From an uncultured Prevotellaceae bacterium (GTDB taxonomy: Bacteria > Bacteroidota > Bacteroidia > Bacteroidales > Bacteroidaceae): 64,000 bases of DNA. The position numbers and the translations under genes were made by a program. This document shows positions 1-64,000 of the stretch, one piece after another. A model generated the notes under the pieces. The model saw only the letters and a list, made by a program, of their open reading frames with translations, was not told the origin of the DNA and searched no databases. Location of the stretch: NCBI GenBank assembly GCA_902800435.1, contig CADCEQ010000008.1, forward strand, positions 18,053 to 82,052, in the 5' to 3' direction. How positions within the stretch are numbered: the first letter of the stretch is position 1; each line of letters opens with the position of its first letter.

Positions 1-173
1 TCCTGATCAGTTAAGTTAGGAGCATTGTCGAGACAGGAGCGGTCCTTCACCGTGTTGGCATCAAGTGCTAACCAAACGTCGGCCGTACCACCATCGGTAC
101 TCAGTGGCCGTAGCAGTTTGTAGCGATTGTCAAATAGCTTGCCGCTTTGGGCAAATTGTACAATGTCAAGCAT
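1..173 (-). CDS. Ser/Thr protein kinase, N-terminal part (partial, runs off window)
   Basis: Reading the minus strand from the ATG at 171-173 gives an open frame of 57 codons that leaves the window. After a short lead it reads FDNRYKLLRPLSTDGGTADV and then WLALD. This fits the start of a eukaryote-like (Hanks-type) kinase: the 'RY-x-LLRPL' strand, a degenerate glycine loop and the 'VWLA-D' strand. The catalytic loop lies outside the window, so activity cannot be judged. The start is 4 nt after the stop of the glucosaminidase gene, so it belongs to the same operon. With the FHA-like end of the 800-aa membrane protein it suggests threonine-phosphorylation control, as known for PpkA/Fha in other type VI systems (inference). 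The glycine loop (STDGGT) lacks the classical GxGxxG spacing. Confidence 0.68.
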   Translation of the reverse strand, partial: MLDIVQFAQSGKLFDNRYKLLRPLSTDGGTADVWLALDANTVKDRSCLDNAPNLTDQ

Positions 174-177
174 ATAT

Positions 178-1188
178 TTATTTCAGTTTTATTTTTTCGC
201 CTTCTCTGAGATTGGAGAATATATCTTTATCATTCATCTTTGCCAGACTTGCAAGTCGTATGCCAAACTGCTGCGAAATGCCGTAGAGCGTGTCGCCTGC
301 TTTGGTGCGATAGAAGTCTTGGGCGCCAGTATATTTTTTCTTCTTCTTGTCGAGGTATACAATGTCGCCTTCCTGCAAACGAGCTTCTGAAGCGATCTCG
401 TTGTAGTCAAGCAGCTCTTGCTTGGAGATGTCGTATTTCATGGCGATAGATGAGAGCGTCATGCCTGGATAAAGAACGGTACAGCGTACATCATTGATAT
501 CGACCACCCAACGTCGGACGGCATTGTTAACAGTCTCTTCTTCCTCAGACAGTTCGTCTTCATCTTGCATGCAAGATGCATCGAACGTCGGCATCTTATT
601 CTTACCAGTGCTGCGAGTAATGATAACAGTTTTGCCTGCACGTAGTTTCACACCGCCGTTGATGGCGTAAAGCCTGTATGAATCGATGAAGCCGATAAGT
701 GCTGAGGCATAGTTCTTGGCTGTGGCATAGCCTGCCTTTTGAAGTCCGATTGCCCAACCGCGATAGTCATAAACGCTTTTAGAGAAAAGACTGCGATAGC
801 GTCCGTTGTTCTTCAGGAACAGAGAGTGATCTCGGAACGATTCGGCTGCAGAACTGTAGACACGGAAACGGCTCTTCTGTGGCTCGTCGTCCCAGGCGTG
901 ATAGACGGAACCGTTCCAGCCACCCATGGCCTTGATTCCGAAGTGGTTGTTGGAATTGCGCGTCAGTCCGCTGCGGCCGGCGCCTGACTCCAAAATGCCT
1001 TGAGCCAACGTGATGGATGCTGGTATTCCGTACTGTTTCTCTTGGTCGAGTGCTATCTGCTTGTATTGGTTGATATAGGCCAGAATGTCGGATGAGGACT
1101 GTGCAAATGCATAAGATGCATAAGAACATATGCATATTGCCCCAAGCAATACGCGCAGCACTTTTCCCTCAAGAATTGAAATTGACAT
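178..1188 (-). CDS. Exported N-acetylglucosaminidase (flagellar-FlgJ type) with two LysM domains
   Basis: The protein has a signal peptide (about residues 1-30 ending ASYAFAQ). A glucosaminidase domain follows, with 'YGIPASITLAQGILESGAG' where the E of LESG is the expected catalytic acid, then 'NNHFGIK' and a downstream GYAT motif. Two LysM modules make up the last 110 residues ('VLYPGMTLSSIAMKYDIS' and 'TKAGDTLYGISQQFGIR'). It should cleave and hold peptidoglycan in the periplasm. An ATG at 1188 follows the tssF stop by 7 nt, preceded by AAGG; a longer frame would need TTG at 1206 and overlap tssF, so I prefer 1188. Its place inside the secretion operon suggests that it opens the wall locally for the apparatus, as known for other trans-envelope machines (inference). 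Confidence 0.85.
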   Translation of the reverse strand: MSISILEGKVLRVLLGAICICSYASYAFAQSSSDILAYINQYKQIALDQEKQYGIPASITLAQGILESGAGRSGLTRNSNNHFGIKAMGGWNGSVYHAWDDEPQKSRFRVYSSAAESFRDHSLFLKNNGRYRSLFSKSVYDYRGWAIGLQKAGYATAKNYASALIGFIDSYRLYAINGGVKLRAGKTVIITRSTGKNKMPTFDASCMQDEDELSEEEETVNNAVRRWVVDINDVRCTVLYPGMTLSSIAMKYDISKQELLDYNEIASEARLQEGDIVYLDKKKKKYTGAQDFYRTKAGDTLYGISQQFGIRLASLAKMNDKDIFSNLREGEKIKLK

Positions 1189-1195
1189 GGTACCT

Positions 1196-2986
1196 TTATT
1201 CTTCAAGGTTTTTCAAAGTGACAATGATAGGCATAGCAATACAGGAACGATTGCGGATGCGCTGTTCCATTAGATGGCCGTATGCGATAGAACAGGCATG
1301 TTCATAGTTCTTGCGGTCGCGGAATTCGATATCGATGTATAGGCCTCGTCTTAAAGACTGCTCTCCGCCTGCTCCCTGAACTGACGTCTTGATAACGATG
1401 CGGTGGAACTCATCCTTTCCGAATTCAGCCAGCAATTCCTTGCGGAGAAAAGCATCGATATCCATGCGGGTATAGAGCCGGTCGTTAGTTAAGGCATAGT
1501 AACGTAACTGCTCGTAGCGCTCATCGACGGAGGCTTTGTCAGCGCCACCCATAGCAGAAACAATGATTTTAACTTTCTGCTCTAAGGCTGGATGTTTACG
1601 GTTTTCCATAACGTCCCCTGCATAGGGCGCATTTCCTATTTTACCCATCGTTGTGATGTACGACACCTTAACTGACGTTGTAGTAGGATATTGGTTCATG
1701 TTCTTCATGACGTATGTGCCACTGTCAAACTTGAACTTCTGGTTCTGGCCTCCCACGCTTTTACCTAATCGGTTGATGGCCTCACGCAATTGGCGGAGAA
1801 CCTCGCCGTCCTTGATTCCGTTGTACTCTATGAAAGCGTAGTAATCATCAATGAAACGATTGTACAAACGACGCACGTCACGATAGAGGTCGCCGTTGTC
1901 ATAGCATTTAGCCTCGAAGTCACGTATCAGAATCTCGTCATTCGTCTTGTTGAAACCCTGTTTGTTCGATGCCGTGCTGGTCTCCAGTATACGCAGGAAG
2001 AAACTCTCGTCCTGTTTTTGCAGTTTGGCTATGGGTTGTGTCTGAGTCAGTGTGAGTGAACAGACATCAACATTGGTCACTGGAACTATATTGAATATCA
2101 CGCTACAATCGTCAGGAACGGTGTAGCCTTCTGGAAAGTCCAGGCGGAGCCAAATGGTAGACGGCTGGAAACGATCGAGTACTTCGCTTTCAAGCCACTG
2201 CTGAAACACTCGGGGGAAGGGGCGCGGCTTGAATCTGTCGCGGTCTTGTCTGTCATCGGTAATGTAGATGAGGGCTGCGTCGCCCATGTTCAACAGATTC
2301 TCTTTCCAGTTTTCTACAAAGGAGAAGAATTCACCTGATGACTGCTGGGCATCAAACGGCTCAACCATTTCAATGCTCTCCATCTCAAGCATGGTAGCAA
2401 AGTCTAATTCCTCGTTGTCAACTCCTGCATAGATATGCTCTGGCATAATGCCATTCGTTCCTTTGATAAGCATGGAAAGCCCTCGCAGGCAGTTGACTTC
2501 TGAGGCAGTTTTAATGCCTACCCACAACTGATTAGCACCATCCATGTTGACCTTGACGATTGTGTCGTCATCGTGCAGTTCATGATGGTTGAGCAGATAG
2601 AGGCCAGAATTTGGAATCAGTGAGGTGTTGAATATTGGAATGTATGTCAGTGGCTGCTTCAGCCCCTCGTGTTTGTAAGCAAACGAGGCGTCACCTGTTA
2701 TACTAAGAAGACCATTGTCACCACGGGCTTTCAGCATGGGATGAAGCAGACAGATGGCTGGCATAGCGTCAACCTTCTGACGTGGTATGAAGTCTGTGCA
2801 GAATCGTTCAACGAGACGCTGATTAACATCATCGACATAATCTAATACTTTCTGAATCTCACCAACCATTGCTACAAGCATCATCTTGGCGATGGGGTCC
2901 ATTTCATGAAAGTTGATGGGCTCTGCTGACAATTGTTGCAGAACTTCAACCGCCTCCTTAATCCTTTTTTCTAATTCTATGTCCAT
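1196..2986 (-). CDS. tssF: Type VI secretion baseplate protein TssF
   Basis: A 596-aa protein close to the usual TssF length of about 600. It opens with a helical segment and then the TssF-like 'DFIPRQKVDAMPAICLLHP', the point where other TssF proteins carry a 'PAxT/V-x-x-HP' motif. The middle holds 'LWLRLDFPEG'-type strands and the end reads 'RGLYIDIEFRDR'. TssF with TssG forms the baseplate wedge that docks the sheath. It sits 11 nt after tssE in the minus-strand operon tssG-tssK-tssE-tssF. The assignment rests on the family pattern, the size and the gene neighbours rather than on a catalytic motif. Confidence 0.82.
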   Translation of the reverse strand: MDIELEKRIKEAVEVLQQLSAEPINFHEMDPIAKMMLVAMVGEIQKVLDYVDDVNQRLVERFCTDFIPRQKVDAMPAICLLHPMLKARGDNGLLSITGDASFAYKHEGLKQPLTYIPIFNTSLIPNSGLYLLNHHELHDDDTIVKVNMDGANQLWVGIKTASEVNCLRGLSMLIKGTNGIMPEHIYAGVDNEELDFATMLEMESIEMVEPFDAQQSSGEFFSFVENWKENLLNMGDAALIYITDDRQDRDRFKPRPFPRVFQQWLESEVLDRFQPSTIWLRLDFPEGYTVPDDCSVIFNIVPVTNVDVCSLTLTQTQPIAKLQKQDESFFLRILETSTASNKQGFNKTNDEILIRDFEAKCYDNGDLYRDVRRLYNRFIDDYYAFIEYNGIKDGEVLRQLREAINRLGKSVGGQNQKFKFDSGTYVMKNMNQYPTTTSVKVSYITTMGKIGNAPYAGDVMENRKHPALEQKVKIIVSAMGGADKASVDERYEQLRYYALTNDRLYTRMDIDAFLRKELLAEFGKDEFHRIVIKTSVQGAGGEQSLRRGLYIDIEFRDRKNYEHACSIAYGHLMEQRIRNRSCIAMPIIVTLKNLEE

Positions 2987-2996
2987 TACGGTCTTT

Positions 2997-3491
2997 CTAT
3001 CTGTAACGTTTTACTGTGGGTTCCACTAAGAACACCACATTCTTACGGTATGGCTGGAGAGTCCCCAGCCCGTCGTCGAGCTGTCCTTCCACAACAACGT
3101 TTACCTCATACTTCGAAGCCATTTTATTCCTGTGCGATGATTTGTTGTTAGCAGTATTCAAGACTATTGATACGGCTATATTCTTCAGCATTGGCTCGTA
3201 GGTGGCAAGGCTTGTACGGATACTGTCCTCACACTCTTTCTTTGTGACCTCATTCTGTAAACCTTTTGCTATTCTTCCTAATTGGCTGTTATTGAACTCT
3301 CGGTAGTGTACATTGGAATACTCATGGTTCCAATATTCAAAGCCAAAGTCAGGGTCTGCTGCAAAACTGCCACGTGGTGTGAATACGACAAGTTCCACCA
3401 AGTTGTCAAGCATGGTGATATGGTCATTGATGTCGCGGAGAATAGATGCTCCTGAGTTATTAAATATAAGAGGTGTACTGATAAAACTCAT
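2997..3491 (-). CDS. tssE: Baseplate wedge protein TssE (gp25-like)
   Basis: 164 aa. The N-terminal half has the gp25/GPW layout: a helix with 'ILRDINDHITMLDNLVELVVFTPRGSF' feeding into 'DPDFGFEYW', then a conserved-looking helix 'CEDSIRTSLATYEPML' and C-terminal strands. In T4 and T6SS baseplates gp25/TssE nucleates sheath assembly. The classical EPR motif of gp25 appears here only as 'YEPML'. The start overlaps the tssK stop in an ATGA, which implies translational coupling. The lysine-rich 'NNKSSHRNKMASKYE' stretch is an unusual loop for the family. Confidence 0.8.
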   Translation of the reverse strand: MSFISTPLIFNNSGASILRDINDHITMLDNLVELVVFTPRGSFAADPDFGFEYWNHEYSNVHYREFNNSQLGRIAKGLQNEVTKKECEDSIRTSLATYEPMLKNIAVSIVLNTANNKSSHRNKMASKYEVNVVVEGQLDDGLGTLQPYRKNVVFLVEPTVKRYR

Positions 3492-4459
3492 ATGCTCTTA
3501 CCGTCCCAAAGTTTACGCGTATCTGTCTTTGGTTTTGGCGGTTCAGGTTTGGGCGCCTCAACCTTTTCAATCAGGCTAAACTTGTCAATTTTCTCATCTA
3601 TTGCATAGCACATGCCCAGTCCTTGCTTGATACGAAGGTAAGCTACCTTGTAATTATAAGGTACACGTGAGAAGTTATTGAATGTCTCGGCATCTTCAAG
3701 TGTAAGCGCATCGTCCATTTCGCATCCTATGGTGAAGGCTGCTATAACCTGTTGTACGCATGATAGAAGTCGGATAGGAGTCATCTCTTCATGCTCTGTA
3801 TTAGCGGTGATTAGCATCTGCCGGACAACAGGCCAATAAATACTGATGGCTTTTTGGGCACCTCCGGCAGCTTGTTGGTGGGTTTTTTCGTCAATACTTC
3901 TGAGCAGGCTGACAAATTGTGCATGTAGTTCTTCGAACTTTTGGTGCGACGAAAGGAACAGACATGGCGGAACAAAGTTGACATTGTCTTCACGCCAGCC
4001 ATCTTCATTTACGATGCGGGCGATAGGCATGGCGTTGTCAGGACATGGTGTCTTGGGACTAATCAATGCAAATTGAAGCGCGGGCGTTTTGAAGCCGTCG
4101 CTGCCTTCCGCCCATTCATTAGCCGATTGGCTGACGGTCAGTATGTATTCCCTTTCTTCTGCTTGCGAGGGAATCTGTATGCGCGATTCGTATGAATTTG
4201 TGAACTTCGTGTCGAATTCCACGTCGATAATCTGGCCGCAGCGTGTGATGGCTAAACATGACAATGCTTCGACGTCGACGAATCCTTTCATAATGCTCAG
4301 TGACAGTTGGAACGGATGTACCGAGGTGATGAGCCCAAAACGGCCGGCGGCAGCTAAAAGTAAGGCTTTGCTGATGGCATCGTCAGTACAACGGTCGGAG
4401 GCTGTCAGCACCTCGTCGGTCAGGCGCATTCCCTTTTTCCAGTTGATTCTTTTCTGCAT
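3488..4459 (-). CDS. tssK: Baseplate-to-membrane connector TssK-like protein
   Basis: 323 aa, shorter than proteobacterial TssK (about 440) but close to the Bacteroidetes form. The N-terminus 'NWKKGMRLTDEVL' matches the TssK opening 'W-x-x-GM-L-x-P-x-H'. Further on, 'DNVNFVPPCLFLSSH' matches the family signature D-x-x-F-I-P-P-C-L. The protein ends in a proline/lysine-rich tail ('EAPKPEPPKPKTDTRK'), probably disordered. TssK links the baseplate to the membrane complex. Because no standard membrane complex is present in the window, this tail could contact a non-standard platform (inference). Confidence 0.78.
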   Translation of the reverse strand: MQKRINWKKGMRLTDEVLTASDRCTDDAISKALLLAAAGRFGLITSVHPFQLSLSIMKGFVDVEALSCLAITRCGQIIDVEFDTKFTNSYESRIQIPSQAEEREYILTVSQSANEWAEGSDGFKTPALQFALISPKTPCPDNAMPIARIVNEDGWREDNVNFVPPCLFLSSHQKFEELHAQFVSLLRSIDEKTHQQAAGGAQKAISIYWPVVRQMLITANTEHEEMTPIRLLSCVQQVIAAFTIGCEMDDALTLEDAETFNNFSRVPYNYKVAYLRIKQGLGMCYAIDEKIDKFSLIEKVEAPKPEPPKPKTDTRKLWDGKSI

Positions 4460-4463
4460 GATT

Positions 4464-5348
4464 TTATAGATTTGTATTATAGTTCAGGTAATTATAGAAT
4501 ATTTCATCACCAAGGCGAAGTGGAGGCTCGTCATGACTGATGTTAAAGTGGAGCACCTCATCTACGGCAAGGAAATAGTCCATGAGGAACAGACGTAATT
4601 CTTCGACCTCACGTACAAACTGCAAGAATTGTGGGCCACACTCGTCGTCCGACCAATAATAAATAGTGTAAGTCGTGATGGTATCGTCAAATATATTGCC
4701 GACATATCCGTCGCCAACCTCCATATCAACACTCTCCTGATAGCGCGGCTGTTCGTCGGTCATTGTGACCTCCTGACGGCAGATGTCGATAGCCAAGCCC
4801 TCCTCCATAAAGACTTTCCGCAGAAGGAGCGTCAACATCGTTTTATTTCCCCTGATGTTTCTACATTGGGGGAGGAATGGCAGTATCTGACGGATAAATC
4901 TGTTGGAGCGTTGCTCGTCAGTCAGCCCATCTCCAATAATCTGCTGCATGATAATGTCTTCAGTGGCATATTTCTCCAACCTTTGCCGTACCTCTGTTCG
5001 AAGCCAGATGAGCAGTGTATCGATAGGTGCGAAGAAGCGGTAGGCGTTCTCAATCTCCTCTTGTTGCTGGTCAAGCTGTTCCTCGAATCGTTCCTTCTCC
5101 TCGTATTTGGGCAAGTTGTCGAAACGGTCGATGGGGTGGAACATATATTCCGGTAGGGCATTGTAAAGGCTGTTGCGGCCAACTGTCAACAGAAAACTGT
5201 TGTCATCGAAAGGCGTCATCTCAATGATGTCCTGATAGGTGTTGCGCTTATGCAGACCTTTCAAGCAGACTTTGCATCTCCCTTTTGGGTAGTAAGAGAG
5301 CAGCAGTTCGGCATTGATGTCGCCCGGAAGCAGTTGTGGAGGTATCAT
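4464..5348 (-). CDS. tssG: Baseplate protein TssG-like
   Basis: About 294 aa from the ATG at 5348; an ATG at 5378 would add ten residues and overlap the E1 gene by 20 bp. The opening 'MIPPQLLPGDINAELLLSY' and the middle 'LRKVFMEEGLAIDI' (a TssG/gpI-like segment) plus the C-terminal 'VREVEELRLFLMDYFLA' and 'LRLGDEIF' are the clues. Position between E1 and tssK and before tssE-tssF completes the usual wedge set. TssG pairs with two TssF chains in the baseplate. The family call is by context and weak sequence pattern; a distant baseplate or chaperone role is the alternative. Confidence 0.62.
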   Translation of the reverse strand: MIPPQLLPGDINAELLLSYYPKGRCKVCLKGLHKRNTYQDIIEMTPFDDNSFLLTVGRNSLYNALPEYMFHPIDRFDNLPKYEEKERFEEQLDQQQEEIENAYRFFAPIDTLLIWLRTEVRQRLEKYATEDIIMQQIIGDGLTDEQRSNRFIRQILPFLPQCRNIRGNKTMLTLLLRKVFMEEGLAIDICRQEVTMTDEQPRYQESVDMEVGDGYVGNIFDDTITTYTIYYWSDDECGPQFLQFVREVEELRLFLMDYFLAVDEVLHFNISHDEPPLRLGDEIFYNYLNYNTNL

Positions 5349-5358
5349 GTCAAAGCAA

Positions 5359-6558
5359 TTATTCAAACATGCTGGCATCGCCAGTGAGTTCCAGATGAAC
5401 TACTCCCTTGTCGGTTGAGACTTCAATAACATCGAATGGCGGAATGCCAATCTGCTGGAGCGTCAGGTCTTGATAGGGGAAACGATCATCGATGTTCTCA
5501 AAGAAATGCTTGTGAATCAATGTGCGGTAACTAAGTTGGCGCAATTCCTTGTTCTCTTTGATATAACTATCCAGTTTTGACTCGGGAATCATGACCTTGA
5601 ACTCTTTCTCAGGACGATCGGACACGATGATATCAATAAACTTGTTGTTGCGCATGTTAATTTCCACCGTCTCTGTGCCCAACAGAGCCCTTAGCTTCTC
5701 CAGGATATCGCCTACTGTCATTGTCGCCGACAGATTCTGGCACTCTTTTACGTCATCCCACAACTCGTGGGCAGGGCATGTGTTCTTCCACGATGCAAAC
5801 CGGTAGATGCTGGTGGTATTGGTCATGCCTTCATAGCGAAGCATTTTCCCTTGCAAGGTTTTGAATGGAGCAGGCTCTTCTTCCGAGAGATGAACAATCT
5901 TCATGGCTTCCTGTACTTGCATAGCGCCAATAATAGATGCGCTGATAGGTGTTGTTGCCACGCGACCAGCATCACCCTGGTTGCGTACGACATCGGCACA
6001 ACCTGTGCGAAGCATGATGTGGTTAAATTCCTCGCGTGAAAGTCCACATTCATAACAACTTAGACCTGGCGTATAGACTTTTACAGCTCCAGTCAGGTTT
6101 TCGATGCTTCCGTCGATCCAGCTTTTCCCAGCACGCAGACTCAAGCGATTCAGTTGATAGCGGGCTATGCGGCTGTCAAGGCAGCCGATGACGACATCTG
6201 CTCTGCGGTATAGACCGAAACCCACTTCTGAGAATAAGTTTCCAACGATGGGTGTGACCTTAATCTGTGGGTTAATCTCCATTGCACGTTTGGCTACTAT
6301 CTCAGCCTTGTAGGCATGGTTGTAAGCATCCTCCTCACGGAACATAACCGAGCGCGTGAGATTGGAGATTTCAATTCGGTCAAAATCTACGACGTAGATA
6401 TGGCCTATGCCAAAAAGCGTTAGGTTCTTAACCACCTCATTGCCCAAAGCACCTGCACCAGCCACGAGGACATGAGCGTTTTTCACTTTGTCTTTCTTGA
6501 ACCATGAGAGGAGCGTATAGACGCCATCTCCCCATTCGTATTGCTGTTTGTTTTCCAT
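5359..6558 (-). CDS. E1-like ubiquitin-activating enzyme (ThiF/MoeB family) with C-terminal extension
   Basis: 399 aa. Residues about 25-225 form the ThiF fold: nucleotide loop GAGALG (34-39), the DFDRIEISNLTR stretch (58-69) with Mg/ATP-binding Asp, and 'GCLDSRIARYQLN' (125-137). Zinc ligands are visible as C168-x2-C171 and C261-x2-H264. C187 ('RTGCADVV') lies in the crossover loop where E1 enzymes place the thioester Cys. About 120 residues follow (280-399), longer than in ThiF or MoeB and possibly an E2-recruiting part (inference). The expected reaction is adenylation of the Ubl C-terminus and thioester transfer. It lies 3 nt after the RING/FHA membrane protein gene and just before tssG, so it joins the ubiquitin-like block to the baseplate genes. 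Confidence 0.88.
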   Translation of the reverse strand: MENKQQYEWGDGVYTLLSWFKKDKVKNAHVLVAGAGALGNEVVKNLTLFGIGHIYVVDFDRIEISNLTRSVMFREEDAYNHAYKAEIVAKRAMEINPQIKVTPIVGNLFSEVGFGLYRRADVVIGCLDSRIARYQLNRLSLRAGKSWIDGSIENLTGAVKVYTPGLSCYECGLSREEFNHIMLRTGCADVVRNQGDAGRVATTPISASIIGAMQVQEAMKIVHLSEEEPAPFKTLQGKMLRYEGMTNTTSIYRFASWKNTCPAHELWDDVKECQNLSATMTVGDILEKLRALLGTETVEINMRNNKFIDIIVSDRPEKEFKVMIPESKLDSYIKENKELRQLSYRTLIHKHFFENIDDRFPYQDLTLQQIGIPPFDVIEVSTDKGVVHLELTGDASMFE

Positions 6559-6561
6559 AAA

Positions 6562-8964
6562 TTAAGACTCTACGTATTCGAATACTGTGTCGCCTACCTT
6601 GAATGTATCGCTGTTTGAGAGGACGACAGGCTTGTTGGCGGGCAACTCAGTCCTGACGTTATAGATGACATTGGCTGCCAGCGGTTTCAGCATGGGCAGC
6701 GACTTGGCATGGTCGATGTATAGCTGTACGTGCTGCTTGGCCACCTTATTGCTCTTCTCCCAGTTCATCTGGATTTCGCACTCGCCGGTCATACCGATGT
6801 GTACGACGTTACCGCCACCTGTTGCATTCATCCATTTGTGAATGGGTATGCGTTGTCCTGCTTTAACACCATTCTTGATGACCAAGAAGTAGCGTTCAGC
6901 CAGCATACGCACTGTGACGAGCGATGCTCCCAGACCGCCACCATAAATGATGAAGTCGAGCAGCATGTTCAGCCAACCAGCACTGCTGCTGAGAGCAGAA
7001 CCTACATAGAGAACGATGAAGCCGATGATAGCCGAACATAAACCTCCCAACAGTGCACTCTTCATAGGAATGGACGACTTGAAGGTAAGACTCAGAGCCG
7101 TACAGACGGAGAAAAGAATGTAGGCGGGCAGTGAGCAGTACCAGGGAATATAGGTCGTATTGACCATAGACAGCAGGAGACAGAAAATGATGCCTCCAAT
7201 GGCAAATGCCAGCATACCAATAACTCCTGACAACAATGACAGTCCGATAATCTTCAGCCAGACCTTGGCATCTTTTTTACGGTATTCATCGTTGTAACGG
7301 AAAGCTAATGAAAGGAAGAATCCCAGTAGCAGACCTACAGTGAGGAAAGCCGATACTTTACCTGCACAGTCATTCATGAGGTTAGCCGCCTGTTCTTTAT
7401 TATAGAAGAAGGTATTGGCAATGGCAGAACCGATGGAAGGGAACAGTCCGCGCCCAGTTACTTCAAAGATTATCCAGCTGACTAGTCCGGCAATGATTCC
7501 AGAGATGGTCTGGTAACTGTCGCGAAGCGATGTTTTGGTGAACAGTTCTTTCCAATCTACGTGATCCTGTATACCTTCTTTGCAGTTCTGACCATATTCT
7601 ACGCACTTGTAACCGTTCTGCTGCCAGCAGCCCACATGGATGATATGTTTACATCTGGTTACAACTTTCTGTCCTGGCAATATGTCTTGACGGCAGTAGT
7701 GGCAGATGCGCCGCTGCACGTTCTCTTCTGGGACGTAGCTCTTGTAGTATTTAGATTCAAACCGTTTCGAATTGATAAACGGTATCAATACTTTTGAGAC
7801 GAGGAAGAACAGCAGGAATGTAAGGAGTGCTATTAGCAGCGCCACCAAAAACTTGACAGCTGCACTGCCAGCACTTTCTTCCTTGATAGGCCATGGGGTC
7901 TCGGCGGTACCGATGGAGTACTCGCCTGTTCCGGCCTCCATTCCTTTCCATTCGGCGACGTATGTCACCTTACCTGTATATGCCTTATCGGGTGTAGCCT
8001 GATAGGTAAAGGCAAAGTCATACATGGCATCCTTCACCGCCTGCTGGAAATTGCTTAGCACATTACTAAGGTCGGCAGACGGCTTATAAGAACCCTGACG
8101 GTCAGCAAGCACTTTTCCAGTACTGTCACGTGGGGCAGATACACCTTTCAGGGTTAGTTCCACATTCTCGTCGACGCCATCACCTGTATAATAGAAGGCA
8201 TAAACTTTTGGAACCATGTTTTCTGTATTCGCCTGATAATCGGTCACTTCGACAAACGAGATGGCTTCGTCGCTGGCTCGCTTGTTTCCGTCAATGAAAA
8301 CAAAAAGGATATTCTTATCCTTGGCCTTCTGGGCTCTTCTTGTGATGGTCTCGTTTCTTGTATAACCAGCTTTTGTCGTAACCGAGCCTTCCAGCTCAGC
8401 CTCCTTGCTGCTGAACTCTACTAACTTTGAGTATAATGCGCCGTAGAAGAATTTATTCTCCGACTGTGCTTTGAACTTAGGCTCAAAATCGGGAAGGTTT
8501 TTCTTCGTAACCAACTGGCTGGCCGTCACCTCATCACCAAAGAACGAGAGGAACACGCAACTGTCAGGTGCGCTCTCAACCAACTGACCGAAAGCCTTGA
8601 AGATCTGACCTTTCCCCTCTTCGGGAATGCTAAGGTCAACGAGCACGGAGAACGTGTAGTCACTCGGAATGCGCTGACCTGAACTCAATGAGGTAATCTT
8701 GCGGCGGTCTGGAGAAATAAGAACACCTTCTTCGTTTACGACCAGATACTTGTCAAGATCGTTTACGGTAATTTCAGTGTTAGGCTTCCCTTCGTTGTCG
8801 AGCACCTTCAAAAAGAGCGTAATGCTGTCCTTGCCAAGTCCGTACTCATATTGCTTGTCACAGAATTGAATCTGTGAGACATCTTGTGCTCCTGCCTGGA
8901 GCATACACGCCAGCATAACGCAGGCTGTCCATATACGTCTCATTATCTGCTTCTTTTTGTCCAT
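6562..8964 (-). CDS. Membrane protein with vWA-like, RING-H2-like, multi-TM and FHA-like parts
   Basis: 800 aa. Signal peptide 1-26; a vWA-like exported domain about 100-345 whose metal site is degenerate (D110-L-S-I-P instead of DxSxS); a membrane helix about 371-393; then a cysteine/histidine cluster C421, C424, C438, H440, H443, C446, C454, C461, spaced as a RING-H2 finger except for a wider last pair (x6). About six hydrophobic segments follow (485-690). The last 100 residues look like FHA ('VVHIGMTGECEIQM', 'KVAKQHVQLYI'). Predicted topology puts vWA outside and RING and FHA in the cytoplasm. It could be the E3 of the cassette and part of the secretion platform (inference). ATG at 8943 forms TAATG with the preceding stop and is an alternative start. 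Confidence 0.8.
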   Translation of the reverse strand: MDKKKQIMRRIWTACVMLACMLQAGAQDVSQIQFCDKQYEYGLGKDSITLFLKVLDNEGKPNTEITVNDLDKYLVVNEEGVLISPDRRKITSLSSGQRIPSDYTFSVLVDLSIPEEGKGQIFKAFGQLVESAPDSCVFLSFFGDEVTASQLVTKKNLPDFEPKFKAQSENKFFYGALYSKLVEFSSKEAELEGSVTTKAGYTRNETITRRAQKAKDKNILFVFIDGNKRASDEAISFVEVTDYQANTENMVPKVYAFYYTGDGVDENVELTLKGVSAPRDSTGKVLADRQGSYKPSADLSNVLSNFQQAVKDAMYDFAFTYQATPDKAYTGKVTYVAEWKGMEAGTGEYSIGTAETPWPIKEESAGSAAVKFLVALLIALLTFLLFFLVSKVLIPFINSKRFESKYYKSYVPEENVQRRICHYCRQDILPGQKVVTRCKHIIHVGCWQQNGYKCVEYGQNCKEGIQDHVDWKELFTKTSLRDSYQTISGIIAGLVSWIIFEVTGRGLFPSIGSAIANTFFYNKEQAANLMNDCAGKVSAFLTVGLLLGFFLSLAFRYNDEYRKKDAKVWLKIIGLSLLSGVIGMLAFAIGGIIFCLLLSMVNTTYIPWYCSLPAYILFSVCTALSLTFKSSIPMKSALLGGLCSAIIGFIVLYVGSALSSSAGWLNMLLDFIIYGGGLGASLVTVRMLAERYFLVIKNGVKAGQRIPIHKWMNATGGGNVVHIGMTGECEIQMNWEKSNKVAKQHVQLYIDHAKSLPMLKPLAANVIYNVRTELPANKPVVLSNSDTFKVGDTVFEYVES

Positions 8965-10724
8965 TGCTTTAAGTTTTCAAGTTTATGTTCTCCGTAGTAT
9001 TTAATGTCTGTACATAAGTCGTTGTCGATGACGGGAATTGACGTCAGCAGACCATCAGCCGGAGTGTAAACCAACACGAAGTGAATCTGGCTGAGCCTAT
9101 CTTCAACAAATTTCCTAACACTCGGAATGCTACAGTGCTGGGCAACAACGAACGAGCCAATCATGGGGAGGGTGGCCTGTTGTTCGTTCTCTACTAGTTG
9201 TTCAGCCAGATAGACTATCTTAGTGCCTTGCTGAACAGCCTTACCGTGTATGTGTCCTACGATACCGTTGCTATGGCCAGTCAGTGCCATGCAGATGTCA
9301 ACCACCATGTTGTTGCTTAGTTCTATACCATTGCAAACGTTGGAGTGTGATGAAGCATTAGCCAATGTGCTGAAATAGTCGTCACTGTTAAAGGTGGTCT
9401 CTGCATCCATGCTCTTTTGTTTCGATGAACCTGCGAGACTTTCTTTAGCCCAATCGTACCATTCCTCTAAAGAGTAAAGCTGCTTCAGATCGTTCTTAGT
9501 GTTGATGGTGGTGTCGCGGTGGAATGTAAAGATACCAAGTTCCATGCCTGGAGTCAACGTATCCACAACGATTGCCGTCAGGAAGTTGGGGTGGGTTGGA
9601 TGCTTCAGCTGCATCTGTACGCTACTGTCAGAATTGCTGAAGAATATGCCCAGTCCTGGGTGCGAGTGAACCCAACAAGTCAAGTCGTATTGGAGGTTGG
9701 TTTCGCGGCGCAGTTTACGCAGTTCTTCTAGTACCTTCAATTTAATCTTGCCGCCGAAGTTCAGTTCGTACTCTTCAAGCAGTGCATCATCGCCTGGCAG
9801 TACAATCTGTTCCAACGATACATAGTACTCGTTACTTTCAGCGTCGTGTACCCAGCGCCCTAACACCATGCAACCATACTCACGAGCCTGTTCTGGCGCA
9901 TTTTGGTCGTTGACATACATGTTATATAATTCTTCGATGCATGTGTTTTTGATGTAGATGCGCCGCACCGCCGAATCATAACAGAAGTCCTCCACGTCAA
10001 CCTTCATGTAGTCAGGATTGTCAATGACGCCTTCAAGACTCTGCTTCTTGAGGATAGTAGCCGTCTTGCGACGTACAACAATGCCACTTTCTGCATTATT
10101 GTTGCTATTGGTGTGGGGCGAACGATAGTTTGCGACGGGGACGGCCTCTTTCTTCTTTCCTGACCTGCTAATGGCATAAATCAAGAGAAGGAGCAGGAGT
10201 ATTCCGATACAAGAGCCGATGATGATTAAGGTCTGTTTGTCTAAACCGAGGAATGGTTTTTCCTCCTTGGCATTCAACTCTCTTTCTAAGAGGTTAAGGT
10301 TTGTTTCGCACGGCCCTAATTTGTCGTTAAGCATTGCTTGCATCTGTTCAACGCATGTTTGACGGTCTTCAAACTCCTGATTTCCATACTGATCAAGGAA
10401 GTCTTCAATCATCATGGTCTTTTTACCTTGATAGCGTTCTATCGAGTCGCGTTGGTTGGCGATGAAATAGCGCAGGTCGTGCATTGTGATATATGCCTCC
10501 TTATCTGTCGAGTTCTTCAGACAGTTGATGTGGTTGTCAATATCCTTATTGAGAGAGGCCATCTCTGCTTCTTTTAAATAAGGTATGGTCTCCACATATT
10601 CTCTGAAGCTACTGACAACCTTTGCCGACTGCAGAGGTTCAGTATTTGTACCCTTAACAGCTTGTGCCTGAATGCCCATAAAGAGCAGCATGGCAACAAT
10701 CAAATTGTTTTTTAGTTTATTCAT
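8943..10724 (-). CDS. Membrane-anchored JAMM/JAB-domain isopeptidase
   Basis: 593 aa. A signal sequence (1-22), an exported helical segment rich in charged residues (30-160), one membrane helix (about 166-186, 'IIIGSCIGILLLLLLIYAI'), then a cytoplasmic part. The JAB domain spans about 250-400 with a perfect zinc motif HxH-x7-S-x2-D: H353, H355, S363, D366. An upstream Glu in 'YYVSLEQIVLP' can serve as the catalytic acid. JAMM enzymes remove or process ubiquitin-like proteins. The C-terminal 130 residues ('GIVGHIHGKAVQ', 'IGSFVVAQHCSIPSV') might be a second, inactive copy of the fold; I am not sure. The gene is bracketed by the other ubiquitin-like genes, so its substrate should be this operon's Ubl. 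Confidence 0.88.
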   Translation of the reverse strand: MNKLKNNLIVAMLLFMGIQAQAVKGTNTEPLQSAKVVSSFREYVETIPYLKEAEMASLNKDIDNHINCLKNSTDKEAYITMHDLRYFIANQRDSIERYQGKKTMMIEDFLDQYGNQEFEDRQTCVEQMQAMLNDKLGPCETNLNLLERELNAKEEKPFLGLDKQTLIIIGSCIGILLLLLLIYAISRSGKKKEAVPVANYRSPHTNSNNNAESGIVVRRKTATILKKQSLEGVIDNPDYMKVDVEDFCYDSAVRRIYIKNTCIEELYNMYVNDQNAPEQAREYGCMVLGRWVHDAESNEYYVSLEQIVLPGDDALLEEYELNFGGKIKLKVLEELRKLRRETNLQYDLTCWVHSHPGLGIFFSNSDSSVQMQLKHPTHPNFLTAIVVDTLTPGMELGIFTFHRDTTINTKNDLKQLYSLEEWYDWAKESLAGSSKQKSMDAETTFNSDDYFSTLANASSHSNVCNGIELSNNMVVDICMALTGHSNGIVGHIHGKAVQQGTKIVYLAEQLVENEQQATLPMIGSFVVAQHCSIPSVRKFVEDRLSQIHFVLVYTPADGLLTSIPVIDNDLCTDIKYYGEHKLENLKQWTKRSR

Positions 10725-10730
10725 TGCGTA

Positions 10731-12065
10731 TCAAATTGAAACGTTTTTATTCGGATTCTGCCCGGGCTTGCGCCATCTCTTATACTTGGCAGGTATCTGG
10801 TCGTTGAGTGATGGCCTTTTGGGCTCTGCTTTTGGAGTCTCCTTAGCTTCGGGCTTCTTTTTCATTTCCTGAAGTCGTTGTTTGGCTGCCTCACCTTCTT
10901 TGCTTAGCTTGCGCTGCAGTTTGCCAGTTACGGCTTGCTCAGCTTGTTTCATCCCAGGAACGTTGCCAAAGGGGTTGGCCGCATTAACGCCATTCATTCC
11001 TCCACCAGCCATCTTTGTGATGCCCTCCATCATTTGTCTTTGGGCTTTCTGCAACTGGTTGTTCTTAATGGTCTGAATGACTTGCTTTCCACCGAAGATT
11101 AGAAGAGCCAGACCGCCGAGACCACCGACGAGCCACATAATCTCCTTTTTGTCTTTAGCTGCCTGCAATGCAGAAGCTGCTGACAGAGAGTCGGTCAGGG
11201 CTTTGGCCTCTTGAGCCTTTTGGGCGGCTTGAGCAGCTGCTGCGTTCTGGGCCGTTTCGGCCTGCGCTTCCAGCTCCTGTTTTTTATTGTCGTAAGCATC
11301 AAGCGTCTGGGCTATCTGCTTACTGACTTCATCGTCGGTCACCTTGAAGCGTAGTTCGCGCAGCATCGAAGCCTCATGTGTCAGTTCTTCAGAGAAGGGA
11401 AGTTTCTTAGCTTTTTCAAGCATCGACATCACAGAACTGATGCGGATGGCAGCTTCATCTGCAGGTGAGAGCCCTTCATCGGTCAGTTCCTCTGTCGTAA
11501 TAGTTTCTGAGCCAACATCATTCCCATCACTGCCGTTTCCAACACCACCAGCTGCAGAACGAGTCTTATTCGCTTTCGGTTTTAATTGAAGTGTTCCACA
11601 CTGGCCAAACACCTTGTAATGGCGTTTGCCTTCATAGTGAGCCAGATAGAGTGGGATAGAGAGCTGGGCGTCTTCGTCCTTTACAGTAAACTGTAAGACA
11701 GGATTCTCTTGAAGCAGATAATAACCGTCAGAAGAGGGCGTATAGGTTATGTTGGACGGGACCATAAAGGCACTCGGCGTCTGACCGTCGAACTTCAAAT
11801 CCCGGTAATTACCCGTTCTGTCAAAGATAACGACGGCAATTTCGTCCAGTTTTTTGTATTTGTCCTGGGTCCGCTGACCTAACTTTTTCAGAATGTTGTT
11901 AAACTTCACCGTAACCTGGCCCCCGTCTCGCGTCATGTTGTAATTCAGGATGACCCTATCGCCGTTAGTAGAATAGAGCGTGTCTTTGACGTCCTTAGCC
12001 AAAGTCAAGGTACTGCTAACGAAGACAGCAGCCAGACATGCCGTAAAACGTAGTCTTTTTGTCAT
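10731..12065 (-). CDS. Exported, membrane-anchored protein of unknown function (paralogous N-domain with next gene upstream)
   Basis: 444 aa, not recognised as a named family. Signal peptide (1-23), an exported beta-rich domain (25-165), a serine/glycine linker, helical segments (195-290, Ala/Gln-rich at the end), a membrane helix near 305-325 ('IMWLVGGLGGLALLIFGG') and a basic, proline-rich cytoplasmic tail. Its 'IPLYLAHYEGKRHYKVFGQ' aligns with 'MPIYIAKFKGKKKLILLEK' in the protein encoded just upstream, so the two share a domain. They overlap by ATGA, implying coupled synthesis. They could form a periplasmic pair attached to the JAMM and RING proteins, filling the place of the missing T6SS membrane complex (inference only). 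Confidence 0.72.
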   Translation of the reverse strand: MTKRLRFTACLAAVFVSSTLTLAKDVKDTLYSTNGDRVILNYNMTRDGGQVTVKFNNILKKLGQRTQDKYKKLDEIAVVIFDRTGNYRDLKFDGQTPSAFMVPSNITYTPSSDGYYLLQENPVLQFTVKDEDAQLSIPLYLAHYEGKRHYKVFGQCGTLQLKPKANKTRSAAGGVGNGSDGNDVGSETITTEELTDEGLSPADEAAIRISSVMSMLEKAKKLPFSEELTHEASMLRELRFKVTDDEVSKQIAQTLDAYDNKKQELEAQAETAQNAAAAQAAQKAQEAKALTDSLSAASALQAAKDKKEIMWLVGGLGGLALLIFGGKQVIQTIKNNQLQKAQRQMMEGITKMAGGGMNGVNAANPFGNVPGMKQAEQAVTGKLQRKLSKEGEAAKQRLQEMKKKPEAKETPKAEPKRPSLNDQIPAKYKRWRKPGQNPNKNVSI

Positions 12066-13111
12066 AGATTCTTAATGCGGTTGTAGCGTTCTATGATTTT
12101 GGTCTTATAGTCGCCACCTTTTTTCCAGGCTGAGGCATGCTTCGAGCAAGTTGGGTCTGTACAGCACTGATAGAGTGCATTTACTTGACTCATAACGCTG
12201 GCCTTGGCTTCTTTGCGGTTGTTACTGCTATAAATCTTCTTGTAGAAGTCGTCCAACTTGTGGTAAATCTGCTGGAGTGAGAGCGAACAGTAGCTGCAAG
12301 TATGCCCTTCTCTGACTCGCCCGTGTCTACCGCAGTCGCCTTCCCTGAAGTTGGCGTTGTCAAGGCGTTCCTTTAGGGCGTTGTAACGCTTATAACCGCC
12401 ATCGCCAGCCGTCCAGTTGTGGGCGGCAATAGCATTGTCTATACGTTCTTTGAGCGCGTCAATCCTCTTTTCATAAGTTTCTTTCTGCTTGCTTACTGAT
12501 GTCTTGTGTTTCGGATTGGTGCAGATAACAACTCTTTTTAGCTCGTTTTCCAACTTTTCACAGTCGGTGCTTAGGGATAGGTACTCCTTGCTGGGCTTTA
12601 GTTCTGCATCAATGTCAAGCTCTATGACCTGTTTTTCAAGCAGTATCAACTTTTTCTTGCCTTTGAATTTGGCAATGTAGATAGGCATACGACACTTGGC
12701 TCCCTCCTCATTGCTTACAGTAACGTTGGGAAGCGACTGTTTGTCGGAAGGCTCTACAAGCATCACAGCGTTCATCGGATTATTATATGGGTCGATGACC
12801 CTTTTGTTCTTTGTTCCGCCAAACTTCTTGTCGAAGCGGATGGAGGTACGAAGCTTCTTGATGCTTTTCTCAGAATAAGCCTGATCGAAGAGTATCAAGA
12901 CCTTCGATTCATCCAAATTCTCCAATTCAATGGCAACTTCAGCCGAACTGTCGTCACCAGTGTTCTTAAGTGTAGCAAAAATATTGCAGTAGCCTAAGCT
13001 GACAGTCTCCTGCGAGTGGTCATTACTCAGACTTATCTTTTTCTGCTCATCGGCATTGATATTGATGCATACTAAGCAGAAGCCGAGGGTTAGTAACAGA
13101 ATCTTCCTCAT
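12062..13111 (-). CDS. Exported Cys/His-rich protein of unknown function
   Basis: 349 aa with a signal peptide (1-20, 'LLLTLGFCLVCININA'). The N-terminal 170 residues share the domain seen in the neighbouring 444-aa protein. The second half is helical and holds closely spaced Cys and His: 'CGRHGRVREGHTCSYC' and 'CCTDPTCSKHA'. These look like a metal-binding or disulfide-bonded module. The gene follows the E2-like gene by 11 nt. A periplasmic location is expected from the signal, which is odd for a protein next to E2 and Ubl genes. I do not recognise the family. Confidence 0.7.
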   Translation of the reverse strand: MRKILLLTLGFCLVCININADEQKKISLSNDHSQETVSLGYCNIFATLKNTGDDSSAEVAIELENLDESKVLILFDQAYSEKSIKKLRTSIRFDKKFGGTKNKRVIDPYNNPMNAVMLVEPSDKQSLPNVTVSNEEGAKCRMPIYIAKFKGKKKLILLEKQVIELDIDAELKPSKEYLSLSTDCEKLENELKRVVICTNPKHKTSVSKQKETYEKRIDALKERIDNAIAAHNWTAGDGGYKRYNALKERLDNANFREGDCGRHGRVREGHTCSYCSLSLQQIYHKLDDFYKKIYSSNNRKEAKASVMSQVNALYQCCTDPTCSKHASAWKKGGDYKTKIIERYNRIKNL

Positions 13112-13122
13112 AGTATTGTTTC

Positions 13123-13788
13123 TTAGATGCTCAGTGATATTTTCTTCTTAGGCTTTTCTTCCTTATTGCCGTCAGTGGGCGGAGTAGGGGAAACAGGTTT
13201 CTCATCAGTCTGGCTATCCTGCGCAAATCTTACCCAACCGTTAGGCTCGCCTTCTTCGCGTACCCACTCTGCCACCCCTTGATCCTCGGGGTAGGGGTAG
13301 GTGTTCTGGGCGTGGTACATCTGATATTTTAGGTAACGCTCGACGCGAAGAACCAAATCTTTAATGGAAGCCAGAACACCCATCTCTTTGATAGTCAAAC
13401 AGACATGGCCTTTGAACGACCCACTACTGCGGATGTTGGGATGCCAGATGTCGGTCAGGAAAGTAAAGACGGGATTGCCGTCGGCTGAAGGGTAGTTGTT
13501 TGGCAGCACGATGCTCATCTTGTGCAGATTGCCGAAGATGGGCTTACGCGGGGGCTGTGTGTCTTCTACACCGACAATCGACTTGCAGCGGTACCATATC
13601 TCAAACTCCGTGGGTAGTCCCATGGCATTCTTCCGACGGATGATATACGAAAGTGACGGCTTGAAAGGATTAGGACTGTTCTCCTTGCGCTTGCTGCACA
13701 CGGCGTCCAGCTCCTTCCATTCCTGGAACAGACGGGCGTCGCGGCCCTTCAATTCCTTCAAATTAAAGTTGTTTATTGCTGGATTCAT
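13123..13788 (-). CDS. E2-like ubiquitin-conjugating (UBC-fold) protein
   Basis: 221 aa. The UBC core runs from about 15 to 165. Key pieces in order: 'MSIVLPNNYPSADGNPVF' (the PxxYP strand-loop), 'FLTDIWHPNI' with H116-P117-N118, the triad that stabilises the oxyanion in eukaryotic E2s, and 'GHVCLTI' with the presumed catalytic C130. HPN and Cys are 12 residues apart, about four more than in UbcH5-type enzymes. A C-terminal disordered tail (185-221) ends in basic 'KPKKKISLSI'. It should accept Ubl from the E1-like protein as a thioester. It lies 23 nt downstream of the Ubl gene. The intact motif and the Cys argue against a dead UEV-type protein. Confidence 0.9.
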   Translation of the reverse strand: MNPAINNFNLKELKGRDARLFQEWKELDAVCSKRKENSPNPFKPSLSYIIRRKNAMGLPTEFEIWYRCKSIVGVEDTQPPRKPIFGNLHKMSIVLPNNYPSADGNPVFTFLTDIWHPNIRSSGSFKGHVCLTIKEMGVLASIKDLVLRVERYLKYQMYHAQNTYPYPEDQGVAEWVREEGEPNGWVRFAQDSQTDEKPVSPTPPTDGNKEEKPKKKISLSI

Positions 13789-13811
13789 AATTATCTCTTT
13801 TCAATTGTCAA

Positions 13812-14138
13812 TTAGCCTGCTATAGGCACTGAAATGAGGTGCAGATGATCCATGGGCTGGATGTCATAGTCAACGAGAGCCATCTCGCGACCGTTCTCGT
13901 CCTCAAACTCCAGGATCACAGGCTCCTCGTCGTCATCCATCAGTTTGCCAAGCAGATACTGGATGGGGTTGCCCCCATTGTCCATCTTGGGCAGTTCAAA
14001 CACTTGGACAATACTGTTAATCTGGTCGCGTATTGTCTTGTTCGGGTCAGTCACTTTGACTTCAATCTCGTCATACGATGTACCGTCGATGGTCAGCATG
14101 ACGATAAACTCTTCTTGATAGAATTCCTGGTCTGTCAT
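13812..14138 (-). CDS. Ubiquitin-like beta-grasp protein
   Basis: 108 aa from the ATG at 14138; a longer frame starting at 14219 lies in repeat DNA and is unlikely. The pattern is that of a beta-grasp: strand 'EFIVMLTIDG', strand 'DEIEVKVTD', helix 'KTIRDQINSIVQVFEL', strand 'IQYLLGKL', an acidic insert ('DDDEEP') and a last strand 'DHLHLISVPIAG'. The mature C-terminus ends directly in a single Gly, so it would need no trimming before activation. A single final glycine rather than GG is known in some bacterial Ubl families. It is first in the ubiquitin-like block and is followed at once by E2. The identification as the conjugated modifier is inference from fold pattern plus the adjacent E1, E2 and JAMM. 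Confidence 0.8.
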   Translation of the reverse strand: MTDQEFYQEEFIVMLTIDGTSYDEIEVKVTDPNKTIRDQINSIVQVFELPKMDNGGNPIQYLLGKLMDDDEEPVILEFEDENGREMALVDYDIQPMDHLHLISVPIAG

Positions 14139-14186
14139 AATCGTAATATTTGTTTTTGTTTTTAATATGTTTATATCTTTAAAAAT

Positions 14187-14476
14187 CCTGCACTTCCTGC
14201 ACTGACCACTGACAGTCAAGAGGTTACAGCATTAAATTATTTGGAAATCCTGCACTGGATTCTGCACTCATTCCTGCACTGCCAAAACCCGCCGCCTTTT
14301 GCTCGTAAACCGCCGCTTTTTGTCAAAAACCCGCCGCCTTTTGCCTGAAATCCCTCTAAAATTGCTGCACTTCATAGGTCCCTTCAGATTCTCAAGTGCA
14401 GGTTTCAGTGCAGGAAAACAAGCCGTCTCCGACGTATAACCACCTGATTTCCAGTAGTCAGTGCAGGTAGTGCAGG
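14187..14476. repeat. MITE-like noncoding element with about 25-bp terminal inverted repeats
   Basis: The left end (14187-14211, starting CCTGCACTTCCTGCACTGAC) and the right end (14452-14476, reverse complement starting CCTGCACTACCTGCACTGAC) match at 23 of 25 positions. Inside, the octamer CCTGCACT or a one-base variant recurs on the left (14249, 14261, 14273, 14364) and its complement AGTGCAGG on the right (14395, 14407). The element separates the PAAR-like gene from the Ubl gene in a minus-strand operon, so it would be transcribed and could fold into a long stem. I see no credible gene in it. Confidence 0.7.
14289..14351. repeat. Three 21-bp iterations of a CCGCCGC-TTTT box
   Basis: The core CCGCCGC followed by a T run occurs at 14289, 14310 and 14331, a period of exactly 21 bp. 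Spacer bases between cores differ. It lies inside the larger inverted-repeat element. Two helical turns per unit would place all copies on one face of DNA. Confidence 0.75.
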
Positions 14477-14509
14477 TTTCCTTACAGTTTATAACCATAT
14501 ATCTACTTG

Positions 14510-14595
14510 TTTGGCGCCGCTATTTGGGGCTTTTGGTGCCGCTATTCGGGTCGTTTGGCGCCGCTATTCGTCTTGTTTAGAGCCCCCATTCGTGA
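14510..14595. repeat. Four 22-bp iterations of a GGCGCCGCTATTCG box
   Basis: Units begin at 14513, 14535, 14557 and (diverged, AGAGCCCCCATTCG) 14579, each preceded by TTT, a period of exactly 22 bp. The stretch between the inverted-repeat element and the 3' end of the PAAR-like gene (14477-14641) holds nothing else that I can support. Confidence 0.75.
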
Positions 14596-14641
14596 TTTGT
14601 CTTCTGTCGGCTAAAACTGACTGGTCATACTTTGCCAAGGA

Positions 14642-17032
14642 CTAATAATCTAATGTGAAGTCATAGCCTATCCATGACGTATCGACAGGTGGAGTCTCCG
14701 GTTTCTCTTGTTCCTCAGGCTTAACCTCCTTTGCCCAGTCATTGATACCATCGGCATCAGGCAGGACCTCGCTGGTTGCATTATCGCTAACATTTTGGAT
14801 GAGGTCAGACTGGGCATCTTGTTCTTTTCCTAACTTCATCGTCGCGTTATCAGGTCTTAAACTGTCAGCTTCTGCTACAGCGTCGTCATGTTTCTTTTGT
14901 TTGTCTTTTTGCCGTTTATCTTCTTTGTTGTAGGCATCATCAGCTTCTTTCGCCTTAGCCTTGGCCTTGTTGTGTTCGTCCATTTTCTTGTCATATTGAC
15001 GCTTTTCAGACAGGTAAGCATCTTCGTCAGACTTTACCTTATCTTGCAGATCCTTATATTCCTGCTGTTTCTTTTCCGCATTTTCAACAGACCTCTTTGC
15101 CTGATTGTATTCTGGTGTTGCAACAGCCAGTTCGTTTTGACCTTCTTTAAACAATCTGTCCTTCTCGGCAATTCTAGCTTTCTCTGCCTCAAATTCCTTC
15201 CACGCCTTGATATCAGCTTCGTTATTGGCCATGCTGATGTCGTTGGTGTACTTCTCTGTGGTAGCTTGGTACCTTGCTTCCAGTTCTTTAAGATGCTGTC
15301 TCTCCTCAGGAGTCACCCTGTTGGTTTCCATTTTGGCTTTTGCATCATCAACAGCTTTCTTTTTGGCTTTTAAGGTGTTATAATCGGGTTCGGCTGGCTT
15401 CGGGGTGTTCTCTAATTTCTGTTTCGAGGCATCGCTTTGAGCCTTCTTGTTGTCCATTTCTGTCCTTGACGGTTCCGGATGGTCGTTCAGGTTTTTGTGG
15501 GCATTGTTTTTCTCTCTTTCAAGTTTTGAAAGATGCTCTTTTTCTTTTTGGCTAACAGGAGGATTCTTTGCAATCTTATCATCAGCATCTTTCCATTTTC
15601 TATAGGCCTCACGTGCTTCTTTACGCTTTTCTACTGAAGGTACGTCTGCTTCGCTCCTGTATTTTGCTTTCCAGTTGTTACTGTTGGCAGAACCACTACC
15701 ACGGGTTGAACCTGTTCCAGTCATATTGCTGCTGTGTGTTTCAGGAACATCACCGCCATGTGGGTGGTTGCTGCTCACTGAAATGGTACCTCCATGAGGA
15801 GTGTTTGGTGTAGCTAAAGTTCCATCGGCATTGAGATGGCGGTTTTCGTCAGCTGCTCTTCCTGCTTTATCTAAATTGTCGTGGTACTGATTCCTGACTG
15901 AAGGCGGCATGTCGTCGCCCAAAGACCTTGCCGATCTATATACGTCAGCAATTTCAATTCTTTTAATTCCCTTGTTGAATAAATCAGAAGTAAAATCGGC
16001 AATTTTCTTTATGCCTCTGTTAATGGCAATATTATCGCCTCCTAATCCTACTGCTCCAGATACACCGCTGAATAGAGCCCCAATAATATCACCGCTCATC
16101 AGATTGATAGAACCGTCGAGTAAATCACAGATTGATGCTGCTTTGTTTAATACTTCGAGTGATTTTGCAAAGCCACCAGCAACCGAGAATACGGCACCTG
16201 CCATGTTGACTATATTCTGTATGCCGGCTAATCCGCCCGGTCCCAAAAACATTGCTTTGCCCCAGCTGGCATCAAGTCCTTGTCCAGGGTGTACTATTTT
16301 AAGTTCTCCTGGCCACCAGCAGCTAATTGTACTGCTTTGTGTTAGAGCTAATAATCCATTAGTCTTGACTTTAATCTGAGTGGGTTTCCAAAAGGGCTGC
16401 ACATAAGAAAAGAGGGGTACAGAACCTACGCATAGCCATGGCGTGAAAGTAAACACGCCGCCCTTAGCTGCCGTTGCCAAAGCCGTTGCCCAAATGACGT
16501 AAGGATTAAACGGGTTTTGACAAATAGTGAAGAGATTATAAGGAAATACGTTTGTGAATGCAAAATGGTCGTTAATGGTTAGCATTTGCCCTTTAATGCC
16601 AAGACTCCCTTCGACGTTTGCTTGTCTTGGCATAGGAGTTGCTTGTATTTTGCAGAAAGTCATTCCAAACGGACATTGAACAAGGCAGTTTTCAACACAT
16701 ATGGGGTCTTTAGTGAAGTTATGAAAAGATAGCCGAGCTGGTTTCCCGGTACCTTCACCACCACTAGTAGATCCTTCTTCTACTTCAAAAAAGGTATCCT
16801 TTAAAGCACCCTCAATCGGTTTCTTTAAATTGTCTTCTAAAAAATGATTGACTGTGTTAATACCACCACCGACTATTTGCTGGAATGCGCCAGGCTCTTT
16901 TCCAGTTTCTTCATCCTGGTTGAGGCCAAAGTATTCGTCTTGTGTAGGCGCATCGTCCTGAAGTTGAGAGTCAACATATTTCTCCCAACCATCGAAATAG
17001 GGGCTGTTAGCGGTATTGTCGATTTCGCCCAT
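14642..17032 (-). CDS. PAAR-like (DUF4280-type) spike-tip protein with long coiled-coil C-terminus; putative effector
   Basis: 796 aa. Residues about 105-250 look like a DUF4280/PAAR-like domain: 'ICVENCLVQCPFGMTFCKI', 'TINDHFAFTNVFPYNLFTICQNPFNPY', 'WLCVGSVPLFSY'. Such proteins cap VgrG. A glycine/alanine-rich hydrophobic stretch follows (about 260-345), which could insert in membranes. From about 470 to 750 the chain is highly charged and predicted coiled coil, ending 'WIGYDFTLDY'. I recognise no nuclease, deaminase or other toxin motif. It lies 22 nt downstream of vgrG, as expected for the tip protein. No small immunity-like gene is next to it; the following DNA is the repeat region. Lower G+C in this gene by eye than in tssC/tssH may point to separate acquisition. 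Confidence 0.75.
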   Translation of the reverse strand: MGEIDNTANSPYFDGWEKYVDSQLQDDAPTQDEYFGLNQDEETGKEPGAFQQIVGGGINTVNHFLEDNLKKPIEGALKDTFFEVEEGSTSGGEGTGKPARLSFHNFTKDPICVENCLVQCPFGMTFCKIQATPMPRQANVEGSLGIKGQMLTINDHFAFTNVFPYNLFTICQNPFNPYVIWATALATAAKGGVFTFTPWLCVGSVPLFSYVQPFWKPTQIKVKTNGLLALTQSSTISCWWPGELKIVHPGQGLDASWGKAMFLGPGGLAGIQNIVNMAGAVFSVAGGFAKSLEVLNKAASICDLLDGSINLMSGDIIGALFSGVSGAVGLGGDNIAINRGIKKIADFTSDLFNKGIKRIEIADVYRSARSLGDDMPPSVRNQYHDNLDKAGRAADENRHLNADGTLATPNTPHGGTISVSSNHPHGGDVPETHSSNMTGTGSTRGSGSANSNNWKAKYRSEADVPSVEKRKEAREAYRKWKDADDKIAKNPPVSQKEKEHLSKLEREKNNAHKNLNDHPEPSRTEMDNKKAQSDASKQKLENTPKPAEPDYNTLKAKKKAVDDAKAKMETNRVTPEERQHLKELEARYQATTEKYTNDISMANNEADIKAWKEFEAEKARIAEKDRLFKEGQNELAVATPEYNQAKRSVENAEKKQQEYKDLQDKVKSDEDAYLSEKRQYDKKMDEHNKAKAKAKEADDAYNKEDKRQKDKQKKHDDAVAEADSLRPDNATMKLGKEQDAQSDLIQNVSDNATSEVLPDADGINDWAKEVKPEEQEKPETPPVDTSWIGYDFTLDY

Positions 17033-17054
17033 GATTCCTTGTGTCTTCTAGTTC

Positions 17055-19163
17055 TTAGTTCATGTTAATGGTGATGGCTGAAAGGTCCATCTGGCCCCAT
17101 GCGGTAATCGACATCTTTCCTGATGCTGCAACGACCATTGACTGTGCTGCATTTATGCTGATGGTACCTGTGCTGCGCATGTGTACATCGCCTGGTTTGC
17201 TTTCATAGATGCCGACGGCTCCGTCTTGATACATGTATTTAAGCTGGTTCTGTACGACGAGGTCCATGTCTTTGCACTTATATTTCGTTTTGTTCTGAGC
17301 TTCAATCGTGACGTTGCCCTCGCTGATAGTCTCCTCATACAAAGCTCCGCCGCCTCCTTCTGGTGGTTCAGGCGCTTCTGCTTCTCCGGGTGAGGTAATG
17401 GGTGGTGGCGCAGGGACAGAAGTGCCAACAGTGGTGTGCATCTTCGAACCGACGCTGACATCCATGTTCGTGCCCGCCTTGATTTTGACTTCTTTGCCTG
17501 CCGTCAGTGTGATATCGCTTCCAGCTTGCAGTTCAATGTTGCCCGACGCCTGCAGCTTGATTTTCTTGCCGTCGGTCGAGAACGTAAGCGAATAGTTGTT
17601 CTTTTTGTTATCGTAAATATGGATAAACCCGCCCTTGCCTTTGTCGTGGAACTCGATGGTATGTCCGTTCTTCGTTCGGATGGCCTTCACCTCGTTCTCA
17701 CCAGGTAGCCACAGTTCGTCGGGCGAATCAACTCCGTTATAATAGGAACCGATAATGTATGGCCGTTCACCATTGTCGTTCTCAAAACCCACTATCACCT
17801 CTTCGCCAATCTCAGGAATGAAGCTGAATCCCTTGTCTTTGCCCCCATAAGGCTGTGCGATGCGCAGCCAAGGCGTCATCATGCTCTCATCCTGCTTTTT
17901 TTGCCAGTCGAACTGCACGCGTATTCGTCCGAGAGTCTCAGGGTCTTCGTTTTCCATAACGACAGCTCGGCTGGGCATACATTTAGGGAAGGTGTTGGGA
18001 TTGTAGGTGGGAGGATAGTCGCAATTGGAGGGAATACCCTTAAATGTGTTCATGTAGTGCTCCTCGACATCGAACTCATGGATGAGTTCGGTGATGAGGA
18101 TTTCGTCCTGCTGCACGTCGCTCTTGCCGTTGTCGGAAGGGCTCGCTATGTAGTTGTCCTTGATGACGAGCTTACTGCCGAGTTTGAGGTTGGAGCAGTA
18201 GGTGATACCAGTATATTCCAGCATTTGGGCGCGGTTGCTGCGTGCCTGTGACTTGGCTGCGATGTCGAGCATCTTCTCCCGGCTGTCCTCGCCGGCTATA
18301 CCGCCCATGTTGAGCTGCTCGAGGGTGGGCTTGACAAAGTTGCTGAGAGAAGCCTCGTAGACACTGTTGTTAAGCGTGTTCATCTCCTTTTCTGATTCTT
18401 CCTTGCCCTCCTTGACGGTGCTGTCAAAGGCGTGATAAGAACTTGCCACCTGTTTGAAGTCCACATGGCGCATCTTCATCTTCACGCTGTATTCGGGCAC
18501 GTCCTTGCTGGGATAGCCTAAGACGACAGGCTCTGGTTCGCCAATCTGCCCAAAAAGCAGGAAGGTGCCGTCGTTGAAGAACCACTCGCCGTAGCGGCGT
18601 GCCAGCCGCTTGAGGAAGTCGTAGTTGGTTTCATTGTATTGAACGGTGTACTCTATCACGTCACTATATCGCTCGATAACCATTAAATTGAGATTGGGAA
18701 CACCGTCGAGCACGTCCTGCACGATGTCCGAGAGGGTCTTGTTCTCATAGGACTTGCAATTGGGATGGTCCTGCAAGAGGGCATCCCAGGTCTTTGCCTC
18801 GACATGAACCACGTACTGGCTGCTGTCGCGGGTAGCGGAGGTTCCAGTGACAAGCCCGTCGAATTCTAGGTCGGCAATTTGGGCGCCTTGTGCCCACTTG
18901 GCTATTTCCGTCTCGATGGAGTCGGTCTGTAGGTTGAGTGTGACAGGCTTACCGATGATATCGGCACATACGGTGAACTGCGGTTCGCTGATGTCCTCCT
19001 CTGGATTTTTGACGAGGTCGAAGGTCAGCACATTAGGCTCGTCAAGCCGCTGCACGAGCTTGAAGTTGTTCAAGTTGTACTGGGCACCGCTGAGTTCTAT
19101 CTTGAATTTTTTCGACTGTGTGCCGTCGATGCTGAGCGTGATGTTTTTTACGGATATTGACAT
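17055..19163 (-). CDS. vgrG: Spike protein VgrG (TssI)
   Basis: 702 aa. The N-terminal 370 residues have the gp27-like fold seen in VgrG: 'QYNLNNFKLVQRLDEPN', and 'TVQYNETNYDFLKRLARRYGEWFF', the canonical 'ES-D-F-x-R-L-x-x-x-G' type motif. Then comes the gp5 OB domain (about 395-470: 'GRIRVQFDWQ', 'WLRIAQPYGG', 'FIPEIGEEVIVGFENDN') and a beta-helix of repeated strands to the end ('ASGNIELQAGSDITLTAG'). The C-terminus holds a proline/glycine-rich loop (about 575-600) but no fused enzyme. It pierces the target and carries the PAAR-like tip encoded downstream. Confidence 0.93.
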   Translation of the reverse strand: MSISVKNITLSIDGTQSKKFKIELSGAQYNLNNFKLVQRLDEPNVLTFDLVKNPEEDISEPQFTVCADIIGKPVTLNLQTDSIETEIAKWAQGAQIADLEFDGLVTGTSATRDSSQYVVHVEAKTWDALLQDHPNCKSYENKTLSDIVQDVLDGVPNLNLMVIERYSDVIEYTVQYNETNYDFLKRLARRYGEWFFNDGTFLLFGQIGEPEPVVLGYPSKDVPEYSVKMKMRHVDFKQVASSYHAFDSTVKEGKEESEKEMNTLNNSVYEASLSNFVKPTLEQLNMGGIAGEDSREKMLDIAAKSQARSNRAQMLEYTGITYCSNLKLGSKLVIKDNYIASPSDNGKSDVQQDEILITELIHEFDVEEHYMNTFKGIPSNCDYPPTYNPNTFPKCMPSRAVVMENEDPETLGRIRVQFDWQKKQDESMMTPWLRIAQPYGGKDKGFSFIPEIGEEVIVGFENDNGERPYIIGSYYNGVDSPDELWLPGENEVKAIRTKNGHTIEFHDKGKGGFIHIYDNKKNNYSLTFSTDGKKIKLQASGNIELQAGSDITLTAGKEVKIKAGTNMDVSVGSKMHTTVGTSVPAPPPITSPGEAEAPEPPEGGGGALYEETISEGNVTIEAQNKTKYKCKDMDLVVQNQLKYMYQDGAVGIYESKPGDVHMRSTGTISINAAQSMVVAASGKMSITAWGQMDLSAITINMN

Positions 19164-19198
19164 AGGGCTATCACTTCACTTTTCACTTTTCACTTCTT

Positions 19199-20818
19199 TC
19201 AGCTCCACTCGTTGTTGAACTCAGCAATGTCGTTAGAGCCTACCTGTATGATTTCTGCCGCAATGGTCACCTCAGTATACATCAGCTTACTGTCCTTGTC
19301 GTTGAAGTAGTCCTGAAGTTTGACGCAGTAGGCATTCTCAAATGATACGGTCTTGTAGAGGCGCTTATTGTTGCTTGAATAGACGACAAATTTGAAGAAT
19401 CCCGACTCGACTTCAGTCTTGCTGAACATCCATTTATAGAAGAACACGTTATCGTCGCTCAGTGACGGGGTCTTGAATGTGATGTTCCCTCCGCGTGGCC
19501 TTGACGACGGCTTGCCTGTACTATCTTGAGTCTGCAGGAATTCGTAGCTGCACTCTACAACGGCGTACTTCTGTCCGCCCACTTTCACGTAACCGTAGAA
19601 CGGGAAGTCTTCGTCGCTCTCGGCAGGTCCGCCACCAATAGCTGGTGTCCCTCTTGAGACCATCTCGCTGATGGAAGATTCTAACGTTTCTGGAATCTTA
19701 GGCTTCAACCCCGAAGAGATGTCGTTCCCCCAGGTGCCTATCGAGGCTACAGCCTCTGAGGGATTGCTGACGAGATTGCTGATCGCTTCCTTGCCTTTTG
19801 CCTTCAAACCGTTGAGTTTGTCCTTGGCGGCATCCTTCAGCTCGTTGAGGGCATCCTTAGCCTTCTCCTTGGCCTCATCAAGTATCTCTTTAACTTTCTC
19901 CTTTCCTTTTTCAACAGCCTCCTTTATCTTCTCCTTTCCTTCCTCTATGAGTTCCTTTCCTTTTTCTTTCAGTTTGTCGGCTTCCTCCTTGAGCTGATTC
20001 AACTTCTCCTTGGCTTCGTCTTTCAGTTCGTTGAGCTTTTCCTTAGCCTGGTCCTTCAGTTTGTTGAGTTCCTCTTTAGCTTCGTTCTTCAGGTCGTTAA
20101 GCTCCTCTTTAGCTTCGTCCTTCAGGTCGTTCAGGTCATCCTTGACGTTGTCAATGGCCTGCTTGCCTTCCTCTATGATGTTGTCAATCTCCTTCTCAGC
20201 CTCATTGATAGCATCATTGACCATCTTTTCGGCCTCGTCGTAGACTTCCTTGCCTGTTTCCTCTAAATCATTGGCAATCTGCTTTGCCTCCTTCTCGGCC
20301 TCATTGCCTAACTTCTCGGCCTCACCCTTGAAATCGTCAAAGGCACCCTCGATGTCGGGCGTGACTTCGCTTACGACATCGTCTATCTGTTTCATGCCGT
20401 TCTTGATGCCCTCCTGAAGCATCTTGTCAGCTCCGGCAGCGGCGTTCTTGGCCATCTCCTCAAGACCGGAGACGGTATCGCCGATTTTCGACTTAGCCCC
20501 GTCAATGGCGTTGCCAGCCTTTTTGCCGCCTTCTTTGGCCATGTCGAGTGCAGCCTTTTCCAGCTTGCCGCCCTCTTTCTTGGCTTCCTTGACGCCGGCT
20601 TCAACCTTCTTTTCCAGATCATTCGTAGCCTTGGAAACTTGGCTGCCTACTTCCTTCGTCGCATTAGAGACGGCGTTGTCCAATTTCGTCTTTGTCTCGG
20701 CGACGGCACTGTCAATCTTGGCTGCCGCCCCCTTAGCTTGCTTTACACCCTCGCCGGCCACCTTTCCTGCTGCATTAGCGGCATTATCGACGATTGACTC
20801 GAACTCTGGAAATTTCAT
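19199..20818 (-). CDS. Hcp/TssD-domain protein with about 400-residue amphipathic-helix extension
   Basis: 539 aa. The C-terminal 137 residues (403-539) are a TssD-type Hcp: 'YGYVKVGGQKYAVVECSYEF', 'PSSRPRGGNITFKT', ending 'FNNEWS', parallel to the 135-aa Hcp gene upstream. The first 355 residues are almost only A, K, E, D, L, N with regular 11-residue repeats; the clearest run is LNDLKDEAKEE (229), LNDLKNEAKEE (240), LNKLKDQAKEK (251), LNELKDEAKEK (262). Eleven-mers give long amphipathic helices as in LEA or apolipoprotein-type proteins. A fused helical cargo on a tube protein suggests an 'evolved Hcp' effector or a scaffold (inference). Lysine density also makes it a possible Ubl substrate. 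Confidence 0.85.
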   Translation of the reverse strand: MKFPEFESIVDNAANAAGKVAGEGVKQAKGAAAKIDSAVAETKTKLDNAVSNATKEVGSQVSKATNDLEKKVEAGVKEAKKEGGKLEKAALDMAKEGGKKAGNAIDGAKSKIGDTVSGLEEMAKNAAAGADKMLQEGIKNGMKQIDDVVSEVTPDIEGAFDDFKGEAEKLGNEAEKEAKQIANDLEETGKEVYDEAEKMVNDAINEAEKEIDNIIEEGKQAIDNVKDDLNDLKDEAKEELNDLKNEAKEELNKLKDQAKEKLNELKDEAKEKLNQLKEEADKLKEKGKELIEEGKEKIKEAVEKGKEKVKEILDEAKEKAKDALNELKDAAKDKLNGLKAKGKEAISNLVSNPSEAVASIGTWGNDISSGLKPKIPETLESSISEMVSRGTPAIGGGPAESDEDFPFYGYVKVGGQKYAVVECSYEFLQTQDSTGKPSSRPRGGNITFKTPSLSDDNVFFYKWMFSKTEVESGFFKFVVYSSNNKRLYKTVSFENAYCVKLQDYFNDKDSKLMYTEVTIAAEIIQVGSNDIAEFNNEWS

Positions 20819-20857
20819 GTCTCTTTAAAGGTTTTAGGTTATTTGTTAAATTGTAAA

Positions 20858-20890
20858 AGGTTTGAGGCTTGGCGTTCAAGCCTCAAACCT
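20858..20890 (-). terminator. Intrinsic-terminator-like hairpin between hcp and the extended hcp gene
   Basis: A 14-bp perfect stem (20858-20871 with 20877-20890) and a 5-nt loop. Read on the minus strand, the stem AGGTTTGAGGCTTG is completed by CAAGCCTCAAACCT and then TTTT. It stands directly after the hcp stop, so it may limit transcription into the downstream 20 kb, giving excess Hcp. The T run is short. Confidence 0.65.
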
Positions 20891-20902
20891 GGGAATTGGA
20901 AA

Positions 20903-21310
20903 TTAGTTGTCAATTGTCCAGCGGTTGTTGTGAACAGCGTTGCCGATAGCAATCTCCTTGGCAGAGATGGTGAACTCCTCGAACTGCTGTACCTCGTTCT
21001 TGTTGTCATAGGTCTCGGCATATTCCACCATGTAGCCCTCCTTAAAGTCGAGGTGCTTCATTTCGCCACCCTGGCGGTTGGGCCAGGAAATGGTGCCGCT
21101 CTTCGACATGTAGGTGTCGCACATCCATTCGAGCAGGTCGGTGTTGCCGTCATCGTTTGACTTCACCTTGAAGTGAATCTTACCGCCACGTGTTGTACCA
21201 GTGGGCTGACCTTCTACGTCAGTCTGCTGGTTCAGTTCATAACGAACATACATAATCTCGCGCTCAGCGATGCCATCGGCATTGAGCGTAACAACTCTTT
21301 GTGCTGCCAT
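20903..21310 (-). CDS. tssD: Tube protein Hcp (TssD)
   Basis: 135 aa, the usual Hcp size in Bacteroidetes. Shows the Hcp strands 'REIMYVRYELNQQTD' and 'TTRGGKIHFKVKS', the exposed loop 'DLLEWMCDTYMSKSG', and the end 'NAVHNNRWTIDN'. Hcp rings stack to form the inner tube. It follows tssC by 53 nt. The terminator-like hairpin just after it probably separates highly expressed tube mRNA from the rest. Confidence 0.9.
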   Translation of the reverse strand: MAAQRVVTLNADGIAEREIMYVRYELNQQTDVEGQPTGTTRGGKIHFKVKSNDDGNTDLLEWMCDTYMSKSGTISWPNRQGGEMKHLDFKEGYMVEYAETYDNKNEVQQFEEFTISAKEIAIGNAVHNNRWTIDN

Positions 21311-21363
21311 AATTGTTTTTGTTTTAAGGGGTTAATAATAACTTTAATAAAATGTTGTCTGAC

Positions 21364-22746
21364 TTACTGCACATTCTGATCCCACTCGACACCAGCAGTA
21401 CCGTTGTGGCCGGTCAGTTCGATAAAGAAGTTCTTTGCGGCAAAGAATGGCTTCAGTTCGACCTCAATCTTGATGTCCTTTGTCTTAGGATCCTGATTGA
21501 TGCTCTTCAGGTTGTAGTTCTCGATGAGCTTGCCGGGACCCTTGTAGTCGCTCAAGAAGTCGTGGACAGCCTGCTGCAGTTCAGCCTTGACGCTGGAATT
21601 CCAGTTGATGAAAGCTTCATCGTTGAAGAAGTTCTGGAACACCTTACCAATCCAGTCAAACGTGCGGACGATGGGGTACTCCTGCAGTCCAAGTGTGGCA
21701 CCGTTGTAGAGCGAACGGTTTGAGAAGGCCATTGTACGTCCCTCTTCCTCGACCATAGGAATGACGCCCTGATCAATAAGCGCAGCAATCTCTGACTTGC
21801 GCAGGTCGAGGCGCGAACCTTTAACGTTGCTGAGCGTGCCGTACTTCTTACCTGCGCAGCCCTGAGCAATGACGGTCTCTTCGGTGTTGGTCATGCGGCC
21901 GGCGAGGGCTGCAGAACCGGGGATGTAGAGGTCGTCGTCCTCATCGGCTAACTCTGACTTTTTGCGGCCTAACAAGTAGTTACAGGTCATTACTATATTG
22001 GCCATTTTAGCTTCCTGACCCATCATGTTAGCATCGTCAAGTTCCTCTTTCAGCATCTCGAAGTTCATTGAGTCCTTGAAGTCGGTCAGCATGATGACTT
22101 TGTTGCGGTAGGCGGTGTCGGCCCACATGCGGATGGTGTTGGCGTCGCCCAGATAGCCGGGCACGATAAGCAGAGAGTAGTTGTTCTTCAGACTCAGACG
22201 GTCGTAGTAGCGCTCCAGCTCGTCGCGGATGGCTAATGTGTCCTCAGAGTCGTGATACTCCAGTTCCTCCTTGTTGACATTCATCAGCGTCAGGCAGTCA
22301 ATCTTTCCCTGCCCGGCGTTGGCGAAGAAGGAGTCAAGTGAACGGTATGTCACCTCCAGTTTCTTAATCTCGTCATGGATACTGAACAGGTTGTTCTTCA
22401 GGTTGGTCTCAGCTTTGTCGCGCTTGGCAGTACACTGCTCAATGATTGCCATTGGGTCGGTGCCACCTTCGCTGAGGATGCTTACCCACAGTTCCAGTTC
22501 GTTCTTCAGTTTCTTGCGTGCATCCTTGTAGGCGGAGTCAGAGAGGAAGATGTTCTTCACGGCCTTACGGCGCGGGTCCATGTTCTCAACACCCTTGATG
22601 AGGCCTTTCACCATCTGGAAACCACCGAACTTGTTCAGTCCGTCGAGGCTCTGTTGCAAGAGCGCCGCAGGGTTTTCAACCTTTTCTCTTTCGCGGAGTT
22701 CTACAGGCTGGCCTTCTTCTTGTTTTTTCAGTTCTTCTGCTGCCAT
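21364..22746 (-). CDS. tssC: Contractile sheath large subunit TssC (VipB)
   Basis: 460 aa, as expected for TssC. Recognisable parts: 'FFANAGQGKIDCLTLMN', 'YSLLIVPGYLGDANTIRMWADTAYRNKVIMLTDFKD', 'NIVMTCNYLLGRK', and the C-terminal half with 'QEYPIVRTFDWIGKVFQNFFND', 'DFLSDYKGPGKLI' and 'VELKPFFAAKNFFIELTGH'. TssC pairs with TssB to build the sheath that is disassembled by ClpV. It lies 62 nt downstream of tssB. The gap contains the repeated hexamer TTTCAC (minus: GTGAAA), a spacer type also found before vgrG. Confidence 0.93.
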   Translation of the reverse strand: MAAEELKKQEEGQPVELREREKVENPAALLQQSLDGLNKFGGFQMVKGLIKGVENMDPRRKAVKNIFLSDSAYKDARKKLKNELELWVSILSEGGTDPMAIIEQCTAKRDKAETNLKNNLFSIHDEIKKLEVTYRSLDSFFANAGQGKIDCLTLMNVNKEELEYHDSEDTLAIRDELERYYDRLSLKNNYSLLIVPGYLGDANTIRMWADTAYRNKVIMLTDFKDSMNFEMLKEELDDANMMGQEAKMANIVMTCNYLLGRKKSELADEDDDLYIPGSAALAGRMTNTEETVIAQGCAGKKYGTLSNVKGSRLDLRKSEIAALIDQGVIPMVEEEGRTMAFSNRSLYNGATLGLQEYPIVRTFDWIGKVFQNFFNDEAFINWNSSVKAELQQAVHDFLSDYKGPGKLIENYNLKSINQDPKTKDIKIEVELKPFFAAKNFFIELTGHNGTAGVEWDQNVQ

Positions 22747-22808
22747 AGTTTTCTATTTTTAATAGTTTTCACTTTTCACTTTTCACATTTCACTTCTCAC
22801 TTCTTCCG

Positions 22809-23264
22809 TTACTCAGCCTCTTCCAGTTCAGCCAGCAGGGCCTTGAGGGCGTCTTTCAGATTGCCGCGAGCAGCCTCGTCCTTCAAAGCGTTGCGCAGGC
22901 TCTTGTTCTTCTCGAGCTGGCGGATAACTGAGTTGTAGGCATCAATCTTATCCTTAGCTGCACCTAAGAGTGCGCTCTGGTCGATGAGCTGTTCGTCCTC
23001 AAAGTCCTTAATCGACTTGAAATCGAAGTCCTCGTAGACTGCGCCACCTTCCTCGTTCTCCAATGCTATGCCTTTCTTGCTTGGCTGGAAGTGCTCGAAC
23101 GCGTCCTTCATACTCTTTGCCTTAAAGCCCTCGCGTTCTTCATCGCTTTGGGGGGCTTCGTCGGTAAACTGGTCGGCATACAGGGCCCGGTTTTGTGGGA
23201 ACTCAATGATACCGTCTTGTGCTTCTACATCAAGCACCTTACTAATTACAGTTTTTCTTGCCAT
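22809..23264 (-). CDS. tssB: Contractile sheath small subunit TssB (VipA)
   Basis: 151 aa. Contains 'IEFPQNRALYADQFTDEAPQ' near the start, then 'DFDFKSIKDFEDEQLIDQSALL', the helix preceding the sheath core, and a C-terminal charged helical end 'RGNLKDALKALLAELEEAE'. Size, place before tssC and the pattern 'F-x-S-x-x-D-F-x-x-x-x-L' support TssB. The N-terminal helix of TssB is the ClpV-binding site in other systems; whether it is kept here cannot be told by eye. Confidence 0.9.
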   Translation of the reverse strand: MARKTVISKVLDVEAQDGIIEFPQNRALYADQFTDEAPQSDEEREGFKAKSMKDAFEHFQPSKKGIALENEEGGAVYEDFDFKSIKDFEDEQLIDQSALLGAAKDKIDAYNSVIRQLEKNKSLRNALKDEAARGNLKDALKALLAELEEAE

Positions 23265-23306
23265 AATACTTTAGTTTTAGTTTAATATAATAATGTGTAT
23301 TTGTCG

Positions 23307-25601
23307 TTATTCTGCCGTAGGCTCGTCGGGTGTGTCGATGTCCCACTGAATCTGCTTCTGTTCCTCGTCGTACTTCATAGTCACCTTGTCGCCTGGATTG
23401 ATATCGCCGCTGATGATAAGCTTCGAAAGCGGGCGGCGAATCTCCTTGCGGATGATACCGAGGATGGGGCGGGCACCGTAATGGGCATTAAAGCCCACGC
23501 TGGTAACATACTTGCGGGCCGACTCGTCGATTTCGAGCGTGATATTCTGTTCGTTCAGCGTCTTCAGCAGGTTCTTGATGTGGATATCGAAGATGCGGTT
23601 GATCATCTCAGGCGTGATGGGCGAGAATGGTACAATCTCGGTCAGACGGGCAAGGAACTCCGGTCGGAACTGGCCTTGCATCACCTCCAGCATCTGGTCG
23701 TGGGTAGGCACCCGGCCTTCGCCGAACGACTTGAAGATGTAGTCCGACCCGATGTTCGACGTGAAGATGATGAGCGAGTTCGAGAAGTCACCCACGCGGC
23801 CCAGGCGGTCGTGCAGCTTGCCTTCGTCAAGAATCTGCAGGAACAGGTCGAACACCGACTTGTGGGCCTTCTCAATCTCGTCGAACAGCACGACGGAGTA
23901 GGGGTGCTGGCGAATCTGGTTGACCAGCAGGCCGCCTTCCTCATAGCCGACGTATCCCGGAGGCGCACCGTAGAGCAGAGCAACGGAGTGTTCCTCTTTG
24001 TACTCCGACATGTCGAAGCGCAGCATGGCTGTCTCGTCGTCGAAAAGGAAGTTGGCCAGCGACTTGGCCAGCTCGGTCTTACCCGTACCCGTCGGGCCAA
24101 GGAAGAAGAACGAGCCCATGGGCTGCCCCTTCTTGTTCAAGCCCGAACGGCTTTCGAAGATGGCGTCGAGGATGCTCTTGATAGCGTGAGTCTGGCCAAC
24201 GACGCGACGATGGATGATCTCCTCGGCGTTCGACAGCTTCTCGCGCTCCTCGCTCTGAATGTTACCCATGGGTATGCCGGTCATTTTGGCGACGACGTCG
24301 CGGACGGCTTCTTTCTGGAGTGTATTCTGGGGTTCTTGGGCTGTCTCGGCTTCTTGGGAATCCTGGGCGAGAGCGGCCATCTCGTTGGCAATCTTGGCAG
24401 AAGCCAGCGCACGGTCAAGAAGGTCGAGGGCAGACGACGGCAGACGGCGGTCAGGCATATAGCGCTTGGCCAGTCTGACAATCTCAGCAGGCACTTCGTC
24501 GGCGATGGTCATCTTATGGAATTCCTCATAGCCCTGACGCTTGGCCTGAATGATGGCAACGGCCTGCTCCTCATTAGGCTCCTCGACGGTAATCTTCTCG
24601 AAGAACGATGTCAGTTCTTTGTCTTTTTCAATATCCTTGGTATAGCCATCAATGGTCGACGTGATGACTACCTGCAACTGGTTCTTCGAGAGCAGGCGCT
24701 TCAAGCCTGGCAGGATGCCGTTGAGCGTCGACTGCTTGTCCTCAACGCGGTGGAAGTTTTCGATGACCAGCAGGGGCTGGGTCATATTCAGCAGGTTTTC
24801 CGTTACTTGCTTGAAGCGGTCTTCAATCTCCCCCTTGTAGCTGACGCCCTGACTCAGTGAAATGAGGTCGAGTTCGAAGGGCTGCAGAGCTTCCAGCGAG
24901 GCGGGTACCTTCTTGTCGCGTACTCGTTGAAGGATGCTGTAGATAAGGCTGCTCTTGCCGACACCCGTCTCGCCTACGATGAGCAAGTTGGCACGGTCCT
25001 TGCGTGCCAGCACCTCGGTAATGGAGAGCACTTCGTTATCGAAGCCGATGACAGGAGATTCCGGCAGTTCGGTTAGCATGTCGACGCAGTACTCGTCTGA
25101 AGGAACTGCGGCAGACGATACCTTATTAGAAATAGTAGAGGATGCGGCAGGTTTTGTGGGGGCTCCCGACTGGATTTGCTTCACAATCTTGTCAGCTTGT
25201 AAGGGGAGGGTTTTCAGCTGTTCGTAAGTGAAGCCAATGCCTGGTGTGACAAGCGAGGCCAACAGACAGGGGGCAGTGATTTCCGTCAGTCCGCATTTTT
25301 CGCTGATGTCCTGAGCTTCCTTGACAACCTGCTCGGCGTCGTGCGAAAGTTCGATGCCTTTCATCGGGTAAGGCGACTTGTCGCATTGCTTCATGCGCAT
25401 GTCGGTCCAGTCAACCAAGTAGTAGTAGTCCTCGTCCAAAGTGTCCTCGATGTAGTTCACCAGTCCGGCACTCTTGTGGAGCAAGGCGCGTAGCAGATGG
25501 GCGGGTTCAATCTTGGGCGATTTGTTGTCGTTGGCAAATGACTGTGCTATGTGTAGCACGTCAAATGGAAGGTTTTCTAATAGTTTGGAGTATTTATCCA
25601 T
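23307..25601 (-). CDS. tssH: AAA+ disaggregase ClpV (TssH)
   Basis: 764 aa, Clp/Hsp100 class. An N-domain (1-145, 'HIAQSFANDNKSPKIEPAHLLRALL'), first AAA+ module with Walker A GETGVGKS (210-217), a short middle region containing Gln/Glu-rich helix, second AAA+ with 'GPTGTGKTELAKSLA' (about 502), the pore loop 'GAPPGYVGYEEGG', and a ClpB-like C-domain. Shorter than proteobacterial ClpV (about 870) because the coiled-coil M domain is reduced. It recycles contracted TssBC sheath. First structural gene after the NusG-like regulator, with a 36-nt gap. Confidence 0.94.
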   Translation of the reverse strand: MDKYSKLLENLPFDVLHIAQSFANDNKSPKIEPAHLLRALLHKSAGLVNYIEDTLDEDYYYLVDWTDMRMKQCDKSPYPMKGIELSHDAEQVVKEAQDISEKCGLTEITAPCLLASLVTPGIGFTYEQLKTLPLQADKIVKQIQSGAPTKPAASSTISNKVSSAAVPSDEYCVDMLTELPESPVIGFDNEVLSITEVLARKDRANLLIVGETGVGKSSLIYSILQRVRDKKVPASLEALQPFELDLISLSQGVSYKGEIEDRFKQVTENLLNMTQPLLVIENFHRVEDKQSTLNGILPGLKRLLSKNQLQVVITSTIDGYTKDIEKDKELTSFFEKITVEEPNEEQAVAIIQAKRQGYEEFHKMTIADEVPAEIVRLAKRYMPDRRLPSSALDLLDRALASAKIANEMAALAQDSQEAETAQEPQNTLQKEAVRDVVAKMTGIPMGNIQSEEREKLSNAEEIIHRRVVGQTHAIKSILDAIFESRSGLNKKGQPMGSFFFLGPTGTGKTELAKSLANFLFDDETAMLRFDMSEYKEEHSVALLYGAPPGYVGYEEGGLLVNQIRQHPYSVVLFDEIEKAHKSVFDLFLQILDEGKLHDRLGRVGDFSNSLIIFTSNIGSDYIFKSFGEGRVPTHDQMLEVMQGQFRPEFLARLTEIVPFSPITPEMINRIFDIHIKNLLKTLNEQNITLEIDESARKYVTSVGFNAHYGARPILGIIRKEIRRPLSKLIISGDINPGDKVTMKYDEEQKQIQWDIDTPDEPTAE

Positions 25602-25637
25602 AATAAATGAAGTAATTGGTTATTGGTATCTTGTTAG

Positions 25638-26189
25638 TTACAATGCCTGTAGGCTCTGGCGTGGCACGTAGGCGATGGCCACAGCAGCCACACCGTCAAT
25701 TTGAACTACGACGTGCTTGTTGTTCTTGATGCGTTTGATGACACCCTCCACACCAGCAAAGAATCCGTCGATGACACGAACACGTCGGCCTGGCTGAGCA
25801 AGGAAGTCGCCATATTCAAGGAATCTGACTTTATCAGTACCAGCACTGGCTACCCTGATGAAATTCTCCATCTGGCGGTCAGGCACGCGCATAATTTCCT
25901 GCCCATGACCATCCTCGGCGACTTTCATCATGTAGCGTAGCGGCTCCAGTCCCTGACGAGTCATCTTCAAAAGGGTAATTGTCTCCTGAGTAGAGCGCAC
26001 GAATATAAGGTTGTGGATTGCGGGTACTAATTTGTATTTACTGTGGTCACCCAGACCAGTCACTTCGTATTGCATCGGTACGAAGTTCTCAATGCCCAGT
26101 TCGTCAAGCAAACTCTTCATCTTCATTTCCCGCTGGTAGGTTACTCTCATCGGGAACCATTCAGATGTTTTCTGGACTAAGTTGTTCAA
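25638..26189 (-). CDS. UpxY-type NusG paralogue (specialised transcription antiterminator)
   Basis: 183 aa from a TTG at 26189; the frame is closed by TAA at 26202-26204, and the next ATG (26150) would cut into the domain. The N-terminal NGN domain opens 'EWFPMRVTYQREMKMKSLLDEL', the pattern of UpxY/RfaH-like proteins. The C-terminal KOW domain reads 'GRRVRVIDGFFAGVEGVIKRI'. Family members act on the polymerase early in the leader of the operon that encodes them and prevent premature termination; in Bacteroides they drive capsule loci. Here it heads a secretion operon of more than 26 kb. The leader hairpin and the internal terminator are its natural targets (inference). Confidence 0.88.
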   Translation of the reverse strand: MNNLVQKTSEWFPMRVTYQREMKMKSLLDELGIENFVPMQYEVTGLGDHSKYKLVPAIHNLIFVRSTQETITLLKMTRQGLEPLRYMMKVAEDGHGQEIMRVPDRQMENFIRVASAGTDKVRFLEYGDFLAQPGRRVRVIDGFFAGVEGVIKRIKNNKHVVVQIDGVAAVAIAYVPRQSLQAL

Positions 26190-26224
26190 TTTCAGACTGT
26201 TTTAGGTGACGATAAAAGAGAGGG

Positions 26225-26252
26225 TCGCTACATTTTGGTCATTGTGTAGCGA
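26225..26252 (-). promoter_or_regulatory. Leader RNA hairpin, possible recognition site of the NusG paralogue
   Basis: In the minus-strand transcript TCGCTACA and TGTAGCGA form a perfect 8-bp stem around a 12-nt loop CAATGACCAAAA. It lies midway between the promoter and the antiterminator gene. A smaller hairpin (TTCTTT/AAAGAA, 26334-26351) lies nearer the start. The role is inference. Confidence 0.5.
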
Positions 26253-26364
26253 GCGAATACTATAGCTTTTCGGTTTTTGTTCATATCTATTGCACTGGCT
26301 TCCAGTAACACGTCAATGAATGAGTGATACGAATTCTTTATTTACAAAGAACGGTAATCAGTTG

Positions 26365-26395
26365 CAAAGATAATAAAAAAAAAGTAATTGCCAAA
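26365..26395 (-). promoter_or_regulatory. Promoter of the T6SS/ubiquitin-like operon
   Basis: Minus strand TTTG (26392-26395), 19-bp spacer, TATCTTTG (26365-26372): both Bacteroidetes sigma boxes at normal spacing. Transcription would start near 26358 and leave a leader of about 170 nt before the TTG at 26189. Confidence 0.75.
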
Positions 26396-26445
26396 CTTTT
26401 TGGCCCAAAAATCCTTAGAAAAGCATCATTTTGTTCTTTTATCGT

Positions 26446-27720
26446 TCATTCGCGCATCAGGGCGTGCATGAACTCGTTGAGTTTCAGAAGGCCGTAGCTG
26501 CCGCTGACGCAGGCGACTTCGTCGTATTGCTGTACGTCGTCGGGCTGTATGTCGCGGTGCCAGATGAGGAAGGGTACAGGCTGGCCGACGTGTATGCGCT
26601 GCTCGACGGGCGTCAGGTGGTCGGGGAGCACAGCAATGCAGACGGGGTCTTTCCACGTAGTTATCTCATTATAAATCGGAGCGATGAGTCGCTGGTCGAG
26701 ATACTCGATGGTGCGGAGCTTTAGCTCGAGGTCGCCGTCGTGGCCAGCCTCGTCGCTGGCCTCTACGTGGACGAAGACGAAGTCCTGTGTGCGCAGGGCA
26801 GCAATGGCAGCCTGTGCCTTGCCCTCGTAGTTGGTGTCGGCAAGGCCTGTGGCACCGGGAACTTTGATGATGTCTAAGCCGGCGTAACGACCGATGCCTT
26901 GTATGAGGTCGACAGCTGAGATGACCGAGCCGCTCTTGATTTGCGGGTACAGCTCCATCAGCGTCTGCATAGATGGGCGGTAACCTCCACTCCAGGGCCA
27001 GATGCTGTTAGCTTGGCGTTCGCCGTGGGCAGCTTTGGCCTGGTTGTAGGGGTGCTGGGCCAGAAGCTCTTGGGAGCGGAGGATGAGGTCGTTCAGCAGG
27101 TCGGCGGTTTGCTGGGGGGTGAGGCGGCCTGTTTCCTTTGCAGCAACACTGTTGCTGCATAGAGAGACGGGCTTGACCAGGAGGGGGCGCCAAGGCTCGT
27201 TGGGATGGTCGTGGGGCGGGGCACAGACGATGTGCTTGGAGCCGCCACGGATGACGAGGAGGTGACGGTACTGGATGCCGGTAATAAAATGTACGCGCTC
27301 GCAGCCCTGTTCGCGGTTGACGGGGGCGGCGAGGTGCTCGTTCAGGTAGTCGATGAGCACGCGGGCGTCGTCGGTTTCGAGGTTTCCGCCATTGTGGGTG
27401 ATAATCTTGCCGTCCTCGAGTGTAATGATGTTGCAGCGGATGGCAAAGTCGTCGTCACGCATCTCATAGCCGATAGAGGCGGCCTCCAAGGGGCCGCGGC
27501 CCTCGTAGACCTTGTTCAGGTCGTAACCGAGAATGGCGGTGTTGGCCACCTCGGAGCCTGGCGGGAAACCTTCGGGAACGGTGATGAGACGACCTGTGCG
27601 GCCACAGCGGGCCAGCTGATCCATCATGGGCTTGTGGGCATACTGCAGCAAGGTCTTCCCGCCGAGTCGCTCGACGGGAAGATCTGCCATTCCATCTCCA
27701 AGAATGATTATATGTTTCAT
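26446..27720 (-). CDS. apgM: Cofactor-independent phosphoglycerate mutase family; proposed homoserine kinase
   Basis: 424 aa. The start 'MKHIIILGDGMADLPVERLGGKTLLQYA' with the metal-binding D9, 'GFPPGSEVANTAILGYDL', 'YEGRGPLEAASIG', and C-terminal 'VHVEASDEAGHDGD' and 'DHLTPV' are those of the archaeal-type (ApgM) alkaline-phosphatase-like group. The subfamily that follows thrA in Bacteroidetes is annotated as 'proposed homoserine kinase' (TIGR02535), which would supply the step between homoserine dehydrogenase and threonine synthase. Its ATG overlaps the thrA stop by one base (TGATG). thrC, usually next, is not here; the T6SS promoter lies 50-80 nt downstream. Confidence 0.88.
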   Translation of the reverse strand: MKHIIILGDGMADLPVERLGGKTLLQYAHKPMMDQLARCGRTGRLITVPEGFPPGSEVANTAILGYDLNKVYEGRGPLEAASIGYEMRDDDFAIRCNIITLEDGKIITHNGGNLETDDARVLIDYLNEHLAAPVNREQGCERVHFITGIQYRHLLVIRGGSKHIVCAPPHDHPNEPWRPLLVKPVSLCSNSVAAKETGRLTPQQTADLLNDLILRSQELLAQHPYNQAKAAHGERQANSIWPWSGGYRPSMQTLMELYPQIKSGSVISAVDLIQGIGRYAGLDIIKVPGATGLADTNYEGKAQAAIAALRTQDFVFVHVEASDEAGHDGDLELKLRTIEYLDQRLIAPIYNEITTWKDPVCIAVLPDHLTPVEQRIHVGQPVPFLIWHRDIQPDDVQQYDEVACVSGSYGLLKLNEFMHALMRE

Positions 27721-30164
27721 CAGATATTGGCGATTGACATGATATTGGCGAAGACGCCGGCGGCGGTGACAGCAGCACCTGCACCGTAACCCTGAATCAG
27801 CATGGGGTACTCCTTGTAGCGCTCGGTGGTTAGCAGTACGATATTGTTGGAGCCTTCGAGGGGATAGAACGGGTGGCTCTGCGGCACCTCCTTCAGGGCA
27901 ACGCTCGTCTTGCCGTTCTCCATTGTGGCCACGAAGCGCCAGCGCTTGCCCTCAGCCTCAAGTACCTTGCGGCGGGCTTCGAAGTCGGCGTCCAGCTCCG
28001 GCAGCTTGGCCCAGAAGTCGTCGAGCGACCCCTCGAAGTAGCTGTCGGGCACGAACAGGTGCTTTTCAACGTCTTCCTGCTCCACCTTGTATCCGGCCTC
28101 GCGGGTAAGGATGACCAGCTTGCGGATGACGTCGGTACCTGAGAGGTCGATGCGCGGGTCGGGCTCGGAGTAGCGCTGTTCCTTGGCGCGGCGGACGGTC
28201 TCGGAGAAGGGCACGTCGGCTGCAATCTCGTTGAAGATAAAGTTGAGCGTACCCGATAGAATAGCCTCGATTTTCAGTATCTTATCGCCTGAGTTGCACA
28301 GGTCGTTGATGGTGCCGATGATGGGCAGTCCGGCGCCTACGTTGGTCTCGTAGCGGAACCACACGCCGCGGTCGCGGGCCGTCTGCTTCAGCTTCAGGTA
28401 GCTGTCGTAGTCGCTGGAGGCGGCAATCTTGTTGGCAGCCACCACGCTGATGTTGTGCTCGAGGAACGTCTGGTAGAGCTGGGCTATCTGGCGACTGGCC
28501 GTGCAGTCGACGAAGACGCTGTTGAAGATGTTCATCTTGATGATTTCCTCGCGCATGTGCTCCGTGTTGGCGGGGAATCCTGCGCGCAGCGTTTTCTCAT
28601 AATTGTCGAGGTCGATGCCGTCGCGGTCGAGCACGAAGTTGTCGACGTCGCTGATGCCCACGACGTTCAGCTTCAGGCGGCGCGACTGCATGAGGAACTG
28701 CTGCTGCGTGCGGATCTGCTCGAGCAGCATACCGCCCACAGTGCCGATGCCGCAGATGAAGAGGTTGAGAACCTTATATTCAGACAGGAAGAACGAGTCG
28801 TGGAGCACGTTGAGCGACTTGCGCAGGAAGCGGCCGTCGACGACGAACGAGATGTTGGTCTCGGAGGCACCCTGTGCACAGGCAATCACCGAGATACCCG
28901 AGCGTCCCAGCGTGCCGAACAGCTTGCCGGCGATACCCGGCGTCTGTTTCATGTTCTCGCCCACGATGGCGATGGTGGCCAGACCACTCTCTACCTGCAT
29001 GGGGAACATGGCCCCCGTCTCAATCTCCTTGGCGAACTCCTGGTTCAGCACCTCAGCGGCGGCAGCGGCATCCTCGTCGCGCACACCGATGGATGTAGAG
29101 TTCTCAGACGACGCCTGACTGACCATGAACACCGAGATACCGCGGTCGGCCAGCGTGGTGAAGATGCGGCGGTTCACGCCGATGACACCCACCATCGAGA
29201 GGCCGGTGACGGTAATCAGCGTGGTGCCCTTGATGCTCGAGATACCCTTGATGGGCTTCATGTCGTCGTCAATCTTCTCTTTGATGAGCGTGCCCGGGTG
29301 TGTGGGGTTGAAGGTGTTCTTGACCTTGATGGGTATAGTCTTGATGCAGACGGGATAGAGGGTCGGCGGGTAGATGACCTTTGCGCCGAAGTTGCAAAGC
29401 TCCATCGCCTCTACATACGAGAGTTCGTTGATGGTATAGGCACTCTTGATGACCTTCGGGTCGGCCGTCATGAAGCCGTCGACGTCGGTCCAGATTTCCA
29501 GCACTTCGGCATCGAGGGCTGCGGCAATGATGGCTGCGGTGTAGTCCGAGCCGCCGCGACCCAGGTTGGTGGTCTCGTGGCTGTCGCGGTCGCGGGCTAT
29601 GAAGCCGGGCACTACGGCCACCGTCTTATCGTTGGTGATGGGGGCGAAAGCCTCCTTGACAAGCTGGTTGGTCAGCTCCGTGTCGAGTACGTGCTTGCCC
29701 TGCTTGTTCTCCGTGCGGATGAAGTCGCGGCTGTTCATGCGGATACCGCCCTTGACGAGAGCCGCCACGATGTTCGACGACAGGCGCTCACCGTAGCTGA
29801 TGATGGCGTCCTGCGTCTTGGCGCTCAGGTCGTGAATAAGGTAAACACCGTAGTAGATGCTGCGCAGCTGGTCGAATAGCTGGTCTACCTTATTAAATAA
29901 GTCAATGCGCTTGCGGTCGTCCTGGATGATGGTGTCGATCATTTGGTGGTGGCGCTTCACCATCGCGTCGAATTCCTCGCGATAGCGGTCGTCGCCCTTG
30001 CGTGCCATTTCTGATGTGGCTATCAACTTGTCGGTAATGCCGTCAAGCGCGCTTACTACAACTACGACAGGCCCCCGTCCGGCTTCTGCCTCTACAATCT
30101 CTTTTAAGCTCAAAATGCTTTTCACGGAACCTACGGACGTTCCGCCGAATTTCATTACTTTCAT
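27720..30164 (-). CDS. thrA: Bifunctional aspartokinase / homoserine dehydrogenase
   Basis: About 814 aa. The kinase begins 'MKVMKFGGTSVGSVKS' and shows 'GRGGSDYTAA'; two ACT-like regulatory stretches lie in the middle ('ITVTGLSMVGVIGVNRRIF', 'ATIAIVGENMKQTPGIAGKLF'). The dehydrogenase half begins 'LNLFICGIGTVGGMLLEQI' with 'VAANKIAASS' and the substrate site 'NVGAGLPIIGTINDL'. It makes aspartyl phosphate and reduces aspartate semialdehyde to homoserine. The start at 30164 is chosen because family members open with MKVMKFGG; an ATG nine bases later is possible. Promoter and leader hairpin lie just upstream. Feedback control by threonine is expected for the family. Confidence 0.95.
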   Translation of the reverse strand: MKVMKFGGTSVGSVKSILSLKEIVEAEAGRGPVVVVVSALDGITDKLIATSEMARKGDDRYREEFDAMVKRHHQMIDTIIQDDRKRIDLFNKVDQLFDQLRSIYYGVYLIHDLSAKTQDAIISYGERLSSNIVAALVKGGIRMNSRDFIRTENKQGKHVLDTELTNQLVKEAFAPITNDKTVAVVPGFIARDRDSHETTNLGRGGSDYTAAIIAAALDAEVLEIWTDVDGFMTADPKVIKSAYTINELSYVEAMELCNFGAKVIYPPTLYPVCIKTIPIKVKNTFNPTHPGTLIKEKIDDDMKPIKGISSIKGTTLITVTGLSMVGVIGVNRRIFTTLADRGISVFMVSQASSENSTSIGVRDEDAAAAAEVLNQEFAKEIETGAMFPMQVESGLATIAIVGENMKQTPGIAGKLFGTLGRSGISVIACAQGASETNISFVVDGRFLRKSLNVLHDSFFLSEYKVLNLFICGIGTVGGMLLEQIRTQQQFLMQSRRLKLNVVGISDVDNFVLDRDGIDLDNYEKTLRAGFPANTEHMREEIIKMNIFNSVFVDCTASRQIAQLYQTFLEHNISVVAANKIAASSDYDSYLKLKQTARDRGVWFRYETNVGAGLPIIGTINDLCNSGDKILKIEAILSGTLNFIFNEIAADVPFSETVRRAKEQRYSEPDPRIDLSGTDVIRKLVILTREAGYKVEQEDVEKHLFVPDSYFEGSLDDFWAKLPELDADFEARRKVLEAEGKRWRFVATMENGKTSVALKEVPQSHPFYPLEGSNNIVLLTTERYKEYPMLIQGYGAGAAVTAAGVFANIMSIANI

Positions 30165-30184
30165 ATTTCTATGCAATTTATCTT

Positions 30185-30230
30185 ACCGCCGGTACCCCTG
30201 TTTACAAGTGGGGCCTTCTCCAACGGCGGT
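30185..30230 (-). promoter_or_regulatory. Possible structured leader of thrA
   Basis: ACCGCCG (30185-30191) pairs with CGGCGGT (30224-30230), and CCCC (30195-30198) with GGGG (30210-30213) inside. It lies between the promoter and the thrA start. Function unknown; no leader peptide rich in Thr or Ile codons was noticed. Confidence 0.35.
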
Positions 30231-30231
30231 G

Positions 30232-30262
30232 CAAAGGTACACATAATTTTGATACTACCAAA
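30232..30262 (-). promoter_or_regulatory. Promoter of thrA
   Basis: Minus-strand TTTG (30259-30262), 19-bp spacer, TACCTTTG (30232-30239). Expected transcript start about 30225. Confidence 0.7.
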
Positions 30263-30450
30263 AGAAATTGGAAAAAAACACGGGTGAAAGTGACTAGTGC
30301 CGCGTAACTTGTAGGCAAAACAATCATAGTTTATGGCGCTATAATTTCTATTCTATTTTAATAGAATATCAATTATCACAATTATTGCACATGTTACCTC
30401 AAATATCGTAAAGCCCAAAAGACACAAGCCACATTTGTGATGTCTGGTAC

Positions 30451-30513
30451 GAGGCGGCGCCTCAGCAACACGAGGCGCCCCTTCAGAATTATGAGGCGCC
30501 GCCTCACGCGCGT
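30451..30513. repeat. Three 21-bp iterations of a GAGGCGCCGCCTC box
   Basis: Units begin at 30451 (GAGGCGGCGCCTC), 30472 (GAGGCGCCCCTTC) and 30493 (GAGGCGCCGCCTC), period exactly 21 bp. The first and third cores are exact reverse complements, so they can pair over 13 bp. The rest of the gap between thrA and ftsY (30263-30590) is A+T-rich and shows no gene. Confidence 0.75.
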
Positions 30514-30590
30514 GATGTGCCCTTTCCTTATTGTAAAAGATTGAAAAACTGTGAAAGTTTATGTAATAAGGGAAAAATGGAGGCTTACAC

Positions 30591-30622
30591 TTTGGCTGTT
30601 TCCCATTTTTACCGTACCTTTG
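30591..30622 (+). promoter_or_regulatory. Promoter of ftsY
   Basis: TTTG (30591-30594), 20-bp spacer, TACCTTTG (30615-30622). It places the start site about 15 nt before the ATG at 30646, which supports that start over longer frames. Confidence 0.8.
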
Positions 30623-30645
30623 CAATTCGAAACAGATATAGCTAT

Positions 30646-31599
30646 ATGGGAATTTTTGGTTTTTTTGGTAAAAAGAACAAGGAGACGCTCGACAAGGGAC
30701 TCGAGAAAACCAAGACGTCGGTGTTCGATAAACTGGCCCGTGCTGTGGCCGGTAAGTCGACCGTTGACGACGATGTGCTCGACAACCTTGAGGAGGTGCT
30801 GATTACGAGCGACGTTGGCGTTGACACGACGCTGAAGATTATTCACCGCATTGAAGAGCGTGTGGCTCGCGACAAGTACGTGAGCACCAGCGAGCTGAAC
30901 GGCATCTTGCGCGATGAGATTGCGTCTCTGCTGGCCGAGAATAACTCGGAGGATAACGACAACTGGGACCTGCCTGGCGACCACAAGCCCTACGTGATAC
31001 TTGTTGTAGGCGTGAACGGGGTGGGGAAGACCACCACCATTGGTAAGCTGGCCTGGCAATTCAAGAACGCCGGCAAGAAGGTGTATCTTGGCGCTGCCGA
31101 CACGTTCCGTGCGGCCGCTGTCGAGCAGCTCTGCATTTGGGGCGAGCGCGTGGGCGTGCCGGTCGTAAAGCAGCAGATGGGCAGCGACCCTGCCTCTGTG
31201 GCTTTCGACACGCTGCAGAGTGCCAAGGCCAACGACGCTGATGTGGTGCTGATTGACACCGCCGGCCGACTGCACAACAAGGTTGGCCTGATGAACGAGC
31301 TGAAGAAAATCAAGGACGTGATGAAGAAGGTGCTGCCCGAGGCTCCCGACGAGGTGATGCTCGTGCTCGACGGCTCGACAGGCCAGAACGCCTTCGAGCA
31401 GGCCAAGCAGTTTGCGGCTGTGACGCAGGTGTCGTCGTTGGCCATTACGAAGCTCGACGGCACTGCCAAGGGCGGTGTGGTCATCGGCATCAGCGACCAG
31501 CTGAAGGTGCCTGTGAAGTACATCGGACTGGGCGAGGGCATGGAGGACCTGCAACTGTTCAACAAGCGTGAGTTCGTAGATTCACTGTTTAAGAATTGA
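30646..31599 (+). CDS. ftsY: Signal recognition particle receptor FtsY
   Basis: 317 aa from the ATG at 30646 (MGIFGFFGKK); longer in-frame starts lie upstream of or inside the promoter. The N domain (1-105) is short and lacks the acidic A domain of E. coli, as usual in Bacteroidetes. The G domain shows G1 'GVNGVGKTTTIGKL' (122-135), 'DTFRAAAVEQL', 'DTAGR' (204-208) and 'TKLDGTAKGG' (268-277). It docks SRP-ribosome complexes at the inner membrane by mutual GTP hydrolysis with Ffh. Its last codons overlap the TTG start of rimO (TTGA). Confidence 0.96.
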   Translation: MGIFGFFGKKNKETLDKGLEKTKTSVFDKLARAVAGKSTVDDDVLDNLEEVLITSDVGVDTTLKIIHRIEERVARDKYVSTSELNGILRDEIASLLAENNSEDNDNWDLPGDHKPYVILVVGVNGVGKTTTIGKLAWQFKNAGKKVYLGAADTFRAAAVEQLCIWGERVGVPVVKQQMGSDPASVAFDTLQSAKANDADVVLIDTAGRLHNKVGLMNELKKIKDVMKKVLPEAPDEVMLVLDGSTGQNAFEQAKQFAAVTQVSSLAITKLDGTAKGGVVIGISDQLKVPVKYIGLGEGMEDLQLFNKREFVDSLFKN

Positions 31600-32903
31600 A
31601 GACGATAGATTTCATATCACTCGGATGCTCGAAGAATCTCGTTGACAGCGAGATACTGATGGGACTGATGGAGGCCAACGGCTTCCATTGTACCCACGAC
31701 AGCGACAATCCGCAGGGCGAAATAGTCGTTGTCAACACCTGCGGCTTCATCAACGACGCCAAGGAAGAGAGCATCAACACGATCCTGGAGTTTGCGCAGG
31801 CGAAGACTGAAGGGCGTATCGAGCGGCTTTACGTCATGGGCTGTCTGTCGGAGCGCTACTTAGCCGAGCTTGAGGAGGAGATTCCTGAGGTCGACGGGTG
31901 GTATGGGAAGTTCAACTACAAAGAGTTGCTGAAAGACTTGAAAACCTCTCCAAGCCCTTCCGAAGGAGAGAGTGTTTCCCGCCGTCATCTTACCACTCCC
32001 CGCCACTACGCCTATATCAAAATCAGCGAGGGCTGCGACCGTCATTGCGCCTACTGCGCCATTCCGCTGATAACGGGCCGCCATCAGAGCCGTCCGATGG
32101 ACGAGATACTCGACGAGGTGCATTGGCTGGTCAGTCAAGGCACAAAGGAATTCCAGATTATCGCCCAGGAGTTGACCTACTACGGTGTTGACCTCTACGG
32201 CGAGCAAAAGATTGCTGAACTGGTGTCGCGGATGGCCGATATTGAAGGCGTGGAATGGATTCGCCTGCATTATGCCTATCCGACGCACTTCCCCTGGGAT
32301 CTGCTCAACGTGATGCGCGAGCGGAAGAACGTCTGCAACTATCTGGACATTGCCTTACAACACATCTCTGATACGATGCTCGACCGTATGCGCCGCCACG
32401 TGACGAAGCAGGAAACATACGAGCTGGTGGAACGTCTGCGCCGAGAGGTGCCCGGTATTCATCTGCGGACAACGCTGATGGTGGGCTTCCCCGGCGAGAC
32501 TGACGAGGACTTCAAGGAACTCATAGAGTTTACAAAGTGGGCGCGCTTTGAGCGTATGGGTGCCTTTGCCTACTCCGAGGAAGACGGCACCTGGTCGGCA
32601 GAGCACTACGAGGACGACGTGCCCGCTGACGTGAAGCAGTCACGGCTCGATAAGCTGATGCGCGTACAGCAGAACATCAGCGCTGAGATTGAGGCTGCCA
32701 AGATTGGGCAGACGCTGAAGACCATTATCGACCGCCGCGAGGGCGACTACTACGTGGGCCGCACGGAGTTCTGCTCGCCCGAGGTCGACCCCGAGGTGCT
32801 GATTCCTGCCGACTGCGAGTTGGAGATAGGTCAGTTCTACAATGTGCATATCACTGATGCTGAGGAGTTTGACCTTTATGGTGAGGTGGTAAATAGTAAT
32901 TAG
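31596..32903 (+). CDS. rimO: Ribosomal protein uS12 (RpsL) methylthiotransferase RimO
   Basis: 435 aa, TTG start overlapping the ftsY stop by 4 nt. The MTTase domain carries the first cluster Cys C11, C49 and C83 ('GCSKN', 'NTCGF', 'MGCLSERY'). The radical SAM motif C147-x3-C151-x2-C154 sits in 'SEGCDRHCAYCAIP', and a TRAM domain ends the protein. The enzyme adds a methylthio group to Asp of ribosomal protein S12. The linker between the two domains holds an atypical 'TSPSPSEGE' (117-125), encoded by a small palindromic insert of the kind seen in queA of this window. Confidence 0.95.
   Translation: MKTIDFISLGCSKNLVDSEILMGLMEANGFHCTHDSDNPQGEIVVVNTCGFINDAKEESINTILEFAQAKTEGRIERLYVMGCLSERYLAELEEEIPEVDGWYGKFNYKELLKDLKTSPSPSEGESVSRRHLTTPRHYAYIKISEGCDRHCAYCAIPLITGRHQSRPMDEILDEVHWLVSQGTKEFQIIAQELTYYGVDLYGEQKIAELVSRMADIEGVEWIRLHYAYPTHFPWDLLNVMRERKNVCNYLDIALQHISDTMLDRMRRHVTKQETYELVERLRREVPGIHLRTTLMVGFPGETDEDFKELIEFTKWARFERMGAFAYSEEDGTWSAEHYEDDVPADVKQSRLDKLMRVQQNISAEIEAAKIGQTLKTIIDRREGDYYVGRTEFCSPEVDPEVLIPADCELEIGQFYNVHITDAEEFDLYGEVVNSN
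31945..31971. repeat. Small in-frame palindromic insert in rimO
   Basis: CCTCTCC (31945-31951) and GGAGAG (31965-31970) face each other around a CCCTTCCGAAGG core. It encodes SPSPSEGE in an interdomain linker and keeps the frame. Confidence 0.5.
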
Positions 32904-32931
32904 GAAAAAGTAAACCGTAAATTATACAGAG

Positions 32932-33219
32932 GTGAACAATAAACAATTCATAGCTGAACTTGCCCGCCGGATGGGTTATTCATCGACTGACACGCAGAAG
33001 ATGATATACCAGATTATCGACGCTATGGGCGACAGCTTTATGGAGGGCAACACCGTCATTGTGCAGAACTTCGGCAGCTTTGAAGTGAAGAAGCGGCTGG
33101 AGCGCATTATGGTGAACCCTACGACGGGACAGCGTATGCTGGTGCCGCCTAAACTCACTCTGGGCTTCAAGATCAGTCCTACGTGGAAAGGCAAACTAAA
33201 GAACGGAGGAACTGAGTGA
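32932..33219 (+). CDS. HU-family DNA-binding protein
   Basis: 95 aa, GTG start. Typical HU helix pair 'NNKQFIAELARRMGYSSTDTQKMI', the saddle strand 'VIVQNFGSFEVKKR', and arm residues 'NPTTGQRMLVPPKLTLGFK'. The arm keeps the proline (PPK) that kinks DNA. Such proteins bend and compact DNA. It is 28 nt downstream of rimO, and its stop overlaps the next ATG (TGATG). It forms a pair with a longer HU-family gene, so the two may form a heterodimer (inference). Confidence 0.9.
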   Translation: MNNKQFIAELARRMGYSSTDTQKMIYQIIDAMGDSFMEGNTVIVQNFGSFEVKKRLERIMVNPTTGQRMLVPPKLTLGFKISPTWKGKLKNGGTE

Positions 33220-34553
33220 TGGGAGTGATGGACCGTATTTCTATACAAGAGCTATCCGCTATCCTGACAGTCAAGAGTGGTTTGAAGAAGAAGGATGCCG
33301 AGCGGTTCGCTACCACGCTGTTCGAGGTGGTGAAGGACGGGCTGGTGTCCGACCGTCTGGTGAAGGTCAAGGGTCTGGGAACCTTCAAGGTGATTGATAT
33401 TGAAGCCCGCGAGAGTGTGAATGTCAATACCGGTGAGCGTGTGCTCATTGAAGGTCATGAGAAGATATCTTTCACGCCAGATTCTACGATGAAGGAACTG
33501 GTGAACAAGCCCTTCTCGCAGTTTGAGACGGTAGTCTTGAACGAAGGCGTTGAGTTCGACGATGCACCGACCATCGCTGAACCGGCTGAGGAGGAGTTGA
33601 TTGTTGAAGCACCGGTGGTTGAGGAACCACCCGTCGTAGAGTCCATAGTTGAAGAACCGACAATTGAAGAGCCGCCTGTGGAAGAGCCCAACGTTGAAGA
33701 ACCACCAGTTGTAGAACAGACTGTTGAGGAACCTCCTGTTGAAGAATTGCCTGTGGTGGAGTTGCCGGTTGAGAAATCGCCTGTAGAAGAAATACCGGTT
33801 GAGGAATCACCAGTAGAAGAAATACCTGTTGAGGAGCCGCCTGTTGAGGAACCACCTTTGGACGAACTGCCAACGGTTGAACCCCTGGCAGTGATGCATC
33901 AACAGGAACCAATGGAAGAAATAGAAAAGGAAACAGAAGAAATCGAAGAAGAACAAGATATGAAAACAAAAAGCGATAACTCAAAACTGAGAACAATTGC
34001 TTGGCTGGCAATAGTCCTCGCAACTGGCGTTGCCTCGTTTGTAGGCGGATTTTACCTCGGTTTGGACGAGGGTCTTTCAATAAAGGAGAACGTTTATACC
34101 CCGATAGAGGAAATTGCTGACAGCACTGAGCAGGCTCCCGTGAAAGACGCCCCCAAGGTAGAAAAAAAGACAGAAGCCAAGACAAAAGTAAAAGACGTTG
34201 ACGCTCCGGCTTTCAAAGCCGAGAAGTCAAAGCCTGTTGAGGTTGTTGAGTCGCCTGTCGACCAGGCTACACCTCCAGCTGCACCAGCCGCGTCGCCTGC
34301 TGCCAAAACAGACAAATATGCCGAGATGGACAATCGCGTACGTTATGGGGCATACCGCATTGTTGGCACGGACTACGAGGTTACCGCTAAAGCCGGTGAG
34401 TCAACGGCCCGCGTGTCCAAGCGTACCCTTGGCCCTGACATGGAGTGCTATATCGAGGTGTATAACGGACTGAAGCCAGGAGCCGTGCTCGAAGCCGGTA
34501 AGAAGGTTAAAATTCCCAAGCTGGAACTGAAGAAGAAACTGAAGAAGAATTAA
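33219..34553 (+). CDS. HU-domain protein fused to Pro/Glu repeats, a membrane helix and a LysM-like end
   Basis: 444 aa from the ATG at 33219, which has GGAGGA eight bases upstream and overlaps the HU stop; a GTG at 33216 is possible. Order: HU-like domain (1-90, 'LSAILTVKSGLKKKDAERFATTLF', 'VKVKGLGTFKV'), low-complexity 'VEEPPVEE/IPVEE' repeats (about 120-225), an acidic stretch, one membrane helix (about 265-287, 'TIAWLAIVLATGVASFVGGFYL'), a Lys/Pro/Ala linker and a LysM-like C-terminus ('YEVTAKAGESTARVSKRTLG', 'GAVLEAGKKVKIPKL'). It could join DNA on the inside to the wall on the outside. The repeat DNA (33590-33870) may be variable in length. Confidence 0.85.
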   Translation: MGVMDRISIQELSAILTVKSGLKKKDAERFATTLFEVVKDGLVSDRLVKVKGLGTFKVIDIEARESVNVNTGERVLIEGHEKISFTPDSTMKELVNKPFSQFETVVLNEGVEFDDAPTIAEPAEEELIVEAPVVEEPPVVESIVEEPTIEEPPVEEPNVEEPPVVEQTVEEPPVEELPVVELPVEKSPVEEIPVEESPVEEIPVEEPPVEEPPLDELPTVEPLAVMHQQEPMEEIEKETEEIEEEQDMKTKSDNSKLRTIAWLAIVLATGVASFVGGFYLGLDEGLSIKENVYTPIEEIADSTEQAPVKDAPKVEKKTEAKTKVKDVDAPAFKAEKSKPVEVVESPVDQATPPAAPAASPAAKTDKYAEMDNRVRYGAYRIVGTDYEVTAKAGESTARVSKRTLGPDMECYIEVYNGLKPGAVLEAGKKVKIPKLELKKKLKKN

Positions 34554-34581
34554 TCACAAAACAAAAAAACTACATATCATT

Positions 34582-35577
<996 letters not shown>

Positions 35578-35613
35578 TAAAGGTAAAAAGGTAAAAAAGT
35601 AAGAAGGTAAAAG

Positions 35614-36483
35614 ATGGAAACATCTGAAATCCTAAAGAAGGTACGCAAGATAGAAATCAAGACGCGCGGCCTGAGTTCGCAAGTCTTTGCCGGACAGTAC
35701 CATTCGGCCTTCAAGGGCCGTGGTATGGCTTTCAGCGAAGTGCGCGAATATCAGTACGGCGACGACGTGCGCGACATCGACTGGAACGTGACAGCCCGCT
35801 TCCACCGCCCCTATGTGAAAGTGTTTGAGGAGGAACGCGAACTGACCGTCATGCTGCTGGTCGACGTCAGCGGTTCGCTGGACTTCGGTACGCAGGTGCA
35901 GATGAAGCGCGACATGGTGACAGAGATAGCCGCCACCATCGCATTCTCGGCCATTCAGAACAACGACAAGATTGGCGTCGTGTTCTTCTCTGACAAGATT
36001 GAGAAATACATCCCGCCGAAGAAGGGTCGCAAGCACATCCTCTACATCATCCGCGAGATGCTTGACTTCAAGCCCGAGTCAAAGCGTACTGATGTGCGTC
36101 AGGCCATCGAGTTTATGACGAGCGTGCAGAAGCGCCGCACAACGGCTTTCATTCTGAGCGATTTCTACGTGCGCGAGGACTTCCTGCAGTCGCTGCAGAT
36201 TTGTAACCGCAAGCACGACGTGGTGGCCATACAGGTGTACGACCAGCGTGCCCGTGAGTTGCCTAACGTGGGACTGATGAAGGTGGTCGATGCCGAGACA
36301 GGCTTCGAACAGTATGTCGATACCGGTTCCAAGAGTCTGCGCAAGGCTTACAGCCGCTACTGGACCAACCGCCAGAAGGAGCTGAAGGACACCTTTACCC
36401 GGAGCAACGTCGACAACGTCAGCATTGCTACCGACGAGGACTATGTCAAGCTGCTGCTTGGCCTGTTTAAGCAAAGAAGCTAA
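35614..36483 (+). CDS. DUF58 vWA-like protein
   Basis: 289 aa. The signature 'GQYHSAFKGRGMAFSEVREYQYGDDVRDIDWNVTAR' is DUF58, followed by the vWA-like metal site 'LVDVSGSLDFG'. No membrane helix. It always travels with MoxR and is probably its client. The 36-nt gap before it contains repeated GGTAAAA words, an A-rich spacer type found elsewhere in the window. Confidence 0.92.
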   Translation: METSEILKKVRKIEIKTRGLSSQVFAGQYHSAFKGRGMAFSEVREYQYGDDVRDIDWNVTARFHRPYVKVFEEERELTVMLLVDVSGSLDFGTQVQMKRDMVTEIAATIAFSAIQNNDKIGVVFFSDKIEKYIPPKKGRKHILYIIREMLDFKPESKRTDVRQAIEFMTSVQKRRTTAFILSDFYVREDFLQSLQICNRKHDVVAIQVYDQRARELPNVGLMKVVDAETGFEQYVDTGSKSLRKAYSRYWTNRQKELKDTFTRSNVDNVSIATDEDYVKLLLGLFKQRS

Positions 36484-36492
36484 AAGAAGGAA

Positions 36493-37581
36493 ATGAAGAA
36501 AACGTTATTGCTCATAATACTGTCTGTAGGCACGCTGGTCGCGAGTGCGCAAGTCACCGTCGAGGCTGCCATCGACTCTATCGAGATGCTCATCGGCGAG
36601 CAGGTACACGTCACCGTGACGGCTACGATGAAGGAAGGCTCGAAGGTGGAGCTCCCCGTCTTCAAGCCCATGCAGCAGCTAATACCGGGCGTCGAAGTGC
36701 TGAAGAGTACCGAACTGGGCACCAAGGGCAAGGACGGCGGTTTCGTAGACCGTCAAGTGGTCTATACGCTGACCTCGTTCGATGACACGCTCTACTATCT
36801 GCCACCCTTTGTGGTGAAGGTCGACGGCAAGCCTTATGAAAGCAAGAGTCTCGCGCTGAAAGTCGTTGGCATTGAGGTTGATACCACGCGTGTGGATCAG
36901 TTCTTTGGTCCCAAGGACGTACAGGACAATCCCTTCCTGTGGAGCGACTGGAGCCTCCTGTTCTGGCTGAGTGTGCTGATGCTGGTACTGATGGCTGTCG
37001 GTTACTACCTCTATATGCGACTGCGCGACAACAAGCCCATCATCACGCATATTCGTATCGTGAAGCGACTGCTGCCTCACCAGAAGGCCATGAAGGAAAT
37101 CGAGCAGATCAAGGCCGACAAGATGCAAAACTCTGAGAATCCGAAGGAGTACTATACCAAGCTGACCGACACGCTGCGCAAGTATATTGAGGACCGCTAT
37201 GGCTTCAACGCGATGGAGATGACCAGCTCGGAGATTATTGAGCGCTTGGAGAAGGCTCTCACCGACGATACGAAGGACGCTGCGACGATGAAGGCTGAGT
37301 TGCGTCAGCTCTTCACGACGGCCGACCTCGTGAAGTTTGCCAAGTACTCGACGATGATCAACGAGAACGATGCCAACCTCGTCAGCGCCATCGACTTCAT
37401 CAACCAGACGAAGCTTGAGAACATGCCTACCGAGGAGACCGTGAAGCCCGAGCTGACGGAGGCCGACCAGCGTACTGTCAAGACGCGCCGCGTGCTGAAG
37501 TTGGTCATCACGCTGATAACGGTCGCCTGTGTGGTGCTGCTGGTCTATGTGTTCTACGGACTCTATCAATTATTGAACTAA
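36493..37581 (+). CDS. BatD-like exported protein with two membrane helices
   Basis: 362 aa. Signal peptide (1-19), a beta-rich exported domain like the first domain of BatD ('VTVEAAIDSIEMLIGEQVHVTV'), a membrane helix about 152-175 ('WSLLFWLSVLMLVLMAVGYYLY'), a cytoplasmic helical part with 'YYTKLTDTLRKYIEDRYGFNAMEMTSSEII' (DUF4381-like) and a last membrane helix (about 335-358). It sits in the normal place between the DUF58 gene and batA. Biochemical role not established. Confidence 0.85.
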   Translation: MKKTLLLIILSVGTLVASAQVTVEAAIDSIEMLIGEQVHVTVTATMKEGSKVELPVFKPMQQLIPGVEVLKSTELGTKGKDGGFVDRQVVYTLTSFDDTLYYLPPFVVKVDGKPYESKSLALKVVGIEVDTTRVDQFFGPKDVQDNPFLWSDWSLLFWLSVLMLVLMAVGYYLYMRLRDNKPIITHIRIVKRLLPHQKAMKEIEQIKADKMQNSENPKEYYTKLTDTLRKYIEDRYGFNAMEMTSSEIIERLEKALTDDTKDAATMKAELRQLFTTADLVKFAKYSTMINENDANLVSAIDFINQTKLENMPTEETVKPELTEADQRTVKTRRVLKLVITLITVACVVLLVYVFYGLYQLLN

Positions 37582-37585
37582 GGAA

Positions 37586-38584
37586 ATGGAATTTGCCAAT
37601 AAAGAATACCTGTTTTTGCTCCAGCTCCTGATACCTTATATATTATGGTATCTGTTGTACAGGAAGAAGAGCGAGCCGACGATGCGGATGTCGGACACCT
37701 TCGCCTTCCGCTTCGCGCCGAAGAGCTGGAAGGTGAGGCTGATGCCGCTGCAGATGCTGCTGCGCATGCTGGCCTTCACGATGATTGTCATCGTGCTGGC
37801 GCGGCCCCAGACGTCGAACTCGTGGAAGAACAAGACCATCGAGGGCATAGATATTATGCTGGCGATGGACGTCTCCACGTCGATGCTGGCCGAGGACCTG
37901 AAGCCCAACCGCATGGAGGCTGCCAAGGCAGTGGCTGCTGAGTTCATCTCTGGTCGCCCCAACGACAACATTGGCCTGAGCATCTTTGCCGGTGAGGCCT
38001 TCACCCAGTGCCCCATGACTACCGACCACGCCTCGCTGCTCAGTCTGCTCCACAACGTGCGCACCGACATTGCCATGCGCGGACTGATAGAAGACGGTAC
38101 GGCCATCGGTATGGGACTTGCCAACTCCGTGAGCCGACTGAAGGACTCGAAGGCCAAGAGTCGCGTGGTGATTCTGCTGACCGACGGTTCCAACAACCGT
38201 GGTGACATCTCGCCGATGACGGCAGCCGAGATTGCCAAGAGCCTTGGCATCCGCGTCTATACCGTCGGCGTGGGCAGCAACAAGGTGGCGCCTTACCCGA
38301 TGCCTGTCGGCGGTGGCGTTCAGTATGTGAACATCCCTGTCGAGATTGACGACGAGACGCTGCGCGGCATTGCCAAGGCTACCGACGGCGACTTCTACCG
38401 GGCCACCAACACCAAGGAGCTGAACCAGATCTATAAGGAGATTGATCAGCTGGAGAAGTCGAAGCTGAACGTCAAGCAGTACAGCCGCAAGTACGATGTC
38501 TACCAGTATTTTGCCCTCGTGGCCGTACTGGCTCTGCTGCTCGAACTTCTGCTGCGTATCACCGTGTTCCGTCGCATCCCATAA
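37586..38584 (+). CDS. batA: Aerotolerance protein BatA (vWA domain)
   Basis: 332 aa. Two N-terminal membrane helices (about 8-22 and 55-73), then a vWA domain with an intact MIDAS 'MDVSTSM' and distal 'LTDGSNNRGD', and a C-terminal membrane helix followed by a short basic end. Named in Bacteroides fragilis for its effect on oxygen survival. Five nt separate it from the preceding stop. Confidence 0.93.
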   Translation: MEFANKEYLFLLQLLIPYILWYLLYRKKSEPTMRMSDTFAFRFAPKSWKVRLMPLQMLLRMLAFTMIVIVLARPQTSNSWKNKTIEGIDIMLAMDVSTSMLAEDLKPNRMEAAKAVAAEFISGRPNDNIGLSIFAGEAFTQCPMTTDHASLLSLLHNVRTDIAMRGLIEDGTAIGMGLANSVSRLKDSKAKSRVVILLTDGSNNRGDISPMTAAEIAKSLGIRVYTVGVGSNKVAPYPMPVGGGVQYVNIPVEIDDETLRGIAKATDGDFYRATNTKELNQIYKEIDQLEKSKLNVKQYSRKYDVYQYFALVAVLALLLELLLRITVFRRIP

Positions 38585-38623
38585 TCGTAAATAGTAAATC
38601 AGTAAATCGTAAATCATATTGCT

Positions 38624-40300
38624 GTGTTTAGATTTGAAGACCCCATATATCTTTACCTGCTGTTGCTGATTCCGCTGTTGGCAATCATCAGGTTTGTCAC
38701 CTACCGTAGCCAGAGGAAGCGGTTGCGCAAGTTTGGCGACCCGCGACTGCTGAAGGAGCTGATGCCCGACGTCTCGCGTTGGCGCCCAGGCGTGAAGTTC
38801 TGGCTGTTGCAGGCCGCTCTGGCCCTGCTCATCCTGATGCTTGCGCGCCCTCAGATGGGTACGAAGATCAGTCACGAGAAGCGCAACGGCATCGAGACCA
38901 TCATCTGTGTGGACATCAGTAACTCCATGCGGGCTGAGGACGTGACGCCCAGCCGTCTGGACCGTGCGAAGATGATGGTTGAGAATCTGGTCGACCATTT
39001 TACTGACGACAAGATTGGTCTCATCGTTTTTGCCGGCGATGCCTTCGTGCAGCTGCCGATAACCAGCGACTACGTGTCGGCCAAGATGTTCCTGTCGAGT
39101 ATCGACCCGTCGATGATGGCCACTCAGGGCACCGACATTGCCCGTGCCGTCGAGATGGCCACCCACAGCTTTACGCAGGAGACGGGTATTGGCAAGGCCA
39201 TCATCGTGATTACCGACGGCGAGGACCACGAGGGTGGTGCCATCGAGGCCGCCGAGGCTGCCAAGAAGGCCGACATGCGCGTCTATATGCTTGGCATCGG
39301 TTCCAGGCAGGGAGCTCCGATTCCCATTCCCAACACGGGCGACTACATGACCGACAATACCGGCCAGACGGTGATGTCGGCCCTCAACGAGGATATGTGT
39401 AAGCAGATTGCCTCAGCCGGTGGCGGTGCCTATATCCACGTCGAGAACAACAGCAATGCTCAGGACCTGCTCGACCAGGAACTTGAGAAGCTGGCCAAGA
39501 AGGAGACGAAGGCTACTGTCTACAGCGACTACGACGAGCAGTTCCAGGCGTTTGGCATCCTGGCTTTGTTGCTGCTCATTATTGAGGTTTGCCTGCTTGA
39601 GAGCAAGAACCCGCTGCTGAAGCGTGTGTCGCTGTTTGGTGCCCGCAAAAAGACCGCAGCAACCGTTCTGCTGTTGCTGGTGGCCATGAGCGTGAGTGCC
39701 CAGACCGACCGCCAGTATATCCGTCAGGGTAACAAGCAGTACAGGGCTGGTAACTTTGCCAATGCCGAGGTCAGCTACCGCAAGGCCATAGAGAAGAACA
39801 ACCGCAATCCGCAGGCACCCTATAACCTGGGAAATGCGCTTCTGTTCCAGAACAAGGACTCTGCCGCTGTGGCCGAGTTCGAGAAGGCAGCCAAGGCTGA
39901 GACCAACCCCCTGCGTAAGTCGAAGGCTTACCACAATATGGGCGTTGTCTGCCAGCGTCACCATATGTTTGGCGAGGCCATTGAGGCCTACAAGCAGAGT
40001 CTGCGCCTGAATCCCCATGACGACGAGACGCGCTACAATCTGGAACTCTGCAAGCGCCAGCAGAAGCAGCAACAGCAGAATCAGCAGAACAAGGATAATA
40101 AGGACCAGCAGAAGCAGGACCAGCAGAAACAACAGCAGGACAAGCAGAAGCAAGAGCAGCAGAAGCAGGAACCGAAGATGAGCAAGGAGAATGCCGAGCA
40201 GCTTCTGAATGCCGCCATGCAGCAGGAGAAGCAGACGCAGGAGCGCATGAAGAAAGCCCAGCAGCGCCCGCAGAAGCGCAGTATAGAAAAGAATTGGTAG
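38624..40300 (+). CDS. batB: BatB-BatC fusion: vWA domain plus TPR repeats
   Basis: 558 aa, GTG start. Residues 1-330 repeat the BatA plan with MIDAS 'VDISNSM' and 'ITDGEDHEGG' and a membrane helix (about 308-326). A second hydrophobic stretch ('TAATVLLLLVAMSVSA', about 345-361) with a signal-like cut site leads into TPR repeats ('NPQAPYNLGNALLFQNKD', 'AYHNMGVVCQRHHMFGEAIEAYKQSL', about 375-475), and the chain ends in a Gln/Lys-rich low-complexity tail. In B. fragilis batB and batC are separate genes; here they form one frame. Confidence 0.9.
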   Translation: MFRFEDPIYLYLLLLIPLLAIIRFVTYRSQRKRLRKFGDPRLLKELMPDVSRWRPGVKFWLLQAALALLILMLARPQMGTKISHEKRNGIETIICVDISNSMRAEDVTPSRLDRAKMMVENLVDHFTDDKIGLIVFAGDAFVQLPITSDYVSAKMFLSSIDPSMMATQGTDIARAVEMATHSFTQETGIGKAIIVITDGEDHEGGAIEAAEAAKKADMRVYMLGIGSRQGAPIPIPNTGDYMTDNTGQTVMSALNEDMCKQIASAGGGAYIHVENNSNAQDLLDQELEKLAKKETKATVYSDYDEQFQAFGILALLLLIIEVCLLESKNPLLKRVSLFGARKKTAATVLLLLVAMSVSAQTDRQYIRQGNKQYRAGNFANAEVSYRKAIEKNNRNPQAPYNLGNALLFQNKDSAAVAEFEKAAKAETNPLRKSKAYHNMGVVCQRHHMFGEAIEAYKQSLRLNPHDDETRYNLELCKRQQKQQQQNQQNKDNKDQQKQDQQKQQQDKQKQEQQKQEPKMSKENAEQLLNAAMQQEKQTQERMKKAQQRPQKRSIEKNW

Positions 40301-40304
40301 TAAG

Positions 40305-42881
40305 ATGAAAAGAATAGTAACTATCGTTGTGTTAATGGCGGCTGTCGTTACGGCCATCGCTCAGACGCTGACCGCCAATGCACCGTCGCACGTCGCCGTA
40401 GGCGAGCAGTTCCGGCTTTCGTACACGGTGAACACTCAGGACGTCAGCGATTTCCGTGTTGGCGACATCCCCGATGCCTTCGAGGTGCTGATGGGCCCCA
40501 GCCGCTCGTCGCAGTCGAGCTTCCAGATTATCAACGGCCACACCAGCCAGTCGTCGTCCATCACGTTCACCTATATCGTCGTGGCCGTCAAGAACGGTAC
40601 GTTCACCATTCCCGCTGCCCATGCCACGGCCGAGGGGAAGAACGTCGCCTCAAGCTCGCTGAAGATTACGGTCTCCGGCCAGGCCCAGGCAGGACAGGGT
40701 GGGGGAGGCCAGCGCCAGCAACAGCAGATGCAGCCGCAGCCCCGTGCCGCCGGCTCGCCCATCTCAGGCTCCGATCTCTTCATCAAGGTCAGCGCCAACA
40801 AGAAACGCGTCTACGAGCAGGAACCCATCCTGCTGACCTATAAGGTGTATACGCTCGTCGACCTGACGCAGCTTGAGGGAAAGATGCCAGAGCTGAACGG
40901 CTTCCACACCCAGGAGGTGCCGCTGCCCCAGCAGAAGAGTTTCAAGATTGAGCAGGTCAACGGTCGTCCCTATCGCACGGTGACGTGGTCGCAGTATGTG
41001 ATGTTCCCGCAGATTACGGGCAAGCTGAAGATTCCCGGCATCACGTTCAATGGCATCGTCATCCAGCAGAACCGCAATATCGACCCCTTCGAGGCCTTCT
41101 TCAACGGCGGCTCCGGCTATGTCGAGGTGAAGAAGCAGATACAGGCTCCCGGCATCGAGATACAGGTTGACCCGCTGCCCCAGCGTCCCGCCAACTTCTC
41201 GGGCGGTGTGGGCCACTTCAACGTCTCTGCCCAGCTGGAAGGCTCTGAGGTAAAGGCCAACGAGCCGGTCAAGATGCGTGTCACCGTCAGCGGCGTGGGC
41301 AACCTGAAGCTCATCAAGCAGCCCGTCGTAGAATTCCCCAAGGACTTCGACAAGTACGATGCCAAGGTGACCGACAAGTCAAAGCTGACGGTCAACGGCG
41401 TCGAGGGCTCTATGATTTACGACTTCCTCGCCGTACCCCGCCATCCAGGCAAGTTCGAGATTCCGCCCGTGGAGTTCACTTACTACGACACGGGCTCGAA
41501 CAGCTACAAGACCGCCAAGACCGAAGCCTTCACGCTTAATGTGCAGAAGGGCGACGGCAGCGCTGCGTCCGTCAGCGACTACACCGGTCAGGAAGACCTG
41601 AAACTGCTGAACAAGGACATCCGCTATATCAAGACAGCCGACAGCGCTGTCAGCGACTCCCTTACCGACACCTTCTTCGGCAGCACGGGCTACTGGACGT
41701 CGTTAGCCGTCCTGGCTCTCATCTTTATCTCGCTGTTCGTCATCTTCCGCCAGCGCGCCATTGCCGGTGCCGACATTGTCGGCCAGCGTGCCGGTCGTGC
41801 CAACAAGGTGGCCACGAAGCGCCTGAAGAAGGCCTCGCGACTGATGAAGGACAACAAGCCCTCAGACTTCTACGACGAGGTGCTGCGCGCTCTCTGGGGC
41901 TACGTCGGCGACAAGCTGAACATCCCCGTTGAGCAGCTCTCGCGCGAGAATATCAGTCAGCAGCTTGACAGCCACAACGTCAGCGCCGACACCATCCAGC
42001 AGTTTATCGGGGCCATCGACGAGTGCGAGTATGCCCGTTATGCCCCAGGCGACCCGACAGGAAATATGAATAAGGTATTCGAAGCCGCCATGACGGCGAT
42101 AACGACTATTGAGAATAACGTCAGGAAGCGCCGTCCGGCCAAGTCGGCTACCCTCTTGCTGCTGGCATTGCTCCTGCCGCTCTCAGCTTCAGCCGTGACT
42201 AAGGCCGAGGCCGACAGCGCCTACGCCCAGGGACACTACCAGCAGGCCGTCAACGACTACGAGGCTCTGCTGAAGCAGGGCGTCAGCAGCGACCTCTACT
42301 ACAACTTGGGCAACGCCTACTACCGTATGGACGAGATGCCGCGTGCCGTCCTCAACTACGAGCGCGCCCTGCTGCTCTCGCCCGGCGACCGCGACGTGCG
42401 CTTCAACCTGCAGATGGCCCGCTCGAAGACCATCGACAAGATTACGCCCGAGTCGGAGATGTTCTTCGTCACTTGGTATCACTCGTTGGTCAACCTGACC
42501 AGCGTCGACGGCTGGGCACGGCTGGCACTTGTCGCCCTGGCACTGGCTATTGTGCTGGCACTGGTCTATCTCTTCGCCTCGCCCGTTTGGCTGCGCAAGT
42601 TGGGCTTCTTCGGCGCCCTCTTCCTGTTGGTGTTCTTCGTCTGCTCCAACTTCTTTGCCTATGCCCAGAAGCAGAGCCTCACCAACCGTAGCGGTGCCAT
42701 CATCATGGCGCCCGCAGCAACCGTCAAGAGTACGCCAGCCAAGCAGGGCACCGACCTCTTCATCCTCCACGAGGGTACGAAGGTCGATATTACCGACGGC
42801 ACCATGCGCCAGTGGAAGCGCATCCGCGTGGCCGACGGCAAGGAGGGCTGGATAGAAAGCTCACAGATGGAAATCATTTAA
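40305..42881 (+). CDS. batD: BatD-BatE fusion: BatD beta domains plus TPR and SH3-like end
   Basis: 858 aa. Signal peptide (1-19); BatD repeats of beta sandwich type ('HVAVGEQFRLSYTVNT', 'NKKRVYEQEPILLTYKVYT', 'SEVKANEPVKMRVTVSGVGN'), with a Gln/Gly-rich loop (125-148); a membrane helix (about 463-482); a helical cytoplasmic part. A second signal-like segment ('SATLLLLALLLPLSASA', about 610-628) begins the BatE half, with TPRs ('SDLYYNLGNAYYRMDEMPRAVLNYERALLL'), two more membrane helices and a bacterial SH3-like end ('GTKVDITDGTMRQWKRIRVADGKEGWI'). Fusion parallels the preceding batB-batC gene. Confidence 0.9.
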   Translation: MKRIVTIVVLMAAVVTAIAQTLTANAPSHVAVGEQFRLSYTVNTQDVSDFRVGDIPDAFEVLMGPSRSSQSSFQIINGHTSQSSSITFTYIVVAVKNGTFTIPAAHATAEGKNVASSSLKITVSGQAQAGQGGGGQRQQQQMQPQPRAAGSPISGSDLFIKVSANKKRVYEQEPILLTYKVYTLVDLTQLEGKMPELNGFHTQEVPLPQQKSFKIEQVNGRPYRTVTWSQYVMFPQITGKLKIPGITFNGIVIQQNRNIDPFEAFFNGGSGYVEVKKQIQAPGIEIQVDPLPQRPANFSGGVGHFNVSAQLEGSEVKANEPVKMRVTVSGVGNLKLIKQPVVEFPKDFDKYDAKVTDKSKLTVNGVEGSMIYDFLAVPRHPGKFEIPPVEFTYYDTGSNSYKTAKTEAFTLNVQKGDGSAASVSDYTGQEDLKLLNKDIRYIKTADSAVSDSLTDTFFGSTGYWTSLAVLALIFISLFVIFRQRAIAGADIVGQRAGRANKVATKRLKKASRLMKDNKPSDFYDEVLRALWGYVGDKLNIPVEQLSRENISQQLDSHNVSADTIQQFIGAIDECEYARYAPGDPTGNMNKVFEAAMTAITTIENNVRKRRPAKSATLLLLALLLPLSASAVTKAEADSAYAQGHYQQAVNDYEALLKQGVSSDLYYNLGNAYYRMDEMPRAVLNYERALLLSPGDRDVRFNLQMARSKTIDKITPESEMFFVTWYHSLVNLTSVDGWARLALVALALAIVLALVYLFASPVWLRKLGFFGALFLLVFFVCSNFFAYAQKQSLTNRSGAIIMAPAATVKSTPAKQGTDLFILHEGTKVDITDGTMRQWKRIRVADGKEGWIESSQMEII

Positions 42882-42886
42882 GCAGT

Positions 42887-43588
42887 ATGCTGGAACAACT
42901 GATTGACTTCGACCGATGGCTGCTTTTGGCCGTGAACGGCAGCGACTCGCTCTACTTCGACGGAGTAGTGCGCACGCTGACGACGGCTGCCACGTGGATA
43001 CCGCTCTACATAGCGCTGTTCTATCTGGTCATGAAGAACAACAACTCGATGCGCAAGATACTGACCATCGTCCTCTGTGCCGGCCTGTGCTACCTCTTGG
43101 CCGGTGCTGTCGACGACGGCATCGTCAAACCGCTCGTTGCCCGCTGGCGGCCTACCCACGACCCCGTTATCGGTTGGCAGGTCGATGTGGTCGACGGCTA
43201 TCGTGGCGGCCGTTACGGATTCTTCTCGGCCCACGCCTGCAACACGTTCAGCCTGGCTGTCTTCTTCAGTCTGCTGGTGCGCAGCCGTGTGCTGACGGTT
43301 GCCCTCGTGCTGTGGTCGCTCGTCAACTGCTGGACGCGTCTTTATCTGGGCGTACACTTCCCTGGCGACATCCTTGTGGGCGTGCTATGGGGTGCGGTCG
43401 TCGGAACAGCCGTCTATTTCTTGTTTATGCGTATGGAGCGCCGCTTCTCAAACGGCATGAAGTTCATTTCGTCTCAATACACTTCTGCAGGCTATCAGTA
43501 TGTTGATGTCGACGTGGTCGTTTCCGTGCTGGTGTTCACGTTTGTCTATGCCCTGCTCCGCGGCTGTCTGATGCTTTATAGCCAGTAA
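42887..43588 (+). CDS. PAP2-superfamily membrane phosphatase
   Basis: 233 aa from the ATG at 42887, 5 nt after the bat operon's last stop. The three phosphatase motifs are visible: 'KPLVARWRP' (KxxxxxxRP), 'FFSAHACNTF' (variant of PSGH) and 'TRLYLGVHFPGDILVG' (SRxxxxxHxxxD). About five membrane helices. Likely acts on undecaprenyl diphosphate, lipid A or another lipid phosphate in the inner membrane. Substrate cannot be told from sequence. Confidence 0.88.
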   Translation: MLEQLIDFDRWLLLAVNGSDSLYFDGVVRTLTTAATWIPLYIALFYLVMKNNNSMRKILTIVLCAGLCYLLAGAVDDGIVKPLVARWRPTHDPVIGWQVDVVDGYRGGRYGFFSAHACNTFSLAVFFSLLVRSRVLTVALVLWSLVNCWTRLYLGVHFPGDILVGVLWGAVVGTAVYFLFMRMERRFSNGMKFISSQYTSAGYQYVDVDVVVSVLVFTFVYALLRGCLMLYSQ

Positions 43589-43603
43589 ATGGTTTAGAGA
43601 AAG

Positions 43604-44857
43604 ATGAATACAAAGGAAATCCAAATCAGCGATTATAATTACCCGCTCCCCGACGAGCGAATTGCCAAGTACCCGTTGGCCCGCCGCGACCAGTCGAAAC
43701 TGCTGGTCTACGACAAGGGCGAGGTCAGCGACGACGTGTTCTGCAACCTGCCCCAGCACTTGCCTCATGGTGCCCTGATGGTGTTCAACAACACCCGCGT
43801 CATTCAGGCGCGTATGCACTTCCGCAAGTCGACTGGCGCGCTCATCGAGATGTTCCTGCTCGAACCGGCCCAGCCTGCCGACTACGAGCAGATGTTCCAG
43901 ACGCGCGAAAGCTGCCAGTGGCTCTGCCTCGTCGGCAACCTGAAGAAGTGGAAGGAGGGCACCCTGGTGCGCGAATTGGAAATCAAGGGTGAGCATATAG
44001 AAATCCGTGCAATGCGCAAGGGTGAGGCCGGCACGAGCCATTTAGTTGTGTTCGAGTGGGACAACAGTTCGGTATCGTTCGCCGAGATTCTCGATGCCGT
44101 AGGCGAACTGCCCATTCCGCCCTACCTGAACCGCGACACCGAGGAGAGCGACAAGACCACCTACCAGACCGTCTACTCCAAGATCAAGGGCAGCGTGGCG
44201 GCACCCACCGCCGGACTCCACTTCACGCCCGAGGTGCTGAGCGCCCTCGACGCTCATGGCATCGACCGCGAGGAGGTGACGCTCCACGTCGGAGCCGGCA
44301 CGTTCAAGCCCGTGAAGTCTGCCGACATCGGCCACCACGAAATGCACACCGAGTACATTGCCGTCCACCGCCGTACACTCGAAAAACTGCTGGCTCACGA
44401 CTGTCAGGCCATTGCCGTCGGCACCACCAGCGTCCGCACGCTCGAGAGCCTCTACTACATGGGGCTGAAAGTGCTTAGCAATCCCGATATCAGCGAAGAG
44501 GAACTGCACGTCAGCCAGTGGGAACCGTATGAAGACCCCCCATCCCCCCTGTTTAGGGGGGCACCAAGCTCTCCCCCTAAACAGGGGGAGGTGGAGAGGG
44601 TCTTGCAGGCCCTGCTCGACTGGATGGACCGCCGCCAGCTCACCGTGCTCCACTCAAGCACGCAGATCATCATAGCCCCGGGCTACGACTATAAGATTGT
44701 GCGCATGCTGGTGACCAACTTCCACCAGCCGCAGTCGACGCTGCTCTTGCTGGTCAGCGCCTTCGTTCATGGCGACTGGCACCGCATCTACGACTACGCC
44801 CTCGCCCACGACTTCCGTTTCCTGAGCTACGGCGACTCGTCGCTGCTTATGCCGTAG
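43604..44857 (+). CDS. queA: S-adenosylmethionine:tRNA ribosyltransferase-isomerase QueA
   Basis: 417 aa, long for QueA (E. coli 356). Motifs: 'YNYPLPDERIAKYPLARRDQSKLLVYD', 'FNNTRVIQARM', 'GSVAAPTAGLHFT', 'LHVGAGTFKPV', 'TNFHQPQSTLLLLVSAF'. It builds epoxyqueuosine on tRNA from preQ1 and SAM. Between 'VSQWEPYE' and 'QALLDWMDRR' there is a 23-codon segment (encoded at 44534-44602) made of a palindromic repeat, probably an exposed loop. The frame is kept. It is tail-to-tail with kdsB, overlapping 11 bp. Confidence 0.94.
   Translation: MNTKEIQISDYNYPLPDERIAKYPLARRDQSKLLVYDKGEVSDDVFCNLPQHLPHGALMVFNNTRVIQARMHFRKSTGALIEMFLLEPAQPADYEQMFQTRESCQWLCLVGNLKKWKEGTLVRELEIKGEHIEIRAMRKGEAGTSHLVVFEWDNSSVSFAEILDAVGELPIPPYLNRDTEESDKTTYQTVYSKIKGSVAAPTAGLHFTPEVLSALDAHGIDREEVTLHVGAGTFKPVKSADIGHHEMHTEYIAVHRRTLEKLLAHDCQAIAVGTTSVRTLESLYYMGLKVLSNPDISEEELHVSQWEPYEDPPSPLFRGAPSSPPKQGEVERVLQALLDWMDRRQLTVLHSSTQIIIAPGYDYKIVRMLVTNFHQPQSTLLLLVSAFVHGDWHRIYDYALAHDFRFLSYGDSSLLMP
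44534..44602. repeat. 69-bp palindromic repeat inserted in frame in queA
   Basis: Ends GACCC and GGGTC; inside it are two palindromes, CCCCCCTGTTTAGGGGGG (44544-44561) and CCCCCTAAACAGGGGG (44573-44588), which are also complements of one another. The length is a multiple of three and adds 23 residues to QueA. Intergenic relatives with CCTCCCCTGA-TCAGGGGAGG lie at 53750-53866. Confidence 0.8.
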
Positions 44858-45587
44858 CCAGGAAAGCCTCTGCCCGCTCAAGGTCGCCGGGTGTGTCGAT
44901 GCCGACGGTCTCGACGTCGGTCTCTCCCACGCGTATGCGATAACCGTTCTGAAGCCAGCGCAGCTGCTCCAGGCTCTCGGCCTTTTCAAGCGGGCTCTGG
45001 GGCAGACGGGTAATTTCGGCCAGCACCTCGCGACGGTAGGCATAGATGCCCAAGTGCTTGAGGAACGGGAAGTGCTCGAGCCACAGCTCCTGCTCGACGC
45101 CCCTGATGAATGGGATGGGCGAGCGGCTGAAGTAGAGTGCGAATCCCCTTGTGTCGCAGACAATCTTCGGCGAGTTAGGGTTCATGACGGTCTCCGGCGT
45201 CTCAAAGCGCTTGCCCAGCGTGCCTATCTGCGTCTGCGGGTCGTCAAAGAGGTGGCAGAGCGTCTCAATCTGTGAGGGCTGGACGAAGGGCTCGTCGCCC
45301 TGAATGTTGATGATGACGTCGGCATCGGTGCCAATCGTCGTGGCGGCCTCCTCAATGCGGTCGGTGCCGCTCTTATGGTCGGCTCTCGTCATGACGGCCC
45401 GGCCTCCAAAGGCCTCGACGGCCTTGAAGATGCGCTCGTCGTCGGTGGCCACATAGGCCTCGCCGAGAACGCTTGTGGCCTGTTCGTAAACTCTCTGAAT
45501 GACGGGCTTGCCGCCGAGCATGGCCAGGGGCTTTCCCGGGAACCGCGTCGAGGCATAGCGTGCAGGGATAATAGCTGTGAATTTCAT
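44847..45587 (-). CDS. kdsB: CMP-Kdo synthetase KdsB
   Basis: 246 aa starting at the ATG 45587 (MKFTAIIPARYASTRFPGKPL); the longer frame adds 71 unlikely residues past the promoter. Other motifs: 'ATDDERIF', 'GTDRIEEA', 'IINIQGDEPF', 'YFSRSPIPF', 'LEQLRWLQNGY'. It activates Kdo with CTP for lipopolysaccharide core synthesis. Single gene between convergent queA and divergent MORN gene. A -7 box TATCTTTG (45609-45616, minus) lies 22 nt upstream. Confidence 0.95.
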   Translation of the reverse strand: MKFTAIIPARYASTRFPGKPLAMLGGKPVIQRVYEQATSVLGEAYVATDDERIFKAVEAFGGRAVMTRADHKSGTDRIEEAATTIGTDADVIINIQGDEPFVQPSQIETLCHLFDDPQTQIGTLGKRFETPETVMNPNSPKIVCDTRGFALYFSRSPIPFIRGVEQELWLEHFPFLKHLGIYAYRREVLAEITRLPQSPLEKAESLEQLRWLQNGYRIRVGETDVETVGIDTPGDLERAEAFLATA

Positions 45588-45656
45588 TGTCTGAACATTA
45601 ATTTTCTGCAAAGATACGAAATAAATGTCAGAGAATCCGTTAAAAAATGCTATCTT

Positions 45657-45688
45657 TTTGGAAGTATATGGTTTTTTTACTAATTTTG
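45657..45688 (+). promoter_or_regulatory. Promoter of the MORN-repeat/glgB/fabD gene set
   Basis: TTTG (45657-45660), 20-bp spacer, TAATTTTG (45681-45688), then ATG at 45712. Together with the minus-strand box at 45609-45616 it makes a divergent promoter region with kdsB. Confidence 0.7.
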
Positions 45689-45711
45689 GGCATTGAAATT
45701 TGAATTTACGT

Positions 45712-46830
45712 ATGAAAAGATATATCTCCACTATATTTATAGCGGCACTTCCCTTGTGGATTAGTGCCCAGAAAATCACGCTCGGTTCGACCACTACCAA
45801 GGACGGTGGCGACTATCAGGGCGAGATGGTTGCCGGCAAGCCGCAGGGCAAGGGCAAGGCTACATATAAGAACGGTAACGTCTACGAAGGCGAGTACGAC
45901 AAGGGCCGCCGTCAGGGCTATGGCGTCTACACCTTCAACGACGGCGAGAAGTACGAGGGTGAGTGGTTCCAGGACCAGCAGCACGGCAAGGGCATCTACT
46001 ACTTTGCCAACAACAACCGCTACGACGGACTCTGGTTCCGCGACTATCAGCAGGGCCACGGCGTGATGTACTACTACAACGGCGACAAGTACGACGGCGA
46101 GTGGAAGTACGACAAGCGCGACGGTAAGGGCACCTACACCTTTGCCAGCGGCGCCTACTACACAGGCGACTGGAAGGACGACCAGAAGACGGGCACGGGC
46201 TTCTACGACTGGGGCGACGGCTCCACCTACGACGGCCAGTGGCAGAACAACATGCGTCAGGGGAAGGGCACCTACCGATTCTCCGACGGCGACGTCTACA
46301 TAGGCCAGTGGTCGAAGGACGTGCAGAACGGCAAGGGCATCTACCACTTCCAGAACGGCGACGTCTACGAAGGCGACTACCAGGCTGGCAAGCGTCACGG
46401 CACGGGCGTCTTCACCTACGCCAACGGCGACAAGTACACGGGCCAGTTCTCGGGTGGCGACAAGCAGGGCACGGGCACGCTCGTCTGGAGCAACGGCAAC
46501 ATCTACGTCGGTCAGTGGCACGCTGACAAGCCCAACGGTCGCGGCAAGCTGACGATGAAGAACGGCGACGTCTACGAGGGCCAGTTCCATAACGGCAAGA
46601 TTGAGGGCGAGGGCATTGCCCGCTTCTCCGACGGCTCCAAGTTCAAGGGCACGTTCAAGAACGGCAAGCGCAACGGCAAGGCCATCGAGGAAGACAAGGA
46701 CGGCAAGCGCTTCGAGGGCAGCTACGTCGACGACCTTCGCGACGGCCGATTTGTCGAGAAAGACCGCAACGGCAACATCGTCGCCGAGGGCAACTACGTG
46801 CGCGGACATAGGCAGGCAGTTAACAATTAA
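45712..46830 (+). CDS. Exported MORN-repeat protein
   Basis: 372 aa with a signal peptide (1-20, ending LPLWISAQ). About thirteen MORN repeats of 23 residues follow ('YEGEWFQDQQHGKGIYYF', 'YDGEWKYDKRDGKGTYTF' and so on), covering most of the chain. MORN repeats form extended beta structures; the exported form probably lies in the periplasm or on the surface. The start at 45712 is preferred over TTG at 45700. High repeat identity at DNA level makes length changes by recombination likely. Confidence 0.88.
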   Translation: MKRYISTIFIAALPLWISAQKITLGSTTTKDGGDYQGEMVAGKPQGKGKATYKNGNVYEGEYDKGRRQGYGVYTFNDGEKYEGEWFQDQQHGKGIYYFANNNRYDGLWFRDYQQGHGVMYYYNGDKYDGEWKYDKRDGKGTYTFASGAYYTGDWKDDQKTGTGFYDWGDGSTYDGQWQNNMRQGKGTYRFSDGDVYIGQWSKDVQNGKGIYHFQNGDVYEGDYQAGKRHGTGVFTYANGDKYTGQFSGGDKQGTGTLVWSNGNIYVGQWHADKPNGRGKLTMKNGDVYEGQFHNGKIEGEGIARFSDGSKFKGTFKNGKRNGKAIEEDKDGKRFEGSYVDDLRDGRFVEKDRNGNIVAEGNYVRGHRQAVNN

Positions 46831-46842
46831 ACGCTATACATT

Positions 46843-47289
46843 ATGATTATCGACACACTTGACAATCTGGGCAAGTACGTGGGGCTGAACCCGCTGTTTG
46901 CCGACGTTATGGAATTTCTGAAACAGAATGACCTGAGCACTATGGACGAGGGCAAGCACCCTATCAAGGGCGCCGACCTCTTTGTAAACATTCAGATGGC
47001 CAAGGGCCGCAGTCGTGAGGCTGCCGTGCTCGAGTCGCACGTCAGGATGATTGACATCCAGCTTCCCCTCGACGCCGACGAGACCTTCGGCTACTCGCCC
47101 GTCTGCGACCTGCCCGACTATGAGTACAACCCTGAGAAGGACATGACCAAGTACGGCGACACCCCGTCGCAGACCTACGTCACCGTGAAGCCCGGCCAGA
47201 TGGCCATCTTCTTCCCCCAGGACGGCCACGCCCCCTGCATCAGCGAAAAAGAAGTTATCAAGAAAGCGATATTTAAAGTAAAGGCTTAA
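46843..47289 (+). CDS. YhcH/YjgK/YiaL-family protein
   Basis: 148 aa. 'LFVNIQMAKGRSREAAVLESHVRMIDIQLPLDADETFGY' and 'GQMAIFFPQDGHAPCI' with metal-binding His and Glu are the cupin-like YhcH signature. Relatives act on sugars such as N-glycolylneuraminate or are linked to beta-galactosidase; the substrate here is unknown. 12 nt after the MORN gene. Confidence 0.88.
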   Translation: MIIDTLDNLGKYVGLNPLFADVMEFLKQNDLSTMDEGKHPIKGADLFVNIQMAKGRSREAAVLESHVRMIDIQLPLDADETFGYSPVCDLPDYEYNPEKDMTKYGDTPSQTYVTVKPGQMAIFFPQDGHAPCISEKEVIKKAIFKVKA

Positions 47290-47294
47290 TCATT

Positions 47295-49388
47295 ATGGCA
47301 ACTACGAAGAAAACTACGACAACAAAGAAACCCGCCGCCAAGAAGACGACGGCCAAGAAACCTGTAGAGAAGAAACAGCCACAGCATATCGGGCTCGTTG
47401 AGCACGACTCCTGGCTCGAACCCTTTGAGGGCGCCATCCGCGGGCGCCACGACCACGCTCTGTGGAAGTTAGGACAGCTTACGCAGAACGGCAAGAGGAC
47501 GCTCTCCGACTTTGCCACCGGCCACCTCTACTACGGCCTCCACAAGCTGGCCAAGGGCTGGGTGTTCCGTGAGTGGGCACCCAACGCCACCGAGATCTAC
47601 CTCATCGGCGACTTCAACAACTGGCAGGAGACCGACAAGTATAAGTGCAAGCGCATTGAGGGTACCGGCAACTGGGAGCTCAAGCTCTCGGAGAAAGCCT
47701 TGAAGCACGGCCAGCTCTACAAGATGAAAGTCAAGTGGAACGGTGGCGAGGGCGAGCGCATTCCCGCCTGGTGCCGCCGCGTGGTCCAGGACGATCAGAC
47801 CAAGATATTCTCAGCCCAGGTGTGGAACCCCGAAACACCCTACGTCTGGAAGAAAAAGAAGTTCAAGCCCAACACCGCCCCGCTGCTCATCTACGAGTGC
47901 CACGTCGGCATGGGCCAGGACGCCGAGAAGGTGGGCACCTACGCCGAGTTCCGCGACAACGTGCTGCCGCGCGTCATCAAGGACGGCTACAACTGCATCC
48001 AGGTAATGGCCATCCAGGAGCATCCCTACTACGGCTCCTTCGGCTACCACGTCTCCAGCTTCTTCGCTCCCAGCAGTCGCTTCGGCACGCCCGAGGAGCT
48101 GAAGTCGCTCATCGATACCGCCCATAAGAACGGCATTGCCGTCATCATGGACATCGTCCACAGCCACGCCGTGAAGAACGAGGTAGAGGGTCTGGGCAAT
48201 CTCTGCGGCGACCCCAACCAGTTCTTCTATCCCGGCGACCGCCACGAGCACCCCGCCTGGGATTCGCTCTGCTTCGACTACGGCAAGGACGAGGTGATGC
48301 ACTTCCTGCTCTCCAACTGCAAGTACTGGCTCGAGGAGTTCAAGTTCGACGGCTTCCGCTTCGACGGCGTTACCTCCATGCTCTACTACTCGCACGGACT
48401 GGGCGAGGCCTTCGGCGGCTACGGCGACTACTTCAACGGCCATGAGGACGACAACGCCATCTGCTACCTGACGCTCGCCAACAAGCTCATCCACGAGGTC
48501 AACCCCAACGCCATCACCATTGCCGAGGAGGTGTCGGGCATGCCCGGACTGGCAGCCAAGTTCGAGGACGGCGGCTACGGCTTTGACTACCGCATGGCCA
48601 TGAACATTCCCGACTACTGGATAAAGACTATAAAAGAGGTACGCGACGAGGACATCAACGTGACCAGCATCTTCTGGGAGGTGCGCAACCGCCGTCCCGA
48701 CGAGAAGACCATCTCCTACTGCGAGAGCCACGACCAGGCACTGGTGGGCGACAAGACCATCATCTTCCGCCTCATCGACGCCGACATGTACTGGCACTTC
48801 GCCAAGAAGGACGTCAACGACCTGGCCCAGCGCGGCATTGCCCTCCACAAGATGATTCGCCTCGTCACCGCAGGCTGCATCAACGGCGGCTACCTCAACT
48901 TCATGGGTAACGAGTTCGGACATCCTGAGTGGATTGACTTCCCACGCGAGGGCAACGGCTGGAGCTACAAGTACGCTCGCCGCCAGTGGAACCTCGTCGA
49001 CAACAAGGACCTGTGCTACCACTGGCTCGGCGACTTCGACCGCCGTATGCTCGAGGTTATCAAGAGCCAGAAGAACTTCCAGGCTACGCCCGTCACCGAG
49101 ATATGGCACGACGAGGGCGACAAGGTGCTCTGCTTCATGCGCGGCGACCTCGTCTTCGTCTTCAACTTCTCGCCCGACCGCAGCTACACCGACTACGGCT
49201 TCCTCGTGCCCACAGGCTCCTACGACGTGGTGCTCAACACCGACTCGAAGGACTTCGGCGGCAACGGCTTTGCCGACGACTCGGTGACCCACCTAACCAA
49301 CTACGACCCCCTCTACGTGCAGGACAAGAAGGAGTGGCTCAAGCTCTACATCCCAGCACGCTCGGCCGTTGTTCTGAAGAAGAATTGA
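47295..49388 (+). CDS. glgB: 1,4-alpha-glucan branching enzyme
   Basis: 697 aa. A Lys/Thr/Ala-rich tail (1-33) precedes a CBM48 domain ('WVFREWAPNATEIYLIGDFNNW') and the GH13 barrel: 'DIVHSHAV', 'GFRFDGVTSM' with the nucleophile Asp, 'IAEEVSGMPG' with the acid/base Glu, 'YCESHDQ'. Closer in look to the eukaryote-like short branching enzymes than to E. coli GlgB. Makes alpha-1,6 branches in glycogen. The basic N-tail is unusual. The stop at 49386 is followed at once by 24-bp tandem repeats. Confidence 0.95.
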   Translation: MATTKKTTTTKKPAAKKTTAKKPVEKKQPQHIGLVEHDSWLEPFEGAIRGRHDHALWKLGQLTQNGKRTLSDFATGHLYYGLHKLAKGWVFREWAPNATEIYLIGDFNNWQETDKYKCKRIEGTGNWELKLSEKALKHGQLYKMKVKWNGGEGERIPAWCRRVVQDDQTKIFSAQVWNPETPYVWKKKKFKPNTAPLLIYECHVGMGQDAEKVGTYAEFRDNVLPRVIKDGYNCIQVMAIQEHPYYGSFGYHVSSFFAPSSRFGTPEELKSLIDTAHKNGIAVIMDIVHSHAVKNEVEGLGNLCGDPNQFFYPGDRHEHPAWDSLCFDYGKDEVMHFLLSNCKYWLEEFKFDGFRFDGVTSMLYYSHGLGEAFGGYGDYFNGHEDDNAICYLTLANKLIHEVNPNAITIAEEVSGMPGLAAKFEDGGYGFDYRMAMNIPDYWIKTIKEVRDEDINVTSIFWEVRNRRPDEKTISYCESHDQALVGDKTIIFRLIDADMYWHFAKKDVNDLAQRGIALHKMIRLVTAGCINGGYLNFMGNEFGHPEWIDFPREGNGWSYKYARRQWNLVDNKDLCYHWLGDFDRRMLEVIKSQKNFQATPVTEIWHDEGDKVLCFMRGDLVFVFNFSPDRSYTDYGFLVPTGSYDVVLNTDSKDFGGNGFADDSVTHLTNYDPLYVQDKKEWLKLYIPARSAVVLKKN

Positions 49389-49389
49389 A

Positions 49390-49491
49390 GAATTCTAAAA
49401 TTGAAGAATTGAAGAATTCAAAAATTGAAGAATTGAAGAATTCAAAAATTGAAGAATTGAAGAATTCAAAAATTGAAGAATTGAAGAATTC
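49390..49491. repeat. 24-bp tandem repeat between glgB and the next gene
   Basis: GAATTC recurs at 49390, 49414, 49438, 49462 and 49486, exactly 24 bp apart; the unit is GAATTCAAAAATTGAAGAATTGAA. About 4.3 copies. The repeat grew from the last codons of glgB (AAG AAT TGA) and fills the intercistronic gap. Confidence 0.9.
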
Positions 49492-49503
49492 AAAAGGATT
49501 GAA

Positions 49504-50685
49504 GTGAACTATAACCGTACAGTCAAGAACGATAGCGCCGTGACCGTCCGCGTCATGTGCGCTGTCGTTTTCGTTGTCTTCACGTTCCTCTGGCTATACT
49601 TCTTCCAGGCCGACCTGCTCAGCGTCGCCCAGCACGTGTTCAGCGGCGGGCGCACCAGCTACAACCGGCTGACGGGCACCCTGCTCATCACCCTTGTGCT
49701 GATGCTGCTCCAGTTAGGCGTGTTCTGGCTCGTGCCGCTGCGCAAGTTCTTCCATGCGCTGACCTATTTCCCGTCGTTCCTCTGCCTGGCCATGCTCACG
49801 TCGGCAGGCGAGCGTGCCGACTGCCAATTCTCGCTCGGGCGCTGGCTCTGGCTGGCACCGCTGCTGCTTGTGCTCTGGGGCGGCCTTGTGTGGGTAGCCC
49901 GCTCGTTGCAGCTCTATGAGGCGCGCCACGCTACGGGCCTCTTCTCGCGCTGCATGTGGGTCAACATGCTCACGATGGCTTTCATGATGACCGTCGTAGC
50001 CATGTCGGCCAACACCAACGCCGTGTTCCACTTCCGAACCCACGCCGAGAGCGCACTCCTCAGCCGCGACTACGACGAGGCCCTGCGCGTGGGCAGCAGC
50101 TCGCACGAGACCGACGCCAGCCTCACCATGGTGCGCATGTATGCCCTCGCCCGCAAGGGCCAGCTTGGCGACCGCCTGTTCCACTATCCCGTCTACCCGT
50201 CGAGCGAGGCCATCCTGCCTACTGCTACCGGCGCCCGCATGCTCATGTACCCCGCCGACAGCGTCTACCGCTTCCTCGGAGCCGTGCCCCGCCGCCCCAT
50301 GCAGCCACAGGAGTATCTCGCTGCCATCGAGCGCTCAGGCCAGGCCAAGGCTCCCGCTCACGACTACCTGCTCTGCAGCTCGCTCATCGACAAGGACCTC
50401 GACAGCTTCGCCCGCCAGATAGGCCGCTACTACACGGTCAACGACAGTCTGCCGCGCCACTACCGCGAGGCACTCGTGCTCTACACCCACCTGCGCAGCA
50501 ATCCCCACATTGTCTACCACGACCCCGTGCTCGACGTCGACTACGACGACCTGCAGACTCTCAAGGCCGACTACAAGGACTACGACGAGCGCAAGGGCAA
50601 GGTGCTCGAGCACTACCGCAACTCCTACTGGTACTACTACGAATTCATAAAACCCATTAATCATAAACAACAAGAAAAGAAATGA
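49504..50685 (+). CDS. Five-TM membrane protein of unknown function
   Basis: 393 aa from a GTG at 49504. Five hydrophobic helices in the first 180 residues ('VVFVVFTFLWLYFFQADLL', 'LLITLVLMLLQLGVFWLV', 'LWLAPLLLVLWGGLVWV' among them), then a helical C-terminal part with 'AESALLSRDYDEALRVGSSS', which resembles a TPR-like region, and many Tyr/Asp/Arg near the end. I do not recognise the family with certainty. Codon use is strongly G+C-rich at third positions like its neighbours. Its stop overlaps the fabD start (ATGA). Confidence 0.8.
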   Translation: MNYNRTVKNDSAVTVRVMCAVVFVVFTFLWLYFFQADLLSVAQHVFSGGRTSYNRLTGTLLITLVLMLLQLGVFWLVPLRKFFHALTYFPSFLCLAMLTSAGERADCQFSLGRWLWLAPLLLVLWGGLVWVARSLQLYEARHATGLFSRCMWVNMLTMAFMMTVVAMSANTNAVFHFRTHAESALLSRDYDEALRVGSSSHETDASLTMVRMYALARKGQLGDRLFHYPVYPSSEAILPTATGARMLMYPADSVYRFLGAVPRRPMQPQEYLAAIERSGQAKAPAHDYLLCSSLIDKDLDSFARQIGRYYTVNDSLPRHYREALVLYTHLRSNPHIVYHDPVLDVDYDDLQTLKADYKDYDERKGKVLEHYRNSYWYYYEFIKPINHKQQEKK

Positions 50686-51572
50686 AAGCATTTGTTTTTC
50701 CCGGACAGGGAGCACAGTTTGTCGGAATGGGCAAAGACCTCTACGACAACAACGCAACAGCAAAAGATTTGTTTGAAAAGGCTAACGAAATTCTGGGCTA
50801 CCGCATCACCGACATCATGTTCAGCGGTACCGACGACGACCTGAAGCAGACCAAGGTCACTCAGCCCGCCGTATTCCTCCACTCCGTCATCTCAGCCATC
50901 TGCATGGGCGACGCCTTCCAGCCCGCCATGACCGCCGGCCACTCGCTCGGCGAGTTCTCGGCCCTCGTCGCTGCAGGCGCCCTCTCCTTCGAGGACGGTC
51001 TCCGTCTTGTCTACGCCCGTGCTATGGCCATGCAGAAGGCCTGCGAGGCTCAGCCCTCGACCATGGCAGCCATCATCGGACTGCCCGACGAGCAGGTAGA
51101 GCAGATCTGCGCCAGCATCAACCGCGAGGGCCACGTCGTGGTCTGCGCCAACTATAACAACCCCGGCCAGCTAGTCATCAGCGGCAACGTCGAGGCCATC
51201 AACGAGGCCTGCGAGCAGCTCAAGGCAGCCGGAGCCAAGCGTGCCCTGCCCCTGAAGGTCGGCGGAGCCTTCCACTCGCCCCTCATGCAGCCCGCCAAGG
51301 ACGAACTGCAGGCAGCCATCGAGCAGACTGAGTTCCAGACGCCCAAGTGCCCCGTCTACCAGAACGTCGACGGCAAGCCCCATACCGACCCTGCCGAAAT
51401 CAAGCAGAACCTCATTGCCCAGCTCACCTCCAGCGTCCGCTGGACCCAGTGCGTGCAGTCGATGATTCAGGACGGTGCCGACGACTTCACCGAGTGCGGT
51501 CCCGGCAAGGCCCTCCAAGGCATGATTGCCAAGATCAGCCGCGAGGTCAGCGCCCACGGAATCGAAGCATAA
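50682..51572 (+). CDS. fabD: Malonyl-CoA:ACP transacylase FabD
   Basis: 296 aa. 'FVFPGQGAQFVGMGKDLY', the nucleophile elbow 'TAGHSLGEFSAL' with catalytic Ser, 'GAFHSPLMQPA' with catalytic His, and 'ECGPGKALQGMI'. It loads malonate on acyl carrier protein for fatty acid synthesis. Translationally coupled to the membrane protein gene upstream, and closed by a strong terminator. Confidence 0.96.
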   Translation: MKAFVFPGQGAQFVGMGKDLYDNNATAKDLFEKANEILGYRITDIMFSGTDDDLKQTKVTQPAVFLHSVISAICMGDAFQPAMTAGHSLGEFSALVAAGALSFEDGLRLVYARAMAMQKACEAQPSTMAAIIGLPDEQVEQICASINREGHVVVCANYNNPGQLVISGNVEAINEACEQLKAAGAKRALPLKVGGAFHSPLMQPAKDELQAAIEQTEFQTPKCPVYQNVDGKPHTDPAEIKQNLIAQLTSSVRWTQCVQSMIQDGADDFTECGPGKALQGMIAKISREVSAHGIEA

Positions 51573-51579
51573 GGAATCA

Positions 51580-51618
51580 AACAAATAAGGTGTCGAGTTT
51601 TTCGACACCTTATTTGTT
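51580..51618. terminator. Bidirectional intrinsic terminator
   Basis: AACAAATAAGGTGTCGA (51580-51596) pairs perfectly with TCGACACCTTATTTGTT (51602-51618) over 17 bp around GTTTT. It lies between convergent fabD and the peptidase gene and can serve both strands. Confidence 0.88.
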
Positions 51619-51628
51619 GTTATCCCCT

Positions 51629-53593
51629 TTACCAAATCACCGGCCGTTCTTCGGGCGCGACGTAGAGCTTGTCGCCCGGCTTCACGTTGAACAGGTCGTA
51701 CCAGTCGTCCTGAAGGCTAACCATGCCACGTATGCGGTTCTCGTTGGTGGAGTGTGGGTCTGTCAGGTAGTCAGCCTTCTCCTCTTGCGACTGGTCAGCC
51801 TGCCACAGCAGGGTCATGTGCAGGAAGAATTCCCGCTTCAAGTGCTGCTGCTCCTCGGCGCTCTTGTCGCTGATCGTGCTCTTATAAAGCTGATATGCCA
51901 GGTTGAATCCAGCCACGTCGGCCATGTTCTCGGGCAGCGTCAACAGTCCGTTAGCCGGCTGTCCGGGATACTGCTCCAGCTTGTTGTAGCGGTCGACCAT
52001 CAGCTGCTGCTGAACCTGGAATTTCTGCGTGTCCTCAGCCGTCCACCAGTTCTTCTCGGCTCCCACCTCGTTGTATTTTGAACCGTTGCTGTCAAAGCCG
52101 TGGCTCATCTCGTGGCCGAATACCATGGCAGTAATATAGTTCATCAGGCCATCTTCGTCGGCGAACAAGGGGGCCGTCACGAAGACAGGCAGAATGTAAA
52201 GCTGGTTGTTGATAGCGCTATAGAAAGCATTATTCTGATTGACACCCATTTCGCCGACAAAAATGAAGTCCCAGCTCACGTCAATTGCGTTTTTCCCCAC
52301 TATCGACAGTTCGACGCTCCTCATGAACCGATTCACTTGCAGAATGTCCTCCAGCAGGCAGCTGCCGGTCAGCGTGAGGTCGTTGATGCGCGGATTCTCC
52401 GGAAAACCGATGTTGAACTTCATCATGGCCAGCTTCTTGCGGGCATTCTCCTTCGTAGCGTCCGACATCCAGGCGAGTCCCTGTATGCGCTGGTCGAAGA
52501 TGGTGCGCATCTTCTCCATCATCTCGCGGCAGCGGTCGGTGTTGCACAGTCTCCCCAGCGCCTCTTTGGCCAGCCCGTCCCAGACGAATGGCACCGCCGC
52601 GTTAACGTTCGTGTCGACATAGCCTTCTTCAGGATGTTCAAAGCTGTCGGGCATGAACGCATGCGCCTGGCTCATGATGGCATAGTTGTTATAGGCCTGC
52701 AGCGTGCCGATGTCCGTCTCTTCAATCATCCTGAGCACCTTCATGGCACTCTCAGCCACCAGCACCTTGCCGTCGGGGTTGAAGGCTTCGTTCATCACCT
52801 CAAGCAGCTCGTTGTTGCTGGCGGCGCGGGTCATGCGTGCCAGGGGCTCCGTGCGGAAGCGCGTATTCCTCATGGGCTTCACGCCCATCTTGACCGACGC
52901 CTCATCGGCAATCTCCATGAGCTTCATCTCTATGTCCAGGATTGCCTCTGCCACCGGGGCGCCGTAACTCTCATCATAGCCCAGATAGCCCAGCATCATC
53001 TTGATGTGAGCCAAGGCCTTGTCAGCTTGATTATCCGACAGGAAATTCTTCGCAATGTAGGTGGGAGTGGCCGATGCAACAGTCATTCTGAACACGCCGT
53101 CCACGTTCTCCAACCCATTGCCAAGCATCATATCCAGGCCCATCTCCGAGGCCTTGGCACAGCTGCGGATGAAGTCGGCCTTCGTCTCGCCCGGTTGTAG
53201 CGCCGTAAACAGGCCGTTCAGTATCTCCCTCTCTTTCGCGCCCGAGCCGTTGGCCACCATGTGGCTCCTGAGATGCTCCACCAGCGGCAGCGTGCTCGTC
53301 TGCTTGGCACGCTCAAAAATCAGCTGGTTGAGGCCCCACGAAGTGTTCTGGAATCCTTCGTCAAAGCTCTCGTGCGTCTTCAGCCATGTGCCCTGGGCGT
53401 AGGTCCAGAAGTCGTCGCCCGGCTTCACCGAGCGGTCCATCATGTTCTCGTTCTCGAACGTCTCTCCGGCCAGACCGTCCTGATTGGCGGGCTTAACCGG
53501 GTTGTCAGTCACGTCGCTGCACGATGTCAGCATTCCCGATGCCAGTCCGCAGCCGAGCATTGCGGCGAGCATCCAAAGTTTCATTTTCTTCAT
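51629..53593 (-). CDS. M13-family zinc metallopeptidase, lipoprotein
   Basis: 654 aa from the ATG at 53593. Lipoprotein signal with lipobox LTSC (about 21-24). The thermolysin-like motif is in 'VFGHEMSHGFD' (HExxH) and the third ligand in 'LPENMADVAGFNLAY' (ENxxD). 'NAFYSAINNQLYILPVF' is the NAFY element of neprilysin-type enzymes. Probably cleaves small peptides at the cell envelope. A -7-like box (TACTTTTG, minus 53644-53651) lies upstream. Confidence 0.93.
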   Translation of the reverse strand: MKKMKLWMLAAMLGCGLASGMLTSCSDVTDNPVKPANQDGLAGETFENENMMDRSVKPGDDFWTYAQGTWLKTHESFDEGFQNTSWGLNQLIFERAKQTSTLPLVEHLRSHMVANGSGAKEREILNGLFTALQPGETKADFIRSCAKASEMGLDMMLGNGLENVDGVFRMTVASATPTYIAKNFLSDNQADKALAHIKMMLGYLGYDESYGAPVAEAILDIEMKLMEIADEASVKMGVKPMRNTRFRTEPLARMTRAASNNELLEVMNEAFNPDGKVLVAESAMKVLRMIEETDIGTLQAYNNYAIMSQAHAFMPDSFEHPEEGYVDTNVNAAVPFVWDGLAKEALGRLCNTDRCREMMEKMRTIFDQRIQGLAWMSDATKENARKKLAMMKFNIGFPENPRINDLTLTGSCLLEDILQVNRFMRSVELSIVGKNAIDVSWDFIFVGEMGVNQNNAFYSAINNQLYILPVFVTAPLFADEDGLMNYITAMVFGHEMSHGFDSNGSKYNEVGAEKNWWTAEDTQKFQVQQQLMVDRYNKLEQYPGQPANGLLTLPENMADVAGFNLAYQLYKSTISDKSAEEQQHLKREFFLHMTLLWQADQSQEEKADYLTDPHSTNENRIRGMVSLQDDWYDLFNVKPGDKLYVAPEERPVIW

Positions 53594-53749
53594 ACCGTTT
53601 GTCTTTTTATAGTCTTGATTTAGTTCTCTCATTCTTTCGTCCGCAAAAGTACGAAAAAAAAACCGATATCCCATCACTTCCCCCCGCTTTTATTTTGCAC
53701 ACTCGGAAAAACGTCGTATTTTTCAGCCATCAGAGGCGCTTACCTTCTT

Positions 53750-53866
53750 CAGACCTCCCCTTGCCCCTCCTCGCTCGTCCGAAGGACGCTTGCATGCAAG
53801 AACTTAGGAGGGGAATCCCCGCCGTACAGTTCCTCCCCTGAGTCAGGGGAGGTTAGGAGGGGTCTG
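53750..53866. repeat. Intergenic palindromic element
   Basis: 117 bp bounded by CAGACC and GGTCTG. It holds CTTGCATGCAAG (53789-53800), a perfect palindrome, and CCTCCCCTGAGTCAGGGGAGG (53832-53852), palindromic but for its centre. Base pattern like that of the queA insert. The rest of the gap 53594-54055 shows only A+T-rich promoter-like DNA. Confidence 0.75.
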
Positions 53867-54014
53867 TATAACAAAAGGCGGGGGATTTCTTTACATAACG
53901 GACAACTCATTCGTTACACGAGAACAATCACGTATCCTGTTCAGTTTCAGCAAGCCAATATGATATTTTCAGGAATAATTGAATCAAAAAACGACAAGAT
54001 TCAAAAAAAAGTTG

Positions 54015-54022
54015 TATCTTTG
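54015..54022 (+). promoter_or_regulatory. -7 box of the LRR gene
   Basis: TATCTTTG, 33 nt before the ATG at 54056. No good TTTG box is seen at the usual distance. Confidence 0.5.
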
Positions 54023-54055
54023 CAGGCAGAATAATAACTAAACCCAAAAACAACG

Positions 54056-54568
54056 ATGAAACAGACATTACTTTCTTTCCTCCTCGCGCTGCTGCCGTTG
54101 GTGGCCAGTGCAGATACTGTAGAGATTGACGGGATTTACTACAACTTGATTCCGAAAGGAAAGGTAGCGGAAGTTACGAGTAATCCGAACAAGTACATTG
54201 GAGCGATTGAAATACCAGAAACAGTCACCTACGATGGTGTAACTTGTAATGTGACCAGCATATTAGATAATGCATTCAAGTCTTGTAGTAACCTGACAAC
54301 AATCACTATTCCTAACTCCGTGACCACCTTAGGGAATTATGCGTTCTACGGCTGTAGTGGGCTGACTAGCGTGACTATCCCCAACTCCGTGACCACCTTA
54401 GGAAATTATGCGTTCTACGGATGTAGTGGGCTGACTAGCGTGACTATCCTTAACACCGTGACAACCATCGGTAGTTGTGCGTTCAGAAACTGTACTGGTC
54501 TGACTAGCGTGGACATTCCCAATTCCGTGACCAGCATCGGGGGTAGTGCATTCTATGGCTGTATCTAA
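54056..54568 (+). CDS. Short BspA-like leucine-rich-repeat exported protein, probably truncated
   Basis: 170 aa. Signal peptide (1-19), a BspA-type opening ('VEIDGIYYNLIPKGKVAEV'), then four LRR_5 repeats of about 23-24 residues ('SVTIPNSVTTLGNYAFYGCSGLT'). The frame stops within a repeat ('GGSAFYGCI'), and there is no sorting or C-terminal domain, so the gene is probably a shortened copy of a longer surface adhesin. Two of the repeats are nearly identical at DNA level (54304-54440), which points to recent duplication. Confidence 0.8.
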   Translation: MKQTLLSFLLALLPLVASADTVEIDGIYYNLIPKGKVAEVTSNPNKYIGAIEIPETVTYDGVTCNVTSILDNAFKSCSNLTTITIPNSVTTLGNYAFYGCSGLTSVTIPNSVTTLGNYAFYGCSGLTSVTILNTVTTIGSCAFRNCTGLTSVDIPNSVTSIGGSAFYGCI

Positions 54569-54920
54569 AAGGGCATTAGTAACCATGAATATCTAATACT
54601 AACTATTTGTAAAACGCTTATTTTCAATTATTTTTGTTTTTTTAACATTTGGTGGCTGGAATTTGGTGGTATCCAAATTTCAGTATATTTTTGCAACGTA
54701 TTTCTACCGCGAGGAATTTACGGGGCCTGGATTTCGTCACTATGCGGACTCGGTTGACAAAGAGGAATGACGGGAGTCAAGAGGGGACAAAACTGGGCGG
54801 TCGGATTCGGAAAGAGTCACAATGCGGACACCGTTGACGGCAGTTGGCGAGTGTATTGTATGATGGACATGGCGGTGGGGATTGCGAATTGTATGTCAAA
54901 CCATCAAAAGAGTGTTGAAA

Positions 54921-55340
54921 ATGAAGACAATTAGAATGTGCAGGTTTTGTGGGAAGGAGTTCGTGGCAAGGAACGGAATGCAGAAGTTCTGCTGTGAGGA
55001 GTGCCAGACGATGGCGGAGAAAGCAAGGAAAAAACGGCAGCAGGAATTCATGAATGCCGTGGGCACTTTCTTCTCTGTCCCTATCTGGTCCGGACGTATG
55101 TCTATGCACTCCATGACTCTCATTATTGCATTTATTGCACGATTTTTATCATTTTCTGAGAAAAAACTTCTCAAATCTGAAATAATTGTTGTACCTTTGC
55201 TCACGGCTTCTAAGTTTGTGCTTTACTGTTTGGCGATTGTAAAGTTATTCATTTTCAGTGAGTTGAGCAAACTTCGAAGCCCTTTTTGTTCCTATTTTAT
55301 GTTAAATTATGCAGGTGCGCCATCACTTGCGAAACTTTAG
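54921..55340 (+). pseudogene. Zinc-finger-like N-terminus fused to non-conserved frame; likely remnant
   Basis: The first 45 codons read as a small zinc finger (MCRFCGKEFVARNGMQKFCC followed by EEC, CxxC-CCxxC) and basic helix 'KARKKRQQEF'. The remaining 90 residues look like chance translation of repeat-rich DNA, and the frame passes through an internal promoter-like box and an inverted repeat. I read it as the remains of a DNA-binding or mobile-element gene. Confidence 0.4.
55206..55283. repeat. Inverted repeat GGCTTC-AAGTTTG
   Basis: GGCTTCTAAGTTTG near 55206 and CAAACTTCGAAGCC ending near 55283 can pair over about 14 bp with one mismatch. A promoter-like TACCTTTG lies just before it, so a structured small transcript is possible. 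Confidence 0.5.
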
Positions 55341-55360
55341 ATACTATATTTAAGTTTCGC
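55329..55360. repeat. Short palindrome GCGAAACTT / AAGTTTCGC
   Basis: A perfect 9-bp stem (55329-55337 with 55352-55360) around an A+T-rich 14-nt loop; terminator-like shape, without a clear T run. Confidence 0.5.
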
Positions 55361-55617
55361 ATACGCTCAACTTCGAGGAGTAAAGGAGTAGAGGAGATGT
55401 GGAGGTAAAGTAGATTAGACTTTACGTTTCATTTTCCTGTGAGCAGGGTAAACAAGCGAAGGTTGTCAACGAAAATAGCAAAAAACGCCGCTTTTTTGGT
55501 AAAAATGTGATTTGTGACTTGTGACATTTCTTCGCTTTCCCCTGTATTAATCGGAGAAAGCGGCGATTTCAAAAATGTGACATTTGATGTGACTTTCGGG
55601 TACTCCCCCCTCCTCCA

Positions 55618-55657
55618 ACACAGCAATTTCTCTCCTACAGAAGGGGAATTGCTGTGT
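55618..55657. repeat. Palindrome ACACAGCAATT / AATTGCTGTGT
   Basis: A perfect 11-bp stem (55618-55628 with 55647-55657) with loop containing CTCTCC and AAGGGG, a base pattern like the other CTCC/GGAG elements in the window. Confidence 0.6.
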
Positions 55658-55823
55658 CCTTTGGTAAAAAGCCGTGTTTTTCCGTGCCAAAAGAATTCGT
55701 GTCTTCGTGTTCAGTTGATGTTACGGTTGTCACAGTGTTACAGTTAAAATGAATGCGAAGCGGGGGCTTTCGGATGCTATTGTCATAAAGCTTTGGAAGA
55801 AGAAAAGAAAAACGCGTTTTTCC

Positions 55824-55854
55824 TTTGTTCTTCTCTCGTTTTTTAGTAACTTTG
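55824..55854 (+). promoter_or_regulatory. Promoter of the GH25 gene
   Basis: TTTG (55824-55827), 19-bp spacer, TAACTTTG (55847-55854), 21 nt before the ATG at 55876. Confidence 0.75.
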
Positions 55855-55875
55855 CACCCTTGAAACAGAGTAAGC

Positions 55876-56727
55876 ATGAAGAAAATCATATATATATTGA
55901 TAGTTTTGCTGGTCAGCATGGCCATTGGCGAACTGTCGGCAGCCAAGCCGAAGAAGCGCCGCGCGAAGGCTAAGGTGACTGCGGTGAAGAAAAAACAGAA
56001 GACGACGAAGCGCAAGACAGCCCGTAAGGCTGCGGCCAAACCCGTGGTGAAGGAGGCTCCGGAGCCCGTCTACGATGCCGACGGCGACCTGGTGAACCCC
56101 TACCTGATGTGTGAGGACACTTGCGGACACGTTCATGGCATCGACCTGAGCCACTATCAGGGACAGGTGTTCTGGGAGACTGTCGGCGAGAACACGAAGA
56201 TGGCCTACGTCTACCTGAAAGCCACTGAGGGCGGCGACCGAATTGACTCCTACTTTGAGCGTAACATCGACCTGGCCCACCGCTACGGCCTGAAAGTGGG
56301 CAGCTACCACTTCTATCGCCCCAAGACGCCGCAGGAGGTTCAGTTGCGTAATTTCATGACTCAATGCCTGCCCGGCGAACAGGACCTGATTCCGATGGTT
56401 GATGTCGAGACTACGGCCAATCTGCCTGTCGAGGAGTTCTGCGACTCGCTGCAGAAGTTCCTGCATCTGATGGAGGGTGCCTACCGTCAGAAGCCGCTGG
56501 TCTATACCTACCGTAATTTCTACAACAAGCACCTCGTCGGCAAACTGGATGACTATCAGCTGATGATAGCCATGTACACGGACGAGGAGCCTGAGCTGGC
56601 CGATGGTCGCGACTACACGCTGTGGCAGTATACGGCCAAGGGGCGCATCGTGGGCATTAACGGCTATGTCGACAAGTCGCGCTTCATGGGGCGTCACGGC
56701 CTGCGCGAGATTCGCTACCGCCATTGA
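55876..56727 (+). CDS. Exported GH25-family muramidase
   Basis: 283 aa. Signal peptide (1-22), a Lys/Arg/Ala-rich low-complexity stretch (25-60), then a GH25 domain: 'HGIDLSHYQGQVFWE', 'YVYLKATEGG', 'GSYHFYRP', 'PMVDVETTAN', 'LWQYTAKGRIVGINGYVDKSRF'. Catalytic Asp/Glu positions (D of GIDLS, D and E of VDVET) are present. It hydrolyses the N-acetylmuramic acid bond of peptidoglycan. First gene of a small plus-strand cluster with the zinc-ribbon gene and fmt. Confidence 0.92.
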   Translation: MKKIIYILIVLLVSMAIGELSAAKPKKRRAKAKVTAVKKKQKTTKRKTARKAAAKPVVKEAPEPVYDADGDLVNPYLMCEDTCGHVHGIDLSHYQGQVFWETVGENTKMAYVYLKATEGGDRIDSYFERNIDLAHRYGLKVGSYHFYRPKTPQEVQLRNFMTQCLPGEQDLIPMVDVETTANLPVEEFCDSLQKFLHLMEGAYRQKPLVYTYRNFYNKHLVGKLDDYQLMIAMYTDEEPELADGRDYTLWQYTAKGRIVGINGYVDKSRFMGRHGLREIRYRH

Positions 56728-56761
56728 TAAATCGAAAATCCGTAAATTGTAAATAAGAAAG

Positions 56762-57940
56762 ATGTTAATCAAGTGTCCTGAATGTGGTCATCAAGTAAGC
56801 GACCAAGCTAAGACTTGCCCGTCGTGTGGTATTGACATTGCCGGGAAAATCACCCGATGCCCTGACTGTGGCGAAGTCATATTCAAAGAGCAGTCCTTCT
56901 GCCCTAACTGTCATTGCAGTATCAATGGCGCCTCGACTACGGGTATTGACCTTGTGGAGTCGTCGTCGGTACGCGACGTGCTCCCCGTGGCGCGCCACTC
57001 TGCAGAGAAAGCCCTGCAAGAAGAAGCCCGGCAGCAGCCAGATACTGCGCCCCGGCGTTCGCGCAAGAAGAAGGCCGGAATGGCCGCTCTCATCATCGGA
57101 TTCGTCATTGCGCTTATTGCTGTCTTTCTTTTAATCTACTTCATGAAGAACCAGGAGCGGCAGGTTGAGCAGCGTGCCTACGAGAATGCGATTAAGAGCA
57201 CGGAGCCGCTGGTGCTGCAGAACTTCCTTGACATGTATGGAGACGCCCCCAAGGTTCACCGCGACTCAATTCAGCTACTGCTGAATGGTCTCAAAAAGAT
57301 TGAGAACGACTGGCACGACGCTATGGTGAACAACAGCAAGACGGCATTTGAGCGCTTCGTCAAACTGCATCCTCAGAGCGTCCATGTGGTTGAGGCCGGC
57401 ATTAAAATCGACTCGCTCGACTGGATAGCTGCAAAGAACGAGAACACGTCGGACGCCTTCAAGAAGTATATGGAGGATCATGAGGACGGTGCCTATTACG
57501 ACGAGGCCCATGCCAGCTACGAACAACTTGAGGCTGAAAAGGTGAAGCCCGAGGACCGTCTTGTCGTGAGCCAGCTGTTCACCACCTTCTTCAATGCCCT
57601 CGCCCAAATGGATGAGTCGGCTATGGCGTCGACCATTGCCCCTGTGCTAACGTCATTCCTGCACCGGCCCAATGCCACCAAGGCCGACGTTCGCCAGTAT
57701 ATGGAGAAACTGCATGAGGCCGATGTGTCGAAGATTGAGTTTGCCCCCAACGGCGACTGGGCTATCGAAAAGGTGAAACTGGGCGAAGGCCAGTATGGCT
57801 ATAACGTTAATTTCACCGTTGCCCAGCATACCGTGCGCGGTTTCGACAACGAACAGTCGAGTACGGTCTACAAGGTGACGGCCCAGGTATCGCCCGAAGG
57901 TCGCATCACCGAACTGAACATGAAGCGCAGCGTCCAGTAA
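56762..57940 (+). CDS. Zinc-ribbon membrane protein of unknown function
   Basis: 392 aa. Two zinc ribbons at the N-terminus ('CPECGHQVSDQAKTCPSCG' and 'CPDCGEVIFKEQSFCPNCH'), a Ser/Arg-rich linker, one membrane helix (about 107-129, 'MAALIIGFVIALIAVFLLIYF') and an outer helical part with a C-terminal cystatin-like or NTF2-like beta segment ('YGYNVNFTVAQHTVRGFD'). The chain after the helix contains TPR-like repeats. A cytoplasmic zinc ribbon joined to a periplasmic domain suggests a sensing or scaffold role (inference). Confidence 0.82.
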   Translation: MLIKCPECGHQVSDQAKTCPSCGIDIAGKITRCPDCGEVIFKEQSFCPNCHCSINGASTTGIDLVESSSVRDVLPVARHSAEKALQEEARQQPDTAPRRSRKKKAGMAALIIGFVIALIAVFLLIYFMKNQERQVEQRAYENAIKSTEPLVLQNFLDMYGDAPKVHRDSIQLLLNGLKKIENDWHDAMVNNSKTAFERFVKLHPQSVHVVEAGIKIDSLDWIAAKNENTSDAFKKYMEDHEDGAYYDEAHASYEQLEAEKVKPEDRLVVSQLFTTFFNALAQMDESAMASTIAPVLTSFLHRPNATKADVRQYMEKLHEADVSKIEFAPNGDWAIEKVKLGEGQYGYNVNFTVAQHTVRGFDNEQSSTVYKVTAQVSPEGRITELNMKRSVQ

Positions 57941-57961
57941 ACCTTTCTCTAAAGAAGGAAT

Positions 57962-58951
57962 ATGACAAAGGAAGACTTGAGAATCGTCTTTATGGGTACG
58001 CCGGAGTTCGCGGTGGAGACCCTGAAGGCGCTGGTGGAGCACCAGTATCATGTGGTGGCGGTGGTGACGCAGCCCGACAAGCCCGTTGGGCGGCACGGTT
58101 CTGTGCTGCAGCCTTCAGCCGTGAAGCAGTATGCACTGGAGAAGGGACTGCCCGTGCTGCAGCCGGTGAAGATGAAGGACCCTGAGTTTGTGGAGACTCT
58201 GCGGGGCTACGGGGCTAACCTGCAAGTGGTCGTGGCCTTCAGGATGCTGCCCGAGGTTGTATGGGCGATGCCTGAGTATGGCACGTTCAACGTTCACGCC
58301 GCCCTGCTGCCGCAGTATCGTGGTGCAGCACCCATCAACTGGGCCGTCATCAACGGCGAGACGCAGACGGGTGTGACGACGTTCTTCCTGGATCACGACA
58401 TCGATACGGGGCGCATCATCATGCAGCTGCCCTTCGACATACCCGAAACGGCTGATGTGGAGTACGTCTACGACGGACTGATGCACCTCGGTGCCGATAT
58501 CTGCCTGCAGACGCTGGAGCGCATTGTTGCTGCCGACGGCCAGCCTGCCAGCATTCCGCAGCCTGACGGTGACGATCTGAAGCCGGCTCCGAAACTGTTT
58601 AAGGAGACGTGCGAGGTGGACTGGCAGCAGCCGGCAAAGCGCGTCTACGACTTCATTCGCGGCCTGAGTCCATACCCTGGGGCATGGACAACGATTGTCG
58701 GCCCGGACGGGCGGGAGACGGTGCTGAAACTATTTCGCTCGACCAGAACCGAGCGCCCTGCTGAAGACGGAGCGGGGCACATTGTAGCCGACCGCAAGCA
58801 CCTGTACGTTACGACGGCCGACTGTCTGTTACAGATTGACGAGCTGCAACTTGCAGGTAAGAAGCGGATGGACGCTGCTGCCTTCCTGAATGGCATGAAG
58901 GACATAGAAGCTTACCGCATAGTCAGCGCCGCCGGAACTCAGAGCAAATAA
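57962..58951 (+). CDS. fmt: Methionyl-tRNA formyltransferase
   Basis: 329 aa. 'IVFMGTPEFAVETLKALV', 'VVTQPDKPVGR', 'NVHAALLPQYRGAAPINWAVINGETQTGVTTFFLDHDIDTG' holding the catalytic N, H and D, and 'SPYPGAWT'. Formylates initiator tRNA with 10-formyl-THF. Overlaps the convergent methyltransferase gene by 29 bp. Confidence 0.97.
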   Translation: MTKEDLRIVFMGTPEFAVETLKALVEHQYHVVAVVTQPDKPVGRHGSVLQPSAVKQYALEKGLPVLQPVKMKDPEFVETLRGYGANLQVVVAFRMLPEVVWAMPEYGTFNVHAALLPQYRGAAPINWAVINGETQTGVTTFFLDHDIDTGRIIMQLPFDIPETADVEYVYDGLMHLGADICLQTLERIVAADGQPASIPQPDGDDLKPAPKLFKETCEVDWQQPAKRVYDFIRGLSPYPGAWTTIVGPDGRETVLKLFRSTRTERPAEDGAGHIVADRKHLYVTTADCLLQIDELQLAGKKRMDAAAFLNGMKDIEAYRIVSAAGTQSK

Positions 58952-59657
58952 TTGCCGTCGCAATGGCGACGTTAAGCGATTCGGCCGTGTCATCCTGCCG
59001 GAAGGCAGGGATGAGCAGCCGGCGGTTGACGCGCTGTCTGACTGCCTCGGAAAGTCCCTTTCCCTCGTTGCCCATGATGATGATGCCGCCCTTGGTAAGC
59101 TCTTGGGTGTAGATGTTGTCGCCGTCGAGCAATGTGCCGTAGACATGCGTAGCGGCGGGCAAACTGTCAAGTAGTGCCGGTAAATCAGTGTAAATCATGT
59201 TCACACGGGCGATGCTGCCCATTGTAGCCTGAACCACCTTGGGGTTCCAGGCGTCGGCGGTATCGTCGCTGCAGATGATGGTGCTGATGCCGAACCAGTC
59301 GGCCAGCCGGATGATGGTGCCCAGGTTGCCCGGGTCCTGTACACCGTCGAGAGCAAGCGTAAGTGTGGCTGCCGACGGGTGAACGGTGGCCGATGAGGCA
59401 GGAACAGGAAACAGGGCAAGCACCTGCTGCGGGTGTTGCAGGAAACTGATGCGCCGCAGTTCGTCGTCGCTGATGCGCTGCACATCGACAGGCTGGGGCG
59501 GGGTGTAGTCGTCGGTAGCATAAACGGCGGCTGGCTGCAGGCGGTTCATCAAGTCGCCCACCACCTTGGGACCTTCGGCAACGAACAGACCTTCGCGCCT
59601 GCGGAATTTCTTCTGCTCGAGCTGTCGGATGAGTTTTATCTGGTTCTTGCTAATCAT
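58923..59657 (-). CDS. SpoU/TrmH-family RNA 2'-O-methyltransferase
   Basis: 244 aa. N-terminal substrate-binding part ('FRRREGLFVAEGPKVVGDLM') and the knotted SPOUT domain with 'ALDGVQDPGNLGTIIRLADW', 'IIMGNEGKGLSEAV' and 'IPAFRQDDTAESLNVAIATAI'. Methylates a ribose of rRNA or tRNA; position unknown. Start overlaps the end of the patatin gene by 8 bp. Confidence 0.93.
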   Translation of the reverse strand: MISKNQIKLIRQLEQKKFRRREGLFVAEGPKVVGDLMNRLQPAAVYATDDYTPPQPVDVQRISDDELRRISFLQHPQQVLALFPVPASSATVHPSAATLTLALDGVQDPGNLGTIIRLADWFGISTIICSDDTADAWNPKVVQATMGSIARVNMIYTDLPALLDSLPAATHVYGTLLDGDNIYTQELTKGGIIIMGNEGKGLSEAVRQRVNRRLLIPAFRQDDTAESLNVAIATAIICSEFRRR

Positions 59658-60633
59658 TCTTTAGCTGTTCTTTCAGTTTCAGCAATTCGTCCCAGTGGTT
59701 CATGGCTTCCTCCTCGCCGACCTTGATCATCCGCGAACTGTTCTTGTTGCCGAAGCTCGAGGCATCCATGTCAGGAAGCGGCGGATGGATGTAGATGGTC
59801 GATTGCTTGATATTCTCCAGGTATTTGGTAATGTCGGGACGTGAGGTCAGCCAGTTGAGCAGTCCGCCGATACCCAACAGTTCGCCGAGACCGCCGATGA
59901 TGTCGAAGTCGTTGTCGTTCTTGCGCTCTTTCTTTTCTTCCTGCTGCAGGTCGACGGCAATGACGATGTCGGCGCCCATAGCTTTCACAATGTCGACGGG
60001 CAGGTTGTTGAGCATGCCGCCGTCGACCAGAATCTTACCATCGCGACGGATAGGCTTGAAGATACCGGGAATGGCCATCGATGCTCTGACGGCCTTCGAC
60101 AACTGACCGTTTGCAATGACGACCTCGGTGGCAGAACGGATGTCGGCTGCCACACAGCGGAATGGAATCTTCAACTCGTCGACGTTCCGACAGCCTTTTC
60201 TGATAGCCATTGAGTCGATGAGCTGTTCCACCTGCTCGCCCCGCATGATGCCAAAGCCGCCAATGTCGCCCGCTTTCAGGTCGCCCATGATGGGGAAGCC
60301 GAAGATGTAGGTGACGCCGTCTTTCACCTGGTATAGTTCGCCTGCTATGTCGTTGCGACGGTCGGTCAGTAGCGTCAGCCACTCCTGCTGGCAGAACATC
60401 GAATCGAGCTCAGTAGCTGTGTAGCCAGCTGCATAGAGGCCTCCGACGACCGCTCCGATGGAGGTGCCTGCAATGTAGTCGACAGGTATGCCTGCCCGTT
60501 CGATGACTTTCAGCACACCAACTTCGGCGGCACCCTTGGCACCGCCGCCGCCTAACACCAGTCCCACCTTAGGACGTCCGCCCAAGGCTGTCAGGCAGTA
60601 GCCGAGTATAAAAAAAATAATAATTCTTCTCAT
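59650..60633 (-). CDS. Patatin-like phospholipase (RssA-type)
   Basis: 327 aa from the ATG at 60633. Signal-like start (1-18), oxyanion hole 'GLVLGGGGAKGAAEVG', nucleophile 'IAGTSIGAVVGGLYAAG' (GxSxG), and 'VDGGMLNNLPVD' with the catalytic Asp (DGG). Likely a lipid acyl hydrolase at the inner membrane or periplasm. Shares a divergent control region with the sigma factor gene. Confidence 0.92.
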   Translation of the reverse strand: MRRIIIFFILGYCLTALGGRPKVGLVLGGGGAKGAAEVGVLKVIERAGIPVDYIAGTSIGAVVGGLYAAGYTATELDSMFCQQEWLTLLTDRRNDIAGELYQVKDGVTYIFGFPIMGDLKAGDIGGFGIMRGEQVEQLIDSMAIRKGCRNVDELKIPFRCVAADIRSATEVVIANGQLSKAVRASMAIPGIFKPIRRDGKILVDGGMLNNLPVDIVKAMGADIVIAVDLQQEEKKERKNDNDFDIIGGLGELLGIGGLLNWLTSRPDITKYLENIKQSTIYIHPPLPDMDASSFGNKNSSRMIKVGEEEAMNHWDELLKLKEQLKND

Positions 60634-60637
60634 TTCG

Positions 60638-60669
60638 TTGGCAAAAATACAAAAAAAGTCGTATCTTTG
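60638..60669 (+). promoter_or_regulatory. Promoter of the sigma factor gene
   Basis: TTG (60638-60640) and TATCTTTG (60662-60669), spacer 21 bp, ATG at 60693. It overlaps the patatin start region. Confidence 0.65.
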
Positions 60670-60692
60670 CACACATAAATACACTTTTTAAT

Positions 60693-61400
60693 ATGACAGA
60701 CAGCGGCTTAAACAATTATTTAGACGAAATCGGGCGTCAGGAACTGCTCAGCGACGAGCAGGAGCGTGAATTGTCAGAGAGAATACTGCAAGGCGACCAG
60801 CGTGCCGTCAGCCAATTGGTTGAGGCTAATCTGCGGTTTGTGGTGAAGTTGGCAGCAAGCTATCGGGGACGGGGACTACAGATGGATGACCTCGTCAGCG
60901 AGGGCAACATCGGGCTTCTCAATGCTGCCTCAAAGTTTGATGCCTCGCGGGGAAATCGCTTCGTCAGTTATGCTGCACCTTACGTGCGCCGGCAGATGGA
61001 GCGTGCCATCGAGCAGCAGAACGGTCTGTACAAAATGCCTAAGGACGCCGACCCCCTGGCTAAGCAGTATGGCCGTCCGTTGTCAGTTGATGCCCCGTTG
61101 GGCTCGCGCTCCAGCGTGAGTCTGCTTTCGGTCCTTATCAATCAGGATGCCCCACAGGCTGACGAGCGCGTCTATTCGGAAGCCATAGAGCGGGCTGTTG
61201 AGTTTGCGCTTCAGTCACTTAACGAGCGCGAGACGCAGGTCATCAACCGCTTCTTTGGCATCGACCGTGAGCACGAAACGATGGCCGAGATTGCCGAAGA
61301 TTTGGATCTGAAGCGTGAGCGTGTTCGCCAGATTCGGGACCACGCCATCCGTCGGTTGAAGAAAATGTACCATCAGAAACTGGCTGAGCTGCGCTCGTAA
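60693..61400 (+). CDS. Sigma-70-family RNA polymerase sigma factor (group 2/3, short)
   Basis: 235 aa. Region 1.2 'LNNYLDEIGRQELLSDEQE', region 2 'LRFVVKLAASYRGRGLQMDDLVSEGNIGLLNAASKFD' and 'FVSYAAPYVRRQMERAI', then a reduced region 3 and a region 4 with 'ERETQVINRFFGIDREHETMAEIAEDLDLKRERVRQI'. Shorter than the usual Bacteroidetes primary sigma (about 287 aa) and lacking its N-terminal opening, so probably an alternative factor that still recognises primary-type boxes. Confidence 0.9.
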   Translation: MTDSGLNNYLDEIGRQELLSDEQERELSERILQGDQRAVSQLVEANLRFVVKLAASYRGRGLQMDDLVSEGNIGLLNAASKFDASRGNRFVSYAAPYVRRQMERAIEQQNGLYKMPKDADPLAKQYGRPLSVDAPLGSRSSVSLLSVLINQDAPQADERVYSEAIERAVEFALQSLNERETQVINRFFGIDREHETMAEIAEDLDLKRERVRQIRDHAIRRLKKMYHQKLAELRS

Positions 61401-61417
61401 GGCAGTTGGGGTAGGGA

Positions 61418-61509
61418 CAAAAAAATAAAGCGATGACCTTCACAGGCAGTCGCTCTATATCTTCAATAGGTATTAGTCTTTTTAAGGTAAAAAGATTGTT
61501 TTCAGGATA
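61418..61509 (-). ncRNA. Candidate small RNA of about 90 nt
   Basis: On the minus strand a complete promoter (61516-61547) points into the gap. About 55 nt after the predicted start a stem AGCGA...TCGCT (61429-61454, with inner pairing around GTGA) is followed by TTTATTTTTTT, a good intrinsic terminator. A second hairpin CTTTTTACCTTAAAAAG lies nearer the 5' end. No open frame of note. Not matched to a known family by eye. Confidence 0.55.
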
Positions 61510-61515
61510 ACGATG

Positions 61516-61547
61516 CAAAGGTAAGCCAATTTTTTGTAAATGCCAAA
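61516..61547 (-). promoter_or_regulatory. Promoter of the candidate small RNA
   Basis: Minus-strand TTTG (61544-61547), 20-bp spacer, TACCTTTG (61516-61523). Confidence 0.65.
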
Positions 61548-61613
61548 CTTTTTTACTTAAAAAATTGACGTGTATTTGTTGTGTGGGAACACAACTTGCA
61601 TTTTTAAGGTTCT

Positions 61614-63335
61614 TTAATGTTTGCGCAGCTTCTTGAGCCTCTTTTTGGCGTCAATAGCGTCGGGATAGAGCTCGATGGCCTTCTCGTAATTGCGGATAGC
61701 AGCATCAATCATTTGCTCGCGCTCGCACTCGCGTCCCATCAACGTGTACTCCGCAGCCAGGCGCTTCATCATCTCTTTTTGGGCGGCAAGGGCTGATGTC
61801 AGTTCATCGATGGTGGCTTTCTGCCGATTGATGATTTCCAGCTTGCGGCGAATAAAGCGTTTGGCTGCTGGCTTCTCAATGTCGTAGCGGCTATGGATGG
61901 CCTTGAAGAAAGCTTCGAGGAAAAGGTCGAAACGACCTTGGTTGAAAGCCATGACTGCATCGTGGTACTCGCGGTCGGCCTTGCCTTCCTGCATAGCTTG
62001 GGCGATGAGCTGCGGATTATTATAGCGCTGGGCGAACTGCACAACCTCTGCGCGGACGAAGATGTCGTTCTGGCGCAGCGCTTCCTTGAGGGTGATTCCT
62101 TCGAGTGAGCGGCAGCGGCTGAGTGCCACGTAGGCCTGTCCGCCGGCGAAGACGCCACCAGTGAAGTCGATGGTGACTTGTGAGAACGTCAGGCCCTGGC
62201 TCTTGTGTACGGTAATGGCCCAGGCCAGTCGGATGGGGAACTGCGTGTAGGTACCCAATTGCTGTTCCTCAATCTTTTGCTCCTTCTCGTTGAAGGTGTA
62301 GCGCATGTTTTCCCATACCTCGCGTTCGACGTCGAACTCCCGGCCATCATCGGCACTAACGGTGACGATGCCGTCTTCCTCGTCGATTGCGATGACGGTG
62401 CCCAGTGTGCCGTTTACCCACCGCTTCTCCTTGTCGTTCTTGATGAAGATGACCTGGGCTCCGGGCTTGAGCTGCAGCTCCATAGGCGTGGGCAGTGATG
62501 ACTCGGGGAAGTCGCCCTTGATGATGCCGTAAAAGATGGTCGGACTGCCGTCAAGGGCAGTCAGCCGCTGCTCGTTGGTATAGTCGACCACGTCGCGGCG
62601 TGCGGCAAGAATGATGCTCAGCGATGTGTTTTGGGAAGGCGATTTATCGACGCGGGCGTTGAGGAGTCTGAGGTCGCCTTCGGTCGCGGTGTTGGTGCGT
62701 ATGCGGTCGAGAATGCCGATGAAGCGGTCATCTGTCTGGCGGTACACCTTGCGCAGCTCTATCGAGACGATGGGCATCTGCTGCCACACCTTGGCGTTGA
62801 AGAAGTAAGCCGACGGATAGAATGGCTGCAGCAGTTGGCGGTCTTCCTCCTTGACCACGGGTTCAAGCTGGTAAATGTCGCCCACGAGCAGCAGTTGCTT
62901 GCCGCCGAAAGGCTCGTAGCTCCGCGTGTATACGCGCAATACCTTATCAATAAAATCGATGATGTCGGCGCGAACCATCGAGATCTCGTCGATGATGATG
63001 AGCTCAACCTCGCGCAGCAGTTTCCGCTGTGCCGAAGTATACTTCAGCGCTTCCTTGATGTTGCGGCGATTGTAGCGCGAGTCGTTAGGCAGAAGCGGGT
63101 GAAAGGGCAGGCGGAAGAAACTGTGCAGCGTAGAGCCGCCGGCGTTGATGGCTGCTATGCCCGTAGGCGCCAGAACGACGTGCGTCTTTTTGGTGTTGTC
63201 AGCGACATAGCGCAGAAATGTGGACTTTCCCGTTCCTGCCTTTCCTGTGAGGAAGAGCGAACGGCGCGTGTAGTTCACTATCTGCAGGGCATCCTGCCAC
63301 TCCTTGTTGTCTAAATCCAGTTCCACTCTATTCAC
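61614..63335 (-). CDS. PIF1-like SF1 DNA helicase
   Basis: 573 aa, GTG start overlapping the penicillin-binding protein stop by one base (TAGTG). Walker A 'LTGKAGTGKSTFLRYV', 'LAPTGIAAINAGGSTLHSFF' (motif Ia), 'LIIIDEISMVRADIID' (Walker B), 'LLLVGDIYQLEPVV', and C-terminal 'WAITVHKSQGLTFSQVTID' and 'YVALSRCRSLEGI'. Ends with a helical TPR-like segment ('MIDAAIRNYEKAIELYPDAIDAKKRL'). 5'-3' helicases of this kind act on G-quadruplexes and stalled forks in eukaryotes; the role in bacteria is less defined. Confidence 0.92.
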   Translation of the reverse strand: MNRVELDLDNKEWQDALQIVNYTRRSLFLTGKAGTGKSTFLRYVADNTKKTHVVLAPTGIAAINAGGSTLHSFFRLPFHPLLPNDSRYNRRNIKEALKYTSAQRKLLREVELIIIDEISMVRADIIDFIDKVLRVYTRSYEPFGGKQLLLVGDIYQLEPVVKEEDRQLLQPFYPSAYFFNAKVWQQMPIVSIELRKVYRQTDDRFIGILDRIRTNTATEGDLRLLNARVDKSPSQNTSLSIILAARRDVVDYTNEQRLTALDGSPTIFYGIIKGDFPESSLPTPMELQLKPGAQVIFIKNDKEKRWVNGTLGTVIAIDEEDGIVTVSADDGREFDVEREVWENMRYTFNEKEQKIEEQQLGTYTQFPIRLAWAITVHKSQGLTFSQVTIDFTGGVFAGGQAYVALSRCRSLEGITLKEALRQNDIFVRAEVVQFAQRYNNPQLIAQAMQEGKADREYHDAVMAFNQGRFDLFLEAFFKAIHSRYDIEKPAAKRFIRRKLEIINRQKATIDELTSALAAQKEMMKRLAAEYTLMGRECEREQMIDAAIRNYEKAIELYPDAIDAKKRLKKLRKH

Positions 63336-64000
63336 TAAAAATAGACGTCCTCGTATTGTGGCTGCGCATTCTTCTTTGGCTCAGTAGCTTCGGTGGCGCC
63401 CTCCTTGGGCTTTGTGGCTTCCGACTCTGCCTCGTTGGTCTCCTGTGGCTTTACAATCGGGTTGCCCTCCTCGTCGAGTTCAATATCCTCTTCGATGGTT
63501 TCATAGCCCTCATAGCCGAGACTGTCGAGGTCGGTACTGTCGTTGTAGTTGTATGAGTAGGCATAATGGCAGTTCTCATACAGATCAGGCGAGATGTCTG
63601 ACTCCTTGGGTTTGTCGAACTTGCCGTGATAATGCTTGAAGGCAGGGTCGCCCAAAACCGACTCCAGGAAGTAGCCGCAGATGGGCAACGCCGTGCGTGA
63701 GCCCTGTCCGAGGGCACCCGTTCGGAAGTGGATGCAGCGGTATTCGCCGCCCACCCAGGCGCCGCAGACCAGCTTGGGCGAGACGCCTACGAACCAGGCG
63801 TCAGAGTGGTTGTTCGACGTTCCTGTCTTGCCGCCGAACTCCGAATCGGTATATTTCCCAACATACCCCCAGAGACTCATCGACGTGCCGCCACGCTCGC
63901 GGAGACCGCCCTGCAGCAGCTGTTGCACGAAGAAAGCGCTGCGGTAGGGTATTGCCTGCCGCTGCTCGGTGGGGGCGATGTATATCTCGTTGCCGTCGCG
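63335..64000 (-). CDS. mrcA: Class A penicillin-binding protein, C-terminal part (partial)
   Basis: The frame enters from beyond 64000 ('DGNEIYIAPTEQRQAIPYRS') and shows 'FGGKTGTSNNHSDAWFVG', the KTG box of the transpeptidase, then 'CGAWVGGE'. A 100-residue Glu/Pro/Lys-rich low-complexity tail ends the protein. The catalytic Ser and the glycosyltransferase domain lie outside the window. Builds and crosslinks peptidoglycan. Confidence 0.88.
   Translation of the reverse strand, partial: RDGNEIYIAPTEQRQAIPYRSAFFVQQLLQGGLRERGGTSMSLWGYVGKYTDSEFGGKTGTSNNHSDAWFVGVSPKLVCGAWVGGEYRCIHFRTGALGQGSRTALPICGYFLESVLGDPAFKHYHGKFDKPKESDISPDLYENCHYAYSYNYNDSTDLDSLGYEGYETIEEDIELDEEGNPIVKPQETNEAESEATKPKEGATEATEPKKNAQPQYEDVYF

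Follow-up and report, generated by a model that had tools for sequence, protein, structure and literature searches.

A ubiquitin-like conjugation pathway embedded in the genes of a TssN- and TssR-less T6SS lineage of Bacteroidales

The window analysed here, a stretch of 64,000 nucleotides from an uncultured Prevotellaceae bacterium, carries a ubiquitin-like tagging pathway that occupies the same place in the T6SS genes of many gut and rumen Bacteroidales species. Unlike the standard T6SS of Bacteroidota, the T6SS lineage to which this operon is assigned lacks TssN and, where it was searched for, TssR. That the pathway is fixed in place across many species suggests that tagging by a ubiquitin-like protein (Ubl) is used to run the injection machine. 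Our preferred reading, to which we give an even chance, is that the block constitutes a complete pathway of Ubl conjugation and deconjugation built into this lineage, with the tag licensing assembly or firing. The analysis shows the presence of its genes, conservation of active sites, predicted folds (of the Ubl and the RING-like protein), gene order and co-occurrence. Known bacterial ubiquitin-like pathways act mainly in the synthesis of cofactors or in phage defence, and one fixed inside a secretion machine would represent a new use of ubiquitin-like chemistry.

Table 1. Genes of the window at and around the Ubl block
Feature	Coordinates	Strand	Basis
Glucosaminidase-LysM cell-wall enzyme	178..1206	-	Glucosaminidase 2.3e-36
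TssF-like baseplate protein	1196..2986	-	Position and profile links
TssE baseplate protein	2997..3491	-	GPW_gp25 0.00095, below cut-off
TssK baseplate protein, 323 aa	3488..4459	-	TIGR03353 9.4e-8, below cut-off
TssG-like baseplate protein	4464..5378	-	Position
E1-like activating enzyme (ThiF/MoeB fold, C-terminal extension), 399 aa, Cys187	5359..6558	-	Pfam ThiF 1.6e-46
Membrane E3-like (RING-like) protein, 800 aa	6562..8964	-	AlphaFold, Foldseek, profiles
JAMM isopeptidase-like protein, 593 aa, one hydrophobic segment read as transmembrane	8943..10724	-	Profile and motif
u444, signal peptide-like start, hydrophobic segment, lysine-rich tail	10731..12065	-	In 43/44 relatives
u349, signal peptide-like start, Cys-rich C-terminus	12062..13111	-	In 44/44 relatives
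E2 conjugating enzyme, 221 aa, HPN116-118 and Cys130	13123..13788	-	UQ_con 8e-7, above cut-off
Ubiquitin-like protein (Ubl), 108 aa, ends PIAG	13812..14138	-	Alignment, beta-grasp model, Foldseek
Small variable ORF between cargo gene and block	14268..14498	-	Matched in 2/61 relatives
DUF4280 PAAR-like spike-tip protein, variable C-terminus (probable cargo)	14642..17032	-	PF14107 3.6e-10
VgrG/TssI spike	17055..19163	-	Phage_GPD 1.3e-23, Phage_base_V 4.9e-23
Hcp/TssD, long N-terminal coiled coil	19199..20818	-	TssD 2e-28
Hcp/TssD	20903..21310	-	TssD 1e-31
TssC sheath	21364..22746	-	PF17541 1.5e-129 and tree
TssB sheath	22809..23264	-	Position and profile link
TssH (ClpV) ATPase	23307..25601	-	AAA_2 1.6e-57 and position

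The block (5359-14138, minus strand) has T6SS genes on both sides and comprises the Ubl, E1 and E2, a JAMM and a RING-like protein, both of membrane type, and two proteins with signal-peptide-like starts. Spacing from Ubl through TssG ranges from -22 to +23 bases; the earlier note had placed the pathway, tightly spaced on one strand, amid T6SS genes, and each of these genes was found where it had put it. The T6SSiii core TssBCDEFGHIK is present in the window, with TssK and TssE below cut-off and TssB, TssF and TssG assigned by position and profile links. TssB matched no T6SS family in Pfam, the TssF-like protein none in Pfam or NCBIfam, and the TssG-like protein no family in either; these three names rest on position and on their profiles matching T6SS loci elsewhere, the TssB profile matching the gene beside TssC. 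The PAAR-like protein was matched over 60% of its length in only two loci, with 22-25% identity.

The earlier note had proposed a Ubl ending in Gly and an E2-like protein with HPN and Cys, and had called for a check of their folds. The Ubl core has a C-terminal Gly in all 19 aligned rows, some Ubls carrying short tails after AG or PG, and its predicted structure is a beta-grasp (pLDDT 85.6) for which Foldseek returns ubiquitin-like folds, and also two ESX-5 (EccD-type) entries. Its median identity to the window (91.7% over 50 loci) is the highest among the operon genes measured; that of TssC is 86.5% over a different set of 17 loci. The E2 matches UBC enzymes by sequence and by profile (4e-10 against solved E2s), and HPN and Cys are invariant (27/27 rows); both proposals thus held. 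The ThiF-type E1 was likewise confirmed by the Pfam match. By profile it resembles UBA7, UBA6, UBA1 and MoeB (5e-37 to 9e-29), whereas the match to Citrobacter BubCD (7e-13) is far weaker than those to eukaryotic E1s (5e-37). Cys187, invariant in 22/22 rows, is the putative catalytic residue.

The RING-like protein comprises, in this order, an N-terminal hydrophobic segment, a VWA domain, a transmembrane segment, a RING-like treble clef, a multi-transmembrane bundle and an FHA domain (AlphaFold model, pLDDT 83.8). VWA and FHA were recovered by Foldseek (6fpy 5e-7 and 6hc1 8e-6) and FHA also by profile (1.8e-6). In the RING-H2-like membrane protein of the earlier note C438, C454 and C461 are invariant in 21/21 rows, but RING matches are weak (E 0.042 in PDB; 0.045 in Pfam, below cut-off; Prok-RING_1 1.3e-4 for a b-type homologue, also below cut-off), and the putative Cys/His ligands, kept in most rows, are degraded in 3 of 21. 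A 2011 extension of the predicted bacterial Ubl operons to RING proteins reportedly includes a membrane-associated prokaryotic RING. The FHA domain retains G724 and N769; since the usual phosphate-binding Arg is presumably missing from it, reading of phosphothreonine is unsure. The predicted JAMM isopeptidase was borne out by a profile match to Rpn11 (7.9e-9; Pfam Prok-JAB only 0.032) and by its motif (E282, H353xH355, S363, D366), the E/HxH/S/D residues being invariant in 21/21 rows. For u444 and u349 there was no family match over cut-off in Pfam or NCBIfam.

The block recurs in 51 loci (L001-L051) from as many different species genomes, a conservation far beyond chance. Its order is intact in 44/44 relatives with enough DNA, and the chance insertion in a single strain considered in the earlier note can be set aside. 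TssG lies downstream of E1 in 42 of these 44; of the other two, L048 ends at E1, the same genome going on with TssG in L106, and L042 has no T6SS adjoining the block. The link between block and T6SS survives rearrangement: four genomes have E1 before TssG and Ubl-E2-RING after TssF (in G030 on two contigs). JAMM was not found in four b-type loci, where the search covered the loci only. Mapping of co-occurrence, which the earlier note had recommended, covered 251 family genomes: E2 occurs in eight, each of which belongs to the 21 with TssC; one of the eight, G014, is the sample centre, picked because the locus is present. Neither T6SS nor block strictly needs the other, since the block is missing from three T6SS loci of a sister lineage (type c), and G016, whose block lacks u444, carries no TssC.

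No match to TssN, TssO, TssP or TssQ was detected among the 20 window proteins. TssN was over cut-off in none of the 22 related genomes G001-G022, four of which gave unrelated-looking weak matches, and in none of the 12 family genomes whose TssC is solely of the divergent kind, versus 9 of 9 with the standard one; TssR was found in 0/27 versus 4/4 controls. In the tree, TssC of the window's T6SS lineage forms a clade separate from standard T6SSiii TssC. TssC (PF17541), TssD (PF17642), TssH, TssK, TssE and VgrG are common to this lineage and the T6SSiii of Bacteroides fragilis type, from which it differs by the missing TssN and TssR (over cut-off), the TssC clade and the additional Ubl pathway. 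According to section 11 of PMC10781749, each of the 443 T6SSiii identified in 1253 complete genomes has the membrane complex, at least in part. A Ubl pathway fixed in a secretion machine would mark out a T6SS lineage lacking the complex that is reported there for all T6SSs of Bacteroidota. Type c loci have neither TssN and TssR nor the block, and must therefore do without either or use another anchor.

Related Ubl modules also occur elsewhere. In 4 of 9 genomes they lie 14-46 kb from a T6SS sheath gene (G024, G574) or an eCIS sheath gene (G470, G589); the G574 module is near RHS, that of G470 near eCIS_core toxin and PAAR genes, and in G024 the module shares a contig with a TssN-type T6SS. In a class-wide sample, three of five genomes with E2 were without TssC, and in two of these three the module is near an eCIS.

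According to the preferred reading, E1 would activate the C-terminal Gly of the Ubl and hand it to Cys130 of E2, and the membrane RING-like protein would recruit E2~Ubl at the inner membrane. The most likely target of the tag would be a component of the baseplate, tail or envelope where the machine docks, and tagging would, hypothetically, license T6SS assembly or firing, while the JAMM protein may trim longer Ubl precursors and remove the tag. Downstream kinase and phosphatase genes, together with the FHA domain, would be the probable gate. Behind the glucosaminidase-LysM gene, relatives carry kinase-like, WG and PP2C-like genes: of 16 type-a downstream regions, 15 have a Ser/Thr-kinase-like gene and 11 one that is PP2C-like; in the window such genes would fall past its edge. 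Kinase genes were recognised neither next to the T6SS in the genome of L053 (L108) nor in L102. The kinase-like and PP2C-like genes and the FHA domain resemble parts of the PpkA-PppA-Fha threonine phosphorylation pathway of T6SS (PMC3953482, PMC5995506), whereas the FHA domain of the window is fused to a membrane RING-like protein of a Ubl pathway. The earlier note had offered two roles, control of apparatus assembly or marking of tube, spike or cargo proteins; the kinase-like gene, the FHA domain and the segments read as transmembrane in the ligase-like and JAMM proteins tilt the balance somewhat towards envelope control.

The membrane proteins of the block (VWA-RING-FHA, JAMM, u444 and u349) might instead form a T6SS envelope anchor that replaces TssNQOPR, with Ubl conjugation regulating this anchor. 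The distribution of TssN and TssR given above fits such a role, as do several envelope-like block proteins, one with VWA as in TssR (PMC10781749); yet type c lacks TssN, TssR and block alike, the G024 module coexists with a TssN-type T6SS, and no TssN/EccD-like match appears among the 50 Foldseek matches listed for the RING-like protein, so that we regard it as possible but doubtful. A shorter TssK does not count as support, since the 323 aa of the window and 328-330 aa of type c compare with 410-415 aa in type-a L045, L046 and L051. Rather unlikely, too, is attachment of the Ubl to tube, spike or cargo proteins, marking or loading them for injection so that the conjugate is delivered. The variable PAAR-like cargo gene does precede the block, separated from it in the window by no more than a short variable stretch, the modules of G574 and G470 lie near RHS and near eCIS_core toxin and PAAR genes, respectively, and JAMM could trim the tails after AG or PG; against this, the ligase-like and JAMM proteins look membrane-bound and adjoin baseplate genes, and the Ubl is nearly invariant while the cargo varies freely.

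Phage defence is the role of known bacterial Ubl-E1-E2-JAMM cassettes (PMC11354881), and an antiphage cassette of Bil or CBASS type that had settled among the T6SS genes would share E1-E2-JAMM chemistry with the block, as would Citrobacter BubCD, which the E1 profile matches. The block, however, sits inside a T6SS, and PADLOC models match only E1 (best 1.3e-13) of its seven proteins, giving none for E2, Ubl, JAMM, RING-like, u349 or u444; with its fixed T6SS position, intact order and renewed linkage after rearrangement, this origin seems very improbable. We give still less credence to a pathway for sulfur transfer or cofactors in place of protein conjugation: the ThiF/MoeB fold of E1 would suit it, but the block also has an E2 that carries HPN and Cys, together with JAMM and RING-like proteins, and thiamine and molybdopterin families match none of the seven proteins over cut-off. 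A PRTRC plasmid operon was rejected, PRTRC_ThiF scoring 20.9 of 144.75 bits and PRTRC_E 15.5 of 37.95 (Ubl left out).

Predicted bacterial E1-E2-Ubl-JAB operons are described in passages of PMC1779556 from mobile elements, plasmids and uncharacterised operons, with all four genes in one operon as in the window; those passages name no contractile injection system, with which the window block stands. In their Bacteroides Ubl-JAB-E1-E2 type the classical His is missing from the E2, whereas the window E2 has HPN, and the window RING-like protein carries VWA and FHA. Judged by titles and the beginnings of abstracts, none of the papers listed in the literature searches dealt with Ubl conjugation in a contractile injection system.

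More tentatively, Ubl conjugation may be a licence for Bacteroidota contractile injection machines at large, the module being the envelope platform of the TssN-less T6SS and related modules serving standard T6SSiii and extracellular injection systems. If so, eukaryote-like ubiquitin chemistry would decide where or when a contractile tail is built or fired. Among named strains, Xylanibacter muris PMUR and Barnesiella sp. An22 carry the locus, which offers a compact, testable system for what ubiquitin did before eukaryotes.

The window carries on its minus strand the parts of a Ubl conjugation pathway, with conserved key residues and in direct linkage to a T6SS. The upstream part of the operon reads TssH, TssB, TssC, two TssD, VgrG and a DUF4280 PAAR-like protein, and is followed by the block Ubl-E2-u349-u444-JAMM-RING protein-E1, in which u349 and u444 are signal-peptide-like proteins. 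3' of the block come genes for proteins resembling TssG, TssK, TssE and TssF, and one for a LysM-bearing glucosaminidase. Intergenic gaps between Ubl and TssG range from -22 to +23 bases, a spacing like that of a single transcript. Promoter and terminator scans of window 5000-15000 came close to shuffled expectation (14 vs 11.6 and 14 vs 9.5, respectively) and were not used. An antiterminator gene like that of the window is likewise located 5' of TssH in L022, L025 and L070.

Features of the window and of compared loci, with their coordinates
Feature	Position	Place or remark	Basis
Ubl block	window 5359-14138 (-)	inside the T6SS operon	
Ubl start codon	window 14138	ATG	
TssD	window 19199-20818	Hcp fused to a ~400-aa lysine-rich coiled coil; possible substrate or carrier	
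NusG/UpxY-like antiterminator gene	window 25638-26189	operon head	family search
244-aa protein, type b	L073:14357-15091	near PAAR and E1; resembles ribosome recycling factor	PF01765, 1.7e-9
244-aa protein, type b	L079:17229-17963	near PAAR and E1	
SrfB virulence-factor homologue	L054:11382-13910	downstream of a free Ubl module	PF07520, 1e-180

The E2 matched UQ_con at 8e-7, which exceeds the curated Pfam cut-off, and its profile matched solved E2s at 4e-10; the HPN motif and Cys130 are kept in 27/27 aligned rows. For the E1, a ThiF match of 1.6e-46 was obtained, along with profile matches to UBA7, UBA6, UBA1, MoeB, SAE2 and NAE (5e-37 to 3e-28, best per target), and C187 is kept in all 22 aligned rows. 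The JAMM protein scored only 0.032 in Pfam; its profile matched Rpn11 at 7.9e-9, and E282, H353, H355, S363 and D366 are invariant in 21/21 rows. The five alignments of block proteins (A1-A5) comprised 18-26 chosen relatives each, out of 61 loci. An earlier note on this DNA had proposed an E2 with HPN and Cys, a ThiF-type E1, a JAMM isopeptidase and a Ubl with terminal Gly, and all four assignments are borne out by the matches and the conserved residues. The tree of E1 (39 of the 58 E1 rows plus the window), with several long branches, neither supported nor rejected monophyly of the T6SS E1s (AU p 0.505).

The Ubl has no family match in Pfam. Its AlphaFold model (pLDDT 85.6) is consistent with the predicted beta-grasp fold: the 50 Foldseek matches listed are mainly ubiquitin-like folds (E about 1e-4 to 2e-3), FAT10 and the archaeal ubiquitin of C. 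subterraneum among them, together with other beta-grasp proteins, e.g., plexin and ESX-5 parts. Profile matches to polyubiquitin chains, spanning only ~23 C-terminal positions, were set aside. The core terminates in Gly in 19/19 aligned sequences. Some Ubls bear short tails (L002 AGG-SKK, L054 AG-YLVV, L055 AG-A, L061 AGG-REDH and, in distant genomes, G273 AG-KI, G574 AG-ASSY, G589 PGG-K), which could be trimmed by a JAMM. A second, divergent Ubl-like gene without Gly terminus lies 5' of Ubl in L044 and L048, and a second Ubl-like gene is also present in L053.

The putative membrane E3 is a VWA-TM-RING-multiTM-FHA protein (800-aa AlphaFold model, pLDDT 83.8), with topology, like the signal peptides of the block, read from sequence and model without a dedicated predictor. 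Foldseek supported its VWA and FHA domains, the latter matched by profile at 1.8e-6. RING is the weakest assignment, at 0.045 in Pfam and 0.042 in PDB, and the first Cys pair is absent in 3/21 aligned rows; the RING-H2-like part of the membrane protein named in the earlier note is a tentative match. A homologue from the rearranged loci (type b) scores better, with Prok-RING_1 at 1.3e-4, under cut-off. According to the search output, the matched frame of the RING gene contains one stop codon in each of G006 and G007.

A search of the protein collection gave 520 relatives of the E2, of which the top 120 were listed, and 61 E2 loci were found in genome contigs. Commensals that carry the locus include Xylanibacter muris and Barnesiella sp. 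An22. Block gene order was correct in 44/44 loci with at least 9 kb downstream, where u349, JAMM, RING protein and E1 each occurred in 44/44, u444 in 43/44 and TssG in 42/44. A chance insertion in a single strain is ruled out by these 61 loci and by the constant order. Ubl was seen in 50 of 51 loci from different species genomes (L001-L051), the remaining one, L038, having hardly any DNA upstream of E2. VgrG was present in 37/40 loci with at least 6 kb upstream, and TssC or Hcp in 29/38 with 9.9 kb. Median identity to the window protein, the set of loci differing from gene to gene, tops at Ubl (91.7%, n=50), above TssC (86.5%, n=17) and TssH (84.5%, n=4); the PAAR-like cargo (n=2) comes last.

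Among 251 genomes of the family, sampled around the locus-bearing G014, TssC was found in 21 and E2 in eight, all of them TssC-positive. TssC scores fell into three groups (nine at 737-759 bits, nine at 419-441 and four at 338-347), and E2 was present in the genomes of 4/9 middle-score and 4/4 low-score loci. TssN exceeded the cut-off in nine of the 251, namely in 9/9 genomes of the top-score group and in 0/12 with only middle or low groups; G247 carries two TssC, one standard and one low-score, each on a contig of its own. Genome-level searches for TssN, TssC and the RING gene took the genomes of 24 of the 61 E2 loci. TssC was detected in 21/22 of G001-G022 (the exception being G016), and TssN above cut-off in 0/22. 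Matches below the TssN cut-off in G005, G006, G007 and G009 (21-25 bits; frames of 691-735 aa) were disregarded, since G120 and G246, which lack TssC, yield comparable ones. TssR was found in 0/27 TssN-less genomes vs 4/4 controls. In the class-wide sample of 345 genomes, E2 was found in five and TssC over cut-off in 17, with both in G014 (the centre) and G574, and E2 without TssC in G273, G470 and G589.

T6SS layouts without TssN are of three types: that of the window (type a), type b and a sister lineage lacking the block (type c). Type b (G247, G030, G058, G245) reads E1-TssG-TssK-TssE-TssF-Ubl-E2-two genes-RING protein, and no JAMM was recognised in the type b DNA read. In G030 the locus is split across two contigs and TssE was not recognised; the genome of G247 has a separate standard T6SS with TssN. 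Type c (G037, G191, G219) has the same T6SS genes; in G219, by family search, Tsi6-like and M23 peptidase genes occupy the place of the block, and multiple genes for FHA, Ser/Thr kinase and PP2C proteins lie around the T6SS locus. In the TssC tree (38 sufficiently long rows plus the window), types a, b, c and L053 are split from TssN-type rows by a 100/99 branch, the placement of L053 and G024, on long branches, being uncertain. Since type c groups with type a (97/95), loss of the block in type c would be the simplest history. Neither E2 nor RING protein was found in the assemblies of G065 and G122, whose TssC contigs measure just 5.7 and 11.1 kb. The T6SS loci without TssN and without Ubl block, that of G219 among them, are L066-L068, L071 and L072.

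More distant genomes hold free modules (E1-Ubl-E2-...-JAMM-RING). Among nine of them (G023, G024, G273, G470, G574, G589, G613, G614, G615), several with modules on short contigs, TssC or PF04984, which also marks phages, was matched anywhere in eight, and in four it lies no more than 50 kb away on the contig that holds the module. In G024, 15 kb separate the RING gene from TssC, with TssN on that same contig, and in G574 E2 and TssC are 14 kb apart. A contractile sheath match lies 23 kb from E2 in G470 (just under cut-off) and 46 kb in G589, the two genomes whose sheath surroundings were read; tube- and spike-like genes were recognised by eye near it, and toxin-like and PAAR-like genes between E2 and sheath (in G470, family search gave eCIS_core and PAAR).

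Downstream of the type a T6SS, 16 regions were read and searched by phmmer with the L081 kinase (Pkinase 1.6e-42) and the L071 PP2C as queries. Glucosaminidase was found in 15/16, a kinase-like protein in 15/16 and a PP2C-like protein in 11/16; L102 is the region lacking both glucosaminidase and kinase-like protein. No kinase or PP2C was seen in L108, from the genome of L053. L096 (G016) was read and left out of the count because its T6SS is absent.

In the pathway we propose, E1 would activate the Gly of the Ubl and pass the Ubl to E2, the RING protein would promote ligation at the membrane, and JAMM would reverse it; ligation may thereby control assembly or firing, gated by phosphorylation. 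That membrane proteins of the block anchor the T6SS in place of TssNQOPR is rather unlikely: type c lacks both block and membrane complex, and one genome carries module and TssN together, so the block is not a simple replacement. A shorter TssK as the mark of a different anchor was dropped, TssK measuring 410-415 aa in three type a loci; as its length gives no support, our estimate for the anchor was lowered slightly and the others were left unchanged. We likewise consider marking of cargo by the Ubl rather unlikely. Antiphage cassette and sulfur transfer were among the readings tried and rejected. Ubl conjugation in a T6SS or another contractile injection system did not appear in titles or beginnings of abstracts of the papers listed, within a coverage that excludes most subscription journals; a putative T6SS is mentioned for Prevotella stercorea (PMC4714493).

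The Ubl block of L042, L120 and L096 (G016) has neither T6SS genes nearby nor TssC in the assembly, and FHA-, kinase- and PP2C-like genes are located upstream of it. This may reflect either decay or independent use.
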